Source of the DNA: an uncultured Blautia sp.
GTDB lineage: Bacteria; Bacillota; Clostridia; Lachnospirales; Lachnospiraceae
NCBI GenBank assembly: GCA_934378195.1
Contig: CAKRPO010000004.1
Location: forward strand, 38,593-102,592
Reading direction: 5' to 3'
Length of the DNA: 64,000 nucleotides
Shown here: positions 1 through 64,000 of the stretch, in pieces
How the letters are laid out: each line of letters opens with the position of its first letter
Numbering within the stretch: position 1 is the first letter of the stretch
Program-made: the position numbers and the translations under genes
Notes under the pieces: generated by a model
What the model was told of the DNA's origin: nothing
Seen by the model: only the letters and a program-made list of their open reading frames with translations
Database searches by the model: none

Positions 1-1249
1 TCGGTGCTGTAGTTGTTGAGCTTACATATACATCAAAATCTCCACTCTTTGCAATTGTCATGTGGTCAGATGTATTGTTTACAACTACATCAATTCCGAT
101 ATCTTTCAGCGTAGCCTGTGCGTACTCAGCAAGCTTCGGCTGTTCCAGACGGGTCGGATAAGTCAGCCAGTTGATACTGAGTTTCTGTCCGTCCTTGTCT
201 ACATAGCCATCACCATCGGTGTCTGTCCATCCCGACTCTTCAAGGAGTTTCTTTGCGCTATCCGGGTCATAAGAAACTGTTTCTACCGCATCGTTTCCAT
301 AAGAAAAGCTGCTCGGGAACGCTGCCTTGGCCGGCACGCCACGTCCCTGCATGATTACAGAACAGAAGCCCTCTTTGTCGATTCCCATCTCTACAGCCTT
401 GCGGATATTCTGATCCTGCATAAGCTCTGATTCCATATTAAACTGTCCAAAGAAGCAACGGCTGGTCGCACAGGAATTGATGGTATAATCTGCGCTATTC
501 TCAAATAATGCGTAGTTATCATACTGCAGTCCGTAAGTACCCTGGATATCTCCCGTCTGCAGTGCTGCAGTCAGCGCACTTCCGTCTGCAAAGGATTTTA
601 CTGTAACATTATCAACCTTGACATCACCGCCCCAGTAATCTTCGTTTTTAACCAGATCGATCTGGGTAGGAGTTACCTTTGTTGCAACATATGGGCCTGT
701 TCCGGCTACATTTGCAGAACCGCCTTCACCCTGGATTCCATATTCCATATCAATGATCGCACCATATGGATCTCCAAGATAATTGATGATCGCCGGACAT
801 GGTTCGGTAGTATAAATGGTAAGTGTCAGCCCATCTGCATCCATATGATCAATCTTCAGATCATATGGTGCACGGTCATGAACTGCGATCAGATCTTCCA
901 GACATTCCTTGACAGCCTCTGCATCCATGGTACGTCCACTGGAGAATTTTACCCCATCACGAAGTGTAATCTTTACAGTTGTATCATCCACAAATTCATA
1001 ATCTGTTGCCAGCCACGGCTCCACTTCCATGTTGTCATTGTACTTAAAAAGAGTCTCGCCAACGCCATAACGCAGAGCACTCCATCCTGAATAATTGTCA
1101 TGCGGATTCAGGCCTGCATCACCCATCTCTTCACTGTAACCCGTTGTTCCATAAACGAAAGATTTTCCTCCGTCTGCCCATACACTTGTGGTCATTCCTG
1201 CTGCAAGCATTGCTCCTGTAAGAATTGCTGCGATCAGTTTCTTCTTCAT
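1..1249 (-). CDS. ABC importer substrate-binding protein, peptide/nickel type (3' end cut by window)
   Basis: The frame is open from the ATG at 1249 to the window edge (416 codons), so the C-terminus is missing. It begins MKKKLIAAILTGAM, a typical export signal, with probable cleavage after VWA. The mature part reads like SBP_bac_5 proteins (GVGETLFKYN, LRDGVKFSSGR), the extracellular binding proteins of oligopeptide and nickel/metallophore importers. The similarity around SGW..RYGVGETLF recalls the NikA/CntA side of the family, but the ligand cannot be read from sequence. There is no lipobox cysteine in the signal region, which is unusual for a Gram-positive binding protein. It follows the two permease genes with a 16-bp gap and is the third gene of that operon. 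ATPase genes are presumably outside the window. Confidence 0.85.
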   Translation of the reverse strand, partial: MKKKLIAAILTGAMLAAGMTTSVWADGGKSFVYGTTGYSEEMGDAGLNPHDNYSGWSALRYGVGETLFKYNDNMEVEPWLATDYEFVDDTTVKITLRDGVKFSSGRTMDAEAVKECLEDLIAVHDRAPYDLKIDHMDADGLTLTIYTTEPCPAIINYLGDPYGAIIDMEYGIQGEGGSANVAGTGPYVATKVTPTQIDLVKNEDYWGGDVKVDNVTVKSFADGSALTAALQTGDIQGTYGLQYDNYALFENSADYTINSCATSRCFFGQFNMESELMQDQNIRKAVEMGIDKEGFCSVIMQGRGVPAKAAFPSSFSYGNDAVETVSYDPDSAKKLLEESGWTDTDGDGYVDKDGQKLSINWLTYPTRLEQPKLAEYAQATLKDIGIDVVVNNTSDHMTIAKSGDFDVYVSSTTTAP

Positions 1250-1265
1250 AATTTTTACTTCCTTT

Positions 1266-2141
1266 CTACCTTTTAGCTCTTTCTTTTGGGTCCATAAAAT
1301 CCCTGAGCGTATCGCCCAGAAGATTAAATATCATAACTGTAATAAAGATCGCCAGGCCCGGCGCAAGCGCCATCCACGGCGAAATCTGAAGCATACTTCT
1401 TCCATCATTGATCATACTTCCCCACTCTGCCATCGGTGGTTTTACACCCAGACCAAGGAAGGAAAGTCCTGCCAATTCCATCATCATCGTTCCGATATCG
1501 AGAACCGCTGTGACAAGAATCGGACCTGCAATATTTGGTAAAATATGCTTAAACATAATCTTTAATGTACTGCTTCCGGAGAGCCGTACCGCCATCAGAT
1601 ATGCGGAATCTTTCTGTGCAAGCGTCAGCCCTCTCGCAAGTCTTGCAAACTTTGGCCAGCCGATCACTGCGAGCGCAATGACTGCATTTTGTATACCTCC
1701 GCCAAGCACACCAGCCACTGCAAGTGCAAAAACAAGACTCGGAAATGCAAGAAAAAGATCCGATATACGCATCAGGATCGTGTCAGCAATACCGCCGCAC
1801 CAACCGCAGATAATGCCGATCACAGTTCCAACTACTGTGATGATCGCCACCAGAAGAAGCGTTGCATAGATACTGATCGTACTTCCCACCAATACCCTTG
1901 AAAGCATGTCTCTTCCATATCGATCTGTTCCTAACAGATGCTCTGCACTCGGTGGTTTCTGCGCCTGCAAAAGATCCTGAACATCCGGATCATACGGACA
2001 GAGTTTTCTCGCAAAAACTGCCACGATCAGCAAAAGCAATGACAATATTGCAAAGAAGATCAGCTTCTCTCTGACATGATTTTTACGTACTTTCTGCTCA
2101 CGGACAGAGACATCTTTTCTCATGTTTTTTGACTCTCTCAT
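1266..2141 (-). CDS. ABC transporter permease, DppC/NikC type
   Basis: A 291-residue inner-membrane permease. It has a short cytoplasmic N-terminus, a first membrane helix near residues 28-46, the OppC N-terminal region (LLGTDRYGRDMLSRVL), then five further helices. The EAA-type cytoplasmic loop that contacts the ATPase is AVRLSGSSTLKIMFKHILPN. Length and layout match DppC/NikC/OppC. The start at 2141 is preceded by GGAGGTG seven bases upstream and overlaps the stop of the DppB-type gene by four bases (ATGA), indicating translational coupling. It forms the transmembrane channel with its partner. Substrate is unknown: dipeptides, nickel or a metal chelate are all possible. Confidence 0.9.
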   Translation of the reverse strand: MRESKNMRKDVSVREQKVRKNHVREKLIFFAILSLLLLIVAVFARKLCPYDPDVQDLLQAQKPPSAEHLLGTDRYGRDMLSRVLVGSTISIYATLLLVAIITVVGTVIGIICGWCGGIADTILMRISDLFLAFPSLVFALAVAGVLGGGIQNAVIALAVIGWPKFARLARGLTLAQKDSAYLMAVRLSGSSTLKIMFKHILPNIAGPILVTAVLDIGTMMMELAGLSFLGLGVKPPMAEWGSMINDGRSMLQISPWMALAPGLAIFITVMIFNLLGDTLRDFMDPKERAKR

Positions 2142-3082
2142 GCTCTGTCACCTCCCAGTCTTACGCGAGGATCCAGATAATGATAAATAATATCTGTGAT
2201 CAGATTCACCACAACATAGATGATCGCCATCCATGCCACATATGCCTGAATGATCGGATAATCTCGCATCGTAATGGCATCCACTGCCATCTTTCCAACA
2301 CCGTCCCACATAAAGATCGTCTCTACGATCGTTGTTCCTCCAAGAAGGTTTCCGATCGACAAAGCAAGCAGTGTGATGATCGTAAGCATCGAAGATTTCA
2401 TCACATTTTTCCAGATGATCACGCTGCCTCGCACACCTCTTGCGCGCGCTCCGATCACATAATCCTTGTTTAATTCCTCCAGAACCGTTGCTCTCACCTG
2501 TCGGGTATACTTGGATGCCATCGATATTGCAAGCGTAAGTGTCGGCAACACAAGGCTCAATGCCACGTTATCCGTTGTGATAACAGGAAGCCATCCAAGC
2601 CTGATCGAGAAGAAATACATCAGCACAAGCGCTGCAAAAAAGTTTGGCATGGAGTTCCCGATAAAACTCAGAAAACGGATCAGATAATCACTCCATTTGT
2701 TGTGTTTTATCGCCGAAATGATCCCCAACGGGATTGCAACCAGCATCGTCAAAAGCACTGAAGATACCGTAAGCAGAATCGTTGCCGGAAGCTTTTCTAC
2801 AAAAGAATCATAAACATCCCTCTTTGAAACATAGCTTGTTCCCATGTCTCCGGTCGCCATTCCTGCAAACCACTTTGCATACTGTACAAGGAACGGCTGG
2901 TCCAGTCCATATTCCTTTCTGGCCTGATCGATCACCTCCTGCGAGACAGATGAACCTGCATTATCATACATATAAGTAACCGCATCACCACCCGCCAGCC
3001 GCATCATTGCAAAGGACAAAAAAGTGATCCCGATTAAAATCGGAATCAACTGAAGAAGCCTTTTAATAATGTATTTAATCAT
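2138..3082 (-). CDS. ABC transporter permease, DppB/NikB type
   Basis: A 314-residue permease with the N-terminal helix typical of the DppB/OppB/NikB branch (IKRLLQLIPILIGITFLSF), six predicted membrane segments, and the conserved cytoplasmic loop ARARGVRGSVIIWKNVMKS. It pairs with the DppC-type permease encoded directly downstream (four-base overlap). It is the first gene of the operon, preceded by AAAGGAG. A Rho-independent terminator for the upstream lysR gene lies in the 185-bp gap before it, so the importer probably has its own promoter there, although I find no good -35/-10 pair. Confidence 0.9.
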   Translation of the reverse strand: MIKYIIKRLLQLIPILIGITFLSFAMMRLAGGDAVTYMYDNAGSSVSQEVIDQARKEYGLDQPFLVQYAKWFAGMATGDMGTSYVSKRDVYDSFVEKLPATILLTVSSVLLTMLVAIPLGIISAIKHNKWSDYLIRFLSFIGNSMPNFFAALVLMYFFSIRLGWLPVITTDNVALSLVLPTLTLAISMASKYTRQVRATVLEELNKDYVIGARARGVRGSVIIWKNVMKSSMLTIITLLALSIGNLLGGTTIVETIFMWDGVGKMAVDAITMRDYPIIQAYVAWMAIIYVVVNLITDIIYHYLDPRVRLGGDRA

Positions 3083-3158
3083 GAGTACTCCTTTATGTCT
3101 GTCTGAAAACAGTTAACAATATCCGCACATTAATTCGTTAAATCAAGTCTAACAAATC

Positions 3159-3195
3159 AAAAAAAAGCGCACAACCCCAGGGGAGGGTTATACGC
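3159..3195 (-). terminator. Rho-independent terminator after lysR
   Basis: Read on the minus strand: a hairpin AGCGTATAACCC / GGGTTGTGCGCT (12-bp stem with two mismatches) directly followed by a run of seven or more T. It separates the fusion-lysR unit from the ABC importer operon. Confidence 0.8.
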
Positions 3196-3267
3196 TATTC
3201 TTAATTCGAATATCTCTGTCCTGTTTTGGAATAAGTATAGATTAACTTTGCAAATATTTACAGCAAC

Positions 3268-4176
3268 TTAACTTTTTGGAAGTCTATCTATAAGAAAATC
3301 AAGAAGCTCCTGTATACTTTTATCGGTTTCTTCTCCCCTACGGAGTACATATCCAAAAATAACTTTACTGTCGCCCATATTCAAAGGAATCCCTGGTGTG
3401 GTGCCTGTTTTATTTTCAGAAAGGTAACTGCCGCTCACATTGGAAACTTTGCTGTTCCGAAGCATTTTTTCCATAATGTAGTCACTGTTAGTCAATACGG
3501 ATATGTCAAGATCCTGCCACTGAAAAGCTTCCTCGCGGGTGGCTCCGATGTCAAAAAATTCATCCTGATAATTTTGTATAAACCGTAGTCCCTCCAGATC
3601 TTCAAGATCTACTCTCTCTTTTTCAGAATCATAAAGTTCTGTCCGACGTCCGGGATAAAGGATCACATCTGTTTCATACATTGAAACAAACTGCATTTTG
3701 TTCCTGTCAAGCTCATAAAGGAAATTTTCCTTCTGCTGGCTTAAGATATAGACGAATCCGATATCATCCATATAGTCACGGACACGCTCCATAACACTCC
3801 GCACACCCGCCGTAGTAATCTGAAAGTGGTATTTTTTTTCATATGTCTCATTATAAAAATCCACAAACTGACTTGCAAACCACGAGCTTGGGTTCAGGGA
3901 AATCCGAATCCATTTGGTCATTCCATGTGCTGCCATATTTTCCAGTGCGTTCATCTCATTGGTGATCCTGCATGCATAATGGTAGACCTTCTGTCCCTGT
4001 ACAGTCAGACGGATTCCTCTCGGAAGCCGCTCAAAAAGCTGCATTCCCAAAGTATCCTCCAGTGCTTTGATCACCTTGCTGACGCTGGGCTGTGTGGAAT
4101 AAAGGATCTTCGCCGCATCACTGAAAGATCCCGTCTGGGCACAGGCCACGAAATATTGTAATTGTTTTAAGTCCAT
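3268..4176 (-). CDS. LysR family transcriptional regulator
   Basis: A 302-residue protein with the classic N-terminal winged helix-turn-helix (MDLKQLQYFVACAQTGSFSD, then SQPSVSKVIKALE-type recognition helix, residues 1-60) and a C-terminal effector-binding region. Its ATG at 4176 lies one base after the stop of the methyltransferase/M14 fusion, with AAGGAC inside the end of that gene, so the two are cotranscribed and probably translationally coupled. LysR proteins respond to a small co-inducer. Here the likely signals are a substrate of the fusion enzyme or of the importer next door, but that is inference from location. Confidence 0.9.
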   Translation of the reverse strand: MDLKQLQYFVACAQTGSFSDAAKILYSTQPSVSKVIKALEDTLGMQLFERLPRGIRLTVQGQKVYHYACRITNEMNALENMAAHGMTKWIRISLNPSSWFASQFVDFYNETYEKKYHFQITTAGVRSVMERVRDYMDDIGFVYILSQQKENFLYELDRNKMQFVSMYETDVILYPGRRTELYDSEKERVDLEDLEGLRFIQNYQDEFFDIGATREEAFQWQDLDISVLTNSDYIMEKMLRNSKVSNVSGSYLSENKTGTTPGIPLNMGDSKVIFGYVLRRGEETDKSIQELLDFLIDRLPKS

Positions 4177-4177
4177 A

Positions 4178-6628
4178 TTATTTTACCGTCCTTAACATAA
4201 ACAGAGGCGTTGGGTTATAAAATTCGTCTTTCTCAAGATAAATTCTGCCGCTGATTCCCAGATCTACCCGGAAATCTTTAAGTTCCATGGATCCCAGGGT
4301 CTCCAGATCCCATGCCGGACGGCTATAGGAACTGATCGGAAGCTGTCGTTTAATCTCCTCACATTCACGCATCATGTCATTGCCAAGCGTATTATGCGCA
4401 TGATTTTCCGGAAGGTCTTCCACATTGGAAAAGTCTGTAATACCATAATTTGCATCAAAATTCAGCAGCACACCGCCCTTCTTAAGTACACGGAGCCACT
4501 CCTGATAAGCATGGCGTACATGCGGCAGTGTCCAGGTAAGATTTCTGGAGATGATGACATCAAATGTACCAGCCGGAAACTCTGGATTTTCGGCATCCAT
4601 TACTGTAAATTCACAGTCTGCCCCTTCTTCCTGTGCCAGAATACGGGCATTTTTGATCATATCCGGTGTCAGATCGATTCCCGTCACTTCATGTCCTTCC
4701 TTTGCAAGAAGAATAGTGAAAAAACCTGCTCCACATCCCACATCAAGAATTCTGAGTTTTCTGCCTTCCGGAAGCTGTGCACGAATCTCTTTCATCCAGC
4801 GTTCTGCCATAGTGCTGTGAAGTTCCTGCCGCTTCTGAACCAGGAAACTGTCGCTTCGTTTTTCCCAGTATTTTACGATCTTTTCCTTACGCTCATCGTA
4901 ACGGCTGACGATTCTTCCATATGTCACCATTGGGCCATTTCCAAGTACCTGCAGAGTACCTGTCTGATAAAGAAGTACGCCATCAAATTCTGCTTCACTG
5001 ACCTCTTTCACGTTGCCCTCATAATCACGGACTTCTCCAAGAATATCCCCTTCCTGGATCATGTCACCGACCTTTTTGAACGGATACCAGAGACCATTTT
5101 CTTCTGCATCCTGATAACGAACGTCTGCCACATCCAGCGGATAGTATGTCCTGAAATCCTTCAGTCCCTGATAGATTCCCATATGACAGAGAATGTTACG
5201 GACATCTCTTCTGGTTGAACGCACTTCTTCATAATTCCAGTCACCCATTCCTCCACGTTCGATCAGAATACTCGGAATTCCCTGCGAAGCCGCATAATTG
5301 TAAGAACCGCCGGATGCCACATTGGATCTGACCATATAAGGCACATCCACCTGCTCTGCCATCTCACGGGAAGCCTTAACCACTTCTTCCGGAGCTGCCC
5401 CTGCATAATATACATATGGAGTCAGTTTTTCGTAATCGTCTCCACTGTGCAGATCGATGTAATAATCCGCAATCGGCTGCAATTCCTGAGAAATTGCCCA
5501 TGCAAGACGTTCCATCTCTGTTCCGTCCGGATTACCCGGAAATTCACGATTCAGATTCTTGTCATCGGTCAGTCCCATACTTCCCTTACGTGCTTCAAAA
5601 GCAGGGCGATTCACTGCCTTTATGATCACGATCGTTCCGGCAACTTTCTCAATCTTAAGCTTCTGGGACAGTTCAATTGCTGCCTGGATGCCAACATACT
5701 CTCCGGCATGAACACCCGCTGTGATCAGCATCGTCTTTCCTGTACCATGTCCATGAAGAACAGTTGCCGGGAGACGGATCTCGCCATTCGCCAGCTCCAG
5801 TTCCCCATTCCATTTTTCACCTGTATTTACAGTGATATTTTTCAGATGAAACGCGTCTCTTTTTCTTCCCATCAGCAAAAAAATCGGAGAAGAACTGTTG
5901 TTGATGATCTCTTCCTCTGTCCACACCTCTTTCCAGACATTTTCATCACAGGAAACATCCAGAAATCCGGTCTTTTTCATGGTTTCGATATCCCACTTCG
6001 GGCGTTCCAGACGACTCAACGGCACCTGACGGGCAATCTCCTCCATTTTCTCAATGTCCGTTCCGCTGTAGTAATCCTCTACATTTTGCTCTTCTGTCTG
6101 CTGACGGTCCTTCTCGTAACCGCTGCGTTTCTCTTCATTATATAAATGTCCGTACCAATCGGCATCAAAGTTATAAAGCATCCCTCCAGGCTTCAGTACA
6201 CGAAGCCATTCCCTGTATGCAAGGTCCGGCCTCGGCAGATTCCAGGTTACATTCCTGGTCACAATCACATCAAAGCTGTTGCTTTCCACATCAAGTGCCT
6301 GCGCATCACCAGTTTTCCACACAATACACTTCGCTAATCCACCTGCATTCTGCTGTGCTTCTTTGAGCATTTCTTCGGTGTAGTCAATTGCCGTTACCTG
6401 ATAACCTGCTTCTGCAAGAAGGATTGCAAAAAATCCCGGTCCGGTTCCCACATCCAGGATTTTTATTTCCTCTGGTTCACGTTCCGGGAACTGCCCCCCG
6501 AGTAAAGTCAGAAGCTTGTCTCTCCACATGGACCGTCTGGCATCTGCCATTTCCTGCTGATTATATTCTGAATAACCCCTGGCACGGTTGGTCCAGTAGG
6601 CATGAATTTCGTTTTTAAGATCACTCAT
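4178..6628 (-). CDS. Three-domain fusion: methyltransferase - M14 aspartoacylase/desuccinylase - methyltransferase
   Basis: An 816-residue protein from the ATG at 6628, chosen because GGAGAAAAGAACC precedes it. A longer reading from 6742 adds 38 residues that look non-coding and run into the upstream terminator. Residues about 1-260 are a class I SAM-dependent methyltransferase (ILDVGTGPGFFAILLA, then VIVTRNVTWNLP). The middle, about 260-600, is an AstE/AspA-type M14 zinc amidohydrolase with HAGE and DLHSGD zinc ligands and catalytic Glu in ILIERGG. Residues about 610-816 are a second methyltransferase (ILDVGCGAGFFTILLA, VIISRNLTWTLP), clearly a paralogue of the first. All motifs appear intact. 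The enzyme is cytoplasmic and would deacylate and methylate something small. Together with a LysR regulator and a NikA/DppA-like importer this could be metal-chelate or peptide metabolism, but the substrate is unknown. Confidence 0.8.
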   Translation of the reverse strand: MSDLKNEIHAYWTNRARGYSEYNQQEMADARRSMWRDKLLTLLGGQFPEREPEEIKILDVGTGPGFFAILLAEAGYQVTAIDYTEEMLKEAQQNAGGLAKCIVWKTGDAQALDVESNSFDVIVTRNVTWNLPRPDLAYREWLRVLKPGGMLYNFDADWYGHLYNEEKRSGYEKDRQQTEEQNVEDYYSGTDIEKMEEIARQVPLSRLERPKWDIETMKKTGFLDVSCDENVWKEVWTEEEIINNSSSPIFLLMGRKRDAFHLKNITVNTGEKWNGELELANGEIRLPATVLHGHGTGKTMLITAGVHAGEYVGIQAAIELSQKLKIEKVAGTIVIIKAVNRPAFEARKGSMGLTDDKNLNREFPGNPDGTEMERLAWAISQELQPIADYYIDLHSGDDYEKLTPYVYYAGAAPEEVVKASREMAEQVDVPYMVRSNVASGGSYNYAASQGIPSILIERGGMGDWNYEEVRSTRRDVRNILCHMGIYQGLKDFRTYYPLDVADVRYQDAEENGLWYPFKKVGDMIQEGDILGEVRDYEGNVKEVSEAEFDGVLLYQTGTLQVLGNGPMVTYGRIVSRYDERKEKIVKYWEKRSDSFLVQKRQELHSTMAERWMKEIRAQLPEGRKLRILDVGCGAGFFTILLAKEGHEVTGIDLTPDMIKNARILAQEEGADCEFTVMDAENPEFPAGTFDVIISRNLTWTLPHVRHAYQEWLRVLKKGGVLLNFDANYGITDFSNVEDLPENHAHNTLGNDMMRECEEIKRQLPISSYSRPAWDLETLGSMELKDFRVDLGISGRIYLEKDEFYNPTPLFMLRTVK

Positions 6629-6722
6629 GGTTCTTTTCTCCGCATTTTCGTTATAATCTTCTACCGCGAATTGTTTCGAGCAACATGCGCTCTTACGATT
6701 GCTCAGTATCATTTCATTATAT

Positions 6723-6757
6723 AAAAAAAAGCCCCCCGCCACAAGCCTGTGGGGGGG
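6723..6757 (-). terminator. Rho-independent terminator after the first vanZ-like gene
   Basis: On the minus strand a C-rich/G-rich hairpin (CCCCCCCACAGGC, TTGT loop region, GGCGGGGGGC) followed by eight T. It lies between the vanZ-like gene ending at 6776 and the start of the fusion gene at 6628. Confidence 0.8.
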
Positions 6758-6775
6758 ATAGATGTAGCGGATGTA

Positions 6776-7315
6776 TCAGCTTCTATCTGACGAAAACACC
6801 CGTAAAATCCGATTCGTCACAACGCATCCTGCCATACACCCGAGTCCATTATGAATCATGTCATCCCATTCGAACAGACCACGCATCGTGACCAGCTGGC
6901 TGGTCTCAATGACCGCGGATATCAATACACCAAACACCAACGCCCGGGACCATTTTACTTCATGATTCGCAATGACCGGCAGCAACGCACCTGCCGGAAA
7001 CAGCAAAATACAGTTCAGTAAATTCTCCTTCAGCAACTGCCTGTCGTGATAGCGGAGGATATCCCGCCATGACCAGAACGGAACCAGTTCGTATTGCCGT
7101 GTTGTACCTGTCCTCGTAAATACGGTAGATCCGAATACAATTCCCATAAAGATTACTTCTGCCAGAATCGCCAGCGCCTGAAGCTTATTTAATTTTTCTT
7201 TCCTTATATAATAAACCACCACAATGACCGCGAATATCAAAATTCCCGAAAAAAACAAGATCTCACGATGCGACCATGGATTATTGTAAGTTGTCAAAAT
7301 CTGGTAGATGTCCAT
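6776..7315 (-). CDS. VanZ-family membrane protein, copy 1
   Basis: A 179-residue integral membrane protein with four predicted helices and the VanZ signature region (ELVPFWSW, then LLNCILLFPAGALLPV, ETSQLVTMRGLFEWDDMIHN). The start at 7315 (MDIYQIL) has GGAG six bases upstream. Longer readings to 7339 or 7351 lack a site. VanZ proteins give low-level teicoplanin or lipopeptide resistance in some enterococci, but most Lachnospiraceae members are chromosomal with no known role. It is a close paralogue (about 90% identical by eye) of the gene at 9098-9640. The duplicated DNA includes the ribosome binding site. A toxin-antitoxin pair lies between the copies. Confidence 0.85.
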   Translation of the reverse strand: MDIYQILTTYNNPWSHREILFFSGILIFAVIVVVYYIRKEKLNKLQALAILAEVIFMGIVFGSTVFTRTGTTRQYELVPFWSWRDILRYHDRQLLKENLLNCILLFPAGALLPVIANHEVKWSRALVFGVLISAVIETSQLVTMRGLFEWDDMIHNGLGCMAGCVVTNRILRVFSSDRS

Positions 7316-7354
7316 CTGCTGCTCCTTCACATAAAACATTACTGTTCTCACAAA

Positions 7355-8341
7355 TCATCCTTTTAAGCATCGGAATATATATTCCATAATCCTCTTTTCT
7401 GAATTCAGCTCATTTTTTATATAATACTCTCTCACCGAACCTTCATCAATCACTTCCTGTCCAGCTTCTTTCTCGCTGTAGCCTTTTCTCTTTTCAATCC
7501 ATGGAGTCTGTTTATGACTTATTATTTCCAAAGTTTTAGGTGAATATAGGCCGAAAGTATCCAAAACCATATCTATTGCTTTCAGCTCTCCTTCAGATAC
7601 CTTTGAAAGCATACAGCCATGTTTACTGTGTATACCATTATCAATTGGCTTATATCCAAATTTCTTATATTTCTTATATACAGATGGATACACCGGTCCA
7701 TGTTGCCATGCCTGGCTTTCTTCTTCTATCATACAGGTACCGTTCAACGCATAATTTACTCCATCAGAAAAAGCCAGAAGCTTCTCCAGTGCCAACGGCG
7801 TAACTTCTTCAAGCTGCGTCACAATATAATTAATGATCTGTTCTGTTTTGGAATTTTCTATCTCACACAAACGCTCATATCTGGCTGTCACTTTGTGATA
7901 TGCTACTGGCTTTAATTTTGCTTTATTTTCTTCCAGTGAATGCATAAAACTAGACTCATCATTCAAAAACTTCAACAATTTGTCAGAATACTCTCTGGCA
8001 GGAATAAAACCATCATAATATCTCTTGATCGTAACTTTTCCAAATCCCGCAATATCTGCCAGAGCTTCTTTTCCCACATCATATTTCTCTAAAATCTCTG
8101 AGATTTCATCCAGATCAATAATCCCTTTTTGACGTTTATATGCTTTTATCTTTACATTTGATCTTCTCGCATTATAATCCACATCTGTAGCAACTTCACT
8201 GCCACAATTTCTACAACACCCTGTATGAAATTTAAATTTAACCAATTCTCCATTGTATTCTTCAACAATCGTTTTCTCAACAACATCAAATTCAACTAAA
8301 TCTTCACATTCATTACAGTATGCATACTCTAATTTTTTCAT
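7355..8341 (-). CDS. MqsA-like antitoxin with C-terminal Panacea (SocA-like/DUF4065) domain
   Basis: A 328-residue protein. Residues 1-60 hold a zinc-finger pattern, CNEC and CRNC, as in MqsA. About 65-140 is a helix-turn-helix (ALADIAGFGKVTIKRYYDG). Residues about 165-320 are a Panacea/DUF4065 domain (IINYIVTQLEEVTPLALEKL, AWQHGPVYPSVYKKY), known as a versatile toxin-neutralising domain and as the SocA proteolytic-adaptor domain. It is encoded directly downstream of the MqsR-like toxin, the toxin-first order of mqsRA. A perfect 28-bp palindrome in the 113-bp gap is a likely binding site for its HTH. Family assignment is firm; pairing with the neighbour is inferred from order and from the MqsR-like C-terminus of that protein. 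Confidence 0.8.
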   Translation of the reverse strand: MKKLEYAYCNECEDLVEFDVVEKTIVEEYNGELVKFKFHTGCCRNCGSEVATDVDYNARRSNVKIKAYKRQKGIIDLDEISEILEKYDVGKEALADIAGFGKVTIKRYYDGFIPAREYSDKLLKFLNDESSFMHSLEENKAKLKPVAYHKVTARYERLCEIENSKTEQIINYIVTQLEEVTPLALEKLLAFSDGVNYALNGTCMIEEESQAWQHGPVYPSVYKKYKKFGYKPIDNGIHSKHGCMLSKVSEGELKAIDMVLDTFGLYSPKTLEIISHKQTPWIEKRKGYSEKEAGQEVIDEGSVREYYIKNELNSEKRIMEYIFRCLKG

Positions 8342-8411
8342 TTACTCACCTGGATTCCTTATTAATCCTCTCCAATTACTTTCTTCGTTTTCTATTTTAT
8401 CTATATTATTC

Positions 8412-8439
8412 CCAGTATACAGCAAATGCTGTATACTGG
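8412..8439. promoter_or_regulatory. Perfect 28-bp palindrome between toxin and antitoxin genes (candidate operator)
   Basis: Inverted repeat with 13-bp arms (CCAGTATACAGCA and its exact complement) and an AA spacer, about 70 bp upstream of the antitoxin ATG. On the minus strand it overlaps TTGCTG, which with TAGATA 16 bases on could form a weak promoter for the antitoxin. It lacks a T-run, so an operator is likelier than a terminator. Confidence 0.6.
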
Positions 8440-8454
8440 ACATTCTTTTCTAAT

Positions 8455-8943
8455 TTAATTCACCCTTGGTCTGTTTTTATGAAATGAAACTATAAACACT
8501 TTTTTGTATGGAATCTTTCTATTATTGATTTTCACATAAACCAATATGTCTTCTGTTAAAACGCCGCTCTCCTGAGCATCTCTTCTGTATAACCTGCATG
8601 GATATTGAAAAATATATAAATATTCCTGAGGAAAACCTTTATTCTTCCGCTTAATTGTCCCTTTCCCTACATCTAATACTTTTCCAACAAAATCCTCTAA
8701 CCTCAAATCCTTAAGAAGCAAATTTACATCGTCTGTGTCAAAGATATAAGCTTCTGACAAATCTGGATTATCCGCTGTGGGCGTCGCAGGAATATAACTT
8801 TGTTCATCCACTGCTACCATCAAATCTTCCAAAACCGCTTTTATCTCCATTTCCGTACATGGAACTTTAGGATCCGCTTCAACTTGTTCTTGGAAATTCT
8901 CCAATGGTAGCCTGACAAAATGTCTGGGTTCGCTACCGTCCAT
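8455..8943 (-). CDS. Probable MqsR-like toxin
   Basis: A 162-residue soluble protein starting at 8943 (MDGSEPRHFV), where AGAGGAGG lies six bases upstream. A reading from 8985 would lack a site. The last 55 residues (YPCRLYRRDAQE ... DILVYVKINNRKIPYKKVFIVSFHKN) resemble the end of MqsR, a RelE-fold mRNA interferase that finishes with YLKI...VLIVSFKEK. The N-terminal 100 residues I do not recognise. The gene is directly upstream of an MqsA/Panacea antitoxin in the mqsRA order. This supports a type II toxin-antitoxin pair acting by mRNA cleavage, but catalytic residues were not assigned and a different toxin type is possible. Confidence 0.55.
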   Translation of the reverse strand: MDGSEPRHFVRLPLENFQEQVEADPKVPCTEMEIKAVLEDLMVAVDEQSYIPATPTADNPDLSEAYIFDTDDVNLLLKDLRLEDFVGKVLDVGKGTIKRKNKGFPQEYLYIFQYPCRLYRRDAQESGVLTEDILVYVKINNRKIPYKKVFIVSFHKNRPRVN

Positions 8944-9072
8944 ATGGTACCTCCTCTTCCGAATTTCATGATACGCTTTAATCATTTATTTATTTTTCGT
9001 ATCATTTATTTTTAGTCTACCACTTTTCCAGATTTTGTCAATATCAAATTAAAACCACCTCAAAAACAACTT

Positions 9073-9095
9073 ATGCAGGGGCACTTCCCCTGCAT
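9073..9095 (-). terminator. Hairpin after vanZ copy 2
   Basis: Perfect 9-bp stem ATGCAGGGG / CCCCTGCAT with a 5-base loop, just after the vanZ stop at 9098. On the minus strand it is followed by AAGTTGTTTTT, a modest T-run. The same stem recurs at 11031 and 16407. Confidence 0.6.
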
Positions 9096-9097
9096 CT

Positions 9098-9640
9098 TTA
9101 CTCTTTCATATTTAATCTAAATATCTGTATAGTTCTGTTCATCAAAATACATCCCACCATACAGCCCAGACCATTATGAATCATGTCATCCCATTCAAAT
9201 AAGCCACGCATCGTGATCAGCTGACTGGTCTCGATGACCGCTGATACCAATACACCAAATGCCAGTGCCCGGGACCATTTTACTTCATGATTCGCAATAA
9301 CCGGAAGTAATGCCCCTGCCGGAAATAGCAGAACGCAATTCAAAAGATTCTCCTTCAGTAACTGTCTGTCGTGGTATTGGATGATCTCCCTCCATGACCA
9401 GAATGGAACCAGTTCGTATTGCCGTGTTGTACCTGTCCTCGTAAATACGGTAGACCCAAACACAATTCCCAGGAAAATCACCTCTGCCAGAATCGCCAGC
9501 GCCTGAAGCTTATTTAATTTTTCTTTCCTTATATAATAAACCACCACAATGACCGCGAATATCAAAATTCCCGAAAAAAACAAGATTTCACGAGGCGACC
9601 ATGGATTATTGTAAGTCGTCAAGATCTGGTAGATATCCAT
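9098..9640 (-). CDS. VanZ-family membrane protein, copy 2
   Basis: A 180-residue paralogue of the protein at 6776-7315, nearly identical over the first 150 residues and diverging at the C-terminus (NRTIQIFRLNMKE). The start at 9640 (MDIYQIL) is preceded by GGAG. Four membrane helices and the VanZ signature are intact, so both copies look functional. The duplication of about 565 bp, with the toxin-antitoxin pair between the copies, suggests recombination or insertion at this site. Antibiotic resistance should not be assumed from the family name. Confidence 0.85.
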   Translation of the reverse strand: MDIYQILTTYNNPWSPREILFFSGILIFAVIVVVYYIRKEKLNKLQALAILAEVIFLGIVFGSTVFTRTGTTRQYELVPFWSWREIIQYHDRQLLKENLLNCVLLFPAGALLPVIANHEVKWSRALAFGVLVSAVIETSQLITMRGLFEWDDMIHNGLGCMVGCILMNRTIQIFRLNMKE

Positions 9641-9778
9641 CTGCTGCTCCTTCACGTAAAATATTATATGTGGTCTTATTATACCCCATAACGTCAAATA
9701 ATTTGTAAGAGTGTCAAAAAGCTCTCAAAACTTACTTTTCTACTTGCTTTTTATATCAGCTTCGTTTTATTCAGCAAT

Positions 9779-9884
9779 CACACTCTTCATACTTTTTGCA
9801 CAATTCCAACGCCCCTCTGATATTTTCCATATTATCATTCCAATATTCATCTGCGGATTCAAATGGCACACCATCAAGCAACTC
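9779..9884 (-). pseudogene. 3' fragment of a gene split by the 1.4-kb repeat
   Basis: On the minus strand an open frame enters from the repeat boundary and reads ELLDGVPFESADEYWNDN, then about 19 more residues to a stop at 9779. It has no start of its own. It lines up with the truncated frame at 11304-11681 on the other side of the repeat, which ends TDLYLEYL. Joining GAATATTTA to ATAGAGTTGCTT would give a continuous protein of about 160 residues. Family unknown. Confidence 0.55.
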
Positions 9885-10056
9885 TATTAATTATTTATTG
9901 TCATATTACACGAATATTTGTCGAACGCTTTTTGTTGCGAACGATAACTACTTATGCTATCTTATATCCATAGCACATATCTGGATATCTGTGATATTTC
10001 TTTTAACAATCCCACTAAAGAGAACGATACTTAAACTATAAGAAAGGACCGTTTAT

Positions 10057-11027
10057 TTGGAAAACACCAACACTTCTAATAATACGAGCAGCAATATGGT
10101 CTTTGATGATGTCTTTCGCACCTCTCTGGAAAAGATACCTCAACTCATCTTTCCTCTCATCAACGAGATCTACGGAATTTCATATCCAATCGATACTGCA
10201 ATCGATCAATACCGTAATGAATTTTACACCCTGCAGGGCATAAAGATCACGGATTCCAATCTCAAGATCACGGATGCACGTTACCATTTCGAGCTTCAAA
10301 GTACCAGCGATTCACATATGCATATCCGCATGCTGGAATACGATACTGCTGTCGGTATAGATAACCTTGTCAGAGCAGGCAAGAACTTACATATGTATTA
10401 TCCACGATCCTGCGTCCTGTACCTTCGTGGCACTTACAGCCGTACATCTCATGAAATAACCATCCATTATCCTGATGGGAATAGCATATCGTATAAACCA
10501 TCCGTCCTATATATCCAGAACTATTCTCTTGAAGAAATGTTCCAGAAACACTTGATTTTGTTTCTGCCATTCTATATCATAAGATATGAACACGACAAAC
10601 TTTTACTAAACGATAACCCCAGTCGGCTTCAGGCTCTACTGGACGAATTTTCCGATCTCATACAGACTCTTTATTATGAGCCAATGTTTGCGGAAAACAA
10701 AGAATACTTTTGTTACATGGTCAATATGATTCAAAAGGTTATAAATCATATTTTCAAGGATCATGAGCCAATAAAAAAGGACTGGAGGATATTATTATGC
10801 GTGGTAATCTATTAAAACTTGAAACAGATGTAATTATTGAAAATGCAACCAATGAAGGACTTACTCGTGGTCATGCCGAAGAACGCGAAAACGGCATTCG
10901 GATCATGATTTCAAATGCTATAGAAGATCAGCTTCCTATCGCCAAACTTCTTCATCGTCTGTGTACGAACTATAGCCTTTCACAAGACCAGGCCGAGACT
11001 TACATCCACAAATACACCCAGAATTAA
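10057..11027 (+). pseudogene. Frameshifted Rpn-like PD-(D/E)XK nuclease / putative transposase
   Basis: The reading starts at TTG 10057 (AGAAAGGA eight bases upstream) and matches the intact paralogue at 15447 throughout. Near 10775 the A-run lacks one base present in the paralogue (ATAAAAAAGG against ATTAAAAACGG), so the first frame stops at 10815. The rest (MRGNLLKLETDV ... YIHKYTQN) continues in another frame to 11027. The nuclease core (ITDSNLKITDARYHFELQS, giving D...ExQ) is upstream of the break, so the N-terminal product might still fold. Rpn proteins are recombination-promoting nucleases. The gene is part of the 1.4-kb repeat. Confidence 0.8.
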
Positions 11028-11030
11028 GTC

Positions 11031-11064
11031 ATGCAGGGGCATTGCCCCTGCATTCTTCATTTTT
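11031..11064 (+). terminator. Terminator after the frameshifted Rpn-like gene
   Basis: Stem ATGCAGGGG / CCCCTGCAT with loop CATTG, followed by TCTTCATTTTT on the plus strand. Same element as at 16407 and same stem as at 9073. Confidence 0.65.
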
Positions 11065-11306
11065 ACACCGGTTCTCCAAATGTATCCGGATGTCCCGGAT
11101 CAAAGATCTCATTGCATGTCATGACCGTCACAAGGTCTTCCGTTTTACTCAGGTTAATAATATTGTGCGTCCATCCCGGAATCATATAAATTGCCTCAAT
11201 CTTGTCTCCTGAAACCTCAAACGAAACCTTCTCACCTGTATTGATGTTTCTCTCTTCGATCAGTCCATGTCCATGCACCACAATGAACTGTTCCCATTTA
11301 CTGTTA
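11063..11306 (-). pseudogene. 3' fragment of capF (cupin domain remnant)
   Basis: The minus-strand frame encodes the last ~80 residues of the CapF cupin domain (SKWEQFIVVHGHGLIEERNI onwards, ending HPDTFGEPV), almost identical to the end of the complete capF at 16439. The upstream four fifths of the gene, including the whole reductase domain, are absent. The frame continues spuriously to an ATG at 11344 in the flanking gene. It was carried here as the tail of the 1.4-kb repeat. Confidence 0.85.
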
Positions 11307-11681
11307 ATATAAATATTCCAGATACAAATCTGTGTATGTTTCATCCTTCACTCGAAATTCATACCATAAGCCAACAGGCAAAATCATACTCCCTTTATAA
11401 ATTGGCTCTTCTTCAGAACAAACAAACGCATCAATCTTACTTCTGGCTTCTAGTACACCTGAAATAAAATCCTCATGTTCTCCTTCTGATTTCACCTCAT
11501 AATTCTCTACAATCAGCCGATCAAATCTGTTAAATAGAGCATAATCCACTTCCAGTCCAAAATAGGGCTCCAATTCTTCACTTTTCATTTGTAGAATATA
11601 ATTATAAACATACATTTCTAGCCCATCCCCAAATACACTTCCCAATATATTAAGTATAATATTTTTATTATACAAAACCAT
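11306..11681 (-). pseudogene. 5' fragment of a gene interrupted by the 1.4-kb repeat
   Basis: A frame starting at 11681 (MVLYNKNIILNILGSVFGDG) reads about 124 acidic, soluble residues before the repeat junction at about 11306, after TDLYLEYL. The 3' part probably survives at 9779-9884. I do not recognise the family. The content (FGLEVDYALFNRFDRLIVEN, FVCSEEEPIYKGSMILPVGL) suggests a small cytoplasmic protein of about 160 residues. Confidence 0.55.
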
Positions 11682-11714
11682 TCACCTCATTATCAATTTA
11701 CTCACTTACAAACG

Positions 11715-12082
11715 TGGATCTCACATGACTAAAGTCACGTGCTCCTCAGTCGCTTTAAGCGACAAGGCTAAATATCGGCGGATACGCCTATAACTTAGGA
11801 CATGCGCAGTCATGCGCTTTTCCCATGCCAGATATGGCAGGTTCCCACACTGCAGGTAGTCCGCTGTATATCTGCCTGCGTTTATGCTGCTCTTAAAAGT
11901 TCCATTTCTGAAAACAATTCTCTTAAGTCCGCATATACACATGAGATCCTACGCTTTACTGAAGGGACTTTTGCCTCCAGAAAAGACCTTTCCGTTGCCG
12001 GAAGGGGTTTTAAGAGTTCCCTGATAAAATATCTTGCTCCAATATTATAGGATGCCGAAAGATCACAGTTATTCAACTTCTG
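11715..12082 (-). mobile_element. IS200/IS605-type remnant: tnpB C-terminus and right end
   Basis: The minus-strand frame 12076-11882 reads NNCDLSASYNIGARYFIREL and onward to a stop: the RuvC-III/C-terminal tail of an IS1341/IS605 TnpB, here with the catalytic Asp present. Downstream, about 150 bp without a frame end in a hairpin around CACGTGACTTTAGTCATGTG (11724-11745), typical of IS200/IS605 right ends, where the guide (omega) RNA would also lie. Everything upstream of the tail is missing; at 12083 the sequence switches to a copied glmS tail. Confidence 0.7.
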
Positions 12083-12105
12083 TTTATTCCACCGTCACGC
12101 TCTTC
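12083..12105 (-). repeat. Copied fragment of the glmS 3' end
   Basis: Twenty-three bases identical to 13382-13404, the last codons and stop of glmS (KSVTVE-stop), with looser similarity for about 10 bp more. It abuts the truncated tnpB remnant, marking a rearrangement junction. Confidence 0.6.
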
Positions 12106-12158
12106 TCAGGATTCCACGTTTTATACATTCATTCTTTTAAATGCCATTCTCTAAACGG

Positions 12159-13025
12159 TTACACCAGTGGAGTTTCCTTATACTTTCTCAGTTCTGCCTC
12201 TAATTCCTTAATCCGGTTCTGTGCCATATCCGCACGCTTCTTTTCTCTTTCCGTATTTTTCATTTCAGCCTGACAGCCCGCCTGACGTCCTTCTTCCCAT
12301 CCAGCTTCCTTTCCCTCTTCATACATCCTCTGATCATGTTCAAAACTCTTCATATATCTTAGAGACACCTCCCCATCTCGCCTGACAATATCCACCATTC
12401 TCTGGATATCCTGCAAGTCTTTATTCACTGCGTTTCTCTGTTCTGTATTCTCCATGTAATTCAAAAACTGTCGAAGCTCTTCTGATATCGTTCCTTTTGT
12501 TCCTCCAGTGTACAAAACAAGCGTCTCTGCGCCATCGTCATAATCCATCTCAGGTTCTTCCAGGCATCGATTTTTTATCGTATACAAAACCCTGTCATAA
12601 CCGAACGGATCATAATTACAAATAAAAATCACATACACCTGTTTCAATTTTCCAAAGTCCTCTCCGGACTTAAGGCTTCTGCTGTCGATAATTGCATGAT
12701 AGAATCTTGATCTTCTCGGAAAGGCTGCAATGTCCTTCGCTTTATTGTTCTGATCCGGCTCTACATCATACACGGATGGAATCTCACTGCCTTCTATGTC
12801 TACACAATCACCTTCTATACAGACATCGAGTCTTGCACCTCTCAGATCTGTATTTATTCCTGCATAAACCTTTTGTGCACTTACCTTCAGATTCGTGAAC
12901 TCACGATCAAACAACAACTTCAAAATCTTATGAATGAATTTTTCTCCAGTTTCCGGATGCGTCAACACTGCATTAAATAAAAAATCATCCATCAAGTTCA
13001 ATTCTTCCAGTTTTCTTCTCTGCAT
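12159..13025 (-). CDS. Rpn family recombination-promoting nuclease / putative transposase
   Basis: A 288-residue protein from the ATG at 13025, with GGAG seven bases upstream; an ATG two codons earlier is too close to that site. The N-terminal half is the PD-(D/E)XK Rpn domain (MDDFLFNAVLTHPETGEKFI, GARLDVCIEGDCVDIEG, VYDVEPDQN). The C-terminal 70 residues are a charged coiled coil (EKKRADMAQNRIKELEAELR). Rpn proteins are DNA endonucleases first described for promoting RecA-independent recombination. This one belongs to a different subgroup from the three FDDVFRTSLEK-type genes in the window. A good promoter lies about 140 bp upstream. Confidence 0.85.
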   Translation of the reverse strand: MQRRKLEELNLMDDFLFNAVLTHPETGEKFIHKILKLLFDREFTNLKVSAQKVYAGINTDLRGARLDVCIEGDCVDIEGSEIPSVYDVEPDQNNKAKDIAAFPRRSRFYHAIIDSRSLKSGEDFGKLKQVYVIFICNYDPFGYDRVLYTIKNRCLEEPEMDYDDGAETLVLYTGGTKGTISEELRQFLNYMENTEQRNAVNKDLQDIQRMVDIVRRDGEVSLRYMKSFEHDQRMYEEGKEAGWEEGRQAGCQAEMKNTEREKKRADMAQNRIKELEAELRKYKETPLV

Positions 13026-13169
13026 TAACATTCTCCTTTCTCTTGATGACGAAGAAGAATGCCGATACTTTTACATGTTCCGCTCTGTCCTCTCCGCCAT
13101 ATTTTCTGTTCGCTCATATGGGGATCAGATAACCGAACGGTTAAAGAAACTTCCCAGATATGTAATTTC

Positions 13170-13198
13170 AATATAACAAATTGGGCTAAAAATGTCAA
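13170..13198 (-). promoter_or_regulatory. Sigma-A promoter of the Rpn gene
   Basis: On the minus strand TTGACA (13193-13198), 17-base spacer, TATATT (13170-13175). A short inverted repeat GAACT-ATA-AGTTC lies just upstream. It predicts a 5' leader of about 140 bases. Confidence 0.7.
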
Positions 13199-13330
13199 TT
13201 AAGAACTATAAGTTCTATTTAAATTTTTGTCGACATATTCTGACCTGCCCTGTAAAATTAATCTTCTCTGACATAAATATCTATATTTCTCAAGTCATAT
13301 ATTTTTATTTTATAACTTGTCTTATATATT

Positions 13331-13368
13331 AAAAAAAGCCAACGCAGACATCTCCTCTGCATTGGCTT
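13331..13368 (-). terminator. glmS Rho-independent terminator
   Basis: On the minus strand AAGCCAATGCAGA / TCTGCGTTGGCTT with a 7-base loop, followed by seven T, 15 bp after the glmS stop. Confidence 0.9.
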
Positions 13369-13382
13369 CTTACCCAAACTCT

Positions 13383-15251
13383 TTATTCCACCGTCACGCT
13401 CTTCGCGAGATTCCTCGGCTTATCCACATCCAGTCCCTTCGCCACGCTCACATAATACCCAAGCAGCTGCAGCGGTACCACTGCCAGGCTTCCGGCGAAG
13501 TGTTCATCAATCTTTGGAACATACACGGTAAAATCTACCGTATCTTCAATCTCATATTTGCCATAAGTTGTCAGTCCCAGCAGATATGCCCCGCGGCTTC
13601 TGCATTCCACCATATTGCTCATCGTTTTTTCATAGAGACTGCTCTGTGTCAGTACACCGATCACCAGCGTTCCCGGCTCGATCAGGCTGATTGTTCCGTG
13701 TTTCAGCTCACCTGCCGCATATGCCTCTGAATGGATATAGGAAATCTCCTTCAGTTTCAAGCTTCCCTCCAGAGAAACCGCATAATCGATTCCTCGTCCG
13801 ACAAAGAACACATCATGTGCATTGGCATATTTTGCAGCAAACCACTGCAGTCTTTCCTTGTCTTCCAGCACCTTCCGGATCTTCGGCGCGATCGTAAGCA
13901 GTTCCGAAATATAATACGCATACTTCTCTTCGGTGATCTTTCCTCTCACAAAAGCAAACTCCACCGCAATGCAGTACATCGCAGCAAGCTGCGCACTGTA
14001 AGCCTTCGTTGTCGCTACAGAGATCTCCGGTCCTGCAAGTGTGTAAAACACCTTGTCCGCTTCACGCGCAATACTGCTTCCGACCACATTCACGATTGCC
14101 AGGGTCGTCATTCCTTTCTCTTTCGCCAAACGCAGTGCCGCCAGTGTATCTGCCGTCTCACCTGACTGACTGATCACAATAACAAGAGATTTTTCATTCA
14201 CTGCCATCTGCCGATAACGGAATTCTGATGCCAGTTCCACCCTCACCGGAATACGCGCCATATCCTCCAAGACATACTGTGCCGCCATGCCTACATGCCA
14301 TGCCGATCCACACGCCACAATATAGATCTGCTCAAAATTCCGGATCTCTTCCTTATTTAATCCTACCGCAGAAAAATCGATCACGCCATCCTTGATGACC
14401 GAATTCAGCGTATCCTGCACGGCTTTTGGCTGCTCATGGATCTCCTTCATCATGAAATGCTCAAAGCCCGCTTTTTCCGCTGCTTCCGCATCCCACTTGA
14501 TCTCTGTTGTCTGCTTCTCGATCTCTTCCCCGTTCAGGTCAAAGAAATGCGCTTCGCCCGGCGTCAGTCTCGCAAACTCCAGATTTCCGATATAATAAAC
14601 ATTTCTGGTGTATTTCAGAATAGCCGGCACATCAGAAGCCACATACGTTTCGCCGTCTGTCACCCCAATGATCATCGGGCTGTCCTTTCTTGCCACCCAG
14701 ATCTCACCCGGATAATCCTTAAACATCAGCTCCAGCGCATAGGATCCACGGACACGAACCATCGTCTTCGCGATCGCATCCACCGGTCCGAGATTATACT
14801 TTTTGTAATAATAATCCACCAGTTTGATCACAACCTCTGTGTCCGTCTGGCTGTAAAAAGTATACCCATGCTTCAACAGCTTCTCTTTCAGCTCCACAAA
14901 ATTTTCGATGATTCCGTTGTGCACTCCGACCACTTCGGACTCCACCTCACCGGAACCGGAACGCGTACAGTTCCCGGAAACATGCGGGTGCGCATTGATC
15001 TGGCTCGGTTCCCCGTGCGTCGCCCAGCGCGTATGCCCGATTCCACAGGTTCCACGTAAGGCCCTTCCCTCATCCGTCTTCTCAATCAGGTTGCCCAGAC
15101 GTCCCTTCGATTTCACAACCTCCGCTAGATGCTCCCCATCACGGACGGCAATCCCCGCAGAGTCATATCCCCTGTATTCCAGCCTGGACAGCCCACTCAG
15201 AAGAATCGGCGCCGCCTGCTGCTTACCAGTAAAACCAACAATTCCACACAT
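13383..15251 (-). CDS. glmS: Glutamine--fructose-6-phosphate aminotransferase (isomerizing)
   Basis: A 622-residue protein of the usual length. Cys2 (MCGIVGFTGK) is the N-terminal amidotransferase nucleophile. The glutaminase domain runs to about residue 240, followed by two SIS sugar-isomerase domains (ACGSAWHVGM, ISQSGETADTLAAL, VGRGIDYAVSLEGSLKLKEI) and the conserved tail LAKSVTVE. It makes glucosamine-6-phosphate, precursor of UDP-GlcNAc for wall and for the bacillosamine and FucNAc sugars of the adjoining capsule operon. AAAGGAG precedes the start. Only 22 bp separate the gene from the 1.4-kb repeat at 15274, so its original leader, where many Firmicutes carry the glmS ribozyme, is absent here. 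Confidence 0.97.
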   Translation of the reverse strand: MCGIVGFTGKQQAAPILLSGLSRLEYRGYDSAGIAVRDGEHLAEVVKSKGRLGNLIEKTDEGRALRGTCGIGHTRWATHGEPSQINAHPHVSGNCTRSGSGEVESEVVGVHNGIIENFVELKEKLLKHGYTFYSQTDTEVVIKLVDYYYKKYNLGPVDAIAKTMVRVRGSYALELMFKDYPGEIWVARKDSPMIIGVTDGETYVASDVPAILKYTRNVYYIGNLEFARLTPGEAHFFDLNGEEIEKQTTEIKWDAEAAEKAGFEHFMMKEIHEQPKAVQDTLNSVIKDGVIDFSAVGLNKEEIRNFEQIYIVACGSAWHVGMAAQYVLEDMARIPVRVELASEFRYRQMAVNEKSLVIVISQSGETADTLAALRLAKEKGMTTLAIVNVVGSSIAREADKVFYTLAGPEISVATTKAYSAQLAAMYCIAVEFAFVRGKITEEKYAYYISELLTIAPKIRKVLEDKERLQWFAAKYANAHDVFFVGRGIDYAVSLEGSLKLKEISYIHSEAYAAGELKHGTISLIEPGTLVIGVLTQSSLYEKTMSNMVECRSRGAYLLGLTTYGKYEIEDTVDFTVYVPKIDEHFAGSLAVVPLQLLGYYVSVAKGLDVDKPRNLAKSVTVE

Positions 15252-15446
15252 AAATTTCTAAACTCCTTTATAACTATTAATTATTTATTGTCGTATTACA
15301 CGAATATTTGTCGAACACTTTTTGTTGCGAATTATAAGCACTTATGCTATCTTATATCCATAACACATATCTGGATATCTGTGATATTTCTTTTAACAAT
15401 CCCACTAAAGAGAACGATACTTAAACTATGAGAAAGGAACATTTTT

Positions 15447-16403
15447 TTGGAAAGCACCGACACTTCTAATAATACGAGCAGCAATATGGTCTTCGATGAT
15501 GTCTTTCGCACCTCTCTGGAAAAGATACCTCAACTCATCTTTCCTCTCATCAACGAGATCTATGGAATTTCATATTCTATGGATGCCACCATTGATCAAT
15601 ACCGTAACGAATTTTACACCCTACATGGTATGAGGATCACTGATTCCAATCTTAAAGTCGCCGATGCACGTTACCATTTCGAATTGCAAAGTACCAGTGA
15701 TTCACATATGCATATCCGTATGCTGGAATACGATACTGCAGTCGGAATAGATAATCTTATCGAAAGCGACCAGCAACTACATATGTATTATCCACGCTCC
15801 TGCGTCCTGTATCTTCGCGGCACTTACAGCCGCATCTCTCAGGAAATAACTATCCACTATCCTGATGGAAGCAACATACTGTATAAACCCTCTGTCCTAT
15901 ATGTTCAAAACTATTCTCTTGAAGAAATGTTCCAGAAACACTTGATTTTGTTTCTGCCATTCTATATCATAAGATATGAACACGATCAACTTTTACTAAA
16001 CGATAACCTCAGTCGACTTCAGGCTCTACTGGACGAATTTTCCCAACTCATACAGGCTCTTTATTATGAGCCAATAGTTGCGGAAAACAAAGAATACTTT
16101 TGTTACATGGTCGATATGATCCAAATGGTTACAGACCATATTTTTAAAGATCATGAACCAATTAAAAACGGACTGGAGGATGTTATTATGCGTGGTAATC
16201 TATTAAAACTCAAAACAGATGTAATCATTGAAAATACAGCAAACAAGGTTCGTACCGAAGAACGAGAAAATGGTATCCGGATTATGATATCCGCTCTAAA
16301 ACCTTATACCACAAATGAACAAATTACAAAACAGCTTATACAAAGTTACAGTCTCTCTCCTGATCAGGCTGAGGCCTACATTCGTAAATACACCCAGAAT
16401 TAA
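15447..16403 (+). CDS. Rpn-like PD-(D/E)XK nuclease family putative transposase (intact paralogue)
   Basis: A 318-residue protein starting at TTG 15447 after AGAAAGGA. The same start is conserved in copy 1, and an in-frame ATG follows at codon 14. The N-terminal region MVFDDVFRTSLEKIPQLIFP and the nuclease core (ITDSNLKVADARYHFELQS) match the PD-(D/E)XK transposase-like family. The C-terminus carries a small helical module (QLIQSYSLSPDQAEAYIRKY) also seen in the genes at 39856, 40254 and 40727. It is the only plus-strand gene in this stretch, inserted between glmS and capF. A weak promoter TTGTTG-N17-TGCTAT lies about 90 bp upstream. Confidence 0.8.
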   Translation: MESTDTSNNTSSNMVFDDVFRTSLEKIPQLIFPLINEIYGISYSMDATIDQYRNEFYTLHGMRITDSNLKVADARYHFELQSTSDSHMHIRMLEYDTAVGIDNLIESDQQLHMYYPRSCVLYLRGTYSRISQEITIHYPDGSNILYKPSVLYVQNYSLEEMFQKHLILFLPFYIIRYEHDQLLLNDNLSRLQALLDEFSQLIQALYYEPIVAENKEYFCYMVDMIQMVTDHIFKDHEPIKNGLEDVIMRGNLLKLKTDVIIENTANKVRTEERENGIRIMISALKPYTTNEQITKQLIQSYSLSPDQAEAYIRKYTQN

Positions 16404-16406
16404 GTC

Positions 16407-16440
16407 ATGCAGGGGCATTACCCCTGCATTCTTCATTTTT
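16407..16440 (+). terminator. Terminator between Rpn-like gene and capF
   Basis: Stem ATGCAGGGG / CCCCTGCAT, loop CATTA, then TCTTCATTTTT on the plus strand. It lies tail to tail between the Rpn-like gene and capF and could act in both directions, though the T-run favours plus. Confidence 0.65.
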
Positions 16441-17635
16441 ACACCGGTTCTCCAAATGTATCCGGATGTCCCGGATCAAAGATCTCATTGCATGTCATGA
16501 CCGTCACAAGGTCTTCCGTTTCACTCAGGTTAATAATATTGTGCGTCCATCCCGGAATCATATAGATTGCCTCAATCTTATCTCCTGAAACCTCAAACGA
16601 AACCTTCTCGCCTGTATTGATGTTTCTCTCTTCGATCAATCCATGTCCATGCACCACAATGAACTGTTCCCATTTACTGTTGTGCCAGTGCTGTCCCTTC
16701 GTAATACCCGGCTTGGAAATATTAACCGACACCTGTCCACAATCCACTGTATGTACAAGCTCTGTAAAAGAGCCTCTGTTATCACAGTTCATCTTCATGG
16801 CATACTTAAACTTCTCTGCCGGAAGATAAGACAGATACAGTGAAAAAAGCTTCTTCGCAAAACTTCCCTCCGGCATCTTCGGCATCATCAGGCTCACCGG
16901 CTGCTCCTTGAACTCCTGCAGAAGATCCACAATCTCACCCAGCGTAACTTTATGTGTCACCGGCACACAGCAGTAACGTCCATCCTCTTTCAGTACCGTC
17001 TCAACTCCGTCAAACTCACAATGCTGCTCCTTATTCTCCAGAAGGTCAAACATCCCTTCCACAAGATCATCAATATACAGAAGCTCCAGCTCCGTTGAAC
17101 GGTCATTCACCATAAAAGGTTCGTCATTCGCAACTGCCCAGCAGAAAGTCGACACTGCCGAATTGTATTTCGGTCTGGAATGTCCCATCAAGTTCGGGAA
17201 ACGATAGACCGCAACCTTCGCCCAGGTCTCTTTCGCATAATCAAAGAACAGTTCCTCTCCAGCCTTCTTGGACTGTCCATATTCCGAATTTCCAAAACGC
17301 CCTGCCAGCGTTGCCTGGATAGAAGAAGAAAGCATGATCGGCGCTTTATTCTCATATTTCTTCAATGTATCCAGAAGCTGTAAAGCAAAACCAAAGTTTC
17401 CCTTCATAAAATCTTCCGGATTTTCCGGACGGTTCACACCTGCAAGGTTGAATACAAAATCTGTCTTCTGGCAATACTCGTCCAGTTCCTCAGCGGTGGA
17501 ATCCAGGTCATACTCATAAATCTCATCCACTTTGATTCCCGGTCTTGTCCTGTTCTTGCCATCCCGAATATTCTTTAAGTTATTCACAAGGGCAGTTCCA
17601 ACCATGCCCTTCGCACCTGTCACTAAAATATTCAT
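16439..17635 (-). CDS. capF: CapF-type reductase: NAD-dependent epimerase/dehydratase fused to cupin (UDP-FucNAc pathway)
   Basis: A 398-residue bifunctional enzyme. Residues 1-270 are a Rossmann SDR (MNILVTGAKGMVGTALVN; YGQSKKAGE as the YxxxK site) that reduces the 4-keto intermediate. The rest is a metal-binding cupin (GQHWHNSKWEQFIVVHGHG) that epimerises it. CapF/WbjC/FnlB makes UDP-N-acetyl-6-deoxy-talosamine, which CapG converts to UDP-N-acetyl-L-fucosamine. It directly follows capG (10-bp gap) and ends the capsule operon. Its last ~240 bp are duplicated at 11063-11306. Confidence 0.9.
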   Translation of the reverse strand: MNILVTGAKGMVGTALVNNLKNIRDGKNRTRPGIKVDEIYEYDLDSTAEELDEYCQKTDFVFNLAGVNRPENPEDFMKGNFGFALQLLDTLKKYENKAPIMLSSSIQATLAGRFGNSEYGQSKKAGEELFFDYAKETWAKVAVYRFPNLMGHSRPKYNSAVSTFCWAVANDEPFMVNDRSTELELLYIDDLVEGMFDLLENKEQHCEFDGVETVLKEDGRYCCVPVTHKVTLGEIVDLLQEFKEQPVSLMMPKMPEGSFAKKLFSLYLSYLPAEKFKYAMKMNCDNRGSFTELVHTVDCGQVSVNISKPGITKGQHWHNSKWEQFIVVHGHGLIEERNINTGEKVSFEVSGDKIEAIYMIPGWTHNIINLSETEDLVTVMTCNEIFDPGHPDTFGEPV

Positions 17636-17644
17636 ACGTTTCCC

Positions 17645-18817
17645 CTATTTCTGGTCTTTTCTCCATACCATCTTGTTGACTACATTTACATACCCCTGAA
17701 TGATTCTTACCACCTTCATGGAAACCGTCTCATCCACATAATCCGGACACGGCTTACCAAGCACGCCTTTTTCCTTCATATCGATTGCCATGGAAGTCGC
17801 CTGCAGAAGCTCATTCGTCGTGATACCTGCAAGGATAAAGTTTCCGGATTCCAGTGCTTCCGGTCTCTCTGTCGATGTACGGATACATACCGCAGCGATT
17901 GGATGACCAATGGAAAGATAGAAAGAAGATTCCTCCGGCAAGGTTCCGGAATCCGAAACAATCGCCAACGCATTCATCTGCAGCTTATTATAATCATTAA
18001 ATCCAAGCGGCTCATTCACACGCACTCTCGGATCCAGCTTAAATCCACTCTTTTCCAGTCTGTTCTTAGAACGCGGATGGCAGGAATACAGGATCGGCAT
18101 ATCATACTTCTCAGCCAGCGCATTGATCGCAGTAAAAAGACTCGTAAAGTTCTTCTCTGTATCAATGTTCTCTTCCCTGTGCGCAGATAAAAGGATATAT
18201 TTATTCGGTTCCAGCCCCAGACGCTCCAGCACATCGGACGCCTCAATCTTGTCCAGATTTCCATGCAGGACTTCTGCCATCGGAGAACCAGTTACATAAG
18301 TCCTCTCCTTCGGCATTCCCATCTCATGAAGATATTTTCTCGCCGGCTCTGAATACGGCAAATTCACATCAGAGATCACATCCACGATACGACGGTTGGT
18401 CTCCTCCGGAAGACACTCATCCTTACATCTGTTTCCCGCTTCCATATGGAAAATCGGGATATGAAGTCTCTTCGCAGAGATTGCAGAAAGACAGGAGTTC
18501 GTGTCACCGAGCACCAGAAGCGCATCCGGCTTCAGCTCTTCCATCACTTCGTAAGTCTGAGCCAAGATATTTCCACAGGTCTCGCCTAAATGCTTTCCAA
18601 CCACATGCAGTAAGATATCCGGACCGCCAAGGTCAAAATCTTCCCAGAAAATCGTAGAAAGATTCTTGTCCCAGTTCTGATTTGTATATACGATACAGGT
18701 ATCAAAATATTCCCGGCATCTCTTCATCGTTGCGGCAAGACGGATGATCTCCGGACGCGTGCCGCAGACGATCATACATTTAATCTTGCCATTGTTTTTC
18801 CATTTGAAATCGTACAT
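17645..18817 (-). CDS. capG: UDP-N-acetylglucosamine 2-epimerase-like enzyme (UDP-FucNAc synthesis)
   Basis: A 390-residue protein of the WecB/CapG/FnlC family with two Rossmann-like halves (CMIVCGTRPEIIRLA at the N-terminus; HMEAGNRCKDECLPEE; LSAHREENID; IVSDSGTLPEESSF). It catalyses the last step to UDP-N-acetyl-L-fucosamine, inverting C2. Its ATG overlaps the capE stop by one base (TGATG), so the two are coupled, and capF follows. The capE-capG-capF set identifies the pathway rather than generic ManNAc synthesis. Confidence 0.9.
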   Translation of the reverse strand: MYDFKWKNNGKIKCMIVCGTRPEIIRLAATMKRCREYFDTCIVYTNQNWDKNLSTIFWEDFDLGGPDILLHVVGKHLGETCGNILAQTYEVMEELKPDALLVLGDTNSCLSAISAKRLHIPIFHMEAGNRCKDECLPEETNRRIVDVISDVNLPYSEPARKYLHEMGMPKERTYVTGSPMAEVLHGNLDKIEASDVLERLGLEPNKYILLSAHREENIDTEKNFTSLFTAINALAEKYDMPILYSCHPRSKNRLEKSGFKLDPRVRVNEPLGFNDYNKLQMNALAIVSDSGTLPEESSFYLSIGHPIAAVCIRTSTERPEALESGNFILAGITTNELLQATSMAIDMKEKGVLGKPCPDYVDETVSMKVVRIIQGYVNVVNKMVWRKDQK

Positions 18818-19854
18818 CAGTTTTCCTCCGCAAGTCTTTCCTGAATATAAGGAAGTTTCGCAATCGTTGCCTTTGTCTCTTCCAGGTTCAGTCTTCTGGT
18901 ATTATTGCTGTTAAACTCTGTCAGCGTATTTCTCTTCTCGTCACCTTCCTTGAAGTACTTGTCATAATTCAGACCTCTGTTATCTGCCGGAACTCTGTAG
19001 AAATTTCCCATGTCGATTGCTTTCGCACACTCTTCATTGGTAAGCAGTGTCTCATACATCTTCTCACCATGACGGATGCCGATCACTTTAATTTCTTCTT
19101 TCTTTCCACCAAAGAGCTCACAAACTGCTTCTGCCTGTGTCTGGATTGTGCAGGCCGGTGCTTTCATAATAAGAAGGTCTCCGTTCTCACCATTCTCAAA
19201 TGCAAAAAGCACCAGGTCAACCGCCTCATCAAGACTCATAATAAAACGAGTCATAGACGGTTCTGTAACTGTGATGGAATTACCAGCCTTGATCTGATCG
19301 ATCCACAACGGAATGACAGATCCACGAGAACACATAACATTACCATAACGAGTACAACAGATCTTAGTCTTTCCAGACATACGGCTCTTCGCTACCGCAA
19401 CTTTCTCTTCAACTGCCTTTGTGATTCCCATCGCATTGATCGGATAAGCAGCCTTGTCCGTAGAAAGACAGATAACAGATTCCACACCTTCCTCGATTGC
19501 TGCTGTCAGGACATTTTCCGTTCCGATTACGTTCGTACGAACCGCTTCCATCGGGAAGAATTCACAGGACGGAACCTGCTTCAATGCTGCTGCATGGAAG
19601 ATATAATCCACACCATGAATCGCAGACTTCACGGACTGGAGATCACGAACATCTCCTATGTAAAACTTAATCTTGTCCGCTACCTCAGGCATCTTTGCCT
19701 GATACTCATGACGCATATCATCCTGCTTCTTCTCGTCACGAGAGAAGATACGAATTTCACCAATATCCGTCTGTAAAAAACGATTTAAAACTGCGTTTCC
19801 GAAGGAACCTGTACCTCCGGTGATCATAAGTGTTTTTCCTGCAAATAAACTCAT
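18817..19854 (-). CDS. capE: UDP-GlcNAc 4,6-dehydratase/5-epimerase, CapE/FnlA type
   Basis: A 345-residue SDR enzyme. The NAD motif is MITGGTGSFGNAVLNRFL, and the family-specific active site has Met in place of Tyr (STDKAAYPINAMGITK, MxxxK). CapE/WbjB/FnlA dehydrates and epimerises UDP-GlcNAc to the L-configured 4-keto sugar, first step to UDP-L-FucNAc. It is followed without gap by capG. The three cap genes have clearly higher GC than the genes just upstream, suggesting a separate origin within the cluster. Confidence 0.9.
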   Translation of the reverse strand: MSLFAGKTLMITGGTGSFGNAVLNRFLQTDIGEIRIFSRDEKKQDDMRHEYQAKMPEVADKIKFYIGDVRDLQSVKSAIHGVDYIFHAAALKQVPSCEFFPMEAVRTNVIGTENVLTAAIEEGVESVICLSTDKAAYPINAMGITKAVEEKVAVAKSRMSGKTKICCTRYGNVMCSRGSVIPLWIDQIKAGNSITVTEPSMTRFIMSLDEAVDLVLFAFENGENGDLLIMKAPACTIQTQAEAVCELFGGKKEEIKVIGIRHGEKMYETLLTNEECAKAIDMGNFYRVPADNRGLNYDKYFKEGDEKRNTLTEFNSNNTRRLNLEETKATIAKLPYIQERLAEEN

Positions 19855-19899
19855 TGTCTTTTCTCCCTATCTGTAAGTTTTTTCCTTTTTATATCTTCT

Positions 19900-20815
19900 T
19901 TAAAATTTTAAGTTCCATAATTCACCAAGTTTAAAATCATATTCATCCGGATAAATTTTATCCATTCCGTTATCACTCGTAAATGTCATTTCTCCAAAGT
20001 ATACTTTTCCATCAATTTCATACAAATCAACTCGTACCTGATCAATTCCTTTACACAGCTTCAAAACAATTTCTTTCATCAAGTCAAATTGATCCGGTCT
20101 ATTTATCGATATATCTGAGCTTGGATAGTCTCCAATACTGAATGACTGCCGTTTCCAATCCATATCATATATAGTTCTTTTGTGGTTTATAAATCTGTCA
20201 CAATCTACTCTACAGTAATAAGAGTGCCCCCCCCATACATATGAATTTATAATCATTAATATTAGCCCCCATATATTTTTCAATAATTATTCTAGGCTTA
20301 ATATTTTCATAATGCATCTCAAAATTCATATCTGCAAGATTTCTTTTTAAATAATAATCATATTTCAACTTAAGAAGTTTCTTATCAATTCCAACTGACT
20401 TATCGCAAAGTGTAACGCTTCCACTATCATGATTGCATTTTATTACAAATTTATCAGGCAATTCATCAAAATCAATTTGATCAAAATTATCATATACTCC
20501 CAACAATGGGATTAAATATTCTTCCCCAATGACAGACGCAACCCATTCTCTAACCAGATATTTATCTGCTAATTTTGTCTTTTCAGATGTTGCACATAAC
20601 AATTTTGATACATTCAATTTTTCTGTATATCTTTCTGGACTATCCCAATGCAGAGTATTACCTGTGGATTTTTTATATGCTTCAGCTATTAACCTCTTTT
20701 TATCTTCTAAAGACATTTTTTTATGCTTTTGTATTTCTAACATTGTACGCTTCTGGTTTCTCTTTACAATCAGAATCTGTGGCACTATCTTCTTAAGTAC
20801 TTCCTTTAATGACAT
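19900..20815 (-). pseudogene. TupA-like ATP-grasp polysaccharide biosynthesis gene, frameshifted in a G8 tract (possibly phase-variable)
   Basis: The frame from 20815 (MSLKEVLKKIVPQILIVKRN) encodes the N-terminal two thirds of a TupA-like ATP-grasp protein (RYTEKLNVSKLLCA, DKFVIKCNHDSGSVTLCDKS, RIIIEKYMG). It runs through YKFICMGG into a stop at 20210. The rest (GGHSYYCRVDCDRFINHKR ... KIYPDEYDFKLGELWNLKF) is intact in another frame to 19900. The break is exactly a run of eight G (minus strand) at 20227-20234; seven G would restore one protein of about 304 residues. Both halves are otherwise undamaged, suggesting slipped-strand switching or a sequencing error rather than an old pseudogene. 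Such proteins act in capsule or teichuronic-acid assembly. Confidence 0.75.
20227..20234 (-). repeat. G8 homopolymer at the frameshift of the ATP-grasp gene
   Basis: Eight consecutive C on the plus strand, the longest G/C homopolymer I noticed in this otherwise AT-rich operon, exactly at the reading-frame break. Confidence 0.85.
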
Positions 20816-20857
20816 TTTTAATTACGCCTCCTATATTATATCTTTTTTGTTTTGTTT

Positions 20858-22318
20858 TTATTTTCTTCGTTTAATACTTACTTTGCATACTTCTAAAATT
20901 TCTTTTGCAAGTTTATTCTTTGTAATTTTTGCAGAAACAAGCAAACTTAAAGAATAAATTACTATGCCAATTACAATTTTGATTGCCAACTTATAAAAAG
21001 TACTTTCAAGAGTAATATTTAAATTATATACTATCACTCCCATTAAACATGAGCTGAACAATACTATAGCTATAAATTTTAGCGGTTCTAAAAAATCAAC
21101 ATACTTTCTTGCATATACAATTTGAACCCCAAATACAATTATTTCAGTCACCAATGTTCCTATTGCCGCACCTACTGATCCTAGCTTTGGTATTAATAAA
21201 GTATTTATTATTACATTTGTTATTGCCCCCAATATACAAGACCAAACAAATACTTTATCTAATTCATTAGGCAATAATACTTGCGTTCTAACCACATTTG
21301 CCATAGCAATAAACAAAGTACTTGGCAATAAAATATAAAATAGAATTACACATTTATCATATCCAGCTCCATAATAAAATGGAACAAAATCAGTAATTAT
21401 AGACATCATCCCAGCCATTATAGGTGCTGAAATCAATACTGCTAACGCTAATGACTTTTGAACTATTTCACTTAATTGATCTATTTTTAGTTTATTTACC
21501 AAATTAGACATTCTTGGTAGCATTACAGTACCAAACGCTGTAACAATACATAGAGGTAAACTAATCAATTTGTCCGTACTATCATAAAATCCCACCTCTA
21601 CTGTTCCACTCATTGCTCCCAACATAATTTTGTCCATTACTCTATAAAAACTTATAGCAATGGTTGGTATAAACAAAATCATATTTGGTTTTATATGCTT
21701 AATGATGTCACAAGGCTCTATCTTCACATGATCCACAAATTTTGAAACAAATGGCCATAATAATGCTTGATTTAAGAAAATGGCCCCTACCATAATCAAA
21801 GTATATACCGCTACATCCGATTTCGATTTAACAAAGATAAATATACAGATAGTCGAAACAATTTTTACAATTGCATTTCTCCCAATAGTAATTCTAAATT
21901 CTTCTAGCCCCTGAAAAAACCATGTAATATCTATTCCGGCAGAGATTACATATAAAATCATTATCCAGTATATAATATTATTATCCTTAAATATCACCAC
22001 CATTAAAATATATCCAATAATGCAAATGATTGAGATACTTAATTGCATCAAATATATACTCCAAAATACTTGGCTTAAATTGCTTCTATTTTCTCTATTT
22101 TTAGCAATCATTCGATTCCCATAATTATTTAAGCCCATCATTGTAACAAGAACAAAATAATTAGCTGTCGCATATGCATATGCATATATTCCAATTCCTT
22201 CTGGCTGTAACACTCTTGAAACATAAGGTGTTACAAGTAAAGGGGTCACAATTGTAAGCAACTGATAAAGAATATTATATATAAAATTACGTTTAACACT
22301 TGGAGTCTTGCTATTCAC
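20858..22318 (-). CDS. wzx: Wzx-type polysaccharide flippase
   Basis: A 486-residue membrane protein of the MOP superfamily with 12-14 predicted helices (NFIYNILYQLLTIVTPLLVT opening, then VSRVLQPEGIGIYAYA, characteristic of Wzx/RfbX). It would flip the undecaprenyl-linked repeat unit across the membrane. The start at 22318 overlaps the end of the upstream acyltransferase gene by eight bases. The sequence is strongly AT-rich like its neighbours. Symbol is by function, not by close orthology. Confidence 0.9.
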   Translation of the reverse strand: MNSKTPSVKRNFIYNILYQLLTIVTPLLVTPYVSRVLQPEGIGIYAYAYATANYFVLVTMMGLNNYGNRMIAKNRENRSNLSQVFWSIYLMQLSISIICIIGYILMVVIFKDNNIIYWIMILYVISAGIDITWFFQGLEEFRITIGRNAIVKIVSTICIFIFVKSKSDVAVYTLIMVGAIFLNQALLWPFVSKFVDHVKIEPCDIIKHIKPNMILFIPTIAISFYRVMDKIMLGAMSGTVEVGFYDSTDKLISLPLCIVTAFGTVMLPRMSNLVNKLKIDQLSEIVQKSLALAVLISAPIMAGMMSIITDFVPFYYGAGYDKCVILFYILLPSTLFIAMANVVRTQVLLPNELDKVFVWSCILGAITNVIINTLLIPKLGSVGAAIGTLVTEIIVFGVQIVYARKYVDFLEPLKFIAIVLFSSCLMGVIVYNLNITLESTFYKLAIKIVIGIVIYSLSLLVSAKITKNKLAKEILEVCKVSIKRRK

Positions 22319-23312
22319 TTATAATCCTCTTTTCTAACAGAAATCTTTTTGCTTTTTGAACTATCCACAAAGTCAATACCGATAATAAAAAAACACACGC
22401 CCACTCAATCAAATAGAATAACGAAAAATCCATCTTATTTTTTACTATTCTAAAAAGCAAAATGTATATTGGATGTATTAAATATAATGTAAATGAATTC
22501 TTGCTTATGTATTCAATAAAAGAATTTTTAATGGCAGGTATATATCTAATCAGCAATAGCGTCACTGTCATCCCAAAAGACAGATAATGTAAATTAACCG
22601 GCCGTTTTCCTGTTGATGGCGAAAAAACAAAACCATTTTTATTAATTATACATGTAGCTATAAATACTAATAGCCAAACAATATATCCATACCTTTTCCA
22701 TTTCTCATTAACCTTCGCCCATATGCAATCCTGCATTACTATCAAATATGCCATACAACACATCAACCATTGATCTACCAAAATCCATCCAATATACGAT
22801 TCACCGATATAATTTATGTATAACATCTTCACAAAAGTATATATTGTAATTTCTATTGCAATAAATAATACAAATGAAACATTATTTTTAAATCGTGATA
22901 TTATTTTATTACATATCGGTCCCAGTAATGCATTAATAAAATATACTTTTACAATCCATACATATCCAATGCTATCCTCACACATCAAAAAAGAATTAAT
23001 CCACTGCTTGGGCGGGAATAAATCTAAACGTCCTATTAAATAATAAAGAAAAAACAGTGCCACTGAATATATAATTATAAATATATATGTCGGTTTTAAA
23101 AGTCTTTGTACCCTTTTTTTACAGTATAAATAATAGCTATGCCTATCTTCAATTCTTTCAAATGGAGCAACATATGCACTTAAATACACAAGTAGAATCA
23201 CATCAAATGATCGTAAATCATTTATAAATTTGGGAGCATCACAATGAGCCAAAATAATTAATAATATTCCTAGCACACGTAAACAATCTATTTTTGAATC
23301 TCTAGTCTTCAT
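22311..23312 (-). CDS. Acyltransferase family 3 membrane protein
   Basis: A 333-residue protein with about ten membrane segments and the family-3 opening (SKIDCLRVLGILLIILAHCD), where Arg and His are the conserved catalytic features. Such enzymes O-acetylate surface polysaccharides using acyl-CoA. Lying between wzy and wzx and overlapping both neighbours slightly, it presumably decorates this capsule. A role in receiving the acyl group handled by the ACP/adenylation pair of this operon is possible but unsupported. Confidence 0.85.
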   Translation of the reverse strand: MKTRDSKIDCLRVLGILLIILAHCDAPKFINDLRSFDVILLVYLSAYVAPFERIEDRHSYYLYCKKRVQRLLKPTYIFIIIYSVALFFLYYLIGRLDLFPPKQWINSFLMCEDSIGYVWIVKVYFINALLGPICNKIISRFKNNVSFVLFIAIEITIYTFVKMLYINYIGESYIGWILVDQWLMCCMAYLIVMQDCIWAKVNEKWKRYGYIVWLLVFIATCIINKNGFVFSPSTGKRPVNLHYLSFGMTVTLLLIRYIPAIKNSFIEYISKNSFTLYLIHPIYILLFRIVKNKMDFSLFYLIEWACVFLLSVLTLWIVQKAKRFLLEKRIISE

Positions 23313-24591
23313 AAATAACTTCCTTTTTTGTAAAAACTATGATAAAAAATAGCACAAAGAAAAAACTAACTGATATTCCATCCCATTTAAAAACAGTTCT
23401 ATATATTGAATACATCCAAAAAGCTTCTATAGCATGCCATCTTATCGTATTATTCCAATATGCCTTTTTATCTATATAATATGAAAAAATTGCAAGTAGA
23501 ATAGGTCCTATGACCAGTCCAAAATATCCCCAATCCATTAAAAATGGAAAAAAGACCGTTGACATAGCATTTAATTTTACATTTGCTCCAATAGTCAAAC
23601 TCCTACAAGCCAACGTACTGTTAATTATAAAGTCACTATTTATTAAAGAAAATCCGATTCTATTGAAGAACAATGCTACCAGATTCCATACAAAACCAAA
23701 ACTTGAAAATCCATATAAAAATGTCGTATTTATTTTATAAGTCAAAAGATTATCTAATAATTTTGATAAATATGCTGGACCACAAAAATAATATAAATAT
23801 GCAGTTCTAATTATGCTATCTCCTTCAGAACTTCTTTCATTGGATATCCACAAAAGAACACCCACACAAATAATAATGAGCAAACTCGTCATAATTTTTT
23901 CTTTTTTGGACAATACTTGTATTCTTTCTTTTCTTTGTACTCTATAATATTTTGCATAACATAATAAAAAGATAATCACTAAAACAATAAAGCCATTCCT
24001 TGCAGCATTTGTTAAACAATATAAAGTCAAATTTATAAAAGAAATTATTAGAAGTTTTCTAGATTCTTTTTCCCCTTGAAAAAGTACTATGCATCCGATA
24101 ATAAACGTAGCAATAATAGCCGGATAACAAAAAACTTGTAGTATCAAATTTGAAAGATTACTAGTTCCTATTTCTTGTGATTCGATTCCAGCTATCGATC
24201 TTAAATACATAAAACCTTCTGTTCTTATAATTACTAGCGCACGAATAAAAAAAGGTATTATATAAACAAAAACAAGTACATTTATTACATATACCATTCT
24301 ATATTTTATTTCACATTGCATCTCGCTAATATACTGTGCATTTATTTTTCTATTATGGGACAATGCAGAATATACTATAGCAAACAATAGTATTCCTAAA
24401 AACATGGCTATATTTACAATACCAGAAGGTAAATACACTCCATACAGTCCCATATTAGAGAATACTCCTGTAATTCCCCATATAAAACAAAATATACTTC
24501 CGCTATTTAAGTACGTTTTTGTCTGAATTCGGCACAAACACCCCCCAAAAAAACTTAAAATAGCGAATATGACTATCATAAATATATCCAT
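23302..24591 (-). CDS. wzy: Probable Wzy oligosaccharide repeat-unit polymerase
   Basis: A 429-residue, very hydrophobic protein with about 12 membrane segments and a large extracytoplasmic loop region (around FFIRALVIIRTEGFMYLRSI and SNERSSEGDSIIRTAYLYYF). Wzy proteins share little sequence. The call rests on topology, size, the O-antigen polymerase-like pattern and location beside wzx. It would join repeat units at the outer face of the membrane. Overlaps the acyltransferase start by 11 bases. Confidence 0.75.
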   Translation of the reverse strand: MDIFMIVIFAILSFFGGCLCRIQTKTYLNSGSIFCFIWGITGVFSNMGLYGVYLPSGIVNIAMFLGILLFAIVYSALSHNRKINAQYISEMQCEIKYRMVYVINVLVFVYIIPFFIRALVIIRTEGFMYLRSIAGIESQEIGTSNLSNLILQVFCYPAIIATFIIGCIVLFQGEKESRKLLIISFINLTLYCLTNAARNGFIVLVIIFLLCYAKYYRVQRKERIQVLSKKEKIMTSLLIIICVGVLLWISNERSSEGDSIIRTAYLYYFCGPAYLSKLLDNLLTYKINTTFLYGFSSFGFVWNLVALFFNRIGFSLINSDFIINSTLACRSLTIGANVKLNAMSTVFFPFLMDWGYFGLVIGPILLAIFSYYIDKKAYWNNTIRWHAIEAFWMYSIYRTVFKWDGISVSFFFVLFFIIVFTKKEVIYED

Positions 24592-24605
24592 ATCAACCTT
24601 CCTTA

Positions 24606-25499
24606 CTATCGCTTTCTCAAACCAGTTAAAACTAACAAATATTTCGTTATGCCATATATTAGTAATCTACATTTTTGTTTATATGGCATATATTTTCGTA
24701 CTTCATTGTATTTTTTAATTGCTTTCTTAAACTGACCAAATGCAATTTCTGTTTCAATAATATTGTAATTCCATATACACAATGCATCTAAATTCTCATT
24801 AAAATCAGTTTCATATTTTTTGATTAATCTTTCCCACCCTGTAATTCTTCCATTAATATTCGATGTAATAGCCACATCACTAACATAATAATGAACCAAA
24901 GCTTTATCCAAGTATTTTACCTTACACAGTTTAGAAATTCTTAACCATGCATCAATATCCTGTGCTGATGGCATGTTTTCATCAAATCCACCAGCTTCAC
25001 ATATAATGCTCTTACGAATAAGCGGTATAGAACAACCGCCTATAAAATTTCCATATAATAGTTTTTCATGTACGTTTCCATCATATGTTGTTGTCTTACT
25101 TCTCGGATACACTTTCCCGCTTTTTATATTATCGTAACTTGAATAAACTAATCCTACATCATCCGTCATAATTAAAATCATATCTGAAATTTTTGACGGC
25201 AGCCATTCATCATCATCATCTAATAATGCAACAAATTGACCATTAGCTAAGTCAATTCCCATATTTCTTGAGGCACAGGCTCCTGCCTTTCTAGTATTCA
25301 TAACATATCTTATGGGATACGAGCTATATTGCTTCAACATTTTTTCTATATTAGAATTTCCCGAAAAATTTGGCGCATCATTTACAATAATGACTTCAAT
25401 ATTTTTATAAGTTTGTTGTAAAACACTCCTCAATGCTCTTTCAATTATCTTTGCTTCTCTATGATGTGTTGTAATAATTGCTGTAACTAAATAATCCAT
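24606..25499 (-). CDS. Glycosyltransferase family 2
   Basis: A 297-residue GT-A enzyme: AIITTHHREAKIIERALRSV at the nucleotide-binding edge, ALLDDDDEWLPSKI as the DXD metal site, and AQDIDAWLRISK for the acceptor region. It adds one sugar to the lipid-linked repeat unit at the cytoplasmic face. Its start overlaps the stop of the adenylation gene by one base. The sugar specificity is unknown. Confidence 0.9.
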   Translation of the reverse strand: MDYLVTAIITTHHREAKIIERALRSVLQQTYKNIEVIIVNDAPNFSGNSNIEKMLKQYSSYPIRYVMNTRKAGACASRNMGIDLANGQFVALLDDDDEWLPSKISDMILIMTDDVGLVYSSYDNIKSGKVYPRSKTTTYDGNVHEKLLYGNFIGGCSIPLIRKSIICEAGGFDENMPSAQDIDAWLRISKLCKVKYLDKALVHYYVSDVAITSNINGRITGWERLIKKYETDFNENLDALCIWNYNIIETEIAFGQFKKAIKKYNEVRKYMPYKQKCRLLIYGITKYLLVLTGLRKR

Positions 25500-27025
25500 T
25501 ATTTTTTCTCCATAGACATCGTCTTCTCCTTTAACAATCTTCTATCAATTTTCCCATTAGCATTGTGTGGCATTTGTTCTAATCTATAATATTTACCTGG
25601 ATACATATATTTAGGTAAACTAGATCTTACTTTTTTTCCAATTATGCTTTTTAAATCTGCTTTAGCTTGATAAAAAAGAAGTATTTTTTTCTGTTTGCTA
25701 TCATATGTACAACAACATTCTTCTATTTCTGGAATAGAGCCTATTATTGTCTCTATTTCACTTAATTCAATTCTGAATCCCATATGCTTTATTTGAAAAT
25801 CTTTTCGACTTTTCCAAACAATGTTACCAGATTTGTCATAAGTGGCTATATCTCCTGTTTTATAAATAATTTCTCGATAATCTACTAACGGATTTTGGAC
25901 AAACACTTTGTCTGTCAAAGTTTTGTTCTTATAATATCCTAGTGAAAGTGTTTCTCCTGCCACACATATTTCACCCATTTCATTATCCGTTACCAATTTA
26001 TCATCTTCATTGAGTAAAAAGACTTTAACATTCGGAAATACTTTACCTGTCGGTAATCTGCTTTCATCATCAAGTATAGTATTATACTCATAAAACAAAA
26101 AATTGCCTGCAACTTCGGTTGAACCATATAAATTAATAAAGCGAGTATTTATCAAATTTCTTTTCCAATAATTTAATTGTTTTACTGGCATTTGCTCACC
26201 AACAAAAAATACTTTTCTAAGTCTTGATAAATAATTATTTCCATCTAATACTCCTGCATTAGCTACCAAAGTCAAAGCAGACGGTACCCACACAATAGTT
26301 GTTATTTTCTTATTTTCAATATACTCTACCAATGAAGTTGGAAATGAAAACATTTTTTTAGGTATGATATACGTTGTAATTCCACATTTTAAACATACAA
26401 ATATATCTTTTGTTGACGCATCAAAATAAAACGGAAACTGGTTTCCTAAAATTTCGTCACTAGTAAACTCAAACATTTCAACAAAACTGTCAATAAAAGA
26501 AATCAATGCTTGATGACTTTTTACAACCAACTTTGGTACACCTGTAGATCCTGATGTAAAAATACCATACATCGGATCAAAAGACCTGCTCTCACTTCTA
26601 ATTAAAGCAATTAACTCTCTATCTTCCTCTGATAATACTTCATTGTCAGTTGTACCATATTTAAAAATCACATTGCTATTATCTATATTCTCTTTCCCAT
26701 TTGAACAATCAATTACCCCTGCAAAATCCACTGATTCAATCATTAACTGAATGCGTTCTGTTGGTAAATCCGAATCAACTATCACATAATAATTTCCACT
26801 ATATAAACATGCAAACATACATATTAAAGTTTCAATACTTCTATCTGCAATAATACAAATAGGCTCATTTCTTACTCCTGATAACTTTTTTGCTAAATGT
26901 ACGCCTATTATCTGTGATTTTTCTTTTAAATCATTAAATGAAATGGAATCATTTTCACACACAAAAGCTGTTTTTTCAGGAGTTCGCAAAACTGTTTTTT
27001 CTAAATATTCTAAAATACTTTTCAT
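25499..27025 (-). CDS. Stand-alone amino-acid/acyl adenylation enzyme (NRPS A-domain/DltA type)
   Basis: A 508-residue member of the ANL superfamily with complete core motifs: IFTSGSTGVPKLVVKS (A3), NLYGSTEVAG (A5), YKTGDIATYD (A7), RKDFQIKHMGFRIEL (A8) and NGKIDRRLL (A10 lysine). It activates an amino or hydroxy acid as the acyl-AMP and would load it on the small carrier protein encoded 31 bp upstream. Size and organisation resemble DltA. In a capsule operon this implies aminoacyl or acyl decoration of a sugar. The substrate pocket code was not resolved. Confidence 0.85.
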   Translation of the reverse strand: MKSILEYLEKTVLRTPEKTAFVCENDSISFNDLKEKSQIIGVHLAKKLSGVRNEPICIIADRSIETLICMFACLYSGNYYVIVDSDLPTERIQLMIESVDFAGVIDCSNGKENIDNSNVIFKYGTTDNEVLSEEDRELIALIRSESRSFDPMYGIFTSGSTGVPKLVVKSHQALISFIDSFVEMFEFTSDEILGNQFPFYFDASTKDIFVCLKCGITTYIIPKKMFSFPTSLVEYIENKKITTIVWVPSALTLVANAGVLDGNNYLSRLRKVFFVGEQMPVKQLNYWKRNLINTRFINLYGSTEVAGNFLFYEYNTILDDESRLPTGKVFPNVKVFLLNEDDKLVTDNEMGEICVAGETLSLGYYKNKTLTDKVFVQNPLVDYREIIYKTGDIATYDKSGNIVWKSRKDFQIKHMGFRIELSEIETIIGSIPEIEECCCTYDSKQKKILLFYQAKADLKSIIGKKVRSSLPKYMYPGKYYRLEQMPHNANGKIDRRLLKEKTMSMEKK

Positions 27026-27056
27026 AGTGCAAACCTTTCATCTTTTCCACATTCTA

Positions 27057-27281
27057 TTAATTATATTTTGAGATTAATTCAAGCATATTATCTATTGAAT
27101 TAAAGTTGTCTCCCTTTATCTCATCAAATCCGATTTCTATGTCAAATTCTTCACATATGCTGTCTAAGATTGTTGCAATATCTAAAGAATCAAAAAGCCC
27201 CTGATCTACAAAATCTGTTTCCGTTTCAAAATCAATCTCCGGTCTAACTTCTTCTAATATTTTTAATAATTTTTTCTTCAT
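27057..27281 (-). CDS. Acyl/peptidyl carrier protein
   Basis: A 74-residue acidic carrier protein. DQGLFDSLDIATIL is the phosphopantetheine attachment helix (Ser in FDSLD). Followed by the adenylation gene and preceded by a GT4 gene with a 4-bp gap. It most likely carries the aminoacyl or acyl group activated by the adenylation enzyme, as DltC does for D-alanine. Confidence 0.88.
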   Translation of the reverse strand: MKKKLLKILEEVRPEIDFETETDFVDQGLFDSLDIATILDSICEEFDIEIGFDEIKGDNFNSIDNMLELISKYN

Positions 27282-27285
27282 TTTT

Positions 27286-28491
27286 TTATTCTCCTTTTAA
27301 TATTGTTTTATATAAATTAATGTATTCTAAAAATCTTTCATTACGATCAAATTTTAATGCTCTTTTTCTGCAAGCCTCTCTACTACTATCAATTTGTTTT
27401 GCTGCTGTATATAACAAATCGACATTTCCCTTCTCCACTACAGCACCACATTCATCATCAATTATTTCTGGACTTCCCCCAGTTTTGTATGTAACTACAG
27501 GTGTTCCACATGCTAAGGATTCTATATTAACTGTTGGAAATGTATCTTCATAGGTCAAATTGATAAAAACATCAGCAATTGAATACCAGCTAGCTAACTC
27601 TGAAACACTCTTTGTATGTGTAACTGCAAAAATCCCATGTTTTTGCAATTCATTTTTCTGCGTCTCATTTACACCAACAACAACTATCTGTTCTTTACTC
27701 TTATCTATCTTTTTGGCTAATTTTATTAAGTCATCATAACCCTTTTTAGCTGTCCATACACTCGCTACAGCTAAAAATATCTTCTTATTATTAAAACCTT
27801 TTTCTTCTTTTAAATCACTTGTTATATAATGAAAACTTTCCAAATCAATTCCATTGTTAATAACTATACATTTTTTATCAGAAAGAATGGATTGATTTAC
27901 CAAATCTTTTAACCATACTGACGGGGTTACAATCGTAATATTTTTCATACCTTCATATATTTTCTTTTTTTCTTCATAGTTTTTACACGAATTATCAAAA
28001 AGAATACTTTTGGGGTATGTCGAAATATGCTGACATTTCTCACATTTTACTTTCCACTTATCACACTTAGCATATTCAAAATGTGAACAATGCCCTGTAA
28101 TAGCCCAACAATCATGTAACGTCCAAACTACAGGTATATTTGTTCTTATTAAATAATTAAAGAACATTCTCATATTTAAATAATATCCATGTACATTATT
28201 AATATGAATGATATCCGGCTGATAAGAATCTATCCATTCAAGTAGTTCTTTTGTTGCTTGTTTAGATCCGTATGCATGTTTATCAAATAATCTTGTAAGC
28301 ATGACATGCCTTGCAATTTCACTTTTCTTTCCAAACATAAAACATTCATCTTTATGTTCTGCTGGAATAAATCCTCTGGAGAAAGCGAATTTTCCTTCTG
28401 AGTCATTTTGCTTCAATAAATCGCAAATTGAAAAAACAATTCTACTTATCCCTCCGTTTTCACATTGAGAATGCAAAAATAAAACTTTCAT
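27286..28491 (-). CDS. Glycosyltransferase family 4
   Basis: A 401-residue GT-B enzyme starting at MKVLFLHSQCENGGISRIVF (28491, GGAAGGA upstream, two bases after the preceding stop). The subfamily shows HDCWAITGHCSHF with a cluster of cysteines (about residues 125-150), and the C-terminal donor site has ESLACGTPVVTYKTGGSPEI. It is a retaining transferase for the capsule repeat unit. A reading five codons longer has no better signal. Confidence 0.88.
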   Translation of the reverse strand: MKVLFLHSQCENGGISRIVFSICDLLKQNDSEGKFAFSRGFIPAEHKDECFMFGKKSEIARHVMLTRLFDKHAYGSKQATKELLEWIDSYQPDIIHINNVHGYYLNMRMFFNYLIRTNIPVVWTLHDCWAITGHCSHFEYAKCDKWKVKCEKCQHISTYPKSILFDNSCKNYEEKKKIYEGMKNITIVTPSVWLKDLVNQSILSDKKCIVINNGIDLESFHYITSDLKEEKGFNNKKIFLAVASVWTAKKGYDDLIKLAKKIDKSKEQIVVVGVNETQKNELQKHGIFAVTHTKSVSELASWYSIADVFINLTYEDTFPTVNIESLACGTPVVTYKTGGSPEIIDDECGAVVEKGNVDLLYTAAKQIDSSREACRKRALKFDRNERFLEYINLYKTILKGE

Positions 28492-28493
28492 AA

Positions 28494-29420
28494 TTAATCC
28501 TTCCAATATTTCTTTGGTATTCTATATCTAATTCTTCCTTTTTCAGCCTCTGCCATTACATATTCCATTAACTTTTTAGAGCTTTTTGTATATCCAATAT
28601 TCACTCCACCTACAACTGTTTCAGTCATAAAACCAAGCCTTTTCAGTTTTCCATTAAAATTATAGCAAGTATTATATCTAACCCAAAAACCCCTTGCTAC
28701 TTTAATCGTTTTTTCAATAGTACCTTCTGAAGTTTTAATTTTATATGTCAACGTATCATACCACTCTTTAATAGGCCATTTATCTCCTAATCGATCATCT
28801 GCCGTATGCAAAACCGTATTACATTCAGCTATACTCACACCTAAATATAAAATCTTTGCATCGTGATCCACACAATATGCCCACGCTGAGTTATTTCCAT
28901 GTGGAACCTCATCTAATAAATTATTTTTCATCATATCCTTCGCATGTGCGCCTACTGCTGCTAATGTATTATAAGGAAATAAACTTCGCTCTACACCATC
29001 ATATGTTAGAAACGTATTTGGTAATGTTCCCGTCCAACAAAGTGTTCTTTTAGGGTTATACGTCTGAATCTTCCCAGGTACATTCTTCAAATTAATTATT
29101 GGAAACGCAGGAAAAACTAATGTTCCCTCTTTCCCCACTAGATTTAATAAATAATCAATAATTTCCTTCGCATCTGGATCAGCTGTTTTCATTCCATCAA
29201 AGCTTGAATGAACAAGTAAAATATCTCCTTTTTTTATACCTAATGAATCCAAATAAGAAAATATTAATTTCATATTGTTCCTATCTGCCTTAACTTTTTC
29301 ACCCTTATGCAAAAAAATTTTATGATATAATTCTTTTAATTGATTAGAGTTAACACTATAAGCCAATCTCTTACTCAGTAGTTCTGCCATTCCACTTATT
29401 TCAAATAATCTCTTTAACAT
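28494..29420 (-). CDS. AAC(3)-fold N-acetyltransferase, probably sugar-modifying
   Basis: A 308-residue member of the antibiotic N3-acetyltransferase fold: ILLVHSSFDGM, FPAFPIINLKN, SLFPYNTLAAVGAHA and VPHGNNSAWAYCV. Classical AAC(3) enzymes acetylate aminoglycosides, but homologues occur in polysaccharide loci where they acylate amino sugars. Located between glycosyltransferases in the capsule operon, this is very probably not a resistance gene. With an ACP and an adenylation enzyme just downstream, it is the best local candidate to move the activated acyl group onto an amino sugar; this is inference. Confidence 0.75.
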   Translation of the reverse strand: MLKRLFEISGMAELLSKRLAYSVNSNQLKELYHKIFLHKGEKVKADRNNMKLIFSYLDSLGIKKGDILLVHSSFDGMKTADPDAKEIIDYLLNLVGKEGTLVFPAFPIINLKNVPGKIQTYNPKRTLCWTGTLPNTFLTYDGVERSLFPYNTLAAVGAHAKDMMKNNLLDEVPHGNNSAWAYCVDHDAKILYLGVSIAECNTVLHTADDRLGDKWPIKEWYDTLTYKIKTSEGTIEKTIKVARGFWVRYNTCYNFNGKLKRLGFMTETVVGGVNIGYTKSSKKLMEYVMAEAEKGRIRYRIPKKYWKD

Positions 29421-30481
29421 ATTTCATCCTCATCTAAATAAAAAGTTTGTGCATGCCCAGGGTAAACTGCCTGAGTAGTAAAATAAACTGTTTGTGTTTC
29501 ATTATATGGAAATAATACATTTCCAAACTGCATTAGCCACATTGGCCAAATGTCCTTTTTAAGCTTTTTACATTCTTTAATAGTGCCATCTTCATCAATC
29601 AGAATTATATGTGAATATCTATCTTTAATTCCTTTTCCAAGTTTAGATGTAATACGATATCTCCAAGATGGCAATGAACTATCTGGTTCAACCGTAGTTG
29701 ACAAATAATATCTATTTCCTATTGAAGTTCCATAAATACAAGATCCCGGTATCTCACAGACACGTTCTACACTTGCATCTGAGCCCTTCTTTATTGATAC
29801 TCTATAAATATGATTTGTTTCTAATGGTGTATCTGTTGCATAGTATAAATAATCATTACTTATAAAAGCTACGCATGACCGATACTGCTGTTTTCCTTTT
29901 ATTAACACTTGTACTTTCTTAAATTCTCTGTCAGCAACCCATATTCCAGATTCATTATCTTCATCACCTGTTAAAATATAAAACAAATCATGTAAGTCAT
30001 CATAAATAATGTTATGAATGTGTGTTATACTATTTGCAGGAAATTCAAATATTTTACTCCATTCTCCATCTTTTCTTTTATAAATGGCTACTGGTCCTTT
30101 CTCAGTATTCCAAATATATTCACCATAATATATTTCTTTTTCCCCTGACTTTAATGTTACAATGCAAAATGATAACGGATTATTCATTCCTTTTTCAAAT
30201 CTATGTTCTTCAATTAAAGAATTAGAAACTGTACTGTAATGTAAAATTTTCCCTTTAAATGAAATCAAGAAATTTTCATTATCCAATGCAATTGCACATC
30301 GAGGTTCCGATCTTAACAAGCGTGCTAATGCATTAATTTTTCCGCATAATCCTTGAATTTTCACCTGTTTAATAACCTTTTCGGGTTCATTTAAATTGCA
30401 AAAGAGTAAATATCCTTTTTTATATATAAGCAAGTTATTTTTTGTTGCACATAAAAGCTTTCCATCTAAAAATTTTTTCAT
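29414..30481 (-). CDS. Unrecognised capsule-locus protein, possible beta-propeller
   Basis: A 355-residue soluble protein without signal peptide or membrane helix. It has recurrent short beta-rich stretches with aromatic and glycine ends (LLIYKKGYLLFCNLNEPEK, EIYYGEYIWNTEKGPVAIYK, LFYILTGDEDNESGIWVADR, YYLSTTVEPDSSLPSW), which suggests a propeller or BNR-like fold. I cannot name a family. It overlaps both neighbouring genes by four to seven bases, so it is an integral part of the operon. It may be a transferase partner or a sugar-binding factor. Confidence 0.7.
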   Translation of the reverse strand: MKKFLDGKLLCATKNNLLIYKKGYLLFCNLNEPEKVIKQVKIQGLCGKINALARLLRSEPRCAIALDNENFLISFKGKILHYSTVSNSLIEEHRFEKGMNNPLSFCIVTLKSGEKEIYYGEYIWNTEKGPVAIYKRKDGEWSKIFEFPANSITHIHNIIYDDLHDLFYILTGDEDNESGIWVADREFKKVQVLIKGKQQYRSCVAFISNDYLYYATDTPLETNHIYRVSIKKGSDASVERVCEIPGSCIYGTSIGNRYYLSTTVEPDSSLPSWRYRITSKLGKGIKDRYSHIILIDEDGTIKECKKLKKDIWPMWLMQFGNVLFPYNETQTVYFTTQAVYPGHAQTFYLDEDEIC

Positions 30482-31695
30482 TTATCTTCACCGTAATGCT
30501 TAATGATTTTTTCGTAACTTATTCCTACTGAATAATTAGTAATTAAATAATGATATCCTTTACTTCCCATTTCCTTTAAATCGCTATTAGTAATTTCACA
30601 GACTTTGCTATTAAAGCTATTTATACTATTACTTTCACACCACCACCCAAATTTGCCATTTACAATTTCACTTCCAACATCAGTATTTTTATCAGTAACT
30701 GCTAAAACTGGAATTTTCGCCTGCATATAACTCAATAAACGACTTGGAAAATTGGGAATTGTAAATCTATGATCAAGAAAAATCATTCCAACATCACAAG
30801 CGCCGACCATTTTATCATAATCCTCTTTAGGAAGACGTTTCATAAGTTTTACATTTTTCGGTTTATCATTTTTTATATATGCCTGAATCTTGTGAAATTC
30901 TGTACCATCTCCAACAATCAGAAAAAAAGCATCTTCATTATTTTCTTGGCTTCTCAAACACTCAATCATAAACTCTATCCCCTGAGGTTTTCCAAGATTT
31001 CCGCCATATACAAAAACTTTTTTATTTATCGGAATACCATATTTACTTCTTATATCCTTTCGGATTTTTTCATCAACGCTCATATCAATGACTTCTACAC
31101 TATTAGGACAAATTTCCACTTTATCCAAGGAAACTTCACGATTATGTTTTACAACATAATTCACGTTTGCTTGACTCATGCATCCTATAAAGTCCGAAAT
31201 CCTATATAATTTCTTTTCTTTATTTCTAAATATTTTATAAATTATTCCTTTTATACCTGTCTTGGATATCATTTCAATATCTACCGCATTCTGCGGAAAA
31301 ATATCCTTGAGAAGAAGATATGTTTTTGCCCCATCTCTTTTTTTCACAAATTCAATTGCATTGCAAAAAGTAATCGGAGGAGTAGAGTAAATTACTAAAT
31401 CAAATTTTACATTAGAAAAATACTTTTTAATACCTGCAATAAATTGAGGCTCAATACTTACTGTAGATATTCCCTTTTCAATAATATTCGTTTTCTGTGT
31501 ATTCCCGATTTTTAATTTCAAAATGGTAGCATTATTCGTTTTGATAATCTTAGTATCAATTTTTTTTCTTCTTTCTACTGGAGAAATTACAAACAATCTA
31601 TGTCCATGTTTTGCAAACTCACGCAGCAAATCTGTATATATATTTTTTTCATCAATTGAGTTAAAATCTAATAATGTGAGGAACAAAACATTCAT
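30478..31695 (-). CDS. Glycosyltransferase family 4, WbuB-like
   Basis: A 405-residue GT-B enzyme (MNVLFLTLLDFNSIDEKNIY opening; PPITFCNAIEFVKKRDGAKT; LLLKDIFPQNAVDIEM; FVYGGNLGKPQGIEF; FPSRLLSYMQAKIPVLAV). The LKDIFPQNAVD segment is typical of WbuB/CapM-like transferases that use N-acetylfucosamine, fitting the capE-G-F pathway in this operon. It probably adds L-FucNAc as second sugar, but specificity cannot be proved from sequence. Four-base overlap with the next gene. Confidence 0.8.
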   Translation of the reverse strand: MNVLFLTLLDFNSIDEKNIYTDLLREFAKHGHRLFVISPVERRKKIDTKIIKTNNATILKLKIGNTQKTNIIEKGISTVSIEPQFIAGIKKYFSNVKFDLVIYSTPPITFCNAIEFVKKRDGAKTYLLLKDIFPQNAVDIEMISKTGIKGIIYKIFRNKEKKLYRISDFIGCMSQANVNYVVKHNREVSLDKVEICPNSVEVIDMSVDEKIRKDIRSKYGIPINKKVFVYGGNLGKPQGIEFMIECLRSQENNEDAFFLIVGDGTEFHKIQAYIKNDKPKNVKLMKRLPKEDYDKMVGACDVGMIFLDHRFTIPNFPSRLLSYMQAKIPVLAVTDKNTDVGSEIVNGKFGWWCESNSINSFNSKVCEITNSDLKEMGSKGYHYLITNYSVGISYEKIIKHYGEDK

Positions 31696-31712
31696 TTCTA
31701 TTCTCTCCTATC

Positions 31713-32306
31713 CTATTTTTTTCTTGCAGGCACTCCTATATAAGTTCCTGCCTCATTTATATCTTTTACAACGGTAGCTCCTGCACCTATCAAACATCCA
31801 GAACAGATACTTATATTATTACTTATAGTGACTCCTGCACCTATCCAAGTTCCATCGCCAATTTCAACTGTCCCCGCTACATGTGAACCAACAGAAACAT
31901 GTGCATAATTTCCTATCCTGCAATCATGATCTACACTTGAACCTGTATTTATAATGCAGCCTTTTCCGATAACCACATCTGAATTAATAACAGCTCCTGC
32001 CATCACAACTGATCCTATTCCAATCCGAACTCTTCTACTTATAATTGCTCCCGGATGAATGAGTGTAATCACATTATCCAATTCTGATTGTATTTTTTCT
32101 CTTATTTTGGCATTTCCAATCGCAACAATCTTATCCCCTGCCATTTTTTTTGCATCATTTGTTCTTCCAATCACAGGGAAACCAGCACATTCTTTAATTT
32201 CTTCATTATCATCTAAGAAAAAAATATTATCATAATCATTTTTCACAGCAATATCTGCTATTACTTTTCCATGCCCACTAGCACCAATAATAATTAGTTT
32301 TTTCAA
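31713..32306 (-). CDS. pglD: PglD-type UDP-amino-sugar N-acetyltransferase
   Basis: A 197-residue protein. Start taken as TTG at 32306: GGAGG lies eight bases upstream and it overlaps the pglC stop (TTGA). The N-terminal 75 residues form a Rossmann-like domain (KLIIIGASGHGKVIADIAV), the rest a left-handed beta helix of hexapeptide repeats (VVMAGAVINSDVVIGKGCII, SVDHDCRIGNYAHV with the catalytic His). It acetylates the 4-amino group to give UDP-diacetylbacillosamine. Directly downstream of pglC, pglE and pglF. Confidence 0.9.
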   Translation of the reverse strand: MKKLIIIGASGHGKVIADIAVKNDYDNIFFLDDNEEIKECAGFPVIGRTNDAKKMAGDKIVAIGNAKIREKIQSELDNVITLIHPGAIISRRVRIGIGSVVMAGAVINSDVVIGKGCIINTGSSVDHDCRIGNYAHVSVGSHVAGTVEIGDGTWIGAGVTISNNISICSGCLIGAGATVVKDINEAGTYIGVPARKK

Positions 32307-32941
32307 TGCGGTGCCCTCCAATTAGCTTCTACTCCTTCTGGTGTTCCCATAAAAGGCTCCATAGTCACAGAAGTTTCAGAACTAATACCATCTCTTTTTA
32401 TGACGGTCATAATAGTATCCCAAATAATTTTCAAGTCTCCAATAAAAGTAATATGTGTTGTGTACCATACATCCATTGCGAACTTATCTTCCCAGGAAAC
32501 TGTATTTCTTCCATGCGCTTGAGCATATCCTGTTAATCCCGGTCTTACATCATGCCTATGACGTTGAAATTCGTTATATCTAGGCAAATATGCAACGAGC
32601 AATGGCCTTGGCCCTATAAGGCTCATATCGCCTTTTAGGATATTAGCCAATTCAGGCAATTCATCAAGAGAAGATGCCCGTAAAAAACGTCCATATTTAT
32701 TTAATCTGACTTCATCTGGTAATAAATTTCCTTTTTTATCTTTTCGATTATCCATTGTCCGAAACTTTATTAACTTGAAAATCTTTTCATTTTTTCCCGG
32801 ACGTTCCTGTGTAAAAAATGGATTACCTCTCATAAACACAGTCCCTAGTATTATCAGAATCACCAAAAGAGGCGAAAGGATAATTAACGCTATTAAGCTC
32901 AATGAAAAGTCTATTAATCGCTTAAAGTACTTTGCATACAT
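32303..32941 (-). CDS. pglC: Initiating phosphoglycosyl transferase, PglC type
   Basis: A 212-residue monotopic enzyme with one N-terminal re-entrant helix (FKRLIDFSLSLIALIILSPL) and the catalytic core (FRTMDNRKDKKGN; SLDELPELANILKGDMSLIG; GPRPLLVAYLPRYN; RPGLTGYAQAHGRN). It transfers the first phospho-sugar, here probably diacetylbacillosamine, onto undecaprenyl phosphate. This starts synthesis of the repeat unit. Length matches short PglC rather than the long WbaP form. Confidence 0.92.
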   Translation of the reverse strand: MYAKYFKRLIDFSLSLIALIILSPLLVILIILGTVFMRGNPFFTQERPGKNEKIFKLIKFRTMDNRKDKKGNLLPDEVRLNKYGRFLRASSLDELPELANILKGDMSLIGPRPLLVAYLPRYNEFQRHRHDVRPGLTGYAQAHGRNTVSWEDKFAMDVWYTTHITFIGDLKIIWDTIMTVIKRDGISSETSVTMEPFMGTPEGVEANWRAPH

Positions 32942-32971
32942 ATTACTTCTCCATATATTTGTTTCAATTGA

Positions 32972-34255
32972 TTATTCAAAGCAGGCTTTTATTACTTCAA
33001 TAATTCTATCCTGCTGCTCTGCTGTCATTTTATTATCGCTTGGCAGGCATAATCCTCTTGTAAAAATGTCCATTCCTACATCAGCCACCCCACCTGCAAT
33101 ATAAGCATTCGATCTGGCCCGTCCATTTCCATCTCTAACAACAAACGAATTTAAACGATAAATCGGCTGCATATGCATTGGCTTCCAGATTGGTCTTCCC
33201 TCTGCATTAATAGATGCAACCGCTTCCAAAATCTCTGTCGGGCAAGACTTTCCTGTTTCTTTCACATAACATACATCCTGCTCACCACGAACCTGCTTGC
33301 ACATTGCCTCCTTATCAATAATCAGACAAGACAGCCAGTAATTTGGTTCAGAATTTTCCAGATCCATTGGGTTCATAGATACTGGCAGTCCTTTTAAGCC
33401 CTCTTTATATCTCTCATAAATTGCTTTCTTCTGCGCAATATGTTCATTCAGATAAGGGAACTGTCCACGAACAACGCCTGCAACAACATTACTCATGCGG
33501 TAGTTGTATCCCAGTTCTTCATGCTGATACCATGCTGCATTTTCTCTTGCCTGGGTAGACCACTTGCGCACTTTATTTGCAGCTTCTTCATCATCAGTCA
33601 GGAAACATCCACCTGAACTTCCTGTAATGATTTTGTTTCCATTAAAAGAGATCGTATTATATTTTCCAAATGTTCCTGTCTGAACACCTTTGTATGTAGC
33701 ACCCATAGATTCTGCAGCATCCTCAACGAGAATTGCTCCATGTTTTTTTATAATTGCATTCAACTCGTTAATCTTTCCCGGTGTACCATAAAGATGAGCT
33801 ATTACTACTACTTTTGTATCTGGATAAATTTCAAAAGCCTTTTCCAAAGCTACCGGATCCATATTCCATGTATCGTATTCTGTATCAATGAATACCGGTT
33901 CTCCACCTTCATACACGATTGGATTAACAGTCGCATCAAATGTCATATCTGAACAAAATACTTTTTTACCTTCTAATGCACCATGCCCTACCTTTGGCAT
34001 TCCATATGCTTTAATTCCGGCTAACTTCATAGATAAGTGTAAAGATGCTGTTCCAGCTGACAATGCAACCGCATGTTTGCAGCCGATATATTCACATGCC
34101 ATTCTTTCTACTTCATTGATATTCTTACCAACTGTGGACATCCAGTTCGTTTCATACGCTTCTTTCACATATTCGATTTCCAGGCCATGCATAGTCGGAC
34201 TGCTCAGCCAAACCTTTGATTCAAATTTTTCAAAATTATTGTTTTCTTTAAACAT
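32972..34255 (-). CDS. pglE: PLP-dependent aminotransferase, PglE/DegT type
   Basis: A 427-residue DegT/DnrJ/EryC1 enzyme. AVALSAGTASLHLSMKLAGI binds the cofactor phosphate, VEDAAESMGATYKGV is the conserved Asp region, and the catalytic Lys is in SFNGNKIITGSSGG. It aminates C4 of the UDP-4-keto sugar made by PglF. Gene order pglF-pglE-pglC-pglD supports this role over other sugar aminotransferases. Confidence 0.9.
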   Translation of the reverse strand: MFKENNNFEKFESKVWLSSPTMHGLEIEYVKEAYETNWMSTVGKNINEVERMACEYIGCKHAVALSAGTASLHLSMKLAGIKAYGMPKVGHGALEGKKVFCSDMTFDATVNPIVYEGGEPVFIDTEYDTWNMDPVALEKAFEIYPDTKVVVIAHLYGTPGKINELNAIIKKHGAILVEDAAESMGATYKGVQTGTFGKYNTISFNGNKIITGSSGGCFLTDDEEAANKVRKWSTQARENAAWYQHEELGYNYRMSNVVAGVVRGQFPYLNEHIAQKKAIYERYKEGLKGLPVSMNPMDLENSEPNYWLSCLIIDKEAMCKQVRGEQDVCYVKETGKSCPTEILEAVASINAEGRPIWKPMHMQPIYRLNSFVVRDGNGRARSNAYIAGGVADVGMDIFTRGLCLPSDNKMTAEQQDRIIEVIKACFE

Positions 34256-34298
34256 ATGTAATTACCTCTTTTATATCGTTCCATGTTATGGTTATTTT

Positions 34299-36236
34299 TT
34301 ATGCAATCTCTTTATTTACCTCTTCTGGTGTCTTAAATGTTGGTACAACACTTCTGAGAGCTTCTTTTGCAATCAAATCATCACCTGTATCACAGGCATC
34401 CCTAAGAACTTTAATTTTTTTATAAATCTCTTCTTTATTTAAAGCTGTATCTCTTTCGATAAAAATCATGCTATTATCGGTTTTATCCAGTTCCTCTGTT
34501 TTAACCAATAATTCCTCATACAGTTTTTCTCCCGGTCTTAATCCCGTTTCAATAATTTCAATTCCCTGAACGCCAGATAAACGAATCATATTCTCTGCCA
34601 GATCCATAATCTTAACTGGCTGTCCCATATCCAGAACAAATAATTCTCCATTGTTTGCAATCGCTCCACTCTGAAGAACAAGCTGTGATGCTTCCGGAAT
34701 TGTCATGAAATATCTGATGATTCTCTTATCGGTAACTGTGACAGGACCGCCGTTAGCAATCTGACGTTTAAACAACGGAATAACTGATCCTGCACTACCC
34801 AGTACATTCCCAAATCGTGTAGCACTGTATTTTACTTTGCCATGTGTACTTGCACTCTGCACGATCATTTCGCACATTCTCTTTGTCGCACCCATAACGT
34901 TGGTTGGATTGACTGCTTTATCTGTGGACACCATCATAAAGCGTTCTGCCCCATATTCCTCGCAAAGTTCCACCAGATTCTGTGTACCAAATACATTGTT
35001 ATAAATAGCCTCCACACAGTTATGCTCCATTAACGGCACATGTTTGTGAGCTGCAGCATTGATAATGATCTGCGGATGATATTTCTCAAATACACGTTCA
35101 AGTGCTTTTCTGTGAGTAATAGAGCAAATTTCAATCTGTAAATCTAAGCTATTTCCATATGCTATTTTCAATTCCTGCTGAACGTCATAAGCTCCATTCT
35201 CATAAATATCCAGGATAATAATTTTCTTTGGCTGCATTTTTGCTAACTGTCTGCAAAGCTCTGAGCCAATGGAACCGCCACCACCAGTAATAAGTACTAC
35301 CTTGTCTTTGTAATAGGCATTTGTTCTTTCATCAGAAACCACTAATGGTTTTCTAAACAAAAGTTCTTCAATATCAAACTCTCTAAGATGCCTCTTTCCA
35401 CCTGCGGTATACACAGTCGGGTAATCATATACTTTCAATTTATATCCAGCATCTTTGTAATAATCATAAAGTGCCTTCTTTTTCTTAGCGTCCATTGATG
35501 GGATTGCAAAAATAATTTCCTGTACCTCAAATTCTCCCAAACGCTTAAATGTCGCTTGATCTTCCGACCATACAGGAATACCATGTATATCTCGTCCAAC
35601 TTTTTCTCTATTAATGTCAATGAAACATCTTGGTATATATGCTGCTTCCGCATTATTCAGAAGTTCTTCTGCCAAGCTCACACCAACCCGTCCAGCACCG
35701 ATAATTGCAACTTTAATCTTCTGTACTTCCTTTTCACTTCCTGCTTCAATTCCAGAAAATATATGTAATAATATAGAAAGAAACTTTCCTCTTACAGTTT
35801 CCTGATTTCCACATTTGTACGCATAGCGATACATCATGCGAAGTGCCAAGGCTCCTAAAAAGTTTAAACTAACCAATGAAAGCAATCTAGCAAATGTAAT
35901 TTTTTGAACTGGAAGTAATAATTCCAGACACAGATAGACTATAAAAGCAATAGAATCGGTAAACAGCAGTCGAATATAACATTGTATTCCACCGTATCTC
36001 CACACCTGTCCATAGATTTTCCCCAAGAAGCGTGTTCCAAAAATACATATCACCGATATACAAACTTGCTGAAGCATTCCTACCGGTGTTAATTTGTCCA
36101 TGCCTCCATAAATTCCCAAAAGTATAACTGCTGCCACTGCATATACAACCAAGTCATACCATACAAGCATCCAGCGTATATTCCATAAGTTATTTACATT
36201 ATGCGATACTGGCTTTTTTTCATTTGTTCTAACCAT
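34299..36236 (-). CDS. pglF: Membrane UDP-GlcNAc 4,6-dehydratase, PglF/CapD type
   Basis: A 645-residue protein: four N-terminal membrane helices (residues ~20-130), a CoA-binding-like Rossmann domain (KVAIIGAGRVGVSLAEELLN), then the catalytic SDR domain (VLITGGGGSIGSELCRQLAK; NAAAHKHVPLMEHN; STDKAVNPTNVMGATKR, with the MxxxK active site of this family). It makes the UDP-4-keto-6-deoxy sugar for PglE. Length and architecture are standard. Confidence 0.93.
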   Translation of the reverse strand: MVRTNEKKPVSHNVNNLWNIRWMLVWYDLVVYAVAAVILLGIYGGMDKLTPVGMLQQVCISVICIFGTRFLGKIYGQVWRYGGIQCYIRLLFTDSIAFIVYLCLELLLPVQKITFARLLSLVSLNFLGALALRMMYRYAYKCGNQETVRGKFLSILLHIFSGIEAGSEKEVQKIKVAIIGAGRVGVSLAEELLNNAEAAYIPRCFIDINREKVGRDIHGIPVWSEDQATFKRLGEFEVQEIIFAIPSMDAKKKKALYDYYKDAGYKLKVYDYPTVYTAGGKRHLREFDIEELLFRKPLVVSDERTNAYYKDKVVLITGGGGSIGSELCRQLAKMQPKKIIILDIYENGAYDVQQELKIAYGNSLDLQIEICSITHRKALERVFEKYHPQIIINAAAHKHVPLMEHNCVEAIYNNVFGTQNLVELCEEYGAERFMMVSTDKAVNPTNVMGATKRMCEMIVQSASTHGKVKYSATRFGNVLGSAGSVIPLFKRQIANGGPVTVTDKRIIRYFMTIPEASQLVLQSGAIANNGELFVLDMGQPVKIMDLAENMIRLSGVQGIEIIETGLRPGEKLYEELLVKTEELDKTDNSMIFIERDTALNKEEIYKKIKVLRDACDTGDDLIAKEALRSVVPTFKTPEEVNKEIA

Positions 36237-36266
36237 TATTTACTTCTCACTAAATTTTTATATTAA

Positions 36267-37502
36267 TTAATCTCTTCCATACAAATCTCTTGTATAAACT
36301 TTATCTTTTACATCATCCAAGCTACTATCATATCTATTTGCAATGATTGCATGGCTCATGGATTTGAACTTTTCAAAGTCATTTACTACTTTGCTTCCAA
36401 AGAATGTGCTTCCATCCTCCAGTGTTGGCTCATAGATTACTACGACTGCGCCTTTGGCTTTCACTCGTTTCATAACACCCTGAATGCTGCTCTGGCGGAA
36501 GTTATCGGAATTGCTCTTCATTGTCAGACGATATACGCCAATGATGCATTCTTTCTCTTCATCTGCTGAAAAATCGCCTCGATTGAAGTAATCGTAGTAT
36601 CCGGCCATGGAAAGTACTCGATCAGCAATAAAATCTTTTCTGGTTCGGTTGCTCTCTACGATTGCAGACATCATATTTTGCGGAACGTCCGCATAGTTTG
36701 CCAGAAGCTGCTTTGTATCTTTCGGCAGACAATAACCGCCATATCCGAAGGATGGATTGTTGTAATGTGTTCCGATTCGTGGATCCAGGCACACACCATT
36801 GATGATGTCCTGTGTGTTCAGCCCTTTTGACTCTGCATAAGTATCCAGTTCATTGAAATAAGATACACGAAGTGCCAGATAGGTATTGGCAAAGAGTTTC
36901 ACTGCCTCTGCCTCGGTAAATCCCATGAATAATGTATCGATGTTTTCTTTAATTGCACCTTCCTGAAGAAGTCCTGCAAAGATTTCTGCCTTTTCACGGG
37001 TAGTTTCATTGCAGCTTACGATAATTCGGCTCGGATACAGGTTGTCATACAGTGCCTTGGATTCACGAAGAAATTCCGGGCTGAAAATAATCTTGTCCGT
37101 GTTATATTTCTTTCTGACGGATTCTGTGTACCCTACGGGAATCGTACTTTTAATAATCATGACAGCTTCCGGATTCACACTCATTACCAGTTCAATGACT
37201 GCTTCAACTGCTGATGTATCGAAGAAGTTCTTTTTACTGTCATAGTTGGTCGGTGCTGCAATGATAACAAATTCTGCATCTTTATATGCATTTGCTCCAT
37301 CTGTTGTTGCTGTAAGATTCAGTTCTTTTTCTGCCAAGTATTTCTCAATGTATTCATCCTGAATCGGGCTTTTTTTGTTGTTGATCAGTTCAACTTTTTC
37401 AGGAATGATATCTACGGCTGTTACCTGATTTTTCTGAGCCAATAGAACTGCAAGTGATAAACCAACATATCCTGTTCCTGCAATTGCTATTATTCTGTTC
37501 AT
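36267..37502 (-). CDS. ugd: UDP-glucose 6-dehydrogenase family enzyme
   Basis: A 411-residue nucleotide-sugar dehydrogenase starting at [20 protein letters not shown] (37502; AGGTGAG upstream, in preference to a GTG four codons earlier). Key parts are [10 protein letters not shown], the helix [19 protein letters not shown], the catalytic Cys in [14 protein letters not shown] and a C-terminal NAD-sugar domain. It oxidises a UDP-hexose, usually UDP-glucose, to the uronic acid. First gene of the capsule operon, implying that the polymer contains a uronic acid. The next gene upstream is the TnpB-like gene, in the same direction. Confidence 0.92.
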
Positions 37503-37699
37503 AACATATCTCACCTTTTTCTTAATAATTTATATAAACACACCAATAGCCCACTTCACCCTTCCAGGCTCCGCAGGCTAATGCAATTTATCTTTTTTTC
37601 TGTTCTCTATCTTTCTTTTTCATTCTCATCTTCCATTCAGAATCCGGGCTGGTGTTTTGCAACCCACAACCGTCCGGGCAAATAAATCTGTTTTCTGTG

Positions 37700-37885
37700 T
37701 CTGATGTTTCCTTTTCTTTTATAACTTCGAGTACTCTCGCGGCTTCCTTCGGAAGTCACTGTCTTTGCGGGGTCCTCGTGGACTCCGGCGGGCGGCACTC
37801 TGCCCGAAAGCGGCACCCTGTAGATGCGGCTCTCCTGGTGATTTCTCACTCATATATTCAAAGCAGCAAAATCTGCTTTAATACC
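37700..37885 (-). ncRNA. Candidate guide-RNA scaffold downstream of the TnpB-like gene
   Basis: Directly after the stop of the TnpB-like gene the minus strand has no plausible gene but a chain of hairpins. These include AAAGCAG-N6-CTGCTTT; CCG-CTTT-CGG; GTCC-ACGA-GGAC; CTTCC-GAA-GGAAG; and CGAG-AGTA-CTCG, before an A-rich end (AAGTTATAAAAGAAAAGGAAAC). It is far more GC-rich than the DNA on either side. TnpB and Cas12f guide RNAs are encoded in this position, overlapping or following the 3' end, with the guide at the RNA 3' end, here beginning somewhere below about 37710. Exact ends and guide are unknown. Confidence 0.5.
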
Positions 37886-39082
37886 TTATTGATCTGTCTT
37901 GTTTTCTCTGAAGCTGTCCAGGCATTTCTGACCAAGGTTCTGTGCCATATTCAGATATCTGCTGCCGCGATGACCGTTTTCGCACTGGAAATCTGCACCT
38001 TTTCGGCGGATTTTTGCTCCGCAGCGGCTACATACAGAACCTGTATTATGCTGTTGAACTTCCAAAACAACGATGCCTTCCTGCCATGCCTTGTACTTGA
38101 GTTTCTCGCGAATGGACGGAACCAGACGGAGAGGGGAATGTTTCCCAACGCTTGCCATGACAATATTTCCATAATCTTTGTTGTATTCCGGCAAGACCAG
38201 TACACTGGCATTCTGCTCTTTGCAGTAATCAATGATCTGTCGGCTGAACTGATGTGCATAATGGTCATGAAGATTTTTCAGTTTTTTCCAGTAGCGGTAA
38301 TTGGCTTTTGCATTGCCTCCGCCTCCATGGACCTGCTCGGACCGTTTGATCCGGTCGTAGATCTGTCGGCTGGCATTGGCATATTCTCGGCCTCCCTTTA
38401 TATAGAAGGAACTCTCCCGTTTGCCGGAAGAATCGAGAATGCAGCACACTGCGCATGCATCCTGACCGGTAAAAACTGTCGAACATATTTTATTTTCTGC
38501 TGTAAGGCGTTCACGGGCGCCGCGCCCGTCTGCCACTGGTATCTTCCATGGGATATGAAGTTCTGCGTGATCTGACTTCAAAACCAGTGCCGGGGACATC
38601 ATTTGTCCTTCTTCCGGAACGGTGTTTCCGCGGAGACGCAGTCTGGACCATTGCCAGGCTTCTCCATCCCAAAGCTTCAAAGAAATCGTATTTTCCTGAA
38701 AATCGCGGTACATTCCTTTGTAGAATGTTACCGATTCTGTGAAAGTCTCTGTCGGCTGTTCCTGCTGCTCCCTTGCCAGGTAGCTTTTGGCTGCTGCCGT
38801 GGCTGTGTTGATGGCTGCCCTTCGGAAATAAAGGGGAATCTTCTTCCACGGTAAGGGATTGGGTACCGACTGTTTGTCGCGGCCAACGACCGTCAGCTTC
38901 TCCAGAATGCGGAGTGCTTCCTGGGTGCCGGGCTGTTTGTCCGGAAAAGTTTCCAGATACAGCTGGTAGTAAAAAAGCAGGATTTCGTTGTAGAGGTCCT
39001 GTGTCTGGTGGAACCACTCTGTGTGTCGGAACAGGACATTGTATCTCCTGACTGTGATCGCATAGTACGGCATTTTTTCCAT
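37886..39082 (-). CDS. TnpB-like protein lacking RuvC catalytic residues (candidate RNA-guided regulator)
   Basis: A 398-residue protein from the ATG at 39082 (GAGGTG seven bases upstream). The N-terminus YYAITVRRYNVLFRHTEWFH and overall layout fit TnpB/OrfB of IS200/IS605 elements. The C-terminal zinc finger is C351-x2-C354 ... C367-x3-H371, with His in place of the last Cys. By hand alignment RuvC-I reads STVFTGQDACAV where TnpB has GIDLG, so Asp is Phe204. RuvC-III reads SRYLNMAQNLG where TnpB has DxNAAxN, so Asp is Tyr376. Only a Glu near RuvC-II (LVLPEY, E299) remains. The frame is otherwise intact, with a consensus promoter, so it looks maintained rather than decayed. No tnpA is nearby. 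This resembles TldR-type exapted TnpB repressors. Confidence 0.75.
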   Translation of the reverse strand: MEKMPYYAITVRRYNVLFRHTEWFHQTQDLYNEILLFYYQLYLETFPDKQPGTQEALRILEKLTVVGRDKQSVPNPLPWKKIPLYFRRAAINTATAAAKSYLAREQQEQPTETFTESVTFYKGMYRDFQENTISLKLWDGEAWQWSRLRLRGNTVPEEGQMMSPALVLKSDHAELHIPWKIPVADGRGARERLTAENKICSTVFTGQDACAVCCILDSSGKRESSFYIKGGREYANASRQIYDRIKRSEQVHGGGGNAKANYRYWKKLKNLHDHYAHQFSRQIIDYCKEQNASVLVLPEYNKDYGNIVMASVGKHSPLRLVPSIREKLKYKAWQEGIVVLEVQQHNTGSVCSRCGAKIRRKGADFQCENGHRGSRYLNMAQNLGQKCLDSFRENKTDQ

Positions 39083-39127
39083 CTAAAAGCACCTCTGAAT
39101 CCAAAATCGGCTATTGTATGACTTTCT

Positions 39128-39163
39128 TCCACTGATTATAGGATATTCTTTATCCTATGTCAA
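39128..39163 (-). promoter_or_regulatory. Consensus sigma-A promoter with embedded palindrome, upstream of the TnpB-like gene
   Basis: On the minus strand TTGACA (39158-39163), 17-base spacer, TATAAT (39135-39140): a perfect match to consensus. The spacer and -10 contain the inverted repeat ATAGGATA-N5-TATCCTAT (39138-39158), a likely repressor site. The predicted transcript has a leader of about 45 bases before the ATG at 39082. Confidence 0.85.
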
Positions 39164-39246
39164 TCGTTATAGCATATCAAATATCCTGTTTTAACACATA
39201 GAAAGATATATAATGTCGCTAAATTCCTATGTTTTTCTTTCCATAT

Positions 39247-39325
39247 TTTCACATATTATGAAATATTTAGTTTATATGTCTTATTCTTCCAAAACCTTGT
39301 TTCATATATCCCGTATTATGTGAAA
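39247..39325 (+). promoter_or_regulatory. Inverted-repeat region upstream of the XRE gene
   Basis: Two related dyads, TTTCACATATTATGAAA at about 39247 and TTTCATATAT...ATTATGTGAAA at about 39300, lie between the divergent TnpB-like and XRE genes. They are candidate operators for the XRE protein. The rest of the 281-bp gap is AT-rich, with no other feature seen. Confidence 0.4.
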
Positions 39326-39363
39326 CGGCGTCATAAAATATCACAAAAAGGAGACCATAAGAC

Positions 39364-39687
39364 ATGTACACAAAAGAGGAATTTGGCATCAGACTTGCCA
39401 AGTTAAGAACAGCTGAAAATATTTCCGCGAGAGAAATGAGTCTGGCGATCGGTCAGAATCCAAGCTATATCAACCGCATTGAGAACAAGAAGGCCTATCC
39501 TTCCATGGAGGTTTTCTTCTACATCTGCGAGTATCTCAAGGTCGATCCGGGGGATTTCTTTAATGATGACATCTCCTATCCGAAGAATCTGGCGGATTTG
39601 TTTCAGGAAGCGCGCGATCTGCCTTTAGAGCAGATTAAACTGCTGGTGCAGGTTGCACGTGAATTTCGCAAGTCCAAGCGGAGATAG
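39364..39687 (+). CDS. XRE-family helix-turn-helix regulator
   Basis: A 107-residue protein with one HTH_3 domain (FGIRLAKLRTAENISAREMS, NPSYINRIENKKAYPSMEVF, residues 5-62) and a short C-terminal helix region. AAAGGAG precedes the start. It is divergent from the TnpB-like gene and followed at once by a strong terminator, so it is monocistronic. It may control its own promoter and the palindrome in the TnpB-like promoter; only location supports this. Confidence 0.88.
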   Translation: MYTKEEFGIRLAKLRTAENISAREMSLAIGQNPSYINRIENKKAYPSMEVFFYICEYLKVDPGDFFNDDISYPKNLADLFQEARDLPLEQIKLLVQVAREFRKSKRR

Positions 39688-39695
39688 GTGAACGC

Positions 39696-39739
39696 AAAGA
39701 AAGCTCCAGAGCTCTGTACGAGCTCTGAAGCTTTCTTTT
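39696..39739 (+). terminator. Terminator after the XRE gene (repeated element, copy 1)
   Basis: Long hairpin GAAAGCTCCAGAGCTC / GAGCTCTGAAGCTTTC with a 5-base loop and TTTT after it. A nearly identical hairpin lies at 40649-40694. Confidence 0.85.
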
Positions 39740-39855
39740 ACTGATAACCATTATTATGCCAACCAAAGAATTATCGGTGGGTGTGCCCCTTCCCACATTT
39801 CTTTTGACCCGTAGGGTGCGTAGCAGCACAATCTCTACTTCAATAATTCCTTAAA

Positions 39856-40257
39856 TCAAACCCAATATTTAAACATATATTTGAAAACTTCATCTCCTGT
39901 CAGATAGAATTTCTCGCCCAACTTGGTACGTACATCATCTTTGGGGATTTCAAATTCCTGCCCTTCCTCTATAAATGCTCTAATCTCCTGTTCCTGTTCT
40001 TCCTTCGACATATCCCAAAACAGTTTCCCCTCTGTTGCGTCTTTGATATTATCCTTCCAGAATTTACTAATATATTCTTTTGACTTTGCCTCTGTAAGAT
40101 TAAATCTCTCAATTAAAAGTATGCTCAGATCTTCCTGCGCTATCTGTTGCCATAGTTCCACAATCGCTTTGATTCCAATATCTCGTCCAATATCATAACT
40201 TTCACGTTCCACTCTGTCTACCGGCATTTCCAGTACTTCTCCACCCATAAGTGTCAT
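39856..40257 (-). CDS. Small Rpn-associated C-terminal-like protein
   Basis: A 133-residue protein that resembles only the C-terminal part of the Rpn-like gene at 40727: GGEVLEMPVDRVERESYDIG against GGKVLELQTDKALEKGKEIG, then the helical module LLIERFNLTEAKSKEYISKF. No nuclease core. It overlaps the preceding small gene by four bases (ATGA), so both are expressed together. The frame is intact and preceded by GGAGG. It could be a regulatory partner derived from an Rpn gene or a decaying fragment; I cannot tell. Confidence 0.55.
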   Translation of the reverse strand: MTLMGGEVLEMPVDRVERESYDIGRDIGIKAIVELWQQIAQEDLSILLIERFNLTEAKSKEYISKFWKDNIKDATEGKLFWDMSKEEQEQEIRAFIEEGQEFEIPKDDVRTKLGEKFYLTGDEVFKYMFKYWV

Positions 40258-40526
40258 TCCTCCTTTTCTGTCGAGGCTTTCTCAGTCTCTTCTTTAACTT
40301 TAATTACCTTATTTCCCCAATACTCTTCAATGTAACTCATTGATTGTATTTCTGACATTTTAAACTTTTCACTGAGAAGTGGAATCAACCTTTCTTTAGA
40401 TACGCTATTCCATATTTCTATGAATATTCTAATAGCATCCTCTTGACCTTTGTTGCAACTTTTCGCCGCCAGATTAAGATAATATTGTTCTGATTCCTTG
40501 TCGTATACCCTTACTTTTATGCTCAT
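40254..40526 (-). CDS. Small protein with Rpn-type C-terminal module
   Basis: A 90-residue protein from MSIKVRVYDKES (40526; GAAAGGA 11 bases upstream). A longer frame to 40559 has no binding site. The middle contains RLIPLLSEKFKMSEIQSMSY, the same helical module as in the neighbouring Rpn-like proteins, followed by an acidic tail. Otherwise unrecognised. Coupled to the gene at 39856. Confidence 0.55.
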   Translation of the reverse strand: MSIKVRVYDKESEQYYLNLAAKSCNKGQEDAIRIFIEIWNSVSKERLIPLLSEKFKMSEIQSMSYIEEYWGNKVIKVKEETEKASTEKEE

Positions 40527-40648
40527 AATATCATTTGTCCTTTCTTTATAATTTTTCATTCAAGAACATTATGTTCTTTTTAATTATAATATAATTTTAT
40601 TTATCAAGCAAGTATCTATACTGCTTTTAACAAATAATGATTAACACT

Positions 40649-40694
40649 AAGAAAGCTCCAGAGCTCTAATCGAGCTCTGAAGCTTTCTTTTACT
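40649..40694. terminator. Terminator hairpin (repeated element, copy 2)
   Basis: Same hairpin as at 39696, differing in the loop (TAATC for TGTAC) and its flanks. It lies between the Rpn-like gene ending at 40727 and the small gene starting at 40526. T-run is better on the plus strand. Confidence 0.7.
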
Positions 40695-40726
40695 TTCTAT
40701 ATTTATCTTTTGTGTTTATCTTTGTT

Positions 40727-41650
40727 TTATTCCTTCCAGTATTTGTCGATGTGACTCTGGGCTTCTGCTTCTGTAAGATTGAACTTTTCCATCAGCTTTT
40801 TCTGCAGTGATTCCTTAGATCCTCCAAGTTCTTGTGCTGTTTCACAAATGCCTTTTATTTCGCCAATTTTCTCGCCGATTTCCTTGCCAATTTCCTTGCC
40901 TTTCTCCAATGCTTTATCCGTCTGCAGTTCTAATACTTTCCCACCCACAATATCACCTATTCCTTTCTTTACAGATTCTTCTTTCTCGAATATGTAATCG
41001 GAAATCTCTTTTATAAGCTCAAGCAATCTGCCATATACAGTGGCCTGATCGTAAAGCACCTTGTCCAGGTGTTGCAGTATAGATTCATACTCTTCCAATA
41101 GTTTATGCAATTCCGTTTCGCTTTTATTAATTTTCTTTTTATCTTGTTCATATCGCATGATATAAAAAGGCAACAGAAACAATAGCTTTTTCTGGAAGAT
41201 TTCATCTTTTGTATACTTCTGCACACACAAAACCGGAACCTGATATCGCACGATTTTTCCATCTGGCATCACCAGTTCCATTCTGAGACGCTTCTTTCTC
41301 GTACCACGAAGATATATCACCGCTGAATGTGGGAATCGCATTCTGAAAATTCCCTTTTCTTTCTTCACATTCTCAATACTGATTGCAAAATCATACTCTA
41401 CCATCCGAATCACCATTCTTGAATCACCGGTACTCTGACATTCAAAATGATAACCCTTTTTTCCAATTCTGAAGTACGAATCTGTAATCCTCTCACCATT
41501 CACCGTCTGGTGCTCATTTCGCAATTGTTCCATCTGAACATTAAGCGGATAATCTGTCCCAAAAATCTCATTGATTACCGGTATGATCAGCTCCGGCATC
41601 TTCTCGAGCATTGTCCGAAATACATTATCAAACGTTGTATTATTTGCCAT
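40727..41650 (-). CDS. Rpn-like PD-(D/E)XK nuclease family putative transposase
   Basis: A 307-residue paralogue (roughly 40% by eye) of the proteins at 10057 and 15447: TTFDNVFRTMLEKMPELIIP, core ITDSYFRIGKKGYHFECQS (D...ExQ), FQKKLLFLLPFYIMRYEQD. After residue 230 comes an Ile/Gly/Lys-rich repeat (KGKEIGKEIGEKIGEIKG) and the terminal module LMEKFNLTEAEAQSHIDKYW. Intact and independent of the 1.4-kb repeat. Such nucleases are common multicopy genes in Lachnospiraceae. The 190 bp upstream show nothing beyond AT-rich DNA. Confidence 0.82.
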   Translation of the reverse strand: MANNTTFDNVFRTMLEKMPELIIPVINEIFGTDYPLNVQMEQLRNEHQTVNGERITDSYFRIGKKGYHFECQSTGDSRMVIRMVEYDFAISIENVKKEKGIFRMRFPHSAVIYLRGTRKKRLRMELVMPDGKIVRYQVPVLCVQKYTKDEIFQKKLLFLLPFYIMRYEQDKKKINKSETELHKLLEEYESILQHLDKVLYDQATVYGRLLELIKEISDYIFEKEESVKKGIGDIVGGKVLELQTDKALEKGKEIGKEIGEKIGEIKGICETAQELGGSKESLQKKLMEKFNLTEAEAQSHIDKYWKE

Positions 41651-41838
41651 GAGGCTTTTCCCTTTCTGTCATTGTATTTTGTCATCTTACGTACTTCGGG
41701 AAATTTCCTCGTATGGTATTATTCTTTTACTTTTTTAATAAAGCATTCATCTTCTGCAAATAAAGTAGCCCTGCAAATATTTTCTCCAACACTGTTTCAG
41801 GCCTGAGGTTTTCACCTTCCTCTCCCTTTTGTTCTATT

Positions 41839-42510
41839 TTAGCATATTTTTATACCCTGTATAGCATTTTCATATAAAAAATGCTTCAATTTCTCTTTTT
41901 CGCCAGTATTATAATAATTTAATAACAGCGAATTGAACTGCTCCATATATTTATCTGTGATTGTCATAATCCCGACACCGGCAGAAACTAAGATCTTGTT
42001 CGCCAACAATAAACTGGTTCTTTTATTTCCATCCCAAAAGAACTGTCCTCTTGTTCCCCATGCAAAAGCTTCCAGTGCTTTATCTGTTGCCGAAGCATCT
42101 ATAGTAGTTAGAATGCTTTCTAATTCTTGCACTGTTTTTTCTTTGTCAGGGACGGGCGGTTTGTAATCCGTTCCTGATATTCCAACATTTCCGGTACGAA
42201 GCTTTCCCCATTCCAGAGCTTCATTTCTTGCAATATATTCATTTAATTTACACCAGTATTCGAATGTAACTTCTTCACTTACTGTATTTAACAGAAACTT
42301 CCATGCATCACGCATATTCAAAATCGCCTGAATATCATCAAGCTGTACATTTGGCACATTAACGCCATTTAAGATAGTCTGTGTCTGTGGAAAAGTCACC
42401 GCTCTGTTTTCCATTTTCATGCCACAATGTACAATCTCATCTTGTTTTTTCTTTCCCAGAAATAAACTCTGCTCAGGTGTTAAATGAAATTTGTCTTGAA
42501 ATTTTGGCAT
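41839..42510 (-). CDS. Fic-fold protein with substituted catalytic His
   Basis: A 223-residue Fic/DOC-family protein. The active-site loop reads QFFWDGNKRTS (residues 156-166) where canonical Fic enzymes have HPFWDGNKR, so the catalytic His is Gln156. The anion and Mg-binding part DGNKR is intact. N-terminally TQTILNG stands where class II proteins have the S/T-xxx-E-G/N inhibitory motif, with Asn in place of Glu. The frame is whole and GAGGTGG precedes the ATG. It may be inactive as an AMP-transferase, use different chemistry, or act as a binder. It is monocistronic with a TATAAT box about 35 bp upstream. Confidence 0.8.
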   Translation of the reverse strand: MPKFQDKFHLTPEQSLFLGKKKQDEIVHCGMKMENRAVTFPQTQTILNGVNVPNVQLDDIQAILNMRDAWKFLLNTVSEEVTFEYWCKLNEYIARNEALEWGKLRTGNVGISGTDYKPPVPDKEKTVQELESILTTIDASATDKALEAFAWGTRGQFFWDGNKRTSLLLANKILVSAGVGIMTITDKYMEQFNSLLLNYYNTGEKEKLKHFLYENAIQGIKIC

Positions 42511-42591
42511 TACACATCCACCTCTTTTTTAGTCTTCTATTCCGTATTATAACATTATTCTGTATGGTTATCATACAAAAGCAAGTAATTT

Positions 42592-43497
42592 CTACTGCAA
42601 AAAGATACTCCACAAGCATATCGTCGGGAGGGACAGCAGTGTGGAAAAAATGACCATTTTTGTTGCAAATGGGGAATCGACCTGGTATTTTTCGGCCAGG
42701 ATACTGGTTGTCGCACCAGCCGGCATGGCTGCCAGAAGGACGCACAGGCCAAGCACTGTTTTGCTCAGTGGCAGGAAGCGGCATACGATATAAACGACTG
42801 CCGGGATGATTATCAATCTGTGGACGGTGTATTTCACAACGGTCCAGTCCCAGAAATCTTTGAGGTCAATGTCTGCCAGGATCATTCCAATAACCATCAT
42901 CGACATCGCGGTATTGCAGTTTCCGACTGCTGTCACGGTGCCATCAATTCCTGGTGGAAGCGGCAGTCCCGTAACCATCAGAATCATGCCGAGGACACAT
43001 GCCAGGATGCAAGGATGTGTCACGACTTTTTTCAGTGTTTTCACCTTGTCACTGCTGCCGGAAAAAACAGCCAGTCCGGAGGACCACATCATGATTCTCT
43101 GTGGAATCAGATAAACGCTGGCAAGCACAAGGCCTTCCATTCCATAAATTCCCTCCGCGATCGGATTACCGAGGAAACCGGCGTTTGAGCAGATGGTTCC
43201 GTACTGCAGACATTTGTAACGACCCTCTGCCTCGCCCTTAAACATAATTTTTCCATAAATTACGCAAAACACCTGGATTCCGATCGAGATAAAAAGAATC
43301 TGCAGATATTTTGTAAAATTGCCATCCGCTGCGCTCTGGGTGAACGCATGAAGGATGTTGCACGGCAGTATCAGGTAAATGACCAGATCGTTGATATTTT
43401 TCTGTCCCTGCGGTCCGATGATATGTATCTTTTTCATCAAAAATCCTATTGCCACGAGCAGAAAGATCGTGAGCTGTAATGTAAGAAGTGTTTTCAT
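42592..43497 (-). CDS. AEC family transporter (auxin efflux carrier/malate permease type)
   Basis: A 301-residue protein with ten membrane helices in two inverted halves (LTLQLTIFLLVAIGFLMKK opening, QGQKNINDLVIYLILPCNIL, AAMPAGATTSILAEKY late). These are secondary transporters for dicarboxylates or related anions. It stands alone between the Fic gene and the divergent potassium channel. The substrate is not evident. Confidence 0.88.
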   Translation of the reverse strand: MKTLLTLQLTIFLLVAIGFLMKKIHIIGPQGQKNINDLVIYLILPCNILHAFTQSAADGNFTKYLQILFISIGIQVFCVIYGKIMFKGEAEGRYKCLQYGTICSNAGFLGNPIAEGIYGMEGLVLASVYLIPQRIMMWSSGLAVFSGSSDKVKTLKKVVTHPCILACVLGMILMVTGLPLPPGIDGTVTAVGNCNTAMSMMVIGMILADIDLKDFWDWTVVKYTVHRLIIIPAVVYIVCRFLPLSKTVLGLCVLLAAMPAGATTSILAEKYQVDSPFATKMVIFSTLLSLPTICLWSIFLQ

Positions 43498-43604
43498 AGT
43501 TTACTTACTTTTTATGTATTTCCTTTCTTTTAAATTCATTCTCGTCCTCATTTCAAGGCTTGCTTTAGTGTAGCACACCAGCAGAGTCTCCGCAAGAAGC
43601 CCCC

Positions 43605-43624
43605 TTGTATAAGGTCGTATACAA
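43605..43624. promoter_or_regulatory. Palindrome TTGTATA-N6-TATACAA in the AEC/channel intergenic region
   Basis: Perfect 7-bp arms with a 6-base spacer in the 328-bp gap between divergent genes (43498-43825). It is operator-like. No convincing promoter pair or other feature was found in that gap. Confidence 0.35.
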
Positions 43625-43825
43625 AATCAATCACTGTTTACCCCGTTCACGACACCTTGCTCAAAATACATTCCAAATCACCGCGTATCTTCTTTCTCTC
43701 CAAGTCATCCGTTGACGGTTCTCTGTATTTCCTGTAAAATGAATGTATACATGCCGCCATAGTTACTGTGAACCATTATGTCATGCACTCTACTGGCAGC
43801 AAACCTTACCATGGAGGCTTTATTC

Positions 43826-45034
43826 ATGAACAATTCTGTATGGGAAAAGCGCCGCAAAAGGCTCTTTGAACTCATCGAGATCGGCTCCAACTACGACGCC
43901 TGGTGCTGGGGCTATGACTTTTTTAATACATTTACGATCCTTTTGAATCTGACAGTCAGCATCATGTACACGTTTGATAACATGGAGCTGAAATATGGTC
44001 CGCTGCTACTGACACTGGAACGGCTGACGGTTGCTTTTTTTGCTGTCGATTTTCTGCTCCGTGTTTTCACCGCGAAATATCTGTACCCTGATGTCTCGGA
44101 GCCGCGGGCCATCTGGAAATACCTGACCTCCTTCTCCGGAATCGTGGATATGTTATCATTCATTCCTTATTATATGCCGTTCTTTTTCCCGGCCGGTGCA
44201 GTCGCATTCCGTATGCTCCGGATCATCCGTATCTTCCGGTTGTTCCGCATCAACGCCTATTACGACTCGCTGAATGTCATCACGGAAGTTATCGTTGGCA
44301 AGAAGCAACAGCTGATGTCTTCGGTGTTTATCATTCTGATCCTGATGCTGTCCTCCAGTCTTTGTATGTATAGTTTGGAGAATAAAGCGCAGCCGGAAGT
44401 TTTTACCAATGCTTTTTCCGGGATCTGGTGGGCAGCCTCCACTTTGCTGACGGTAGGGTACGGTGATATTTATCCTGTCACCACCATGGGCAAAATATTC
44501 GGTATTTTTATTGCATTTCTTGGTGTCGGTATGGTTGCCATCCCCACTGGTATTATTTCCGCCGGTTTTGTCGATCAGTATTCACGACTGAAACGAATCG
44601 GGGAATATGGTCAGGAAGAGGATGTGCATTTTATTCGTATCCGCCTCGACAAACATGACAACTGGGTCAATCACCGGATTGCGGATCTGCACCTGCCACA
44701 GAGGATTATCGTTGCAGTTGTCCAGCGTGACCATCGCATCCTCGTTCCCAAGGGTGATACTGTACTGAAAGCCGGTGACGTCATGGTCATCGGTGCGGAA
44801 TCCTTCCAGGATAAAGACCGCATCAAGCTGAAAGAGATCACGCTCCAGCAGCGCAATCCATGGACTAACCAGAAGATCCGGGATCTGGATATTTCCCGGC
44901 ATTCGATCATTGTTCTGGTCAGACGCCAGGGCAAAATGATCATTCCAAGTGGTAACCTGACACTGCTTGAGGGAGATACCGTCGTATTGTATACCCAGAC
45001 TTATATGGCCAATGCCGATGATCTGGAGATTTGA
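43826..45034 (+). CDS. Voltage-gated-type potassium channel with two TrkA-C domains
   Basis: A 402-residue protein from the ATG at 43826 (GGAGG eight bases upstream). It has six membrane helices: an S4-like RMLRIIRIFRLFRINAYY and the selectivity filter TLLTVGYGDIYPVT before S6. The cytoplasmic C-terminus carries two RCK_C/TrkA-C ligand-binding domains (QRIIVAVVQRDHRILVPKGD and SRHSIIVLVRRQGKMIIPSG). It is an intact prokaryotic Kv-like channel, gated perhaps by voltage and a nucleotide. Monocistronic. Confidence 0.92.
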   Translation: MNNSVWEKRRKRLFELIEIGSNYDAWCWGYDFFNTFTILLNLTVSIMYTFDNMELKYGPLLLTLERLTVAFFAVDFLLRVFTAKYLYPDVSEPRAIWKYLTSFSGIVDMLSFIPYYMPFFFPAGAVAFRMLRIIRIFRLFRINAYYDSLNVITEVIVGKKQQLMSSVFIILILMLSSSLCMYSLENKAQPEVFTNAFSGIWWAASTLLTVGYGDIYPVTTMGKIFGIFIAFLGVGMVAIPTGIISAGFVDQYSRLKRIGEYGQEEDVHFIRIRLDKHDNWVNHRIADLHLPQRIIVAVVQRDHRILVPKGDTVLKAGDVMVIGAESFQDKDRIKLKEITLQQRNPWTNQKIRDLDISRHSIIVLVRRQGKMIIPSGNLTLLEGDTVVLYTQTYMANADDLEI

Positions 45035-45046
45035 GTTAAGACAATT

Positions 45047-45068
45047 CAAGAATGCTCCAGCATTCTTG
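45047..45068. terminator. Hairpin after the channel gene
   Basis: Perfect 10-bp stem CAAGAATGCT / AGCATTCTTG with CC loop, 13 bp past the channel stop. No T-run, so termination activity is uncertain; a second hairpin follows. Confidence 0.45.
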
Positions 45069-45077
45069 CTGCGATTA

Positions 45078-45144
45078 AAAATGAGATACTTAACCATCTA
45101 ACTTTGAGGGGATACCTCGGATTGATGATTGAGTATCTCATTTT
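45078..45144. terminator. Bidirectional terminator AAAATGAGATACT / AGTATCTCATTTT
   Basis: Thirteen-base arms around a 41-base loop, T-rich on both ends. It can serve the channel gene (plus) and the small gene at 45148-45228 (minus). Confidence 0.65.
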
Positions 45145-45147
45145 GCT

Positions 45148-45228
45148 TTATACTGTTACTTCCAGCAGCCATTTATCCTTGTATTTTCGTTCTCTGATGC
45201 CTGTTTTTTTATTAAAAGTCTTCATCAT
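45148..45228 (-). CDS. Candidate 26-residue basic small protein
   Basis: The minus-strand frame starts MMKTFNKKTGIRERKYKDKW and ends LLEVTV. AAAGGAG lies seven bases upstream of the first ATG; TTGCAT-N17-CTATAC (or a TATAAT box nearby) lies upstream, and a T-rich hairpin follows directly. Complete signals for so short a frame are suggestive, but coding is unproved. It could also be the start of a lost gene. Confidence 0.4.
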   Translation of the reverse strand: MMKTFNKKTGIRERKYKDKWLLEVTV

Positions 45229-45289
45229 CTCTTCACTCCTTTAGGTATTATAAGTATAGCATGTTTGAAAATTGATATGCAATCTTCTA

Positions 45290-45359
45290 TTGACGTTTTT
45301 CTTATTTGTATGTTACAATTTGTTTCTGTTCACAGTAACTACAATTTGTTGCTGTGAAC
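45290..45359 (+). promoter_or_regulatory. Promoter and operator-like dyad upstream of the MATE gene
   Basis: TTGACG (45290-45295) with TACAAT 18 bases on (45314-45319), then the dyad GTTCACAGTAAC-N8-GTTGCTGTGAAC (45328-45359, one mismatch) at the expected start of transcription. The dyad halves also form a direct repeat ACAATTTGTT(T/G)CTGT. Likely a repressor site or a leader hairpin. Confidence 0.6.
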
Positions 45360-45460
45360 AATCCTTATATTTTTAATGTTCACAACGATTTTTATTTCCA
45401 AAACATAGTGTGGACTTTTCTGGTACTATGCGCAGTAACCTTTGAGGTTCGACCATTTTT

Positions 45461-45503
45461 CGCCACACAATTACCCATTGCGGTAGTTGTGCGGCGTTTT
45501 TTT
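45461..45503 (+). terminator. Leader terminator/attenuator of the MATE gene
   Basis: Hairpin CGCCACACAATTACC / GGTAGTTGTGCGGCG followed by seven T, about 140 bases into the leader and 120 bases before the ATG. It separates promoter from gene, so transcription is probably controlled by read-through. Confidence 0.75.
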
Positions 45504-45624
45504 GTGTCTGCTTATGCTGACCAGAATCACGTGCCAAGTCTCACGGATGTTCGACTTGAAGTCTGCCTGGCAGCTACAGCCAGATGTTCGACTTAAATCT
45601 TATTTATATAGAAGGGAGTTTTCT

Positions 45625-46953
45625 ATGAACGATACATTTATGAAAGAAAAGCCGGTCTTTCCACTGATTCTGTCCATGGCTCTGCCAATGGTCATCTCAA
45701 TGCTTGTAAATTCTCTGTACAATATTGTGGACAGTTTTTTCGTTGCACAGATCAGTGAAAATGCCATGACTGCACTGTCACTTGTTTTCCCGATCCAGAA
45801 TTTTGCGAATGCGATTGCAATTGGATTTGGTATCGGTATCAGCTCACAGATTGCAATCTGTCTTGGTGCCGGCAACCGTAATACTGCCAGCAAAGCTGCC
45901 ACTCACGGACTTGCGCTGTCTGCCCTGCACGGTATGATCCTGACGATCGGATGCATTCTTGTCATGCCTGGATTCCTGCCTTTGTTTACTTCCGATGTGG
46001 ATGTGATCGATCTTGGATTCCGCTATTCCACGATTGTCTTTCTGTTTGCAACGGTAAATACTATCAACCTTGCCTATGAAAAAATCTTCCAGGGCGTCGG
46101 CAAGATGAAAGTCACTATGATCGGTCTTCTGGTCGGCTGTGTTTCAAATATCATCCTCGATCCGCTGCTGATCTTCGGCATCGGGCCATTCCCTGCAATG
46201 GGTATTGAGGGTGCTGCGATCGCTACCGGTCTGGGCCAGGTATTTAACCTTATCTTCTACCTGATCGTTTACAAAATGAAACCGATTCAGGTAACACTCA
46301 GCCGCAGATATCTGCATCCGGACAAGGCTCTGGCAGCACGTCTTTACTCTGTCGGCATCCCGGGAGCACTGAATCTTGCGCTTCCTTCCGTGCTTGTTTC
46401 TGCACTGAATGGACTCCTGGCAGCCTACTCACAGAGTTATGTCGTGATTCTCGGAATCTACTACAAACTACAGACATTCCTGTATCTTCCGGCAAGTGGA
46501 ATCGTACAGGGAATGCGTCCGGTCATTGGTTACAATTATGGCGCCGGAGAACATAAACGTGTGAAAAAAATCTATTATGTTACGCTCTGTATGAGTGGTG
46601 TGATCATGCTTGTCGGAACGATCATCTGTCTGACTGTTCCGGGACAGTTGATGGGAATGTTCACCACAAATCCGGAGACGATCACCGCCGGAAAAACAGC
46701 ACTGCGGATCATCTGTGCCGGTTTCCTGGTTTCTTCTGTATCTGTTACAGCATGTGGTGCACTGGAAGGACTTGGAAGAGGAACGGCTTCATTGGTTGTT
46801 TCGTTGTGTCGTTATCTGATTATTATTCTGCCGGTTGCCTTTGTCCTGAGTCATTTCTTCGGAGCTGTCGGAGTGTGGAACGCATTCTGGATTGCGGAGG
46901 CGGTGACCGCGGGGGTATCGTTCCTGATCAGCAGGAGGGTCATCGGGGTATGA
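45625..46953 (+). CDS. MATE family efflux transporter
   Basis: A 442-residue protein with 12 membrane helices from MNDTFMKEKPVFPLILSMAL (45625; GAAGGGAG upstream). A longer frame to 45487 runs through the leader terminator and is rejected. Typical MATE features: LVNSLYNIVDSFFVAQISEN and, in the second half, PASGIVQGMRPVIGYNYGAG. It exports cationic drugs or metabolites using Na+ or H+. The attenuated leader suggests induction by a ligand or by translation stress. Confidence 0.92.
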   Translation: MNDTFMKEKPVFPLILSMALPMVISMLVNSLYNIVDSFFVAQISENAMTALSLVFPIQNFANAIAIGFGIGISSQIAICLGAGNRNTASKAATHGLALSALHGMILTIGCILVMPGFLPLFTSDVDVIDLGFRYSTIVFLFATVNTINLAYEKIFQGVGKMKVTMIGLLVGCVSNIILDPLLIFGIGPFPAMGIEGAAIATGLGQVFNLIFYLIVYKMKPIQVTLSRRYLHPDKALAARLYSVGIPGALNLALPSVLVSALNGLLAAYSQSYVVILGIYYKLQTFLYLPASGIVQGMRPVIGYNYGAGEHKRVKKIYYVTLCMSGVIMLVGTIICLTVPGQLMGMFTTNPETITAGKTALRIICAGFLVSSVSVTACGALEGLGRGTASLVVSLCRYLIIILPVAFVLSHFFGAVGVWNAFWIAEAVTAGVSFLISRRVIGV

Positions 46954-46976
46954 GACCCCGAACCCCGTTTTTTATT
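46944..46976 (+). terminator. Terminator overlapping the MATE stop codon
   Basis: CGGGGT-ATGAG-ACCCCG stem overlapping the stop, then AACCCCGTTTTTT. Confidence 0.5.
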
Positions 46977-46985
46977 TCATTGTTT

Positions 46986-47134
46986 TCTATTTCCTGGCTC
47001 GCACCACTTATCTTTATTTTCTGGCTCTCATCTTCTGGCTCGCACCACTTATTCCTTATTTTCTGGCTCTCATCGAACTTTAAAGCCCCAGCCCGAGGGG
47101 ACGTCGCCCGTCCCCTCAGACACCCCTGGGCTTT
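46986..47134. repeat. Twice-repeated TTCTGGCTC unit and a nested GC-rich hairpin
   Basis: Between 46986 and 47075 a unit of about 42 bases beginning TTCCTGGCTCGCACCACTTA and ending TTTTCTGGCTCTCATC occurs twice. It is followed at 47082-47134 by AAAGCCCCAG / CTGGGCTTT enclosing AGGGGACG-TCGCC-CGTCCCCT. Non-coding as far as I can see. Confidence 0.55.
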
Positions 47135-47364
47135 CATAAGCATTGGGGATGCGCCACAAATCTTATGGGGAAGGTTGTCCTGTGTGGGGCAGGCTGTCGA
47201 AGTTCATGACCTGCATTCGACTTAATCTCAGCTGAACCACTCATTTTTCTCCATTCTATTGACTCATTTCTGACTTGCTCTTTACCAGACCATCCTTTTT
47301 TCTTCGTTTTATTGACCTGATTCTAACTTGCTCTTCCTTAGACCATCCTTTTTCTCTCGGCTTT

Positions 47365-47629
47365 GTTGGTCTCCTACAAGCTTTCCCTTCCCCGGGTCAA
47401 TTTCCGACCCGCATCCCGTTGGTCCACCACATGCTTTCCCTTCCCCGGGTCAATTTCTCCCCCACATCCCGTTGGTCCACCACATGCTTTCCCTTCCCCG
47501 GGTCAATTTCTTCCCCATATTCCGTTGGTCCACCACATGCTTTCCCTTCCTCTGGTCAATTTCTTCCCCCAATCCCGTTGGTCCACTACAAGCTTTCCCT
47601 TCCTCTGGTCCAGTTTTCTATATTTTCCC
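47365..47629. repeat. 53-bp tandem repeat, five units
   Basis: Units start at 47365, 47418, 47471, 47524 and 47577, each exactly 53 bp and opening GTTGGTC, with core GCTTTCCCTTCC(C/T)CGGGTCAATT. Outer units are more diverged. Strongly pyrimidine-rich on the plus strand. A looser ~52-bp repeat (TTGACTCATTT / TTGACCTGATT) precedes it at about 47255-47364. 53 is not a multiple of three, so frames through it are accidental. Confidence 0.9.
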
Positions 47630-47690
47630 TTGACAAATACCCTTATGGGGTATATATTACAAGCATAATCAGCATACCCCCACAGGGTAT
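47630..47690 (+). promoter_or_regulatory. csoR promoter with two CsoR operators
   Basis: TTGACA (47630-47635), 17-base spacer, TATATT (47653-47658). Operator 1, ATACCCTTATGGGGTAT (47637-47653), fills the spacer. Operator 2, ATACCCCCACAGGGTAT (47674-47690), lies just past the start of transcription. Both match the known TACCC...GGGTA CsoR site. Confidence 0.85.
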
Positions 47691-47702
47691 ATCCTATAAA
47701 TG

Positions 47703-47766
47703 AACAAAGCGCACAAGTCCACTTCAAACTCCCTGAATTCCTCAATCCCGGAGGGACTTGCTACGC
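47703..47766. repeat. 64-bp dispersed repeat, copy 1 (csoR leader)
   Basis: 57 of 64 bases match 57192-57255, same orientation. It lies between the CsoR operators and the csoR start. Function unknown. Confidence 0.8.
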
Positions 47767-47801
47767 AACCATTCACCATACAAAGAAAGGAAGTGCTCTC
47801 C

Positions 47802-48200
47802 ATGAGTGATAATAATTTTGATACTACCTCCAAGATCATAAAGGATGATCCAGCCACTCAGGAAAAATCCTGTTGTAGCGATAGCACCACTCCGGAGGCT
47901 CCGGTCTGTTCCTGCTGTTGTACCAAGCACACCGACCGTTCGGAAGCCGACCGCAAGAAGCTCATCAACCGCCTGAAGCGTATCGAGGGGCAGATTCGGG
48001 GAATCATAGGAATGCTGGAAAATGATGCCTACTGCAACGACATCCTGATCCAGTCCGCAGCTGTCAATGCGGCTGTGAATTCCTTTAACAAAGAGCTTCT
48101 TGCGAATCATATCCGCACCTGCGTCGCACGTGATATCCGTGCCGGCAAAGATGAGACAATCGATGAGCTTGTTGCAACCCTGCAGAAACTGATGAAATAG
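47802..48200 (+). CDS. csoR: CsoR family copper-sensing repressor
   Basis: A 132-residue DUF156 protein starting MSDNNFDTTSK (47802, AAAGGAAG upstream). Conserved Cu(I) ligands are present: Cys in DAYCNDILIQ, and His and Cys in NHIRTCV. The helical core begins LINRLKRIEGQIRGIIGML. It has an extra N-terminal stretch of about 40 residues with two Cys clusters (SCCS and CSCCC) not found in short CsoR proteins. Apo-CsoR binds the two operators upstream; copper releases it and derepresses csoR-copA. Confidence 0.9.
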   Translation: MSDNNFDTTSKIIKDDPATQEKSCCSDSTTPEAPVCSCCCTKHTDRSEADRKKLINRLKRIEGQIRGIIGMLENDAYCNDILIQSAAVNAAVNSFNKELLANHIRTCVARDIRAGKDETIDELVATLQKLMK

Positions 48201-48305
48201 CATCCAGGTTTCAGAAGTTCAAAAGCATTTTTGCCTGGCTTACATGCTATAACTATTGAACCTGTAATACATCAACTCTATCAACTATAAGGAGGAAAAA
48301 TTATA

Positions 48306-50864
48306 ATGGAACAATACAACGTCACCGGGATGAGCTGCGCCGCCTGCAGTTCCCGTGTGGAGAAGGCTGTATCCAAGGTACCGGGAGTCACCTCCTGCTC
48401 GGTCAGCCTTCTGACAAACTCCATGGGAGTCGAAGGAACTGCTTCCTCCCAGGATATTATCAACGCCGTGCAGCAGGCAGGTTACGGCGCATCTCTCAAG
48501 GGAGCCCATAAAGAACAGGTTTCCATGTCCGAGGCCGAGGAAGCTCTCGAAGATCATGAGACCCCGGTCCTCAAACGTCGACTGATCGCTTCTGTCGGAT
48601 TTTTACTTGTACTGATGTACTTCTCCATGGGACATATGATGTGGGGCTGGCCGCTTCCGGCATGGTTCAATGACAACCATGTTGCAATGGGACTTGTGCA
48701 GCTTCTGCTTGCCGGAATCATCATGGTCATCAACCAGAAATTTTTCATCAGTGGATTTAAGAGTCTGTGGCACCGTTCCCCGAATATGGATACACTCGTT
48801 GCCCTCGGCTCCATGGCTTCTTTTGTCTGGAGCGTGTATGCGCTCTTCGCCATGACAAGAGCACAGGTGGACGGTGATTCCGCCGCTGTCATGAACTACA
48901 TGATGGAATTTTACTTCGAATCTGCCGCAATGATCCTGACTCTGATCACTGTTGGCAAAATGCTCGAAGCCCGTTCCAAGGGAAAAACAACTGACGCACT
49001 CAAAAGCCTCATGAAACTTGCACCAAAAACCGCTGTTGTTCTCCGTGATGGTCAGGAAACAACCGTTCCGATCGAACAGGTCCACAAGGGAGACATCTTT
49101 GTGGTCCGTCCTGGTGAAAACATCCCGGTTGACGGCACGATCATCGAAGGAAGCAGTGCAGTCAATGAATCCGCACTTACCGGCGAAAGTATCCCGGTCG
49201 ACAAAGCTGCCGGTGATCTTGTATCCGCCGCTACTGTCAACCAGTCAGGTTTTATCAAATGCGAAGCAACCCGTGTTGGTGAAGATACCACCCTCTCCCA
49301 GATCATCAAAATGGTAAGCGATGCAGCCGCTACCAAAGCTCCGATCGCCAAAATCGCAGACCGCGTTTCCGGTGTGTTTGTACCGGCAGTCATCACAATT
49401 GCTATTATTACAACGATCATCTGGCTTTTGACCGGACACGAATTCGGCTATGCACTTGCCCGCGGAATTTCCGTTCTCGTCATCAGTTGTCCATGTGCAC
49501 TCGGACTTGCCACTCCGGTAGCGATCATGGTCGGTAACGGAATGGGTGCCAGGAACGGGATCCTGTTCAAAACTGCTGTTTCTCTTGAAGAAGCAGGCAA
49601 AGTCCAGATCGTTGCTCTGGACAAGACAGGCACGATCACCAGTGGTCAGCCGGAAGTGACAGACCTGCTCCCGGCAGATGAGATTTCTGAGCAGGAACTC
49701 CTTACCATGGCATTTGCCCTGGAAAAAAAGAGCGAGCATCCGCTTGCAAAAGCAATTCTCAAACATGCCGAAGAACAGAGTCTTACAGCACCTGAAGTCA
49801 CCGATTTCCATGCTCTTCCCGGAAACGGACTTTCTGCTTCACTGAATGGCGAAACCCTGATCGGCGGAAGTATGAAATTTATCAGCAGCCAGGTAAGCGT
49901 TCCTGCCGCTCTCTCCCAGAAGGCAGAAAAGCTTGCCGAAGAAGGAAAAACTCCTCTCCTTTTTGCCCGAAATGGTAAACTGGTCGGTATTATCGCCGTG
50001 GCTGATGTCATCAAAGAGGACAGCCCGCAGGCAGTCAGAGAACTCCAAAATATGGGAATCCGTGTTGTTATGCTGACCGGTGACAATGAACGTACCGCAA
50101 GAGCGATCGGTGCTCAGGCAGGTGTAGACGATGTCATCGCCGGTGTTCTCCCGGATGGCAAAGAAAGCGTAATTCGTTCTCTGAAAGAACAGGGCAAGGT
50201 TGCCATGGTCGGTGACGGTATCAACGATGCCCCGGCCCTTACCCGTGCAGATATCGGAATTGCGATCGGTGCCGGAACAGATATCGCGATCGATGCCGCT
50301 GATGTCGTCCTGATGAAGAGCCGCCTGAGTGATGTTCCTGCCGCTGTCCGTCTCAGCCGTGCTACATTGAGAAACATTCACGAAAATCTTTTCTGGGCGT
50401 TTTTCTACAATGTGATCGGCATTCCGCTGGCTGCCGGCGTATGGATCCCGATCTTTGGATGGACACTGAATCCGATGTTTGGTGCCGCTGCAATGAGTCT
50501 TTCCAGCTTCTGCGTTGTCACCAATGCCCTTCGTCTGAATCTGTTTAAGATCCATGACGCAAAAAAGGACAAAAAAATCAAACAAACCATTTCCATTGAA
50601 GAAAAAAATGATTATAATAATAAGAAAAAAAAGGAGCAAAAAACTATGGTAAAAGTTACAGTTAATGTTGAGGGAATGATGTGCGGACACTGCGAAGCAC
50701 ATGTAAATGAAGCAATCAAAAAGGCCTTCGGCGCAGAGGACGTTGTATCTTCTCACGAAAGCAACACCACCGTCTTCACAGCACCGGAGAAAGTAGATGA
50801 AGACAAGGTACGCCAGACAATCAAGGATGCCGGATACGAAGTAACTGGTATTACACAGGAATAA
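48306..50864 (+). CDS. copA: Copper-exporting P1B-type ATPase with C-terminal CopZ-like domain
   Basis: An 852-residue ATPase: N-terminal HMA domain ([15 protein letters not shown]), eight membrane helices with the CPC metal site ([11 protein letters not shown]), DKTGT phosphorylation site, TGE loop (SALTGESIP), HP motif (SEHPLAKAI) and [10 protein letters not shown] hinge. After a Lys-rich, low-complexity linker a second HMA domain follows ([16 protein letters not shown], residues 781-852). An ATG at 50646 with AAGGAG nine bases upstream could start this last domain alone, giving a free CopZ-like chaperone. It pumps Cu(I) out of the cell. It is preceded by csoR and followed after nine bases by a ClC gene. 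Confidence 0.95.
50631..50648 (+). promoter_or_regulatory. Internal ribosome binding site and start inside copA
   Basis: AAAAGGAGCAAAAAACT followed by ATG at 50646, in frame with copA, at the junction of the linker and the C-terminal HMA domain. The product would be 72 residues, the usual size of CopZ. Confidence 0.5.
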
Positions 50865-50873
50865 AATCAAACT

Positions 50874-52169
50874 ATGAATAACACACAGGATAACAAAAAT
50901 CCGGAGGAAATCCATGACCTGCACTATTATGCCGGGCACATCCGGTATGATATGACAAATCTGATCAAATGGCTGCTTCTGGCAGTGCTGACGGGATTAA
51001 GTGTCGGCTTCATCAGCAGCCTTTTTGCCAGAGCATTAAAGTATGTGACCAGCTATCGAACAGAGCACTTCTGGGTATTTTTTCTGCTGCCCGTTGCCGG
51101 TCTCATTATCGTCTTTCTTTATCAGAAATTCGGTCAGGAAGACGGCGGAACCAACCAGGTTTTATCCACGATCCGCTCGCAGGATGATGTACCATTCCGC
51201 TCTGCTCCACTGATCTTTATTTCCACTATCCTGACACATTTTGCAGGTGGTTCTGCCGGTCGTGAGGGTGCTGCGATCCAGCTCGGAGGCAGCATTGGCA
51301 ATCAGCTCGGAAGCTGGTTCCGGCTTGATGAAGAAGACCGTCATGTCATGGTCATGTGCGGTATGAGCGCTGCTTTCTCCGCCGTTTTTGGTACGCCGAT
51401 GGCTGCTGCCGTCTTTTCCATGGAGGTCGTGAGCGTCGGCATTATGTACTATGCCGCACTGGTTCCATGCGTGATCGCATCCATTATTGCTTCTAAATTT
51501 GCCGCCGGTTTTGGCATCAATCCGGAGTCTTTTCATGTAGTTAATATCCCGGAACTGACCGTCGAAACAGGTCTCAAGATGGTAATTGTTGCCGTTGCCT
51601 GTGCTGCCATCAGCATCATTTTCTGCATGGCACTGCAGGGTGTGAGCAAGCTCTACGCAAGATTTTTTAAGAATCCATATATCCGTATTGCTGCCGCAGG
51701 TATTATCATTATTATAATCACACTTTTCCTGCGAACTACCGATTATATGGGTGCCGGCAACGGCCTGATCGAGCTTGCTGTCGAAGACGGACAGGCCCGT
51801 CCGCTGGACTTTTTCTGGAAGATCCTGCTCACTGCACTGACGATGCGCGCCGGCTTCCGTGGTGGTGAGATCGTACCTTCATTTTGTATCGGAGCAACCT
51901 TCGGATGTGTTATGGGACACCTGATTGGACTTTCTCCGTCCATCTGCGCCGCCGCCGGAATGGCTGCACTTTTCTGTGGCGTTACTAACTGCCCGATCAC
52001 CTCGATCCTGATTGCCTTTGAGCTGTTTGGTTTCCGCGGTGCATCCTATTATCTGATCGCAGTTTCCATCAGTTATGCCGTTTCCGGATATTATGGACTG
52101 TACAAAGATCAGACAATCGTATACTCAAAATATAAAGCAAAATACATCAATCGCCATACTCGTTTCTAA
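50874..52169 (+). CDS. ClC family chloride channel/transporter
   Basis: A 431-residue ClC protein with the conserved selectivity sequences GGSAGREGAAIQLG and RGGEIVPSFCIGATFG, without CBS domains. The gating Glu is in GREG. It starts nine bases after copA, so is probably in the copper-induced transcript. Such proteins move chloride (or fluoride in some clades; the usual fluoride-clade signature is absent). The tie to copper is only by position. Confidence 0.9.
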   Translation: MNNTQDNKNPEEIHDLHYYAGHIRYDMTNLIKWLLLAVLTGLSVGFISSLFARALKYVTSYRTEHFWVFFLLPVAGLIIVFLYQKFGQEDGGTNQVLSTIRSQDDVPFRSAPLIFISTILTHFAGGSAGREGAAIQLGGSIGNQLGSWFRLDEEDRHVMVMCGMSAAFSAVFGTPMAAAVFSMEVVSVGIMYYAALVPCVIASIIASKFAAGFGINPESFHVVNIPELTVETGLKMVIVAVACAAISIIFCMALQGVSKLYARFFKNPYIRIAAAGIIIIIITLFLRTTDYMGAGNGLIELAVEDGQARPLDFFWKILLTALTMRAGFRGGEIVPSFCIGATFGCVMGHLIGLSPSICAAAGMAALFCGVTNCPITSILIAFELFGFRGASYYLIAVSISYAVSGYYGLYKDQTIVYSKYKAKYINRHTRF

Positions 52170-52223
52170 TGCCTCTGCATTCTCGACTCCCTGGAATCGT
52201 AGAATCAAAGCTCAATTTATCGA

Positions 52224-52238
52224 GATGTTCGACTTGAA
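52224..52238. repeat. Short repeat GATGTTCGACTTGAA
   Basis: The same 15-mer, with one or two changes, occurs at 45546-45560 and 45583-45597 in the MATE leader. Too short to interpret. Confidence 0.4.
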
Positions 52239-52248
52239 TTTTTATAAT

Positions 52249-52300
52249 CGATGCCTGCAACCTTTTAAATGAAAGGAACCAGGCATCGGTTTTCTTTTTT
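52249..52300 (+). terminator. Terminator after the copper/ClC unit
   Basis: CGATGCCTG / CAGGCATCG stem around a 22-base loop, then GTTTTCTTTTTT. Confidence 0.85.
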
Positions 52301-52402
52301 ATTTACAAAATTCTTTTGAGCATTTATGCTCAGGGCGAATTCTTGTTATATATTGTGTTAAAAATGTTATAAATTTAACGTGTATTTTATCAAAAACTTT
52401 AC

Positions 52403-52430
52403 TTGTACATTGAAAATATTGTGTTAGAAT
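52403..52430 (+). promoter_or_regulatory. pyk promoter
   Basis: TTGTAC (52403-52408), 16-base spacer, TAGAAT (52425-52430), about 40 bp before the pyk start, which has AGGAGG. Confidence 0.6.
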
Positions 52431-52469
52431 AAAGGTGTATTTTTTAGGAAAAAAGTAGGAGGAATTTGA

Positions 52470-53894
52470 ATGCGCAAAACAAAAATTATCTGTACCCTTG
52501 GTCCGTCTACTGATAAGGACGGTGTTCTGGAACAGCTCGTTAAAGAAGGCATGAACGTAGCACGTTTCAACTTCTCTCATGGATTACATGACGAGCAGAA
52601 AGGTCGTATTGATAAATTAAAAGAAATTCGTACACGTCTTGATAAACCGGTAGCTGCGCTTCTCGATACAAAAGGACCTGAAATTCGTATCCGCGAATTT
52701 GAGAATGAAAAGGTCACACTGAAGGAAGGTCAGGAATTTACCTTAACCGCAGAAGAAATTATGGGAAACGAGAAGATCGTTTCTGTTACCTATAAGGAAT
52801 TATACAAAGATGTCAAACCAGGCAACAGCATTCTGATCGATGATGGTCTGATCGGACTTGAAGTCAGGAAGATCAAAGGTCAGGACATTGTCTGTAAAGT
52901 AGTAAACGGTGGTGTTCTCGGCAATAAGAAAGGTGTCAACCTTCCTGGCGTAGAAGTAAACATGCCATTCATCAGCCCGAAAGATCACGACGATATCCTC
53001 TTCGGTATCAAAGAAGGCTATGATTTCATCGCTGCTTCCTTTACAAGAACTGCTGCCGATGTCAAAGAGATCCGTGATATCCTTCAGAAAAACGGTGGAA
53101 ATGACATCAAGATCATCGCCAAGATCGAGAACCAGCAGGGTGTTGACAACATCGACAGTATCATCGAAGCTGCTGACGGTATCATGATTGCCCGTGGTGA
53201 CATGGGTGTTGAGATCCCGCTTGAGGACGTTCCGGTCATCCAGAAAGACATCATTGCCAAGGTATACACCGCAGGCAAACAGGTTATCACAGCTACACAG
53301 ATGCTGGATTCCATGATCAAAAACCCGCGTCCGACCCGTGCGGAAACCACTGACGTTGCCAATGCGATCTATCAGGGAACAAGTGCTATCATGCTTTCCG
53401 GTGAAACTGCAGCTGGTAAATACCCGGTAGAAGCACTCAAGACTATGGTCAAGATTGCAATTCGTACAGAAGCAGATATTGACTATAATAAACAGTTCAA
53501 CACTTCTTCTAAGGAGCACACTGAAAATGTAACTACAGCGATCTCTCATGCAACCTGCATGACAGCGATCGACCTGAATGCCAAAGCCATCATCGCCGTT
53601 ACCCGTTCCGGAAACACTGCACGTATGGTTTCCAAATACCGTCCTGGATGTCAGATCATCGCATGTACTCCGGATGAACGTATCTGGCGTCAGCTGAACC
53701 TGGTTTGGGGTGTTACTCCACTTCTCACCAGGGAAGAATACAGTATGGAAATCCTTCTTCTTCATGCTACAGAAGCAGCCGAAGAAAACGGTTATGTCAA
53801 AGAAGGCGATGTTGTTGTTCTTACTGTTGGTGTTCCGCTTGGACATTCTGGCAACACAAATCTTCTCAAAGCAAGCATTGTTGGACAGTATTAA
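52470..53894 (+). CDS. pyk: Pyruvate kinase
   Basis: A 474-residue glycolytic enzyme converting phosphoenolpyruvate and ADP to pyruvate and ATP. Recognised by TKIICTLGPSTDKDGVLEQL, the KIENQQGVDNIDSI active-site strand, the MIARGDMGVEIP signature and MLDSMIKNPRPTRAETTDVA. This is the short form without the C-terminal PEP-utilizer domain found in bacilli. Own promoter and terminator. Codon use and high GC wobble mark it as a highly expressed housekeeping gene. Confidence 0.97.
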   Translation: MRKTKIICTLGPSTDKDGVLEQLVKEGMNVARFNFSHGLHDEQKGRIDKLKEIRTRLDKPVAALLDTKGPEIRIREFENEKVTLKEGQEFTLTAEEIMGNEKIVSVTYKELYKDVKPGNSILIDDGLIGLEVRKIKGQDIVCKVVNGGVLGNKKGVNLPGVEVNMPFISPKDHDDILFGIKEGYDFIAASFTRTAADVKEIRDILQKNGGNDIKIIAKIENQQGVDNIDSIIEAADGIMIARGDMGVEIPLEDVPVIQKDIIAKVYTAGKQVITATQMLDSMIKNPRPTRAETTDVANAIYQGTSAIMLSGETAAGKYPVEALKTMVKIAIRTEADIDYNKQFNTSSKEHTENVTTAISHATCMTAIDLNAKAIIAVTRSGNTARMVSKYRPGCQIIACTPDERIWRQLNLVWGVTPLLTREEYSMEILLLHATEAAEENGYVKEGDVVVLTVGVPLGHSGNTNLLKASIVGQY

Positions 53895-53949
53895 TCCGTT
53901 TACAGCAACAATCTCAACTGTTTTGTAAAATTGTATACAAAAATGAACA

Positions 53950-53993
53950 AGGTCATTATCCCCTGAAATAGGTGATAATGACCTGTTGTTTTT
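53950..53993. terminator. Bidirectional terminator between pyk and the secreted-protein gene
   Basis: GGTCATTATC / GATAATGACC stem, 13-base loop, followed by TGTTGTTTTT on plus and TTGTTCATTTTT on minus. Genes converge here. Confidence 0.85.
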
Positions 53994-53994
53994 A

Positions 53995-55461
53995 CTATTT
54001 CTTATAAATCGTGATCACGATCGGCTCCTGATCTTCATCTCCATAAGGCTGAATCCAGTATAATTCCTCGTCCGGATCTTTCTTCTTTTCTGCATCAGAA
54101 CCTTTTGATTCAGACTCTCCTGATGCCATAGTCTCTGCTTTAGAATTTCCGCTTTCCAGATCCCCGGTAGTCTCTTCGCCTTTTCCGGAAGCTGCTGTTT
54201 CATCCTCATCTTTCACATAGGCAAGTTCCAGATATGCTTTGTTGCTATCCGCATCATTTATAATGATCTGGTTCTTCTTTCCCAGAGTCTTCTTATCGGA
54301 ATACTTTCCATCTTTATCAACAGAAACTCTGCGAACCTCCTTGTTTATCACACAGGTTCCACCTGTAGAAGTTGTGAGCACCAGTTCTTTCTCTGTGTCG
54401 GAAAGGTTGATGATATTTAATCTCTTTTCATTTTCCGTAAGCGTTATAATGACTTTATTACCTTCTTTGTGAAAATGAATTCCAAGTTCAGATGCCGTTT
54501 CCTTCGCACACAGTGTGATCCAGTGCTTCTTTGGCTCCATTTTGTCAATGATCGCAATGGAGTGCAGCTTCTTATTGTCACTGGTCAGCGAAAATCCGTT
54601 TTTAATCTCATTAATTGCTGTGGAAACCGCCAGATCTGTGATATTTCCATCGGAGTCTGTCTTGATCTCTGTGGTTTCTGTCGGAACAGTCTTACCGGTA
54701 ACTTCTTCTGTCTCTTCCTGATTATCTGCATTCTTTTTCGCAACGCGAATTGTTCTGACAGCCGTCTCCGGGTCATATTCTGTCACGATATCTGTAGAAG
54801 TAGATGATGCATATGCCGCATATTCTGTATCAATATCCTCATCCGGAAGTTCTTCGTCTCCGCCACTGTTTGCATCATTCTTGTCACCCGAATGATTGCC
54901 CTTATCTGTATCTGCGTTGTTATCCGTATTGGACTTAGCCGAATCTGCGTTGTCAGTACCAGGTTTCTCATTCGTTTTTGTATCAGAATCAGATATTTTG
55001 TCATTGTCTGTCTCATCAGAAGCATTCGGATCCTTTGCCGGAATCCTGGTCAGCTCTGTATAATCGCAGCCCTGTCTCTGACATTTGTAAGTAATAACAC
55101 CAGGGGTATCTGCAGTTGCTTCCTGAATGGATACTTCTTTCATATCATGACCAAGTGCCGCTGTCTCATCTCTCTTTTCTTCATACGTACAGCCATCCAC
55201 TTTGCATTTATAAAGAGAATATCCTTTTTCCGTACAGGTCGGAAGGATCACTTCACTTTCTACCAGTTCATGTTCTCCCTCATTACATACTACAATATCA
55301 TCTTCGGCTTCATTTTCAGGATTTTCTTTCGTGACATCCTCTTTCGCAGTTTCCTCTGTTTTAACCAGAACAGACTCACCTGCATATACCATGGAATTTC
55401 CTGCCATGGACATCGCCATGAACAGAGCCAGCATGGTTGTACCTTTCCATTTTCTATTCAT
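53995..55461 (-). CDS. Secreted cell-surface protein with repeated Cys modules and low-complexity linker
   Basis: A 488-residue protein from MNRKWKGTTMLALFMAMSMA (55461; GGGGAG six bases upstream), with a signal peptide cut near VYA. Residues ~45-140 hold two related Cys modules of the type common in Lachnospiraceae surface proteins (ILPTCTEKGYSLYKCKVDGC, PGVITYKCQRQGCDY). Then follows an Asp/Asn/Ser/Lys-rich linker (~150-235), a domain of about 170 residues without recognised family, and an acidic tail ending VITIYKK. No LPXTG or membrane anchor is seen, so it is probably released or held non-covalently. Confidence 0.75.
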   Translation of the reverse strand: MNRKWKGTTMLALFMAMSMAGNSMVYAGESVLVKTEETAKEDVTKENPENEAEDDIVVCNEGEHELVESEVILPTCTEKGYSLYKCKVDGCTYEEKRDETAALGHDMKEVSIQEATADTPGVITYKCQRQGCDYTELTRIPAKDPNASDETDNDKISDSDTKTNEKPGTDNADSAKSNTDNNADTDKGNHSGDKNDANSGGDEELPDEDIDTEYAAYASSTSTDIVTEYDPETAVRTIRVAKKNADNQEETEEVTGKTVPTETTEIKTDSDGNITDLAVSTAINEIKNGFSLTSDNKKLHSIAIIDKMEPKKHWITLCAKETASELGIHFHKEGNKVIITLTENEKRLNIINLSDTEKELVLTTSTGGTCVINKEVRRVSVDKDGKYSDKKTLGKKNQIIINDADSNKAYLELAYVKDEDETAASGKGEETTGDLESGNSKAETMASGESESKGSDAEKKKDPDEELYWIQPYGDEDQEPIVITIYKK

Positions 55462-55520
55462 GCATTTCTCCCCTTTGTGCAAAATCTGGGTTTTCATCTC
55501 ACATCTGATTTATCTTATCA

Positions 55521-56282
55521 TTAATTCACTTTTGCGGCAAGTTCCTTAATTACCTCGCCTGCGATGATCAACCCTGCTACAGATGGCACAAATGCAGTTG
55601 ACCCCGGGATATCCCGACGCTCGGTACATTTGTGTGCAGCCCCCGGAGGGCAGATGCAATGTGACCGGCAGCTGATTGACATATCCTCGATCGGACGGGT
55701 TGGTTTTTCCTGAGAATATACAACTTTCAGTTTCTTTATTCCACGTTTCTTGAGTTCACGACGCATAACCTTTGCCAGTGGGCAGACAGAAGTCTTGTAG
55801 ATATCTGCTACCTGGAAAGCAGTCGGATCAAGTTTGTTTCCTGCTCCCATGCTGCTGATGATCGGCACACCGGCTTCTTTGGCCTCCATGACGAGCTGGA
55901 TCTTTGCAGTGACCGTATCCACTGCATCTACCACATAATCATACTGAGAAAAATCAAACTCATCTTTCGTCTCCGGCAGATAAAAGCACTTGTGAACATT
56001 GACTTCTGCCTTTGGATTGATATCGAGAATACGGTCTTTCATGACATCAACTTTGTACTTACCGACAGTGCTTCTGGTCGCAATGATCTGACGGTTCAGG
56101 TTGGTCAGACACACTTTGTCATCATCGATCAGGTCAATGGCACCGACTCCGCTTCGCGCAAGTGCCTCCACGGTGTATCCACCAACCCCGCCAATTCCAA
56201 AAACAGCCACCCTGGAACCGGCCAGTTTCTCCATTGCTTCCTTACCAAATAACAGTTCTGTTCTGGAAAACTGATTCAGCAT
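55521..56282 (-). CDS. tcdA: tRNA threonylcarbamoyladenosine dehydratase (ThiF/HesA family)
   Basis: A 253-residue E1-like enzyme: LAGSRVAVFGIGGVGGYTVE ATP-binding glycine loop, IDLIDDDKVCLTNLNRQI, catalytic-region Cys residues in DMSISCRSHCICPPG and a hydrophobic C-terminal helix. It cyclises t6A37 in tRNAs to ct6A using ATP. Starts immediately after larE ends. Confidence 0.9.
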   Translation of the reverse strand: MLNQFSRTELLFGKEAMEKLAGSRVAVFGIGGVGGYTVEALARSGVGAIDLIDDDKVCLTNLNRQIIATRSTVGKYKVDVMKDRILDINPKAEVNVHKCFYLPETKDEFDFSQYDYVVDAVDTVTAKIQLVMEAKEAGVPIISSMGAGNKLDPTAFQVADIYKTSVCPLAKVMRRELKKRGIKKLKVVYSQEKPTRPIEDMSISCRSHCICPPGAAHKCTERRDIPGSTAFVPSVAGLIIAGEVIKELAAKVN

Positions 56283-57113
56283 TTATTTAATCTCCTTTTC
56301 TTTTTCATCCAATGTTTCATTCATACTTCCGGTACGATATCCCAGAAGATCCAAAGTCACGTAATCAAAGCCGTATTCCTTAAGCTGCTTTGCAATTCTG
56401 GTTCTGTTTTCTTCTTCAACAATCCTGCAGATTTCTTCCGGAAGAACTTCAATTCTGGCGATGTTTCCATGAATACGGACACGTACCTGATGGAATCCCA
56501 TATCCAGAAGAAGCTGTTCTGCCTTGTCTACCATACCAAGTTTTTTCTCGCTGATGGTCTCTCCGTACACAAAACGGGAAGAAAGACAGGCGAAGGACTG
56601 TTTGTCCCAGGTCGGAAGGCCCATCTCTTTGGACAGTTCACGGATTTCTTCTTTATAAAGCTCTGCCTGGCGAAGCGGGCTGCTGACACCAAGTTCTTTG
56701 ACTGCAATCAGACCCGGACGATAATCGCCGTTATCATCCATGTTGGAACCTTCGGCTACTGCATTCATACCGTTTTCTTTTGCAATCTCCCAGATTTTCT
56801 CAAACAGTTCATGCTTGCACAGATAGCAGCGGTTCTTCGGATTCTGACGGAATCCATCAATATCCAGTTCTTCAGATTTACAGACAATGTGACGAACACC
56901 ATTTTCTTTGCAGAATTCTGTTGCTTCTTTCAGCTCTCTCTCCGGGAAGGAACAGGAACTGGCTGTAACTGCAATTACTTTATCCTTACCGAGTGCTTCC
57001 AGCGCCGCTTTCAGAAGAAATGTAGAATCCACACCACTGGAAAAAGCAACGGCAACACTTCCCATGTCTTTCAGGTTCTGCTGTAATACTTTATATTTAT
57101 CATGGATACTCAC
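56283..57113 (-). CDS. larE: ATP-dependent sacrificial sulfur transferase LarE
   Basis: A 276-residue PP-loop protein (VAFSSGVDSTFLLKAALEAL) with the conserved Cys region CYLCKHELFEK and QSFACLSSRFVYGE, the latter holding the Cys whose sulfur is donated in LarE. It makes the thiocarboxylates of the nickel-pincer nucleotide cofactor of lactate racemase and relatives. larB and larC are not in the window. It is cotranscribed with tcdA. Confidence 0.9.
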   Translation of the reverse strand: MSIHDKYKVLQQNLKDMGSVAVAFSSGVDSTFLLKAALEALGKDKVIAVTASSCSFPERELKEATEFCKENGVRHIVCKSEELDIDGFRQNPKNRCYLCKHELFEKIWEIAKENGMNAVAEGSNMDDNGDYRPGLIAVKELGVSSPLRQAELYKEEIRELSKEMGLPTWDKQSFACLSSRFVYGETISEKKLGMVDKAEQLLLDMGFHQVRVRIHGNIARIEVLPEEICRIVEEENRTRIAKQLKEYGFDYVTLDLLGYRTGSMNETLDEKEKEIK

Positions 57114-57191
57114 TATAAAATGCTCCTTTTTAACCTATTAATCTAGTGTGTATTATAGCATAACCATATCGGCCATACAATATATATATAA

Positions 57192-57255
57192 AACAAAGCG
57201 GACAAGTCCGCTTCAAACTCCCTGAATCCCTCAATCTTTGAGGGACTTGTTACGC
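57192..57255. repeat. 64-bp dispersed repeat, copy 2 (terminator of the EamA gene)
   Basis: Matches 47703-47766. Here it forms two good hairpins, AAGCGGAC-AA-GTCCGCTT and CCCTCAA-TCT-TTGAGGG. On the minus strand the first ends in TTTGTTTT after the EamA gene, so it can terminate transcription. Confidence 0.75.
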
Positions 57256-57281
57256 TTTGCGCGCCAGATGAAGCATAGATT

Positions 57282-58148
57282 CTACACCATCGTCATAATT
57301 ACTGTTCCCAGCGTGATCAGTACCACTCCAACCGCAGCTTTCCGTGTCAGCTTCTCGTGGAAAACAATCCAGGAAAATGCAATTGTCACAAGAATGCTCA
57401 GTTTATCAATCGGCACAACAACGCTCGCCGGGCCTTCCTGCAATGCCCGATAATAACACAGCCAGGATGCTCCGGTTGCAATTCCGGAAAGCCCGATAAA
57501 CAGCAGTTCCTTTTTCTCAATTTCCCGAACCTCATGCTGTTTTCCTTTCATAAATACCATCAGCCATGCCATAACCAATACAACTGTGGTACGGATTGCA
57601 GTTCCCAGATTGGAATCAATCCCGGAAATACCAATCTTTCCAAGAATGGCCGTCAGGCTGGCAAACACCGCTGACAGCACCGCATAAATCAGCCAGCTTC
57701 CGTCTCTCGATCCGTTGTTTTCGGTTCCTTCTTTTCTGGTGATCATCATCATAGTTCCGATTCCGATCAGACAGACACATCCTGCTTTTGCCCAGGATAA
57801 TCCTTCATGCAGAAAAATCAGTGCCAGAAGAATCGTCAGAATCGTACTGGATTTATCGATCGGCACAACCTTGTTGACATCGCCTTTCTGGAGTGCATGG
57901 AAATAGCAGAGCCAGGATGCTCCCGTCGCCATGCCGGACAATATCAGGAACAAAAGTGTATTTCCGCTGATGTCCTTTATTCCGGACAGTGTTCCTGTCA
58001 CAAGCACCATCAGCCAGGAAAATAAAAGAACTACGATCGTCCTGACCGCTGTTGCCACATCAGAATCCGTTTTCTGGATTCCGCACTTCGCAAGAATTGC
58101 CGTAATTCCCGCAAAAAACGAAGATCCTATTGCAAATAAGATCCACAT
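57282..58148 (-). CDS. EamA/DMT family transporter
   Basis: A 288-residue protein with ten membrane helices in two EamA repeats, each containing the motif GASWLCYFHALQKGDVNKVV / GASWLCYYRALQEGPASVVV followed by PIDK. Likely an exporter or importer of small metabolites; substrate unknown. Monocistronic, closed by the hairpins at 57192-57255. Confidence 0.9.
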   Translation of the reverse strand: MWILFAIGSSFFAGITAILAKCGIQKTDSDVATAVRTIVVLLFSWLMVLVTGTLSGIKDISGNTLLFLILSGMATGASWLCYFHALQKGDVNKVVPIDKSSTILTILLALIFLHEGLSWAKAGCVCLIGIGTMMMITRKEGTENNGSRDGSWLIYAVLSAVFASLTAILGKIGISGIDSNLGTAIRTTVVLVMAWLMVFMKGKQHEVREIEKKELLFIGLSGIATGASWLCYYRALQEGPASVVVPIDKLSILVTIAFSWIVFHEKLTRKAAVGVVLITLGTVIMTMV

Positions 58149-58227
58149 AATAATCCCCCCTGTGTATTTATTTCCTGTAAAGTAAAAGAGCAGGCTCTCA
58201 CCCGCTCAGTCATTTGAATAACGTTCA

Positions 58228-58485
58228 TCATTCATCAAAATTTGCTGCGTATACACCTTCCGGAAGTCTCATGGTAAGAATTCCAAGATTAAATTCATGA
58301 TCCATAATGGTAATGTGATATTCAAAGATCACATCGTCCTCAAACTTGGACAGTAATACATAACTGCCGTTTTCTTTTCCTTCAATCTGATCGCAGATAT
58401 CTTCATAAACAGCCTGTCCGGAAATTTCTCTTGGGTATCCTGCTGCCTTAATCTTCTCTTCAATTGCCTGGTATAATTCGTCCAT
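58228..58485 (-). CDS. Conserved hypothetical small acidic protein
   Basis: 85 residues, MDELYQAIEEKIKAAGYPRE onwards, soluble, acidic, ending GVYAANFDE. Preceded by GAGGAGG. No family recognised. It lies 14 bp downstream of the acylphosphatase gene and is probably in its operon. Confidence 0.75.
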   Translation of the reverse strand: MDELYQAIEEKIKAAGYPREISGQAVYEDICDQIEGKENGSYVLLSKFEDDVIFEYHITIMDHEFNLGILTMRLPEGVYAANFDE

Positions 58486-58499
58486 CCGTACGTCCTCCT

Positions 58500-58775
58500 C
58501 TAGTATCTGACTCCGAATCCATATTCTCCCTCATCAACCGAAAGACTGCGTTTTCGGATATCGTCAATCTCTATATAACGGTCATTGTAAAGTGCCTGCA
58601 GGATCTTGTCAATATCTTCTTCCAGTCCCTGCAATTCTGTGGAGACGGAGCCGTCATATTCGTTTCGTGCCCAGCCGGTCACACTGTATTTCTCAGCCAG
58701 ATACCTCAGCTTGTAGCGAAATCCGACTCCCTGGACTCTTCCATAAAAACATATGGATACTCTGATCTTGTGCAT
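58500..58775 (-). CDS. acyP: Acylphosphatase
   Basis: 91 residues from MHKIRVSICFYGRVQGVGFR (58775). The signature GRVQGVGFR contains the catalytic Arg, and WARNEYDGSV the catalytic Asn. It hydrolyses acyl phosphates. A longer frame to 58943 overlaps the PAP2 gene and is rejected. The start lies two bases after the PAP2 stop. Confidence 0.93.
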   Translation of the reverse strand: MHKIRVSICFYGRVQGVGFRYKLRYLAEKYSVTGWARNEYDGSVSTELQGLEEDIDKILQALYNDRYIEIDDIRKRSLSVDEGEYGFGVRY

Positions 58776-58777
58776 GA

Positions 58778-59308
58778 TTATCTTACTATCTTTTTCCCTT
58801 CTGCCAATTTTACAATGTGATATCCAATCCATCCGGAAAGGCATCCAAAAATGATTCCACCCAGAACATCTGTTGGATAATGCACATACAAGTACAATCT
58901 GGATACAGCTATCAGACATGAAATCACAAGAGCTATAATCCAAATCCTTCTTTCTCCTGACAGGTACAGTGCTGTCACTGATGCAAAGGAGGCCGCTGTA
59001 TGTCCAGACGGAAATGAATAATCGCGAAGCTTTGCAACCAGTAATTCTACTGTCGTATTCACATCATACGGTCTGGTTCGTGCTACAAGATTCTTTAACA
59101 ATACATTACATAATAATAAATCTACGATGAGTGCAGCTGCCATGGTCACACCTGTCTTTCTCATTTTCGGTATAATAAGAAAGATTAGAGTCAGTATAAT
59201 CCAGAATATCCCGGCATCCCCAAGCTTTGTGACTGAAGTCATTAGTTTATCCATCATCGGCGTATGCAATGTCTGGAACCAGTCAAGTATATTTAATTCA
59301 AATCCCAT
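58778..59308 (-). CDS. PAP2 family membrane phosphatase
   Basis: A 176-residue protein with five or six helices and the three phosphatase motifs: KNLVARTRP, FPSGHTAASF and SRLYLYVHYPTDVL. Such enzymes dephosphorylate undecaprenyl pyrophosphate or other lipid phosphates at the outer membrane face; BcrC-like function is possible. First gene of a unit with the acylphosphatase. Confidence 0.92.
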   Translation of the reverse strand: MGFELNILDWFQTLHTPMMDKLMTSVTKLGDAGIFWIILTLIFLIIPKMRKTGVTMAAALIVDLLLCNVLLKNLVARTRPYDVNTTVELLVAKLRDYSFPSGHTAASFASVTALYLSGERRIWIIALVISCLIAVSRLYLYVHYPTDVLGGIIFGCLSGWIGYHIVKLAEGKKIVR

Positions 59309-59382
59309 CTTTTAGTGTCCTTTGCATATATTTGTCTGTACCCTTATGAATTTTAAGAGCTGCATCAGCTAATCCTCTGCTC

Positions 59383-59601
59383 TCAGCGGAGTTTCCGCAT
59401 TTCCCCTTCAATCAGAAATACTTTGTCTCCCTCATTGATGTCCAGCTCATATAACCGGGCATCTTTTTCCTGAACGGTCATCTCCTGACCTGTATAATTG
59501 CTTTTCAGAAGGACATTATCCTTCACTTCCATCCCGTCCGGACGCCCCTCACATCCGAAATCAGGCTCATCGATACGTAAAACATTGAATGTTTCAAGCA
59601 T
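59383..59601 (-). CDS. Small conserved hypothetical protein
   Basis: 72 residues from MLETFNVLRIDEPDFGCEGR (59601; GGGGAG six bases upstream). The beta-rich pattern with VLLKSNYTGQEMTVQEKDAR and INEGDKVFLIEG recalls DUF3006-like small proteins. Function unknown. It follows the transglutaminase-like gene after 40 bp. Confidence 0.7.
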   Translation of the reverse strand: MLETFNVLRIDEPDFGCEGRPDGMEVKDNVLLKSNYTGQEMTVQEKDARLYELDINEGDKVFLIEGEMRKLR

Positions 59602-59641
59602 ATATGTCTCCCCTTTTATTACCAAAACTCAGAATTTCGTG

Positions 59642-60667
59642 TTATTCCTTTTCCCCTTCATTCGCATCCTCCATCGTGATGCATTCCTGCATCTGTGCCT
59701 CTGTATAATACAGGCGCAATACAGCCTGCGGCCAGTTGATATTGACAACCGCCGTTTTATTTTTCTCTTCACCGGCTTTGCGGATCAGTCCAAGAAGTTC
59801 ATTCAGAACCTCTCTTGTCAGATAGCCGCCTCTCCAGTGAAAGGTCAGTGTTTTTCCTTTTTTGGCTGCCTGAAGTGAACGTTTATACACATCTTCTGTC
59901 TTTGTGAATGACAGTTTCTTTTCTTTGTAATAAAAGTGATCATGGTCTGTACAGTGCGGTGCTGCTGCGATCAGTGGCTCATGGTCTTTAAAAACATGTC
60001 CATCGTCCAGATTAAAGTAATCATAACGGATGTCTGCAGCTTTATCACTGTTTCCAAGTGTATTGTCAAATGTTGCATCCAGATGATAGTATGTACCGCC
60101 GATTCGGACAATGTTCCAGGTATGGCGGTATTTGATCCCTTTTTCCGGATTGTTGCCGCATATCGCGATCACACACCAGACTCCCAACGCATCCAGAAGT
60201 ACCTTGACTGCTTTGGCAATGCCTTCGCAGACGCCAACGCCCTGTCCCAGTGGTCCAATGATCTCATGGGAATATGCCTTTTTGAGTTTATCATAATGTA
60301 CATTCTGACAGATAAAGTCATGTACATATTTCTCTTTTTCCCACTCCGAAAGGCTCTGTGCCGGGCGCACCAGCTTCTCTACTCTGGATTTCATTGCCTT
60401 TTGATGCTCTTTTATTTTTCCCTTATCAAACAGATATTCCGGGATAAAAATAATGTTCGGTGAATCTTTATAATAACGATATTTATATCCCGTCGCCCAG
60501 AAAATCTCCGGATGATCCAGCCGCAGCTGAAAGAAAACATTGTACAAATCTTCTCCATCCAGTGCCGGAATCTGGAATTCATCCGCCAGGCTGGTGATTC
60601 CCTGAAGGATGCCATGATAAGCAGCCTGTTTCTGTTTATCCATATGGTTGTAGTAATACTGCTCCAT
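59642..60667 (-). CDS. Transglutaminase-like protein
   Basis: A 341-residue cytoplasmic-looking protein (no signal peptide) with a transglutaminase core: GVGVCEGIAKAVKVLLDALG (Cys), YRHTWNIVRIGGTYYHLDAT (His and Asp). Residues 1-130 contain a helical region, and the C-terminus is mixed. The family includes cysteine peptidases and peptide cyclases, and the substrate is unknown. Cotranscribed with the small genes on both sides. Confidence 0.85.
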   Translation of the reverse strand: MEQYYYNHMDKQKQAAYHGILQGITSLADEFQIPALDGEDLYNVFFQLRLDHPEIFWATGYKYRYYKDSPNIIFIPEYLFDKGKIKEHQKAMKSRVEKLVRPAQSLSEWEKEKYVHDFICQNVHYDKLKKAYSHEIIGPLGQGVGVCEGIAKAVKVLLDALGVWCVIAICGNNPEKGIKYRHTWNIVRIGGTYYHLDATFDNTLGNSDKAADIRYDYFNLDDGHVFKDHEPLIAAAPHCTDHDHFYYKEKKLSFTKTEDVYKRSLQAAKKGKTLTFHWRGGYLTREVLNELLGLIRKAGEEKNKTAVVNINWPQAVLRLYYTEAQMQECITMEDANEGEKE

Positions 60668-60684
60668 TGTACTTCTCCTGAGGA

Positions 60685-60855
60685 TTATTTCATAGAATAC
60701 TGCATCATTTCATAATGTAAGATACAGCCCTCGTAGATTTCCACCGGAAGAAGCGCCCTCGCAACCAGCTTCAATTCCTCCTCCGGGCGGTCGATTCTCT
60801 GCAGATGTGCATAATCTCCATCGATCTGTTTCACTTCATAATCACATTCTAACAT
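60685..60855 (-). CDS. Small DUF3006-like protein
   Basis: 56 residues from MLECDYEVKQIDGDYAHLQR (60855; AGAAAGGA eight bases upstream). A longer frame to 60993 overlaps the end of the HEPN gene and the hairpin repeat and is rejected. The pattern IDGDYAHLQRID ... ARALLPVEIYEGCILHYE fits the DUF3006 type. It precedes the transglutaminase-like gene by 17 bp. Confidence 0.6.
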   Translation of the reverse strand: MLECDYEVKQIDGDYAHLQRIDRPEEELKLVARALLPVEIYEGCILHYEMMQYSMK

Positions 60856-60937
60856 CGGTATTTTCCTTTCTCGTAATCTTGATTTTGTTGTTTCGTAGTT
60901 TATTGTTACTTCATTCTTATCAAAATAGTAATTTCTC

Positions 60938-60977
60938 TTTATCATAACACAAGAGGAAGAGTTTTTGCACTCTCCCT
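60938..60977. repeat. Repeated hairpin element, copy 1
   Basis: TTTATCATAACACAAGAGGAAGAG and the rest of a ~36-bp unit shared with 62877-62917. The hairpin GAGGAAGAG / CTCTCCCTC follows the HEPN gene stop on the minus strand and may terminate it. Confidence 0.65.
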
Positions 60978-60983
60978 CCAATT

Positions 60984-61373
60984 TTATAACCACCCATTTT
61001 CAACTTCTTCTTTTAACTCAACAAACATCTTATAAAATTCAGTTTTTGCCTCATTAACAATACCTAAGGCAATTTTCTGATTATAAGAATGCGTTACATT
61101 ATTTCGTGCCCGTAATGCCCTCAGCCACAGTTCTTCATCTTTTATCATGCCTGCTTTATACGCGGTTTTTAAAATGATCTTAGGTGATCCTGTTGCACCT
61201 TCTTCATATCCATGATTCTGCAGGATTTCCTTCATCATTTTCCATGACTGTTCAAATGTAATTTCATATAATCCAACCAATCCGGTAAGTACAACATTAT
61301 CATATGGTTCTTCATAATTATAAATATCTTTCATATTTCCTAATGAAGAACAAAAATTTTCATATTTTTTCAT
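60984..61373 (-). CDS. HEPN toxin of HepT/MntA type
   Basis: A 129-residue helical protein of the nucleotidyltransferase-substrate-binding (HI0074/HepT) family. It carries R90-x4-H95-x-Y97 (ARNNVTHSYN), the RNase motif and the Tyr that the partner MntA AMPylates. It overlaps the MNT gene by 14 bases. Functions as an RNA-cleaving toxin held inactive by the partner. Confidence 0.85.
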   Translation of the reverse strand: MKKYENFCSSLGNMKDIYNYEEPYDNVVLTGLVGLYEITFEQSWKMMKEILQNHGYEEGATGSPKIILKTAYKAGMIKDEELWLRALRARNNVTHSYNQKIALGIVNEAKTEFYKMFVELKEEVENGWL

Positions 61374-61653
61374 ATAATATCCGTCCTTCCTTTTCTATCG
61401 ATTCCCGTAATTCATCCTGCATTTCAGCATCCAGATTTACAATATCATACTCCAACAATGTACTTGTTTCTTCGTCCACATCCAAAGCAAATCTGTTGAA
61501 ATCTCCGCCACTTACCGCCAGATCAATATCACTGGTTCTTCTGAAATCTCCACGTGCACGCGATCCAAACAAAAGTACTTTTTTTACCTTATATATTTCC
61601 GCAAAATGTCTTATTTCTGCTATAACCTTTGGATTAATTCCTGTGTTCTCCAT
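61360..61653 (-). CDS. MntA-type nucleotidyltransferase antitoxin
   Basis: 97 residues from MENTGINPKVIAEIRHFAEI (61653; GGGGA upstream, better than a GTG at 61674). It contains the minimal polymerase-beta motif GS-x10-DxD (G30, S31, D42, D44: LFGSRARGDFRRTSDIDLAV). In HepT/MntA systems this enzyme AMPylates the toxin. First gene of the pair. Confidence 0.85.
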   Translation of the reverse strand: MENTGINPKVIAEIRHFAEIYKVKKVLLFGSRARGDFRRTSDIDLAVSGGDFNRFALDVDEETSTLLEYDIVNLDAEMQDELRESIEKEGRILYEKI

Positions 61654-61736
61654 ATTCAAATCCCCGTTCAGCACTTTTTTATAGTACTTATTATATTATC
61701 TATTCCATTCTTTCGCAATTTGATTATAAAGATACA

Positions 61737-62840
61737 TTACCTTATAATTGCTGTTACTTTTTTTACAATTTTTTCGGTCAGTCGATTATAGCCACTCCTG
61801 GATGCTACAAATTCAATCGCTATGGAAATAGCCAGCGTTACAAAAAATACAAAAGCAACGATCATCCATGCTGAATGAAATGAATATGTAACCTTTTTTA
61901 ACCACGCTCCCCTTACAAACGAATGTATATAAAATATATTTGCAGAATGCTTTCCAAAAAAGATCAGTATCTGCCGAAGCCCCGGCAGATCAATAATAAA
62001 CTCGTAAAAGAAATAGATCAGTGCTGTAGCCATTAGTCCAAGCAGAACAAACGTAAAGTTTGTATTACTCATCTTAAATTTATCCCTGAATATACACAGA
62101 ATACAAATCACTCCAAAAGCAATGCAGGTCTTTATTATTTTGTTTAAGATTTTATTCTGAACAAGTGTAATCGCTTTCAGTTTTTCAAGAATTCCCTGAT
62201 CCGCAAACCAGACAGCCAGCGGAACTGCAAACAAAAGTTTTGTCAGAAAATTCTCCTGCAGCGTCTGACAAAAGACGGTTCCGGCAATAGCCGCCATTAC
62301 AACTGAAAGCCAGCCATATTTTTTATAAAATCTCAGTATTAATGGAAGAAAGACTATCAGCATAACTTCAAGGCTCAGATACCACCAGGTCGGAACCATC
62401 ATCTGAATTCCAAACAAATTTCCTATACAGAGAATATCTGCAATCATGCTGATAAAGTTTCTTGTAAGACCTCTTGTATATCTCTGTATTCCCAGTGCAT
62501 GCGTAACTACAAAGCAAACCCAGAACGGAATTAAAAATTTAAATACCAGTCTCAGATAACGTTTCACTACACTCTCAGTTGCCTGTTGTTTTGTAAATTC
62601 AAAATCCGGATATTGTTTTTTGGTTGATAATGTCATGCCATAAGCTGACAGGAAAACAAACATTCCCACACATTGACCGGTAAGTCTGATACACCACCTT
62701 GCAATATTGGCATGCAGCGGCCAAAAGCTGATATCTAAGCTCTGTATACGTTCCTGAGACAAACAATGGATACACACAAGAAAAAGAATCGAAATTCCCT
62801 TCATCGCCCATGTATCATCCTTCGTAAACTTATAGTTCAT
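61737..62840 (-). CDS. Acyltransferase family 3 membrane protein
   Basis: A 367-residue protein with about ten membrane helices, from MNYKFTKDDTWAMKGISILF (62840). Conserved early His is in VCIHCLSQERIQ. It resembles O-acetyltransferases acting on surface glycans or lipids. It is unrelated in sequence detail to the capsule acyltransferase at 22311. Monocistronic, or following the gene at 62984. Confidence 0.85.
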   Translation of the reverse strand: MNYKFTKDDTWAMKGISILFLVCIHCLSQERIQSLDISFWPLHANIARWCIRLTGQCVGMFVFLSAYGMTLSTKKQYPDFEFTKQQATESVVKRYLRLVFKFLIPFWVCFVVTHALGIQRYTRGLTRNFISMIADILCIGNLFGIQMMVPTWWYLSLEVMLIVFLPLILRFYKKYGWLSVVMAAIAGTVFCQTLQENFLTKLLFAVPLAVWFADQGILEKLKAITLVQNKILNKIIKTCIAFGVICILCIFRDKFKMSNTNFTFVLLGLMATALIYFFYEFIIDLPGLRQILIFFGKHSANIFYIHSFVRGAWLKKVTYSFHSAWMIVAFVFFVTLAISIAIEFVASRSGYNRLTEKIVKKVTAIIR

Positions 62841-62876
62841 GTTTTTATATTCTACCTTTCCCTTTATATTAGCTCT

Positions 62877-62917
62877 TTTATCATAACACAAGAGGAAGAG
62901 TTTTTGCACTCTTCCTC
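62877..62917. repeat. Repeated hairpin element, copy 2
   Basis: Same unit as at 60938. Here GAGGAAGAG / CTCTTCCTC is a perfect 9-bp stem with an 8-base loop, 67 bp after the stop of the gene at 62984 (minus strand). Confidence 0.65.
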
Positions 62918-62983
62918 AGTTGATAATTTACTTTATCCTAGTTGTTTCTTCAACACAGTGTTTACATTCTGATACCTCTGCTT

Positions 62984-64000
62984 TTACATCCGTAATTTCT
63001 TTCGGAATTCTCGCAGAGTATCCTTCTTCTGGAAGATGAACATTCCTGCCAGTGCCAGAAAACTGATACCTGTACAAAGTACTGACGGTAGTGTATACTT
63101 CACAATTCCTGTCCAGATCAGGATTACCGGCACACATCCGATCATCGCTGCCTGAAGCAGATAATACAGATATTCTTCCGGTTCCAGATGGCTGACGCCT
63201 GCGATCACAGGTATAGAACCAAGCACCGCCAGTGTTCCAAATGGAAAAACAAAGTCAATCGACCAGCCCTTCCATCCGGTAAAATGATCCCATAAAATAC
63301 ACAGAACAGTTATGATCAAAAGCTGCCAGGTCAGGTTTTTCAGTATATTTCTTCTCTTAAAATATGCCACATTTACAACCAGCCATGCGCAGGCACATCC
63401 TGCTGCTGCAAACCAGAACCAGTTCAGTGTTTCCATCATAAGATAATTGATCATTCCACAGATCACTGCCACCGCAAGGCACAGAAACGTAAAAGTCTGC
63501 AAAATTTTTATTTCTTCTTTTTTATTCTGTTCACCGCATCCGGGGAAGTCATTTTTCTCTTCTTTATATGGTATCTCCTCTTCACGAAGCATCCGCATAA
63601 AGTTTTTCTGGATGCTGTCATCCGGTATCTTGGACGTAAACCCAAGCACCATCTGATCTTCATAAGAACAGGAACAGAGCTGCAGGGAATTCGTACTTGC
63701 AAAGATTCCAAACCGGTCAATATATGCTTTGTACTCCTCCGGAAATCTCAGAATTCCTATATTTGAATAAACCGCTGTTACACTCCGGCTTCCCAGATTT
63801 GCACCTGCCATCATGAAATATTTCTTGATTTCCAGAGGGACCGCACGCACCAGAGGATTCTTCTCGATACGTACATAACCATTCATATCCATGGCAACTT
63901 TTTCTTTGGCCAGCTTATCTTTAAACTGATTTTTTACAGATTCCAGCACATCCTGGAATACCGTTTCATCTGAAAAAGTATATCCAACTTCAATCCATCC
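62984..64000 (-). CDS. Condensation/alcohol-acetyltransferase-like protein with C-terminal membrane domain (5' end outside window)
   Basis: The minus-strand frame is open to the window edge; the residues before MLESVKNQFKDK continue in frame (WIEVGYTFSDETVFQD), so the start lies outside. The visible N-terminal part (GSRSVTAVYSNIGILRFPEE, LQLCSCSYEDQMVLGFTSKI) resembles the C-terminal half of condensation/alcohol acetyltransferase-fold enzymes. After residue ~170 come six membrane helices (LQTFTFLCLAVAVICGMINY onward) ending in a basic tail. This two-part form is the one I associate with DUF6320 proteins of Lachnospiraceae; that name is uncertain. Confidence 0.6.
   Translation of the reverse strand, partial: GWIEVGYTFSDETVFQDVLESVKNQFKDKLAKEKVAMDMNGYVRIEKNPLVRAVPLEIKKYFMMAGANLGSRSVTAVYSNIGILRFPEEYKAYIDRFGIFASTNSLQLCSCSYEDQMVLGFTSKIPDDSIQKNFMRMLREEEIPYKEEKNDFPGCGEQNKKEEIKILQTFTFLCLAVAVICGMINYLMMETLNWFWFAAAGCACAWLVVNVAYFKRRNILKNLTWQLLIITVLCILWDHFTGWKGWSIDFVFPFGTLAVLGSIPVIAGVSHLEPEEYLYYLLQAAMIGCVPVILIWTGIVKYTLPSVLCTGISFLALAGMFIFQKKDTLREFRKKLRM

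Follow-up and report, generated by a model that had tools for sequence, protein, structure and literature searches.

A TnpB-like protein without a functional nuclease site leads a capsule operon in the DNA studied here, a stretch of 64,000 nucleotides from an uncultured Blautia sp. (referred to as the window). We lean towards the reading that it is an exapted, cleavage-dead TnpB which, as the first cistron of this operon, forms a ribonucleoprotein (RNP) with an RNA of the operon's leader and regulates the transcription of its own operon in cis. The features of the locus are given in Table 1.

Table 1. Features of the dead-TnpB locus and the capsule operon in the window
Feature	Position	Strand	Remark
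Possible regulator of the dead-TnpB locus: divergent XRE-type HTH protein, 107 aa	39364..39687	+	Pfam HTH_3 E 4.8e-10; putative role
Promoter TTGACA-17-TATAAT, facing the dead-TnpB gene	39135..39163	minus	12/12 consensus
Palindrome ATAGGATA-N5-TATCCTAT inside the promoter, possible operator	39138..39158	.	read from sequence; putative function
Nuclease-dead TnpB-like protein, TldR-like	37886..39082	minus	398 aa
Conserved structured RNA element with covarying helices and pseudoknot, inside the operon leader, directly 3' of the gene	37721..37855	minus	
3' end of the element, GAAGTTAT; following sequence differs between operons	37721..37728	minus	
UDP-glucose dehydrogenase, the operon's first sugar gene, 372 nt past the dead-TnpB stop	36267..37514	minus	
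Polysaccharide biosynthesis dehydratase (Polysacc_synt_2)	34299..36236	minus	
DegT aminotransferase, bacterial sugar transferase, PglD/hexapeptide acetyltransferase, glycosyltransferase	30478..34255	minus	
Other capsule genes: glycosyltransferases, acyltransferases, flippase, Polysacc_synt_2, Epimerase_2, Polysacc_synt_C	16439..30481	minus	

A TnpB family without RuvC aspartates

Computation establishes for this family the loss of the RuvC aspartates from an intact fold with zinc finger, purifying selection, and polysaccharide genes downstream. The initial annotation had proposed a nuclease-dead TnpB homologue with an intact frame, in which fold and zinc finger are kept, and these points held: the TnpB/Cas12f fold of the window protein is complete and its zinc finger intact, and the Asp of RuvC-I and that of RuvC-III are absent. 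This is a family-wide trait, as neither residue occurs in any of 179 aligned relatives, whereas the catalytic triad is kept in all eight TnpBs from IS-like copies of the same genus. For 11 pairs of dead-TnpB genes omega ranges from 0.065 to 0.196, which indicates purifying selection; a twelfth pair, formed with the window, was saturated, and several dS values among the pairs exceed 1. The helix motif PLYFRRAAIN is invariant in 26 rows of the dead family and similar in active relatives (PSYLRRAAI in the active TnpBs of the genus against PLYFRRAAI in the dead family). In TnpB, this helix reads the target-adjacent motif. Its conservation speaks for a nucleic acid binding that the dead family would have retained.

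A related-locus search gave 39 dead-TnpB loci and genome searches added further ones; with the window included and the duplicates L034 and L101 excluded, 59 distinct instances were collected. Their spread is patchy: 15 of 64 genomes were positive in the genus search (E <= 1e-40), 6 of 250 in the family sample and 1 of 245 in the class sample, this being the centre genome G001 itself. Neither phages nor viral contigs gave a match to the dead TnpB, and plasmids yielded distant TnpBs only, in four plasmids.

The homologues are not in the main ordinary active IS copies, the outcome that would have spoken against the initial annotation; they lack the RuvC aspartates and have polysaccharide genes behind them. 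Active TnpBs of the genus measure about 442-451 aa (L083, L097, L121-L140) and share the N-terminal part, about 24-258 of the profile. The eight that were compared keep VDLG, FEYLE or FEYLD, and CDLS, in contrast to the dead family with its missing aspartates. Zinc ligands are absent from these eight rows (among L083 and L121-L140) and the triad is present, the mirror image of the dead family. A single genome, G068, gave 24 TnpB matches, fragments and general TnpBs included. The conserved right end of the active IS copies, behind the gene, is the hairpin GAAGC..GTGAGG-TTCAC; the left end starts near TTGAATAA. An IS200-type tnpA was seen by eye just upstream in L082; among the 26 window proteins scanned there is no member of a tnpA family.

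A group of fusion proteins was also observed. In 21 of the 120 homologues listed (P0015, P0016, P0019-P0036 and P0042) the first ~275 residues are fused in frame to a C-terminal part resembling dTDP-glucose dehydratase, and one of these, P0024, occurs in 27 contigs, one of them of 3.8 Mb (Blautia obeum). P0039 joins the N-terminal part of the dead TnpB to a UDP-glucose dehydrogenase. The joint lies at KKLKNL(HEH) in P0015, P0024, P0039 and also in P0013, which has another partner. These fusions look like a recurrent deletion at one spot within capsule loci.

Polysaccharide genes downstream and promoters upstream

A survey of the gene neighbourhood, which the initial annotation had suggested, shows that the dead TnpB is in stable genetic linkage with non-transposon genes, namely polysaccharide operons. 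In 53 of the 59 loci the next 2.5 kb contain a same-strand gene of at least 150 aa, at a median gap of 362 nt. Among the six loci without such a gene, L001, L038, L015 and L029 have at most 1.3 kb of contig left, and in L033 and L037 a gene on the opposite strand faces the dead TnpB. Sugar or polysaccharide families account for the first downstream gene in 43 of 53 cases (Pfam, proteins scanned singly), including epimerases, Polysacc_synt_2, sugar transferases, glycosyltransferases, fucose pyrophosphorylase, UDP-glucose dehydrogenase, DegT, nucleotidyltransferases, Wzz, FdtA and GLF; L023 is counted with CoA_binding_3 only. The first downstream gene belongs to DUF4422, a capsule-linked family, in two loci (L010, L107) and to NusG in another two (L024, L039; Pfam), three have no Pfam family (L018, L020, L021), and three are of other kinds (BglII-like in L111, thymidylate kinase in L119, AAA-ATPase-like for one L117 copy). 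No ECF sigma factor gene is found among these 53 genes. In L004 a NusG/LoaP-like gene was noticed by eye after the dead TnpB in the same operon. The nearest upstream genes are mixed, with tyrosine recombinases commonest (10 of 50 scanned) and AAA-ATPase_like next (4 of 50), as judged from 25 of 91 families listed. The alignment scans comprised 52 of the 53 downstream proteins (all except the AAA-ATPase-like one of L117) and 50 of 54 upstream proteins (all except those of the window, L102, L020 and one of L117).

Many of the relatives are phase-variable capsule loci with an invertible promoter, of which both orientations are seen. Perfect inverted repeats of at least 15 nt lie upstream in 40 of 57 loci, compared with 16 of 799 windows taken from these loci as controls; the scan reached up to 1.9 kb upstream with a spacing of 60-1600 nt, and the two further loci start at a contig edge. 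The repeat arms are often palindromic themselves, e.g. GTCGCTTATCATTTTCATAAGCGAC in L116, and palindromic sites are typical of tyrosine recombinases. Inversion is directly visible between L010 and L107, one capsule locus in two genomes, where ~1.45 kb holding the recombinase are inverted between colinear flanks, and between L112 and L115, two loci of genome G022, which differ by an inverted 371-nt segment at 97% identity. Promoter direction was checked in 20 of the 40 invertible segments: the best promoter-like site points towards the dead-TnpB gene in 7 and away from it in 12, and L019 has none.

In the window the promoter is fixed, and the search for an inverton gave imperfect repeats only. 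The consensus promoter named in the initial annotation was recovered with all twelve positions matching. Since an inverted repeat is missing, the perfect promoter contains a palindrome and an XRE gene lies divergently, the window locus is probably controlled by the XRE protein, which together with the operator would serve as the switch in place of an inverton. Past the XRE gene, a skipping-rope RNA (RF02924, 58.3 bits) is found at 39769-39848 on the minus strand. Elsewhere in the window, two small membrane proteins of 191 and 199 aa (6776-7351 and 9098-9697), nearly alike by eye, flank two genes; this pair is a local duplication, again as judged by eye.

Structured RNA behind the gene and candidate guides

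Computation also shows that in many loci the dead-TnpB gene is followed by an RNA whose helices covary and whose 3' end is sharply defined. The terminal sequence GAAGTTAT is present in exact form in 32 of 59 flanks, at +40 to +520, against an average of 0.99 in shuffles. For window positions 37700-37880 the minimum free energy has a z of -3.7. In alignment A5 (14 loci) 16 of 33 pairs are changed on both sides and 93.9% of cells are paired; the corresponding values in A4 (8 loci including the window) are 21 of 34 and 95.2%, and controls with slid partners pair 32-52% (A5, A4). The covariation scores were reached by none of 500 shuffles, and the number of further pair types by 2 and 6 of 500. 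In A5, the loop of the hairpin GGGT-TGAATACC-GCCT pairs with GTATTY directly before GAAGTTAT, which gives a pseudoknot at the 3' end. Its helix varies between the two sets (GAGCAC/GTGCTT, GAACAC/GTGTTT), and most of its pairs vary little in A5, where 1 of 6 is changed on both sides (A4: 3 of 6).

A covariance model, R1, finds the window RNA with E 3.7e-5, a rough value for a sequence outside the training set. At E<0.01, with E again rough, it gives 35 matches in 34 of 58 sources, each just behind a dead-TnpB gene, and 21 of these lie outside the 14 training loci. Many distant members are missed by R1, e.g. the E. callanderi loci L016, L017, L019 and L022. At L117, where two dead-TnpB genes stand in tandem with an AAA-ATPase-like gene in between, R1 matches the RNA behind both. 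L038 has a second, partial match (9918-10005, E 0.023) about 1 kb past the first and truncated where the contig ends. Neither a conserved terminator nor a target-adjacent motif was recognised next to the element; a run of T follows it in only a few loci. R1, which was built on the dead family, has no match in 20 active-IS loci, so that descent from the IS RNA is not established by sequence; position and layout suggest a common descent of the two RNAs.

What follows the element often changes abruptly. Of 16 locus pairs compared, 8 lose their homology 2-12 nt past GAAGTTAT: L104/L108 +11, L112/L115 +5, L012/L039 +4, L024/L039 +12 (later blocks present), L116/L119 +2, L117/L118 +10, L117/L105 +2 and L014/L018 +10. 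It runs on where the operon is the same (L010/L107, L106/L011), and further pairs have homology past the element of 222 nt (L012/L024), 105 nt (L002/L023), 24 nt (L023/L004) or more (L018/L020). Also among the 16 pairs, L001 ends with the contig and the element was not located in L016/L017. Such a module, with its sharp end and free sequence behind it, would be the picture of a scaffold with a guide.

The search for targets of such guides gave no signal above chance. This holds for 43 elements whose 16 nt past GAAGTTAT were compared with their own and sister loci, and a permutation test of 42 loci against promoter and downstream regions gave p 0.29-0.97. The best non-self matches cover 11-15 of 16 positions, and those of 15 lie in A-rich or homologous leader sequence except for L020 to L021. 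In this outlier, the best single candidate for a target in trans, the L020 guide recurs with its first 14 nt at 7786-7799 of L021 behind TTGAT, the motif read by ISDra2 TnpB; the site is not near the start of any dead-TnpB gene, and overall there is no excess above chance. For 31 guides, the prefix match averages 9.71 nt in sister loci and 9.88 nt in loci of other genomes, and the one in sister loci is longer for 14 of 31. Genome-wide, the 20-mers of L105, L103 and L104 find in their own genome only themselves and at most one site with three mismatches. The AT-rich L010 guide has, at up to three mismatches, 11 matches in G001 and 15 in G023, self included; because 4 matches each are obtained with reversed controls, and 9 in G002, a genome without this guide, we read these matches as an effect of composition. 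The idea that GAAGTTAT is a guide seed and has its conserved target in the promoter was rejected, upstream copies being single and confined to L023 and L120. The window contains a second copy of GAAGTTAT downstream, besides that of the leader. From the initial view of the protein as a TldR, the dead RuvC, the polysaccharide link and, by addition, a covarying RNA at the position of a guide RNA remain; repression through a guide RNA found no support, and since no guide target was found, membership in the TldRs is unproven.

Proposed action and comparison with known systems

In the mechanism we propose, the protein would bind the structured RNA encoded directly behind its gene. This RNA would act as a guide-RNA-like scaffold and is at the same time part of the operon's own leader. 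The resulting RNP might stay on the nascent transcript in an antitermination-like manner, or might land on its own DNA behind GAAGTTAT and throttle elongation; the effect on the operon could have either sign. Action in cis is favoured because in 8 of 16 pairs the sequence past GAAGTTAT changes along with the operon, and action on the own operon because there is no second guide site above chance. A special form, conceivable if rather doubtful, is that the dead TnpB takes its own operon's leader as the guide RNA, with GAAGTTAT ending the scaffold and, as DNA, providing the target-adjacent motif. Any operon behind GAAGTTAT would then automatically be guide and target, and the regulator of each capsule locus would address only itself, whatever the sequence of the cassette.

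Classical TldR action in trans, in which the sequence after the scaffold guides repression of other capsule loci or surface genes and leads to mutual exclusion between the loci of one genome, we regard as possible and on the improbable side. The route of exaptation would be that of TldRs, several genomes hold multiple copies (8 in G006; 4 each in G003, G005, G007, G022 and G044), the L020/L021 site would be a case in point, and according to PMC13418256 the csrA-TldRs found in gut bacteria occur at several loci, with guides that target across loci and with promoter inversions. However, half of the 16 pairs differ in the guide region as they do in the operon, sister loci are matched no further than loci of other genomes by the 31 guides, and the L105, L103 and L104 guides yielded genome-wide, apart from themselves, at most one imperfect site in the own genome; trans action may still proceed via short guides (6-9 nt) or on targets in other cells. 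It is unlikely that the two components are separate devices, the RNA an ordinary cis-acting leader of riboswitch or antiterminator type and the protein active elsewhere. The location of the RNA in the leader of sugar genes and the lack of R1 matches in active IS loci would agree with this, but wherever R1 matches (E<0.01), the RNA directly follows a dead-TnpB stop, and it has a 3' pseudoknot just before the sharp boundary, as TnpB guide RNAs do.

The break of homology at the element end in 8 of 16 pairs, and the proteins in which the first ~275 residues are fused in frame to capsule enzymes, could also mean that capsule cassettes are exchanged with this module as their left boundary and that the protein aids their recombination or capture. 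We consider this quite unlikely for a protein that has no catalytic site and has a tyrosine recombinase as nearest upstream neighbour in only 10 of 50 scanned cases. Very improbable is a decaying IS relic hitchhiking with capsule loci: some copies are truncated or contain a stop (L008, L020 and others), but the low omega, the residues invariant throughout the family and the conserved RNA largely refute it.

Our preferred reading, the RNP acting in cis on its own operon, has its closest precedent in the TldRs of PMC13418256, a paper that describes such proteins of gut bacteria at fliC and csrA, together with hin genes and inversions of promoters; at csrA-TldRs an invertase gene and a promoter inversion likewise lie upstream. 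Common to both are the TnpB fold, the dead RuvC and a stable link to genes for surface structures, and the RNA beside the gene may be scaffold-like here too. Different from TldRs, the dead TnpB adjoins a polysaccharide operon, the RNA lies in the leader of this neighbouring operon, no guide target was found, and the inversion goes with tyrosine recombinases instead of Hin. Unlike with AsCas12f/dCas12f, an incidental view of the dead-TnpB loci brought up no CRISPR array or sigma factor gene.

If our reading is true, it adds another case in which a nuclease of transposons was domesticated as a gene regulator, in this instance one for the switching of capsules in gut Firmicutes, and offers a named, testable protein and RNA for the phase-variable polysaccharides of Lachnospiraceae. 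To our knowledge, there is no earlier case with the RNA partner in the leader of the controlled operon. Titles and abstract beginnings in the open-licence PMC literature contained no description of a capsule-linked TnpB or of a Lachnospiraceae equivalent of Bacteroides UpxY/UpxZ. The position itself is similar to that of UpxY/UpxZ and of LoaP/RfaH, as the gene is the first past the invertible promoter and precedes a leader and a long polysaccharide operon. Whereas these are NusG-type or small proteins, the protein that leads the capsule operon here has no NusG domain (Pfam) and is a TnpB.
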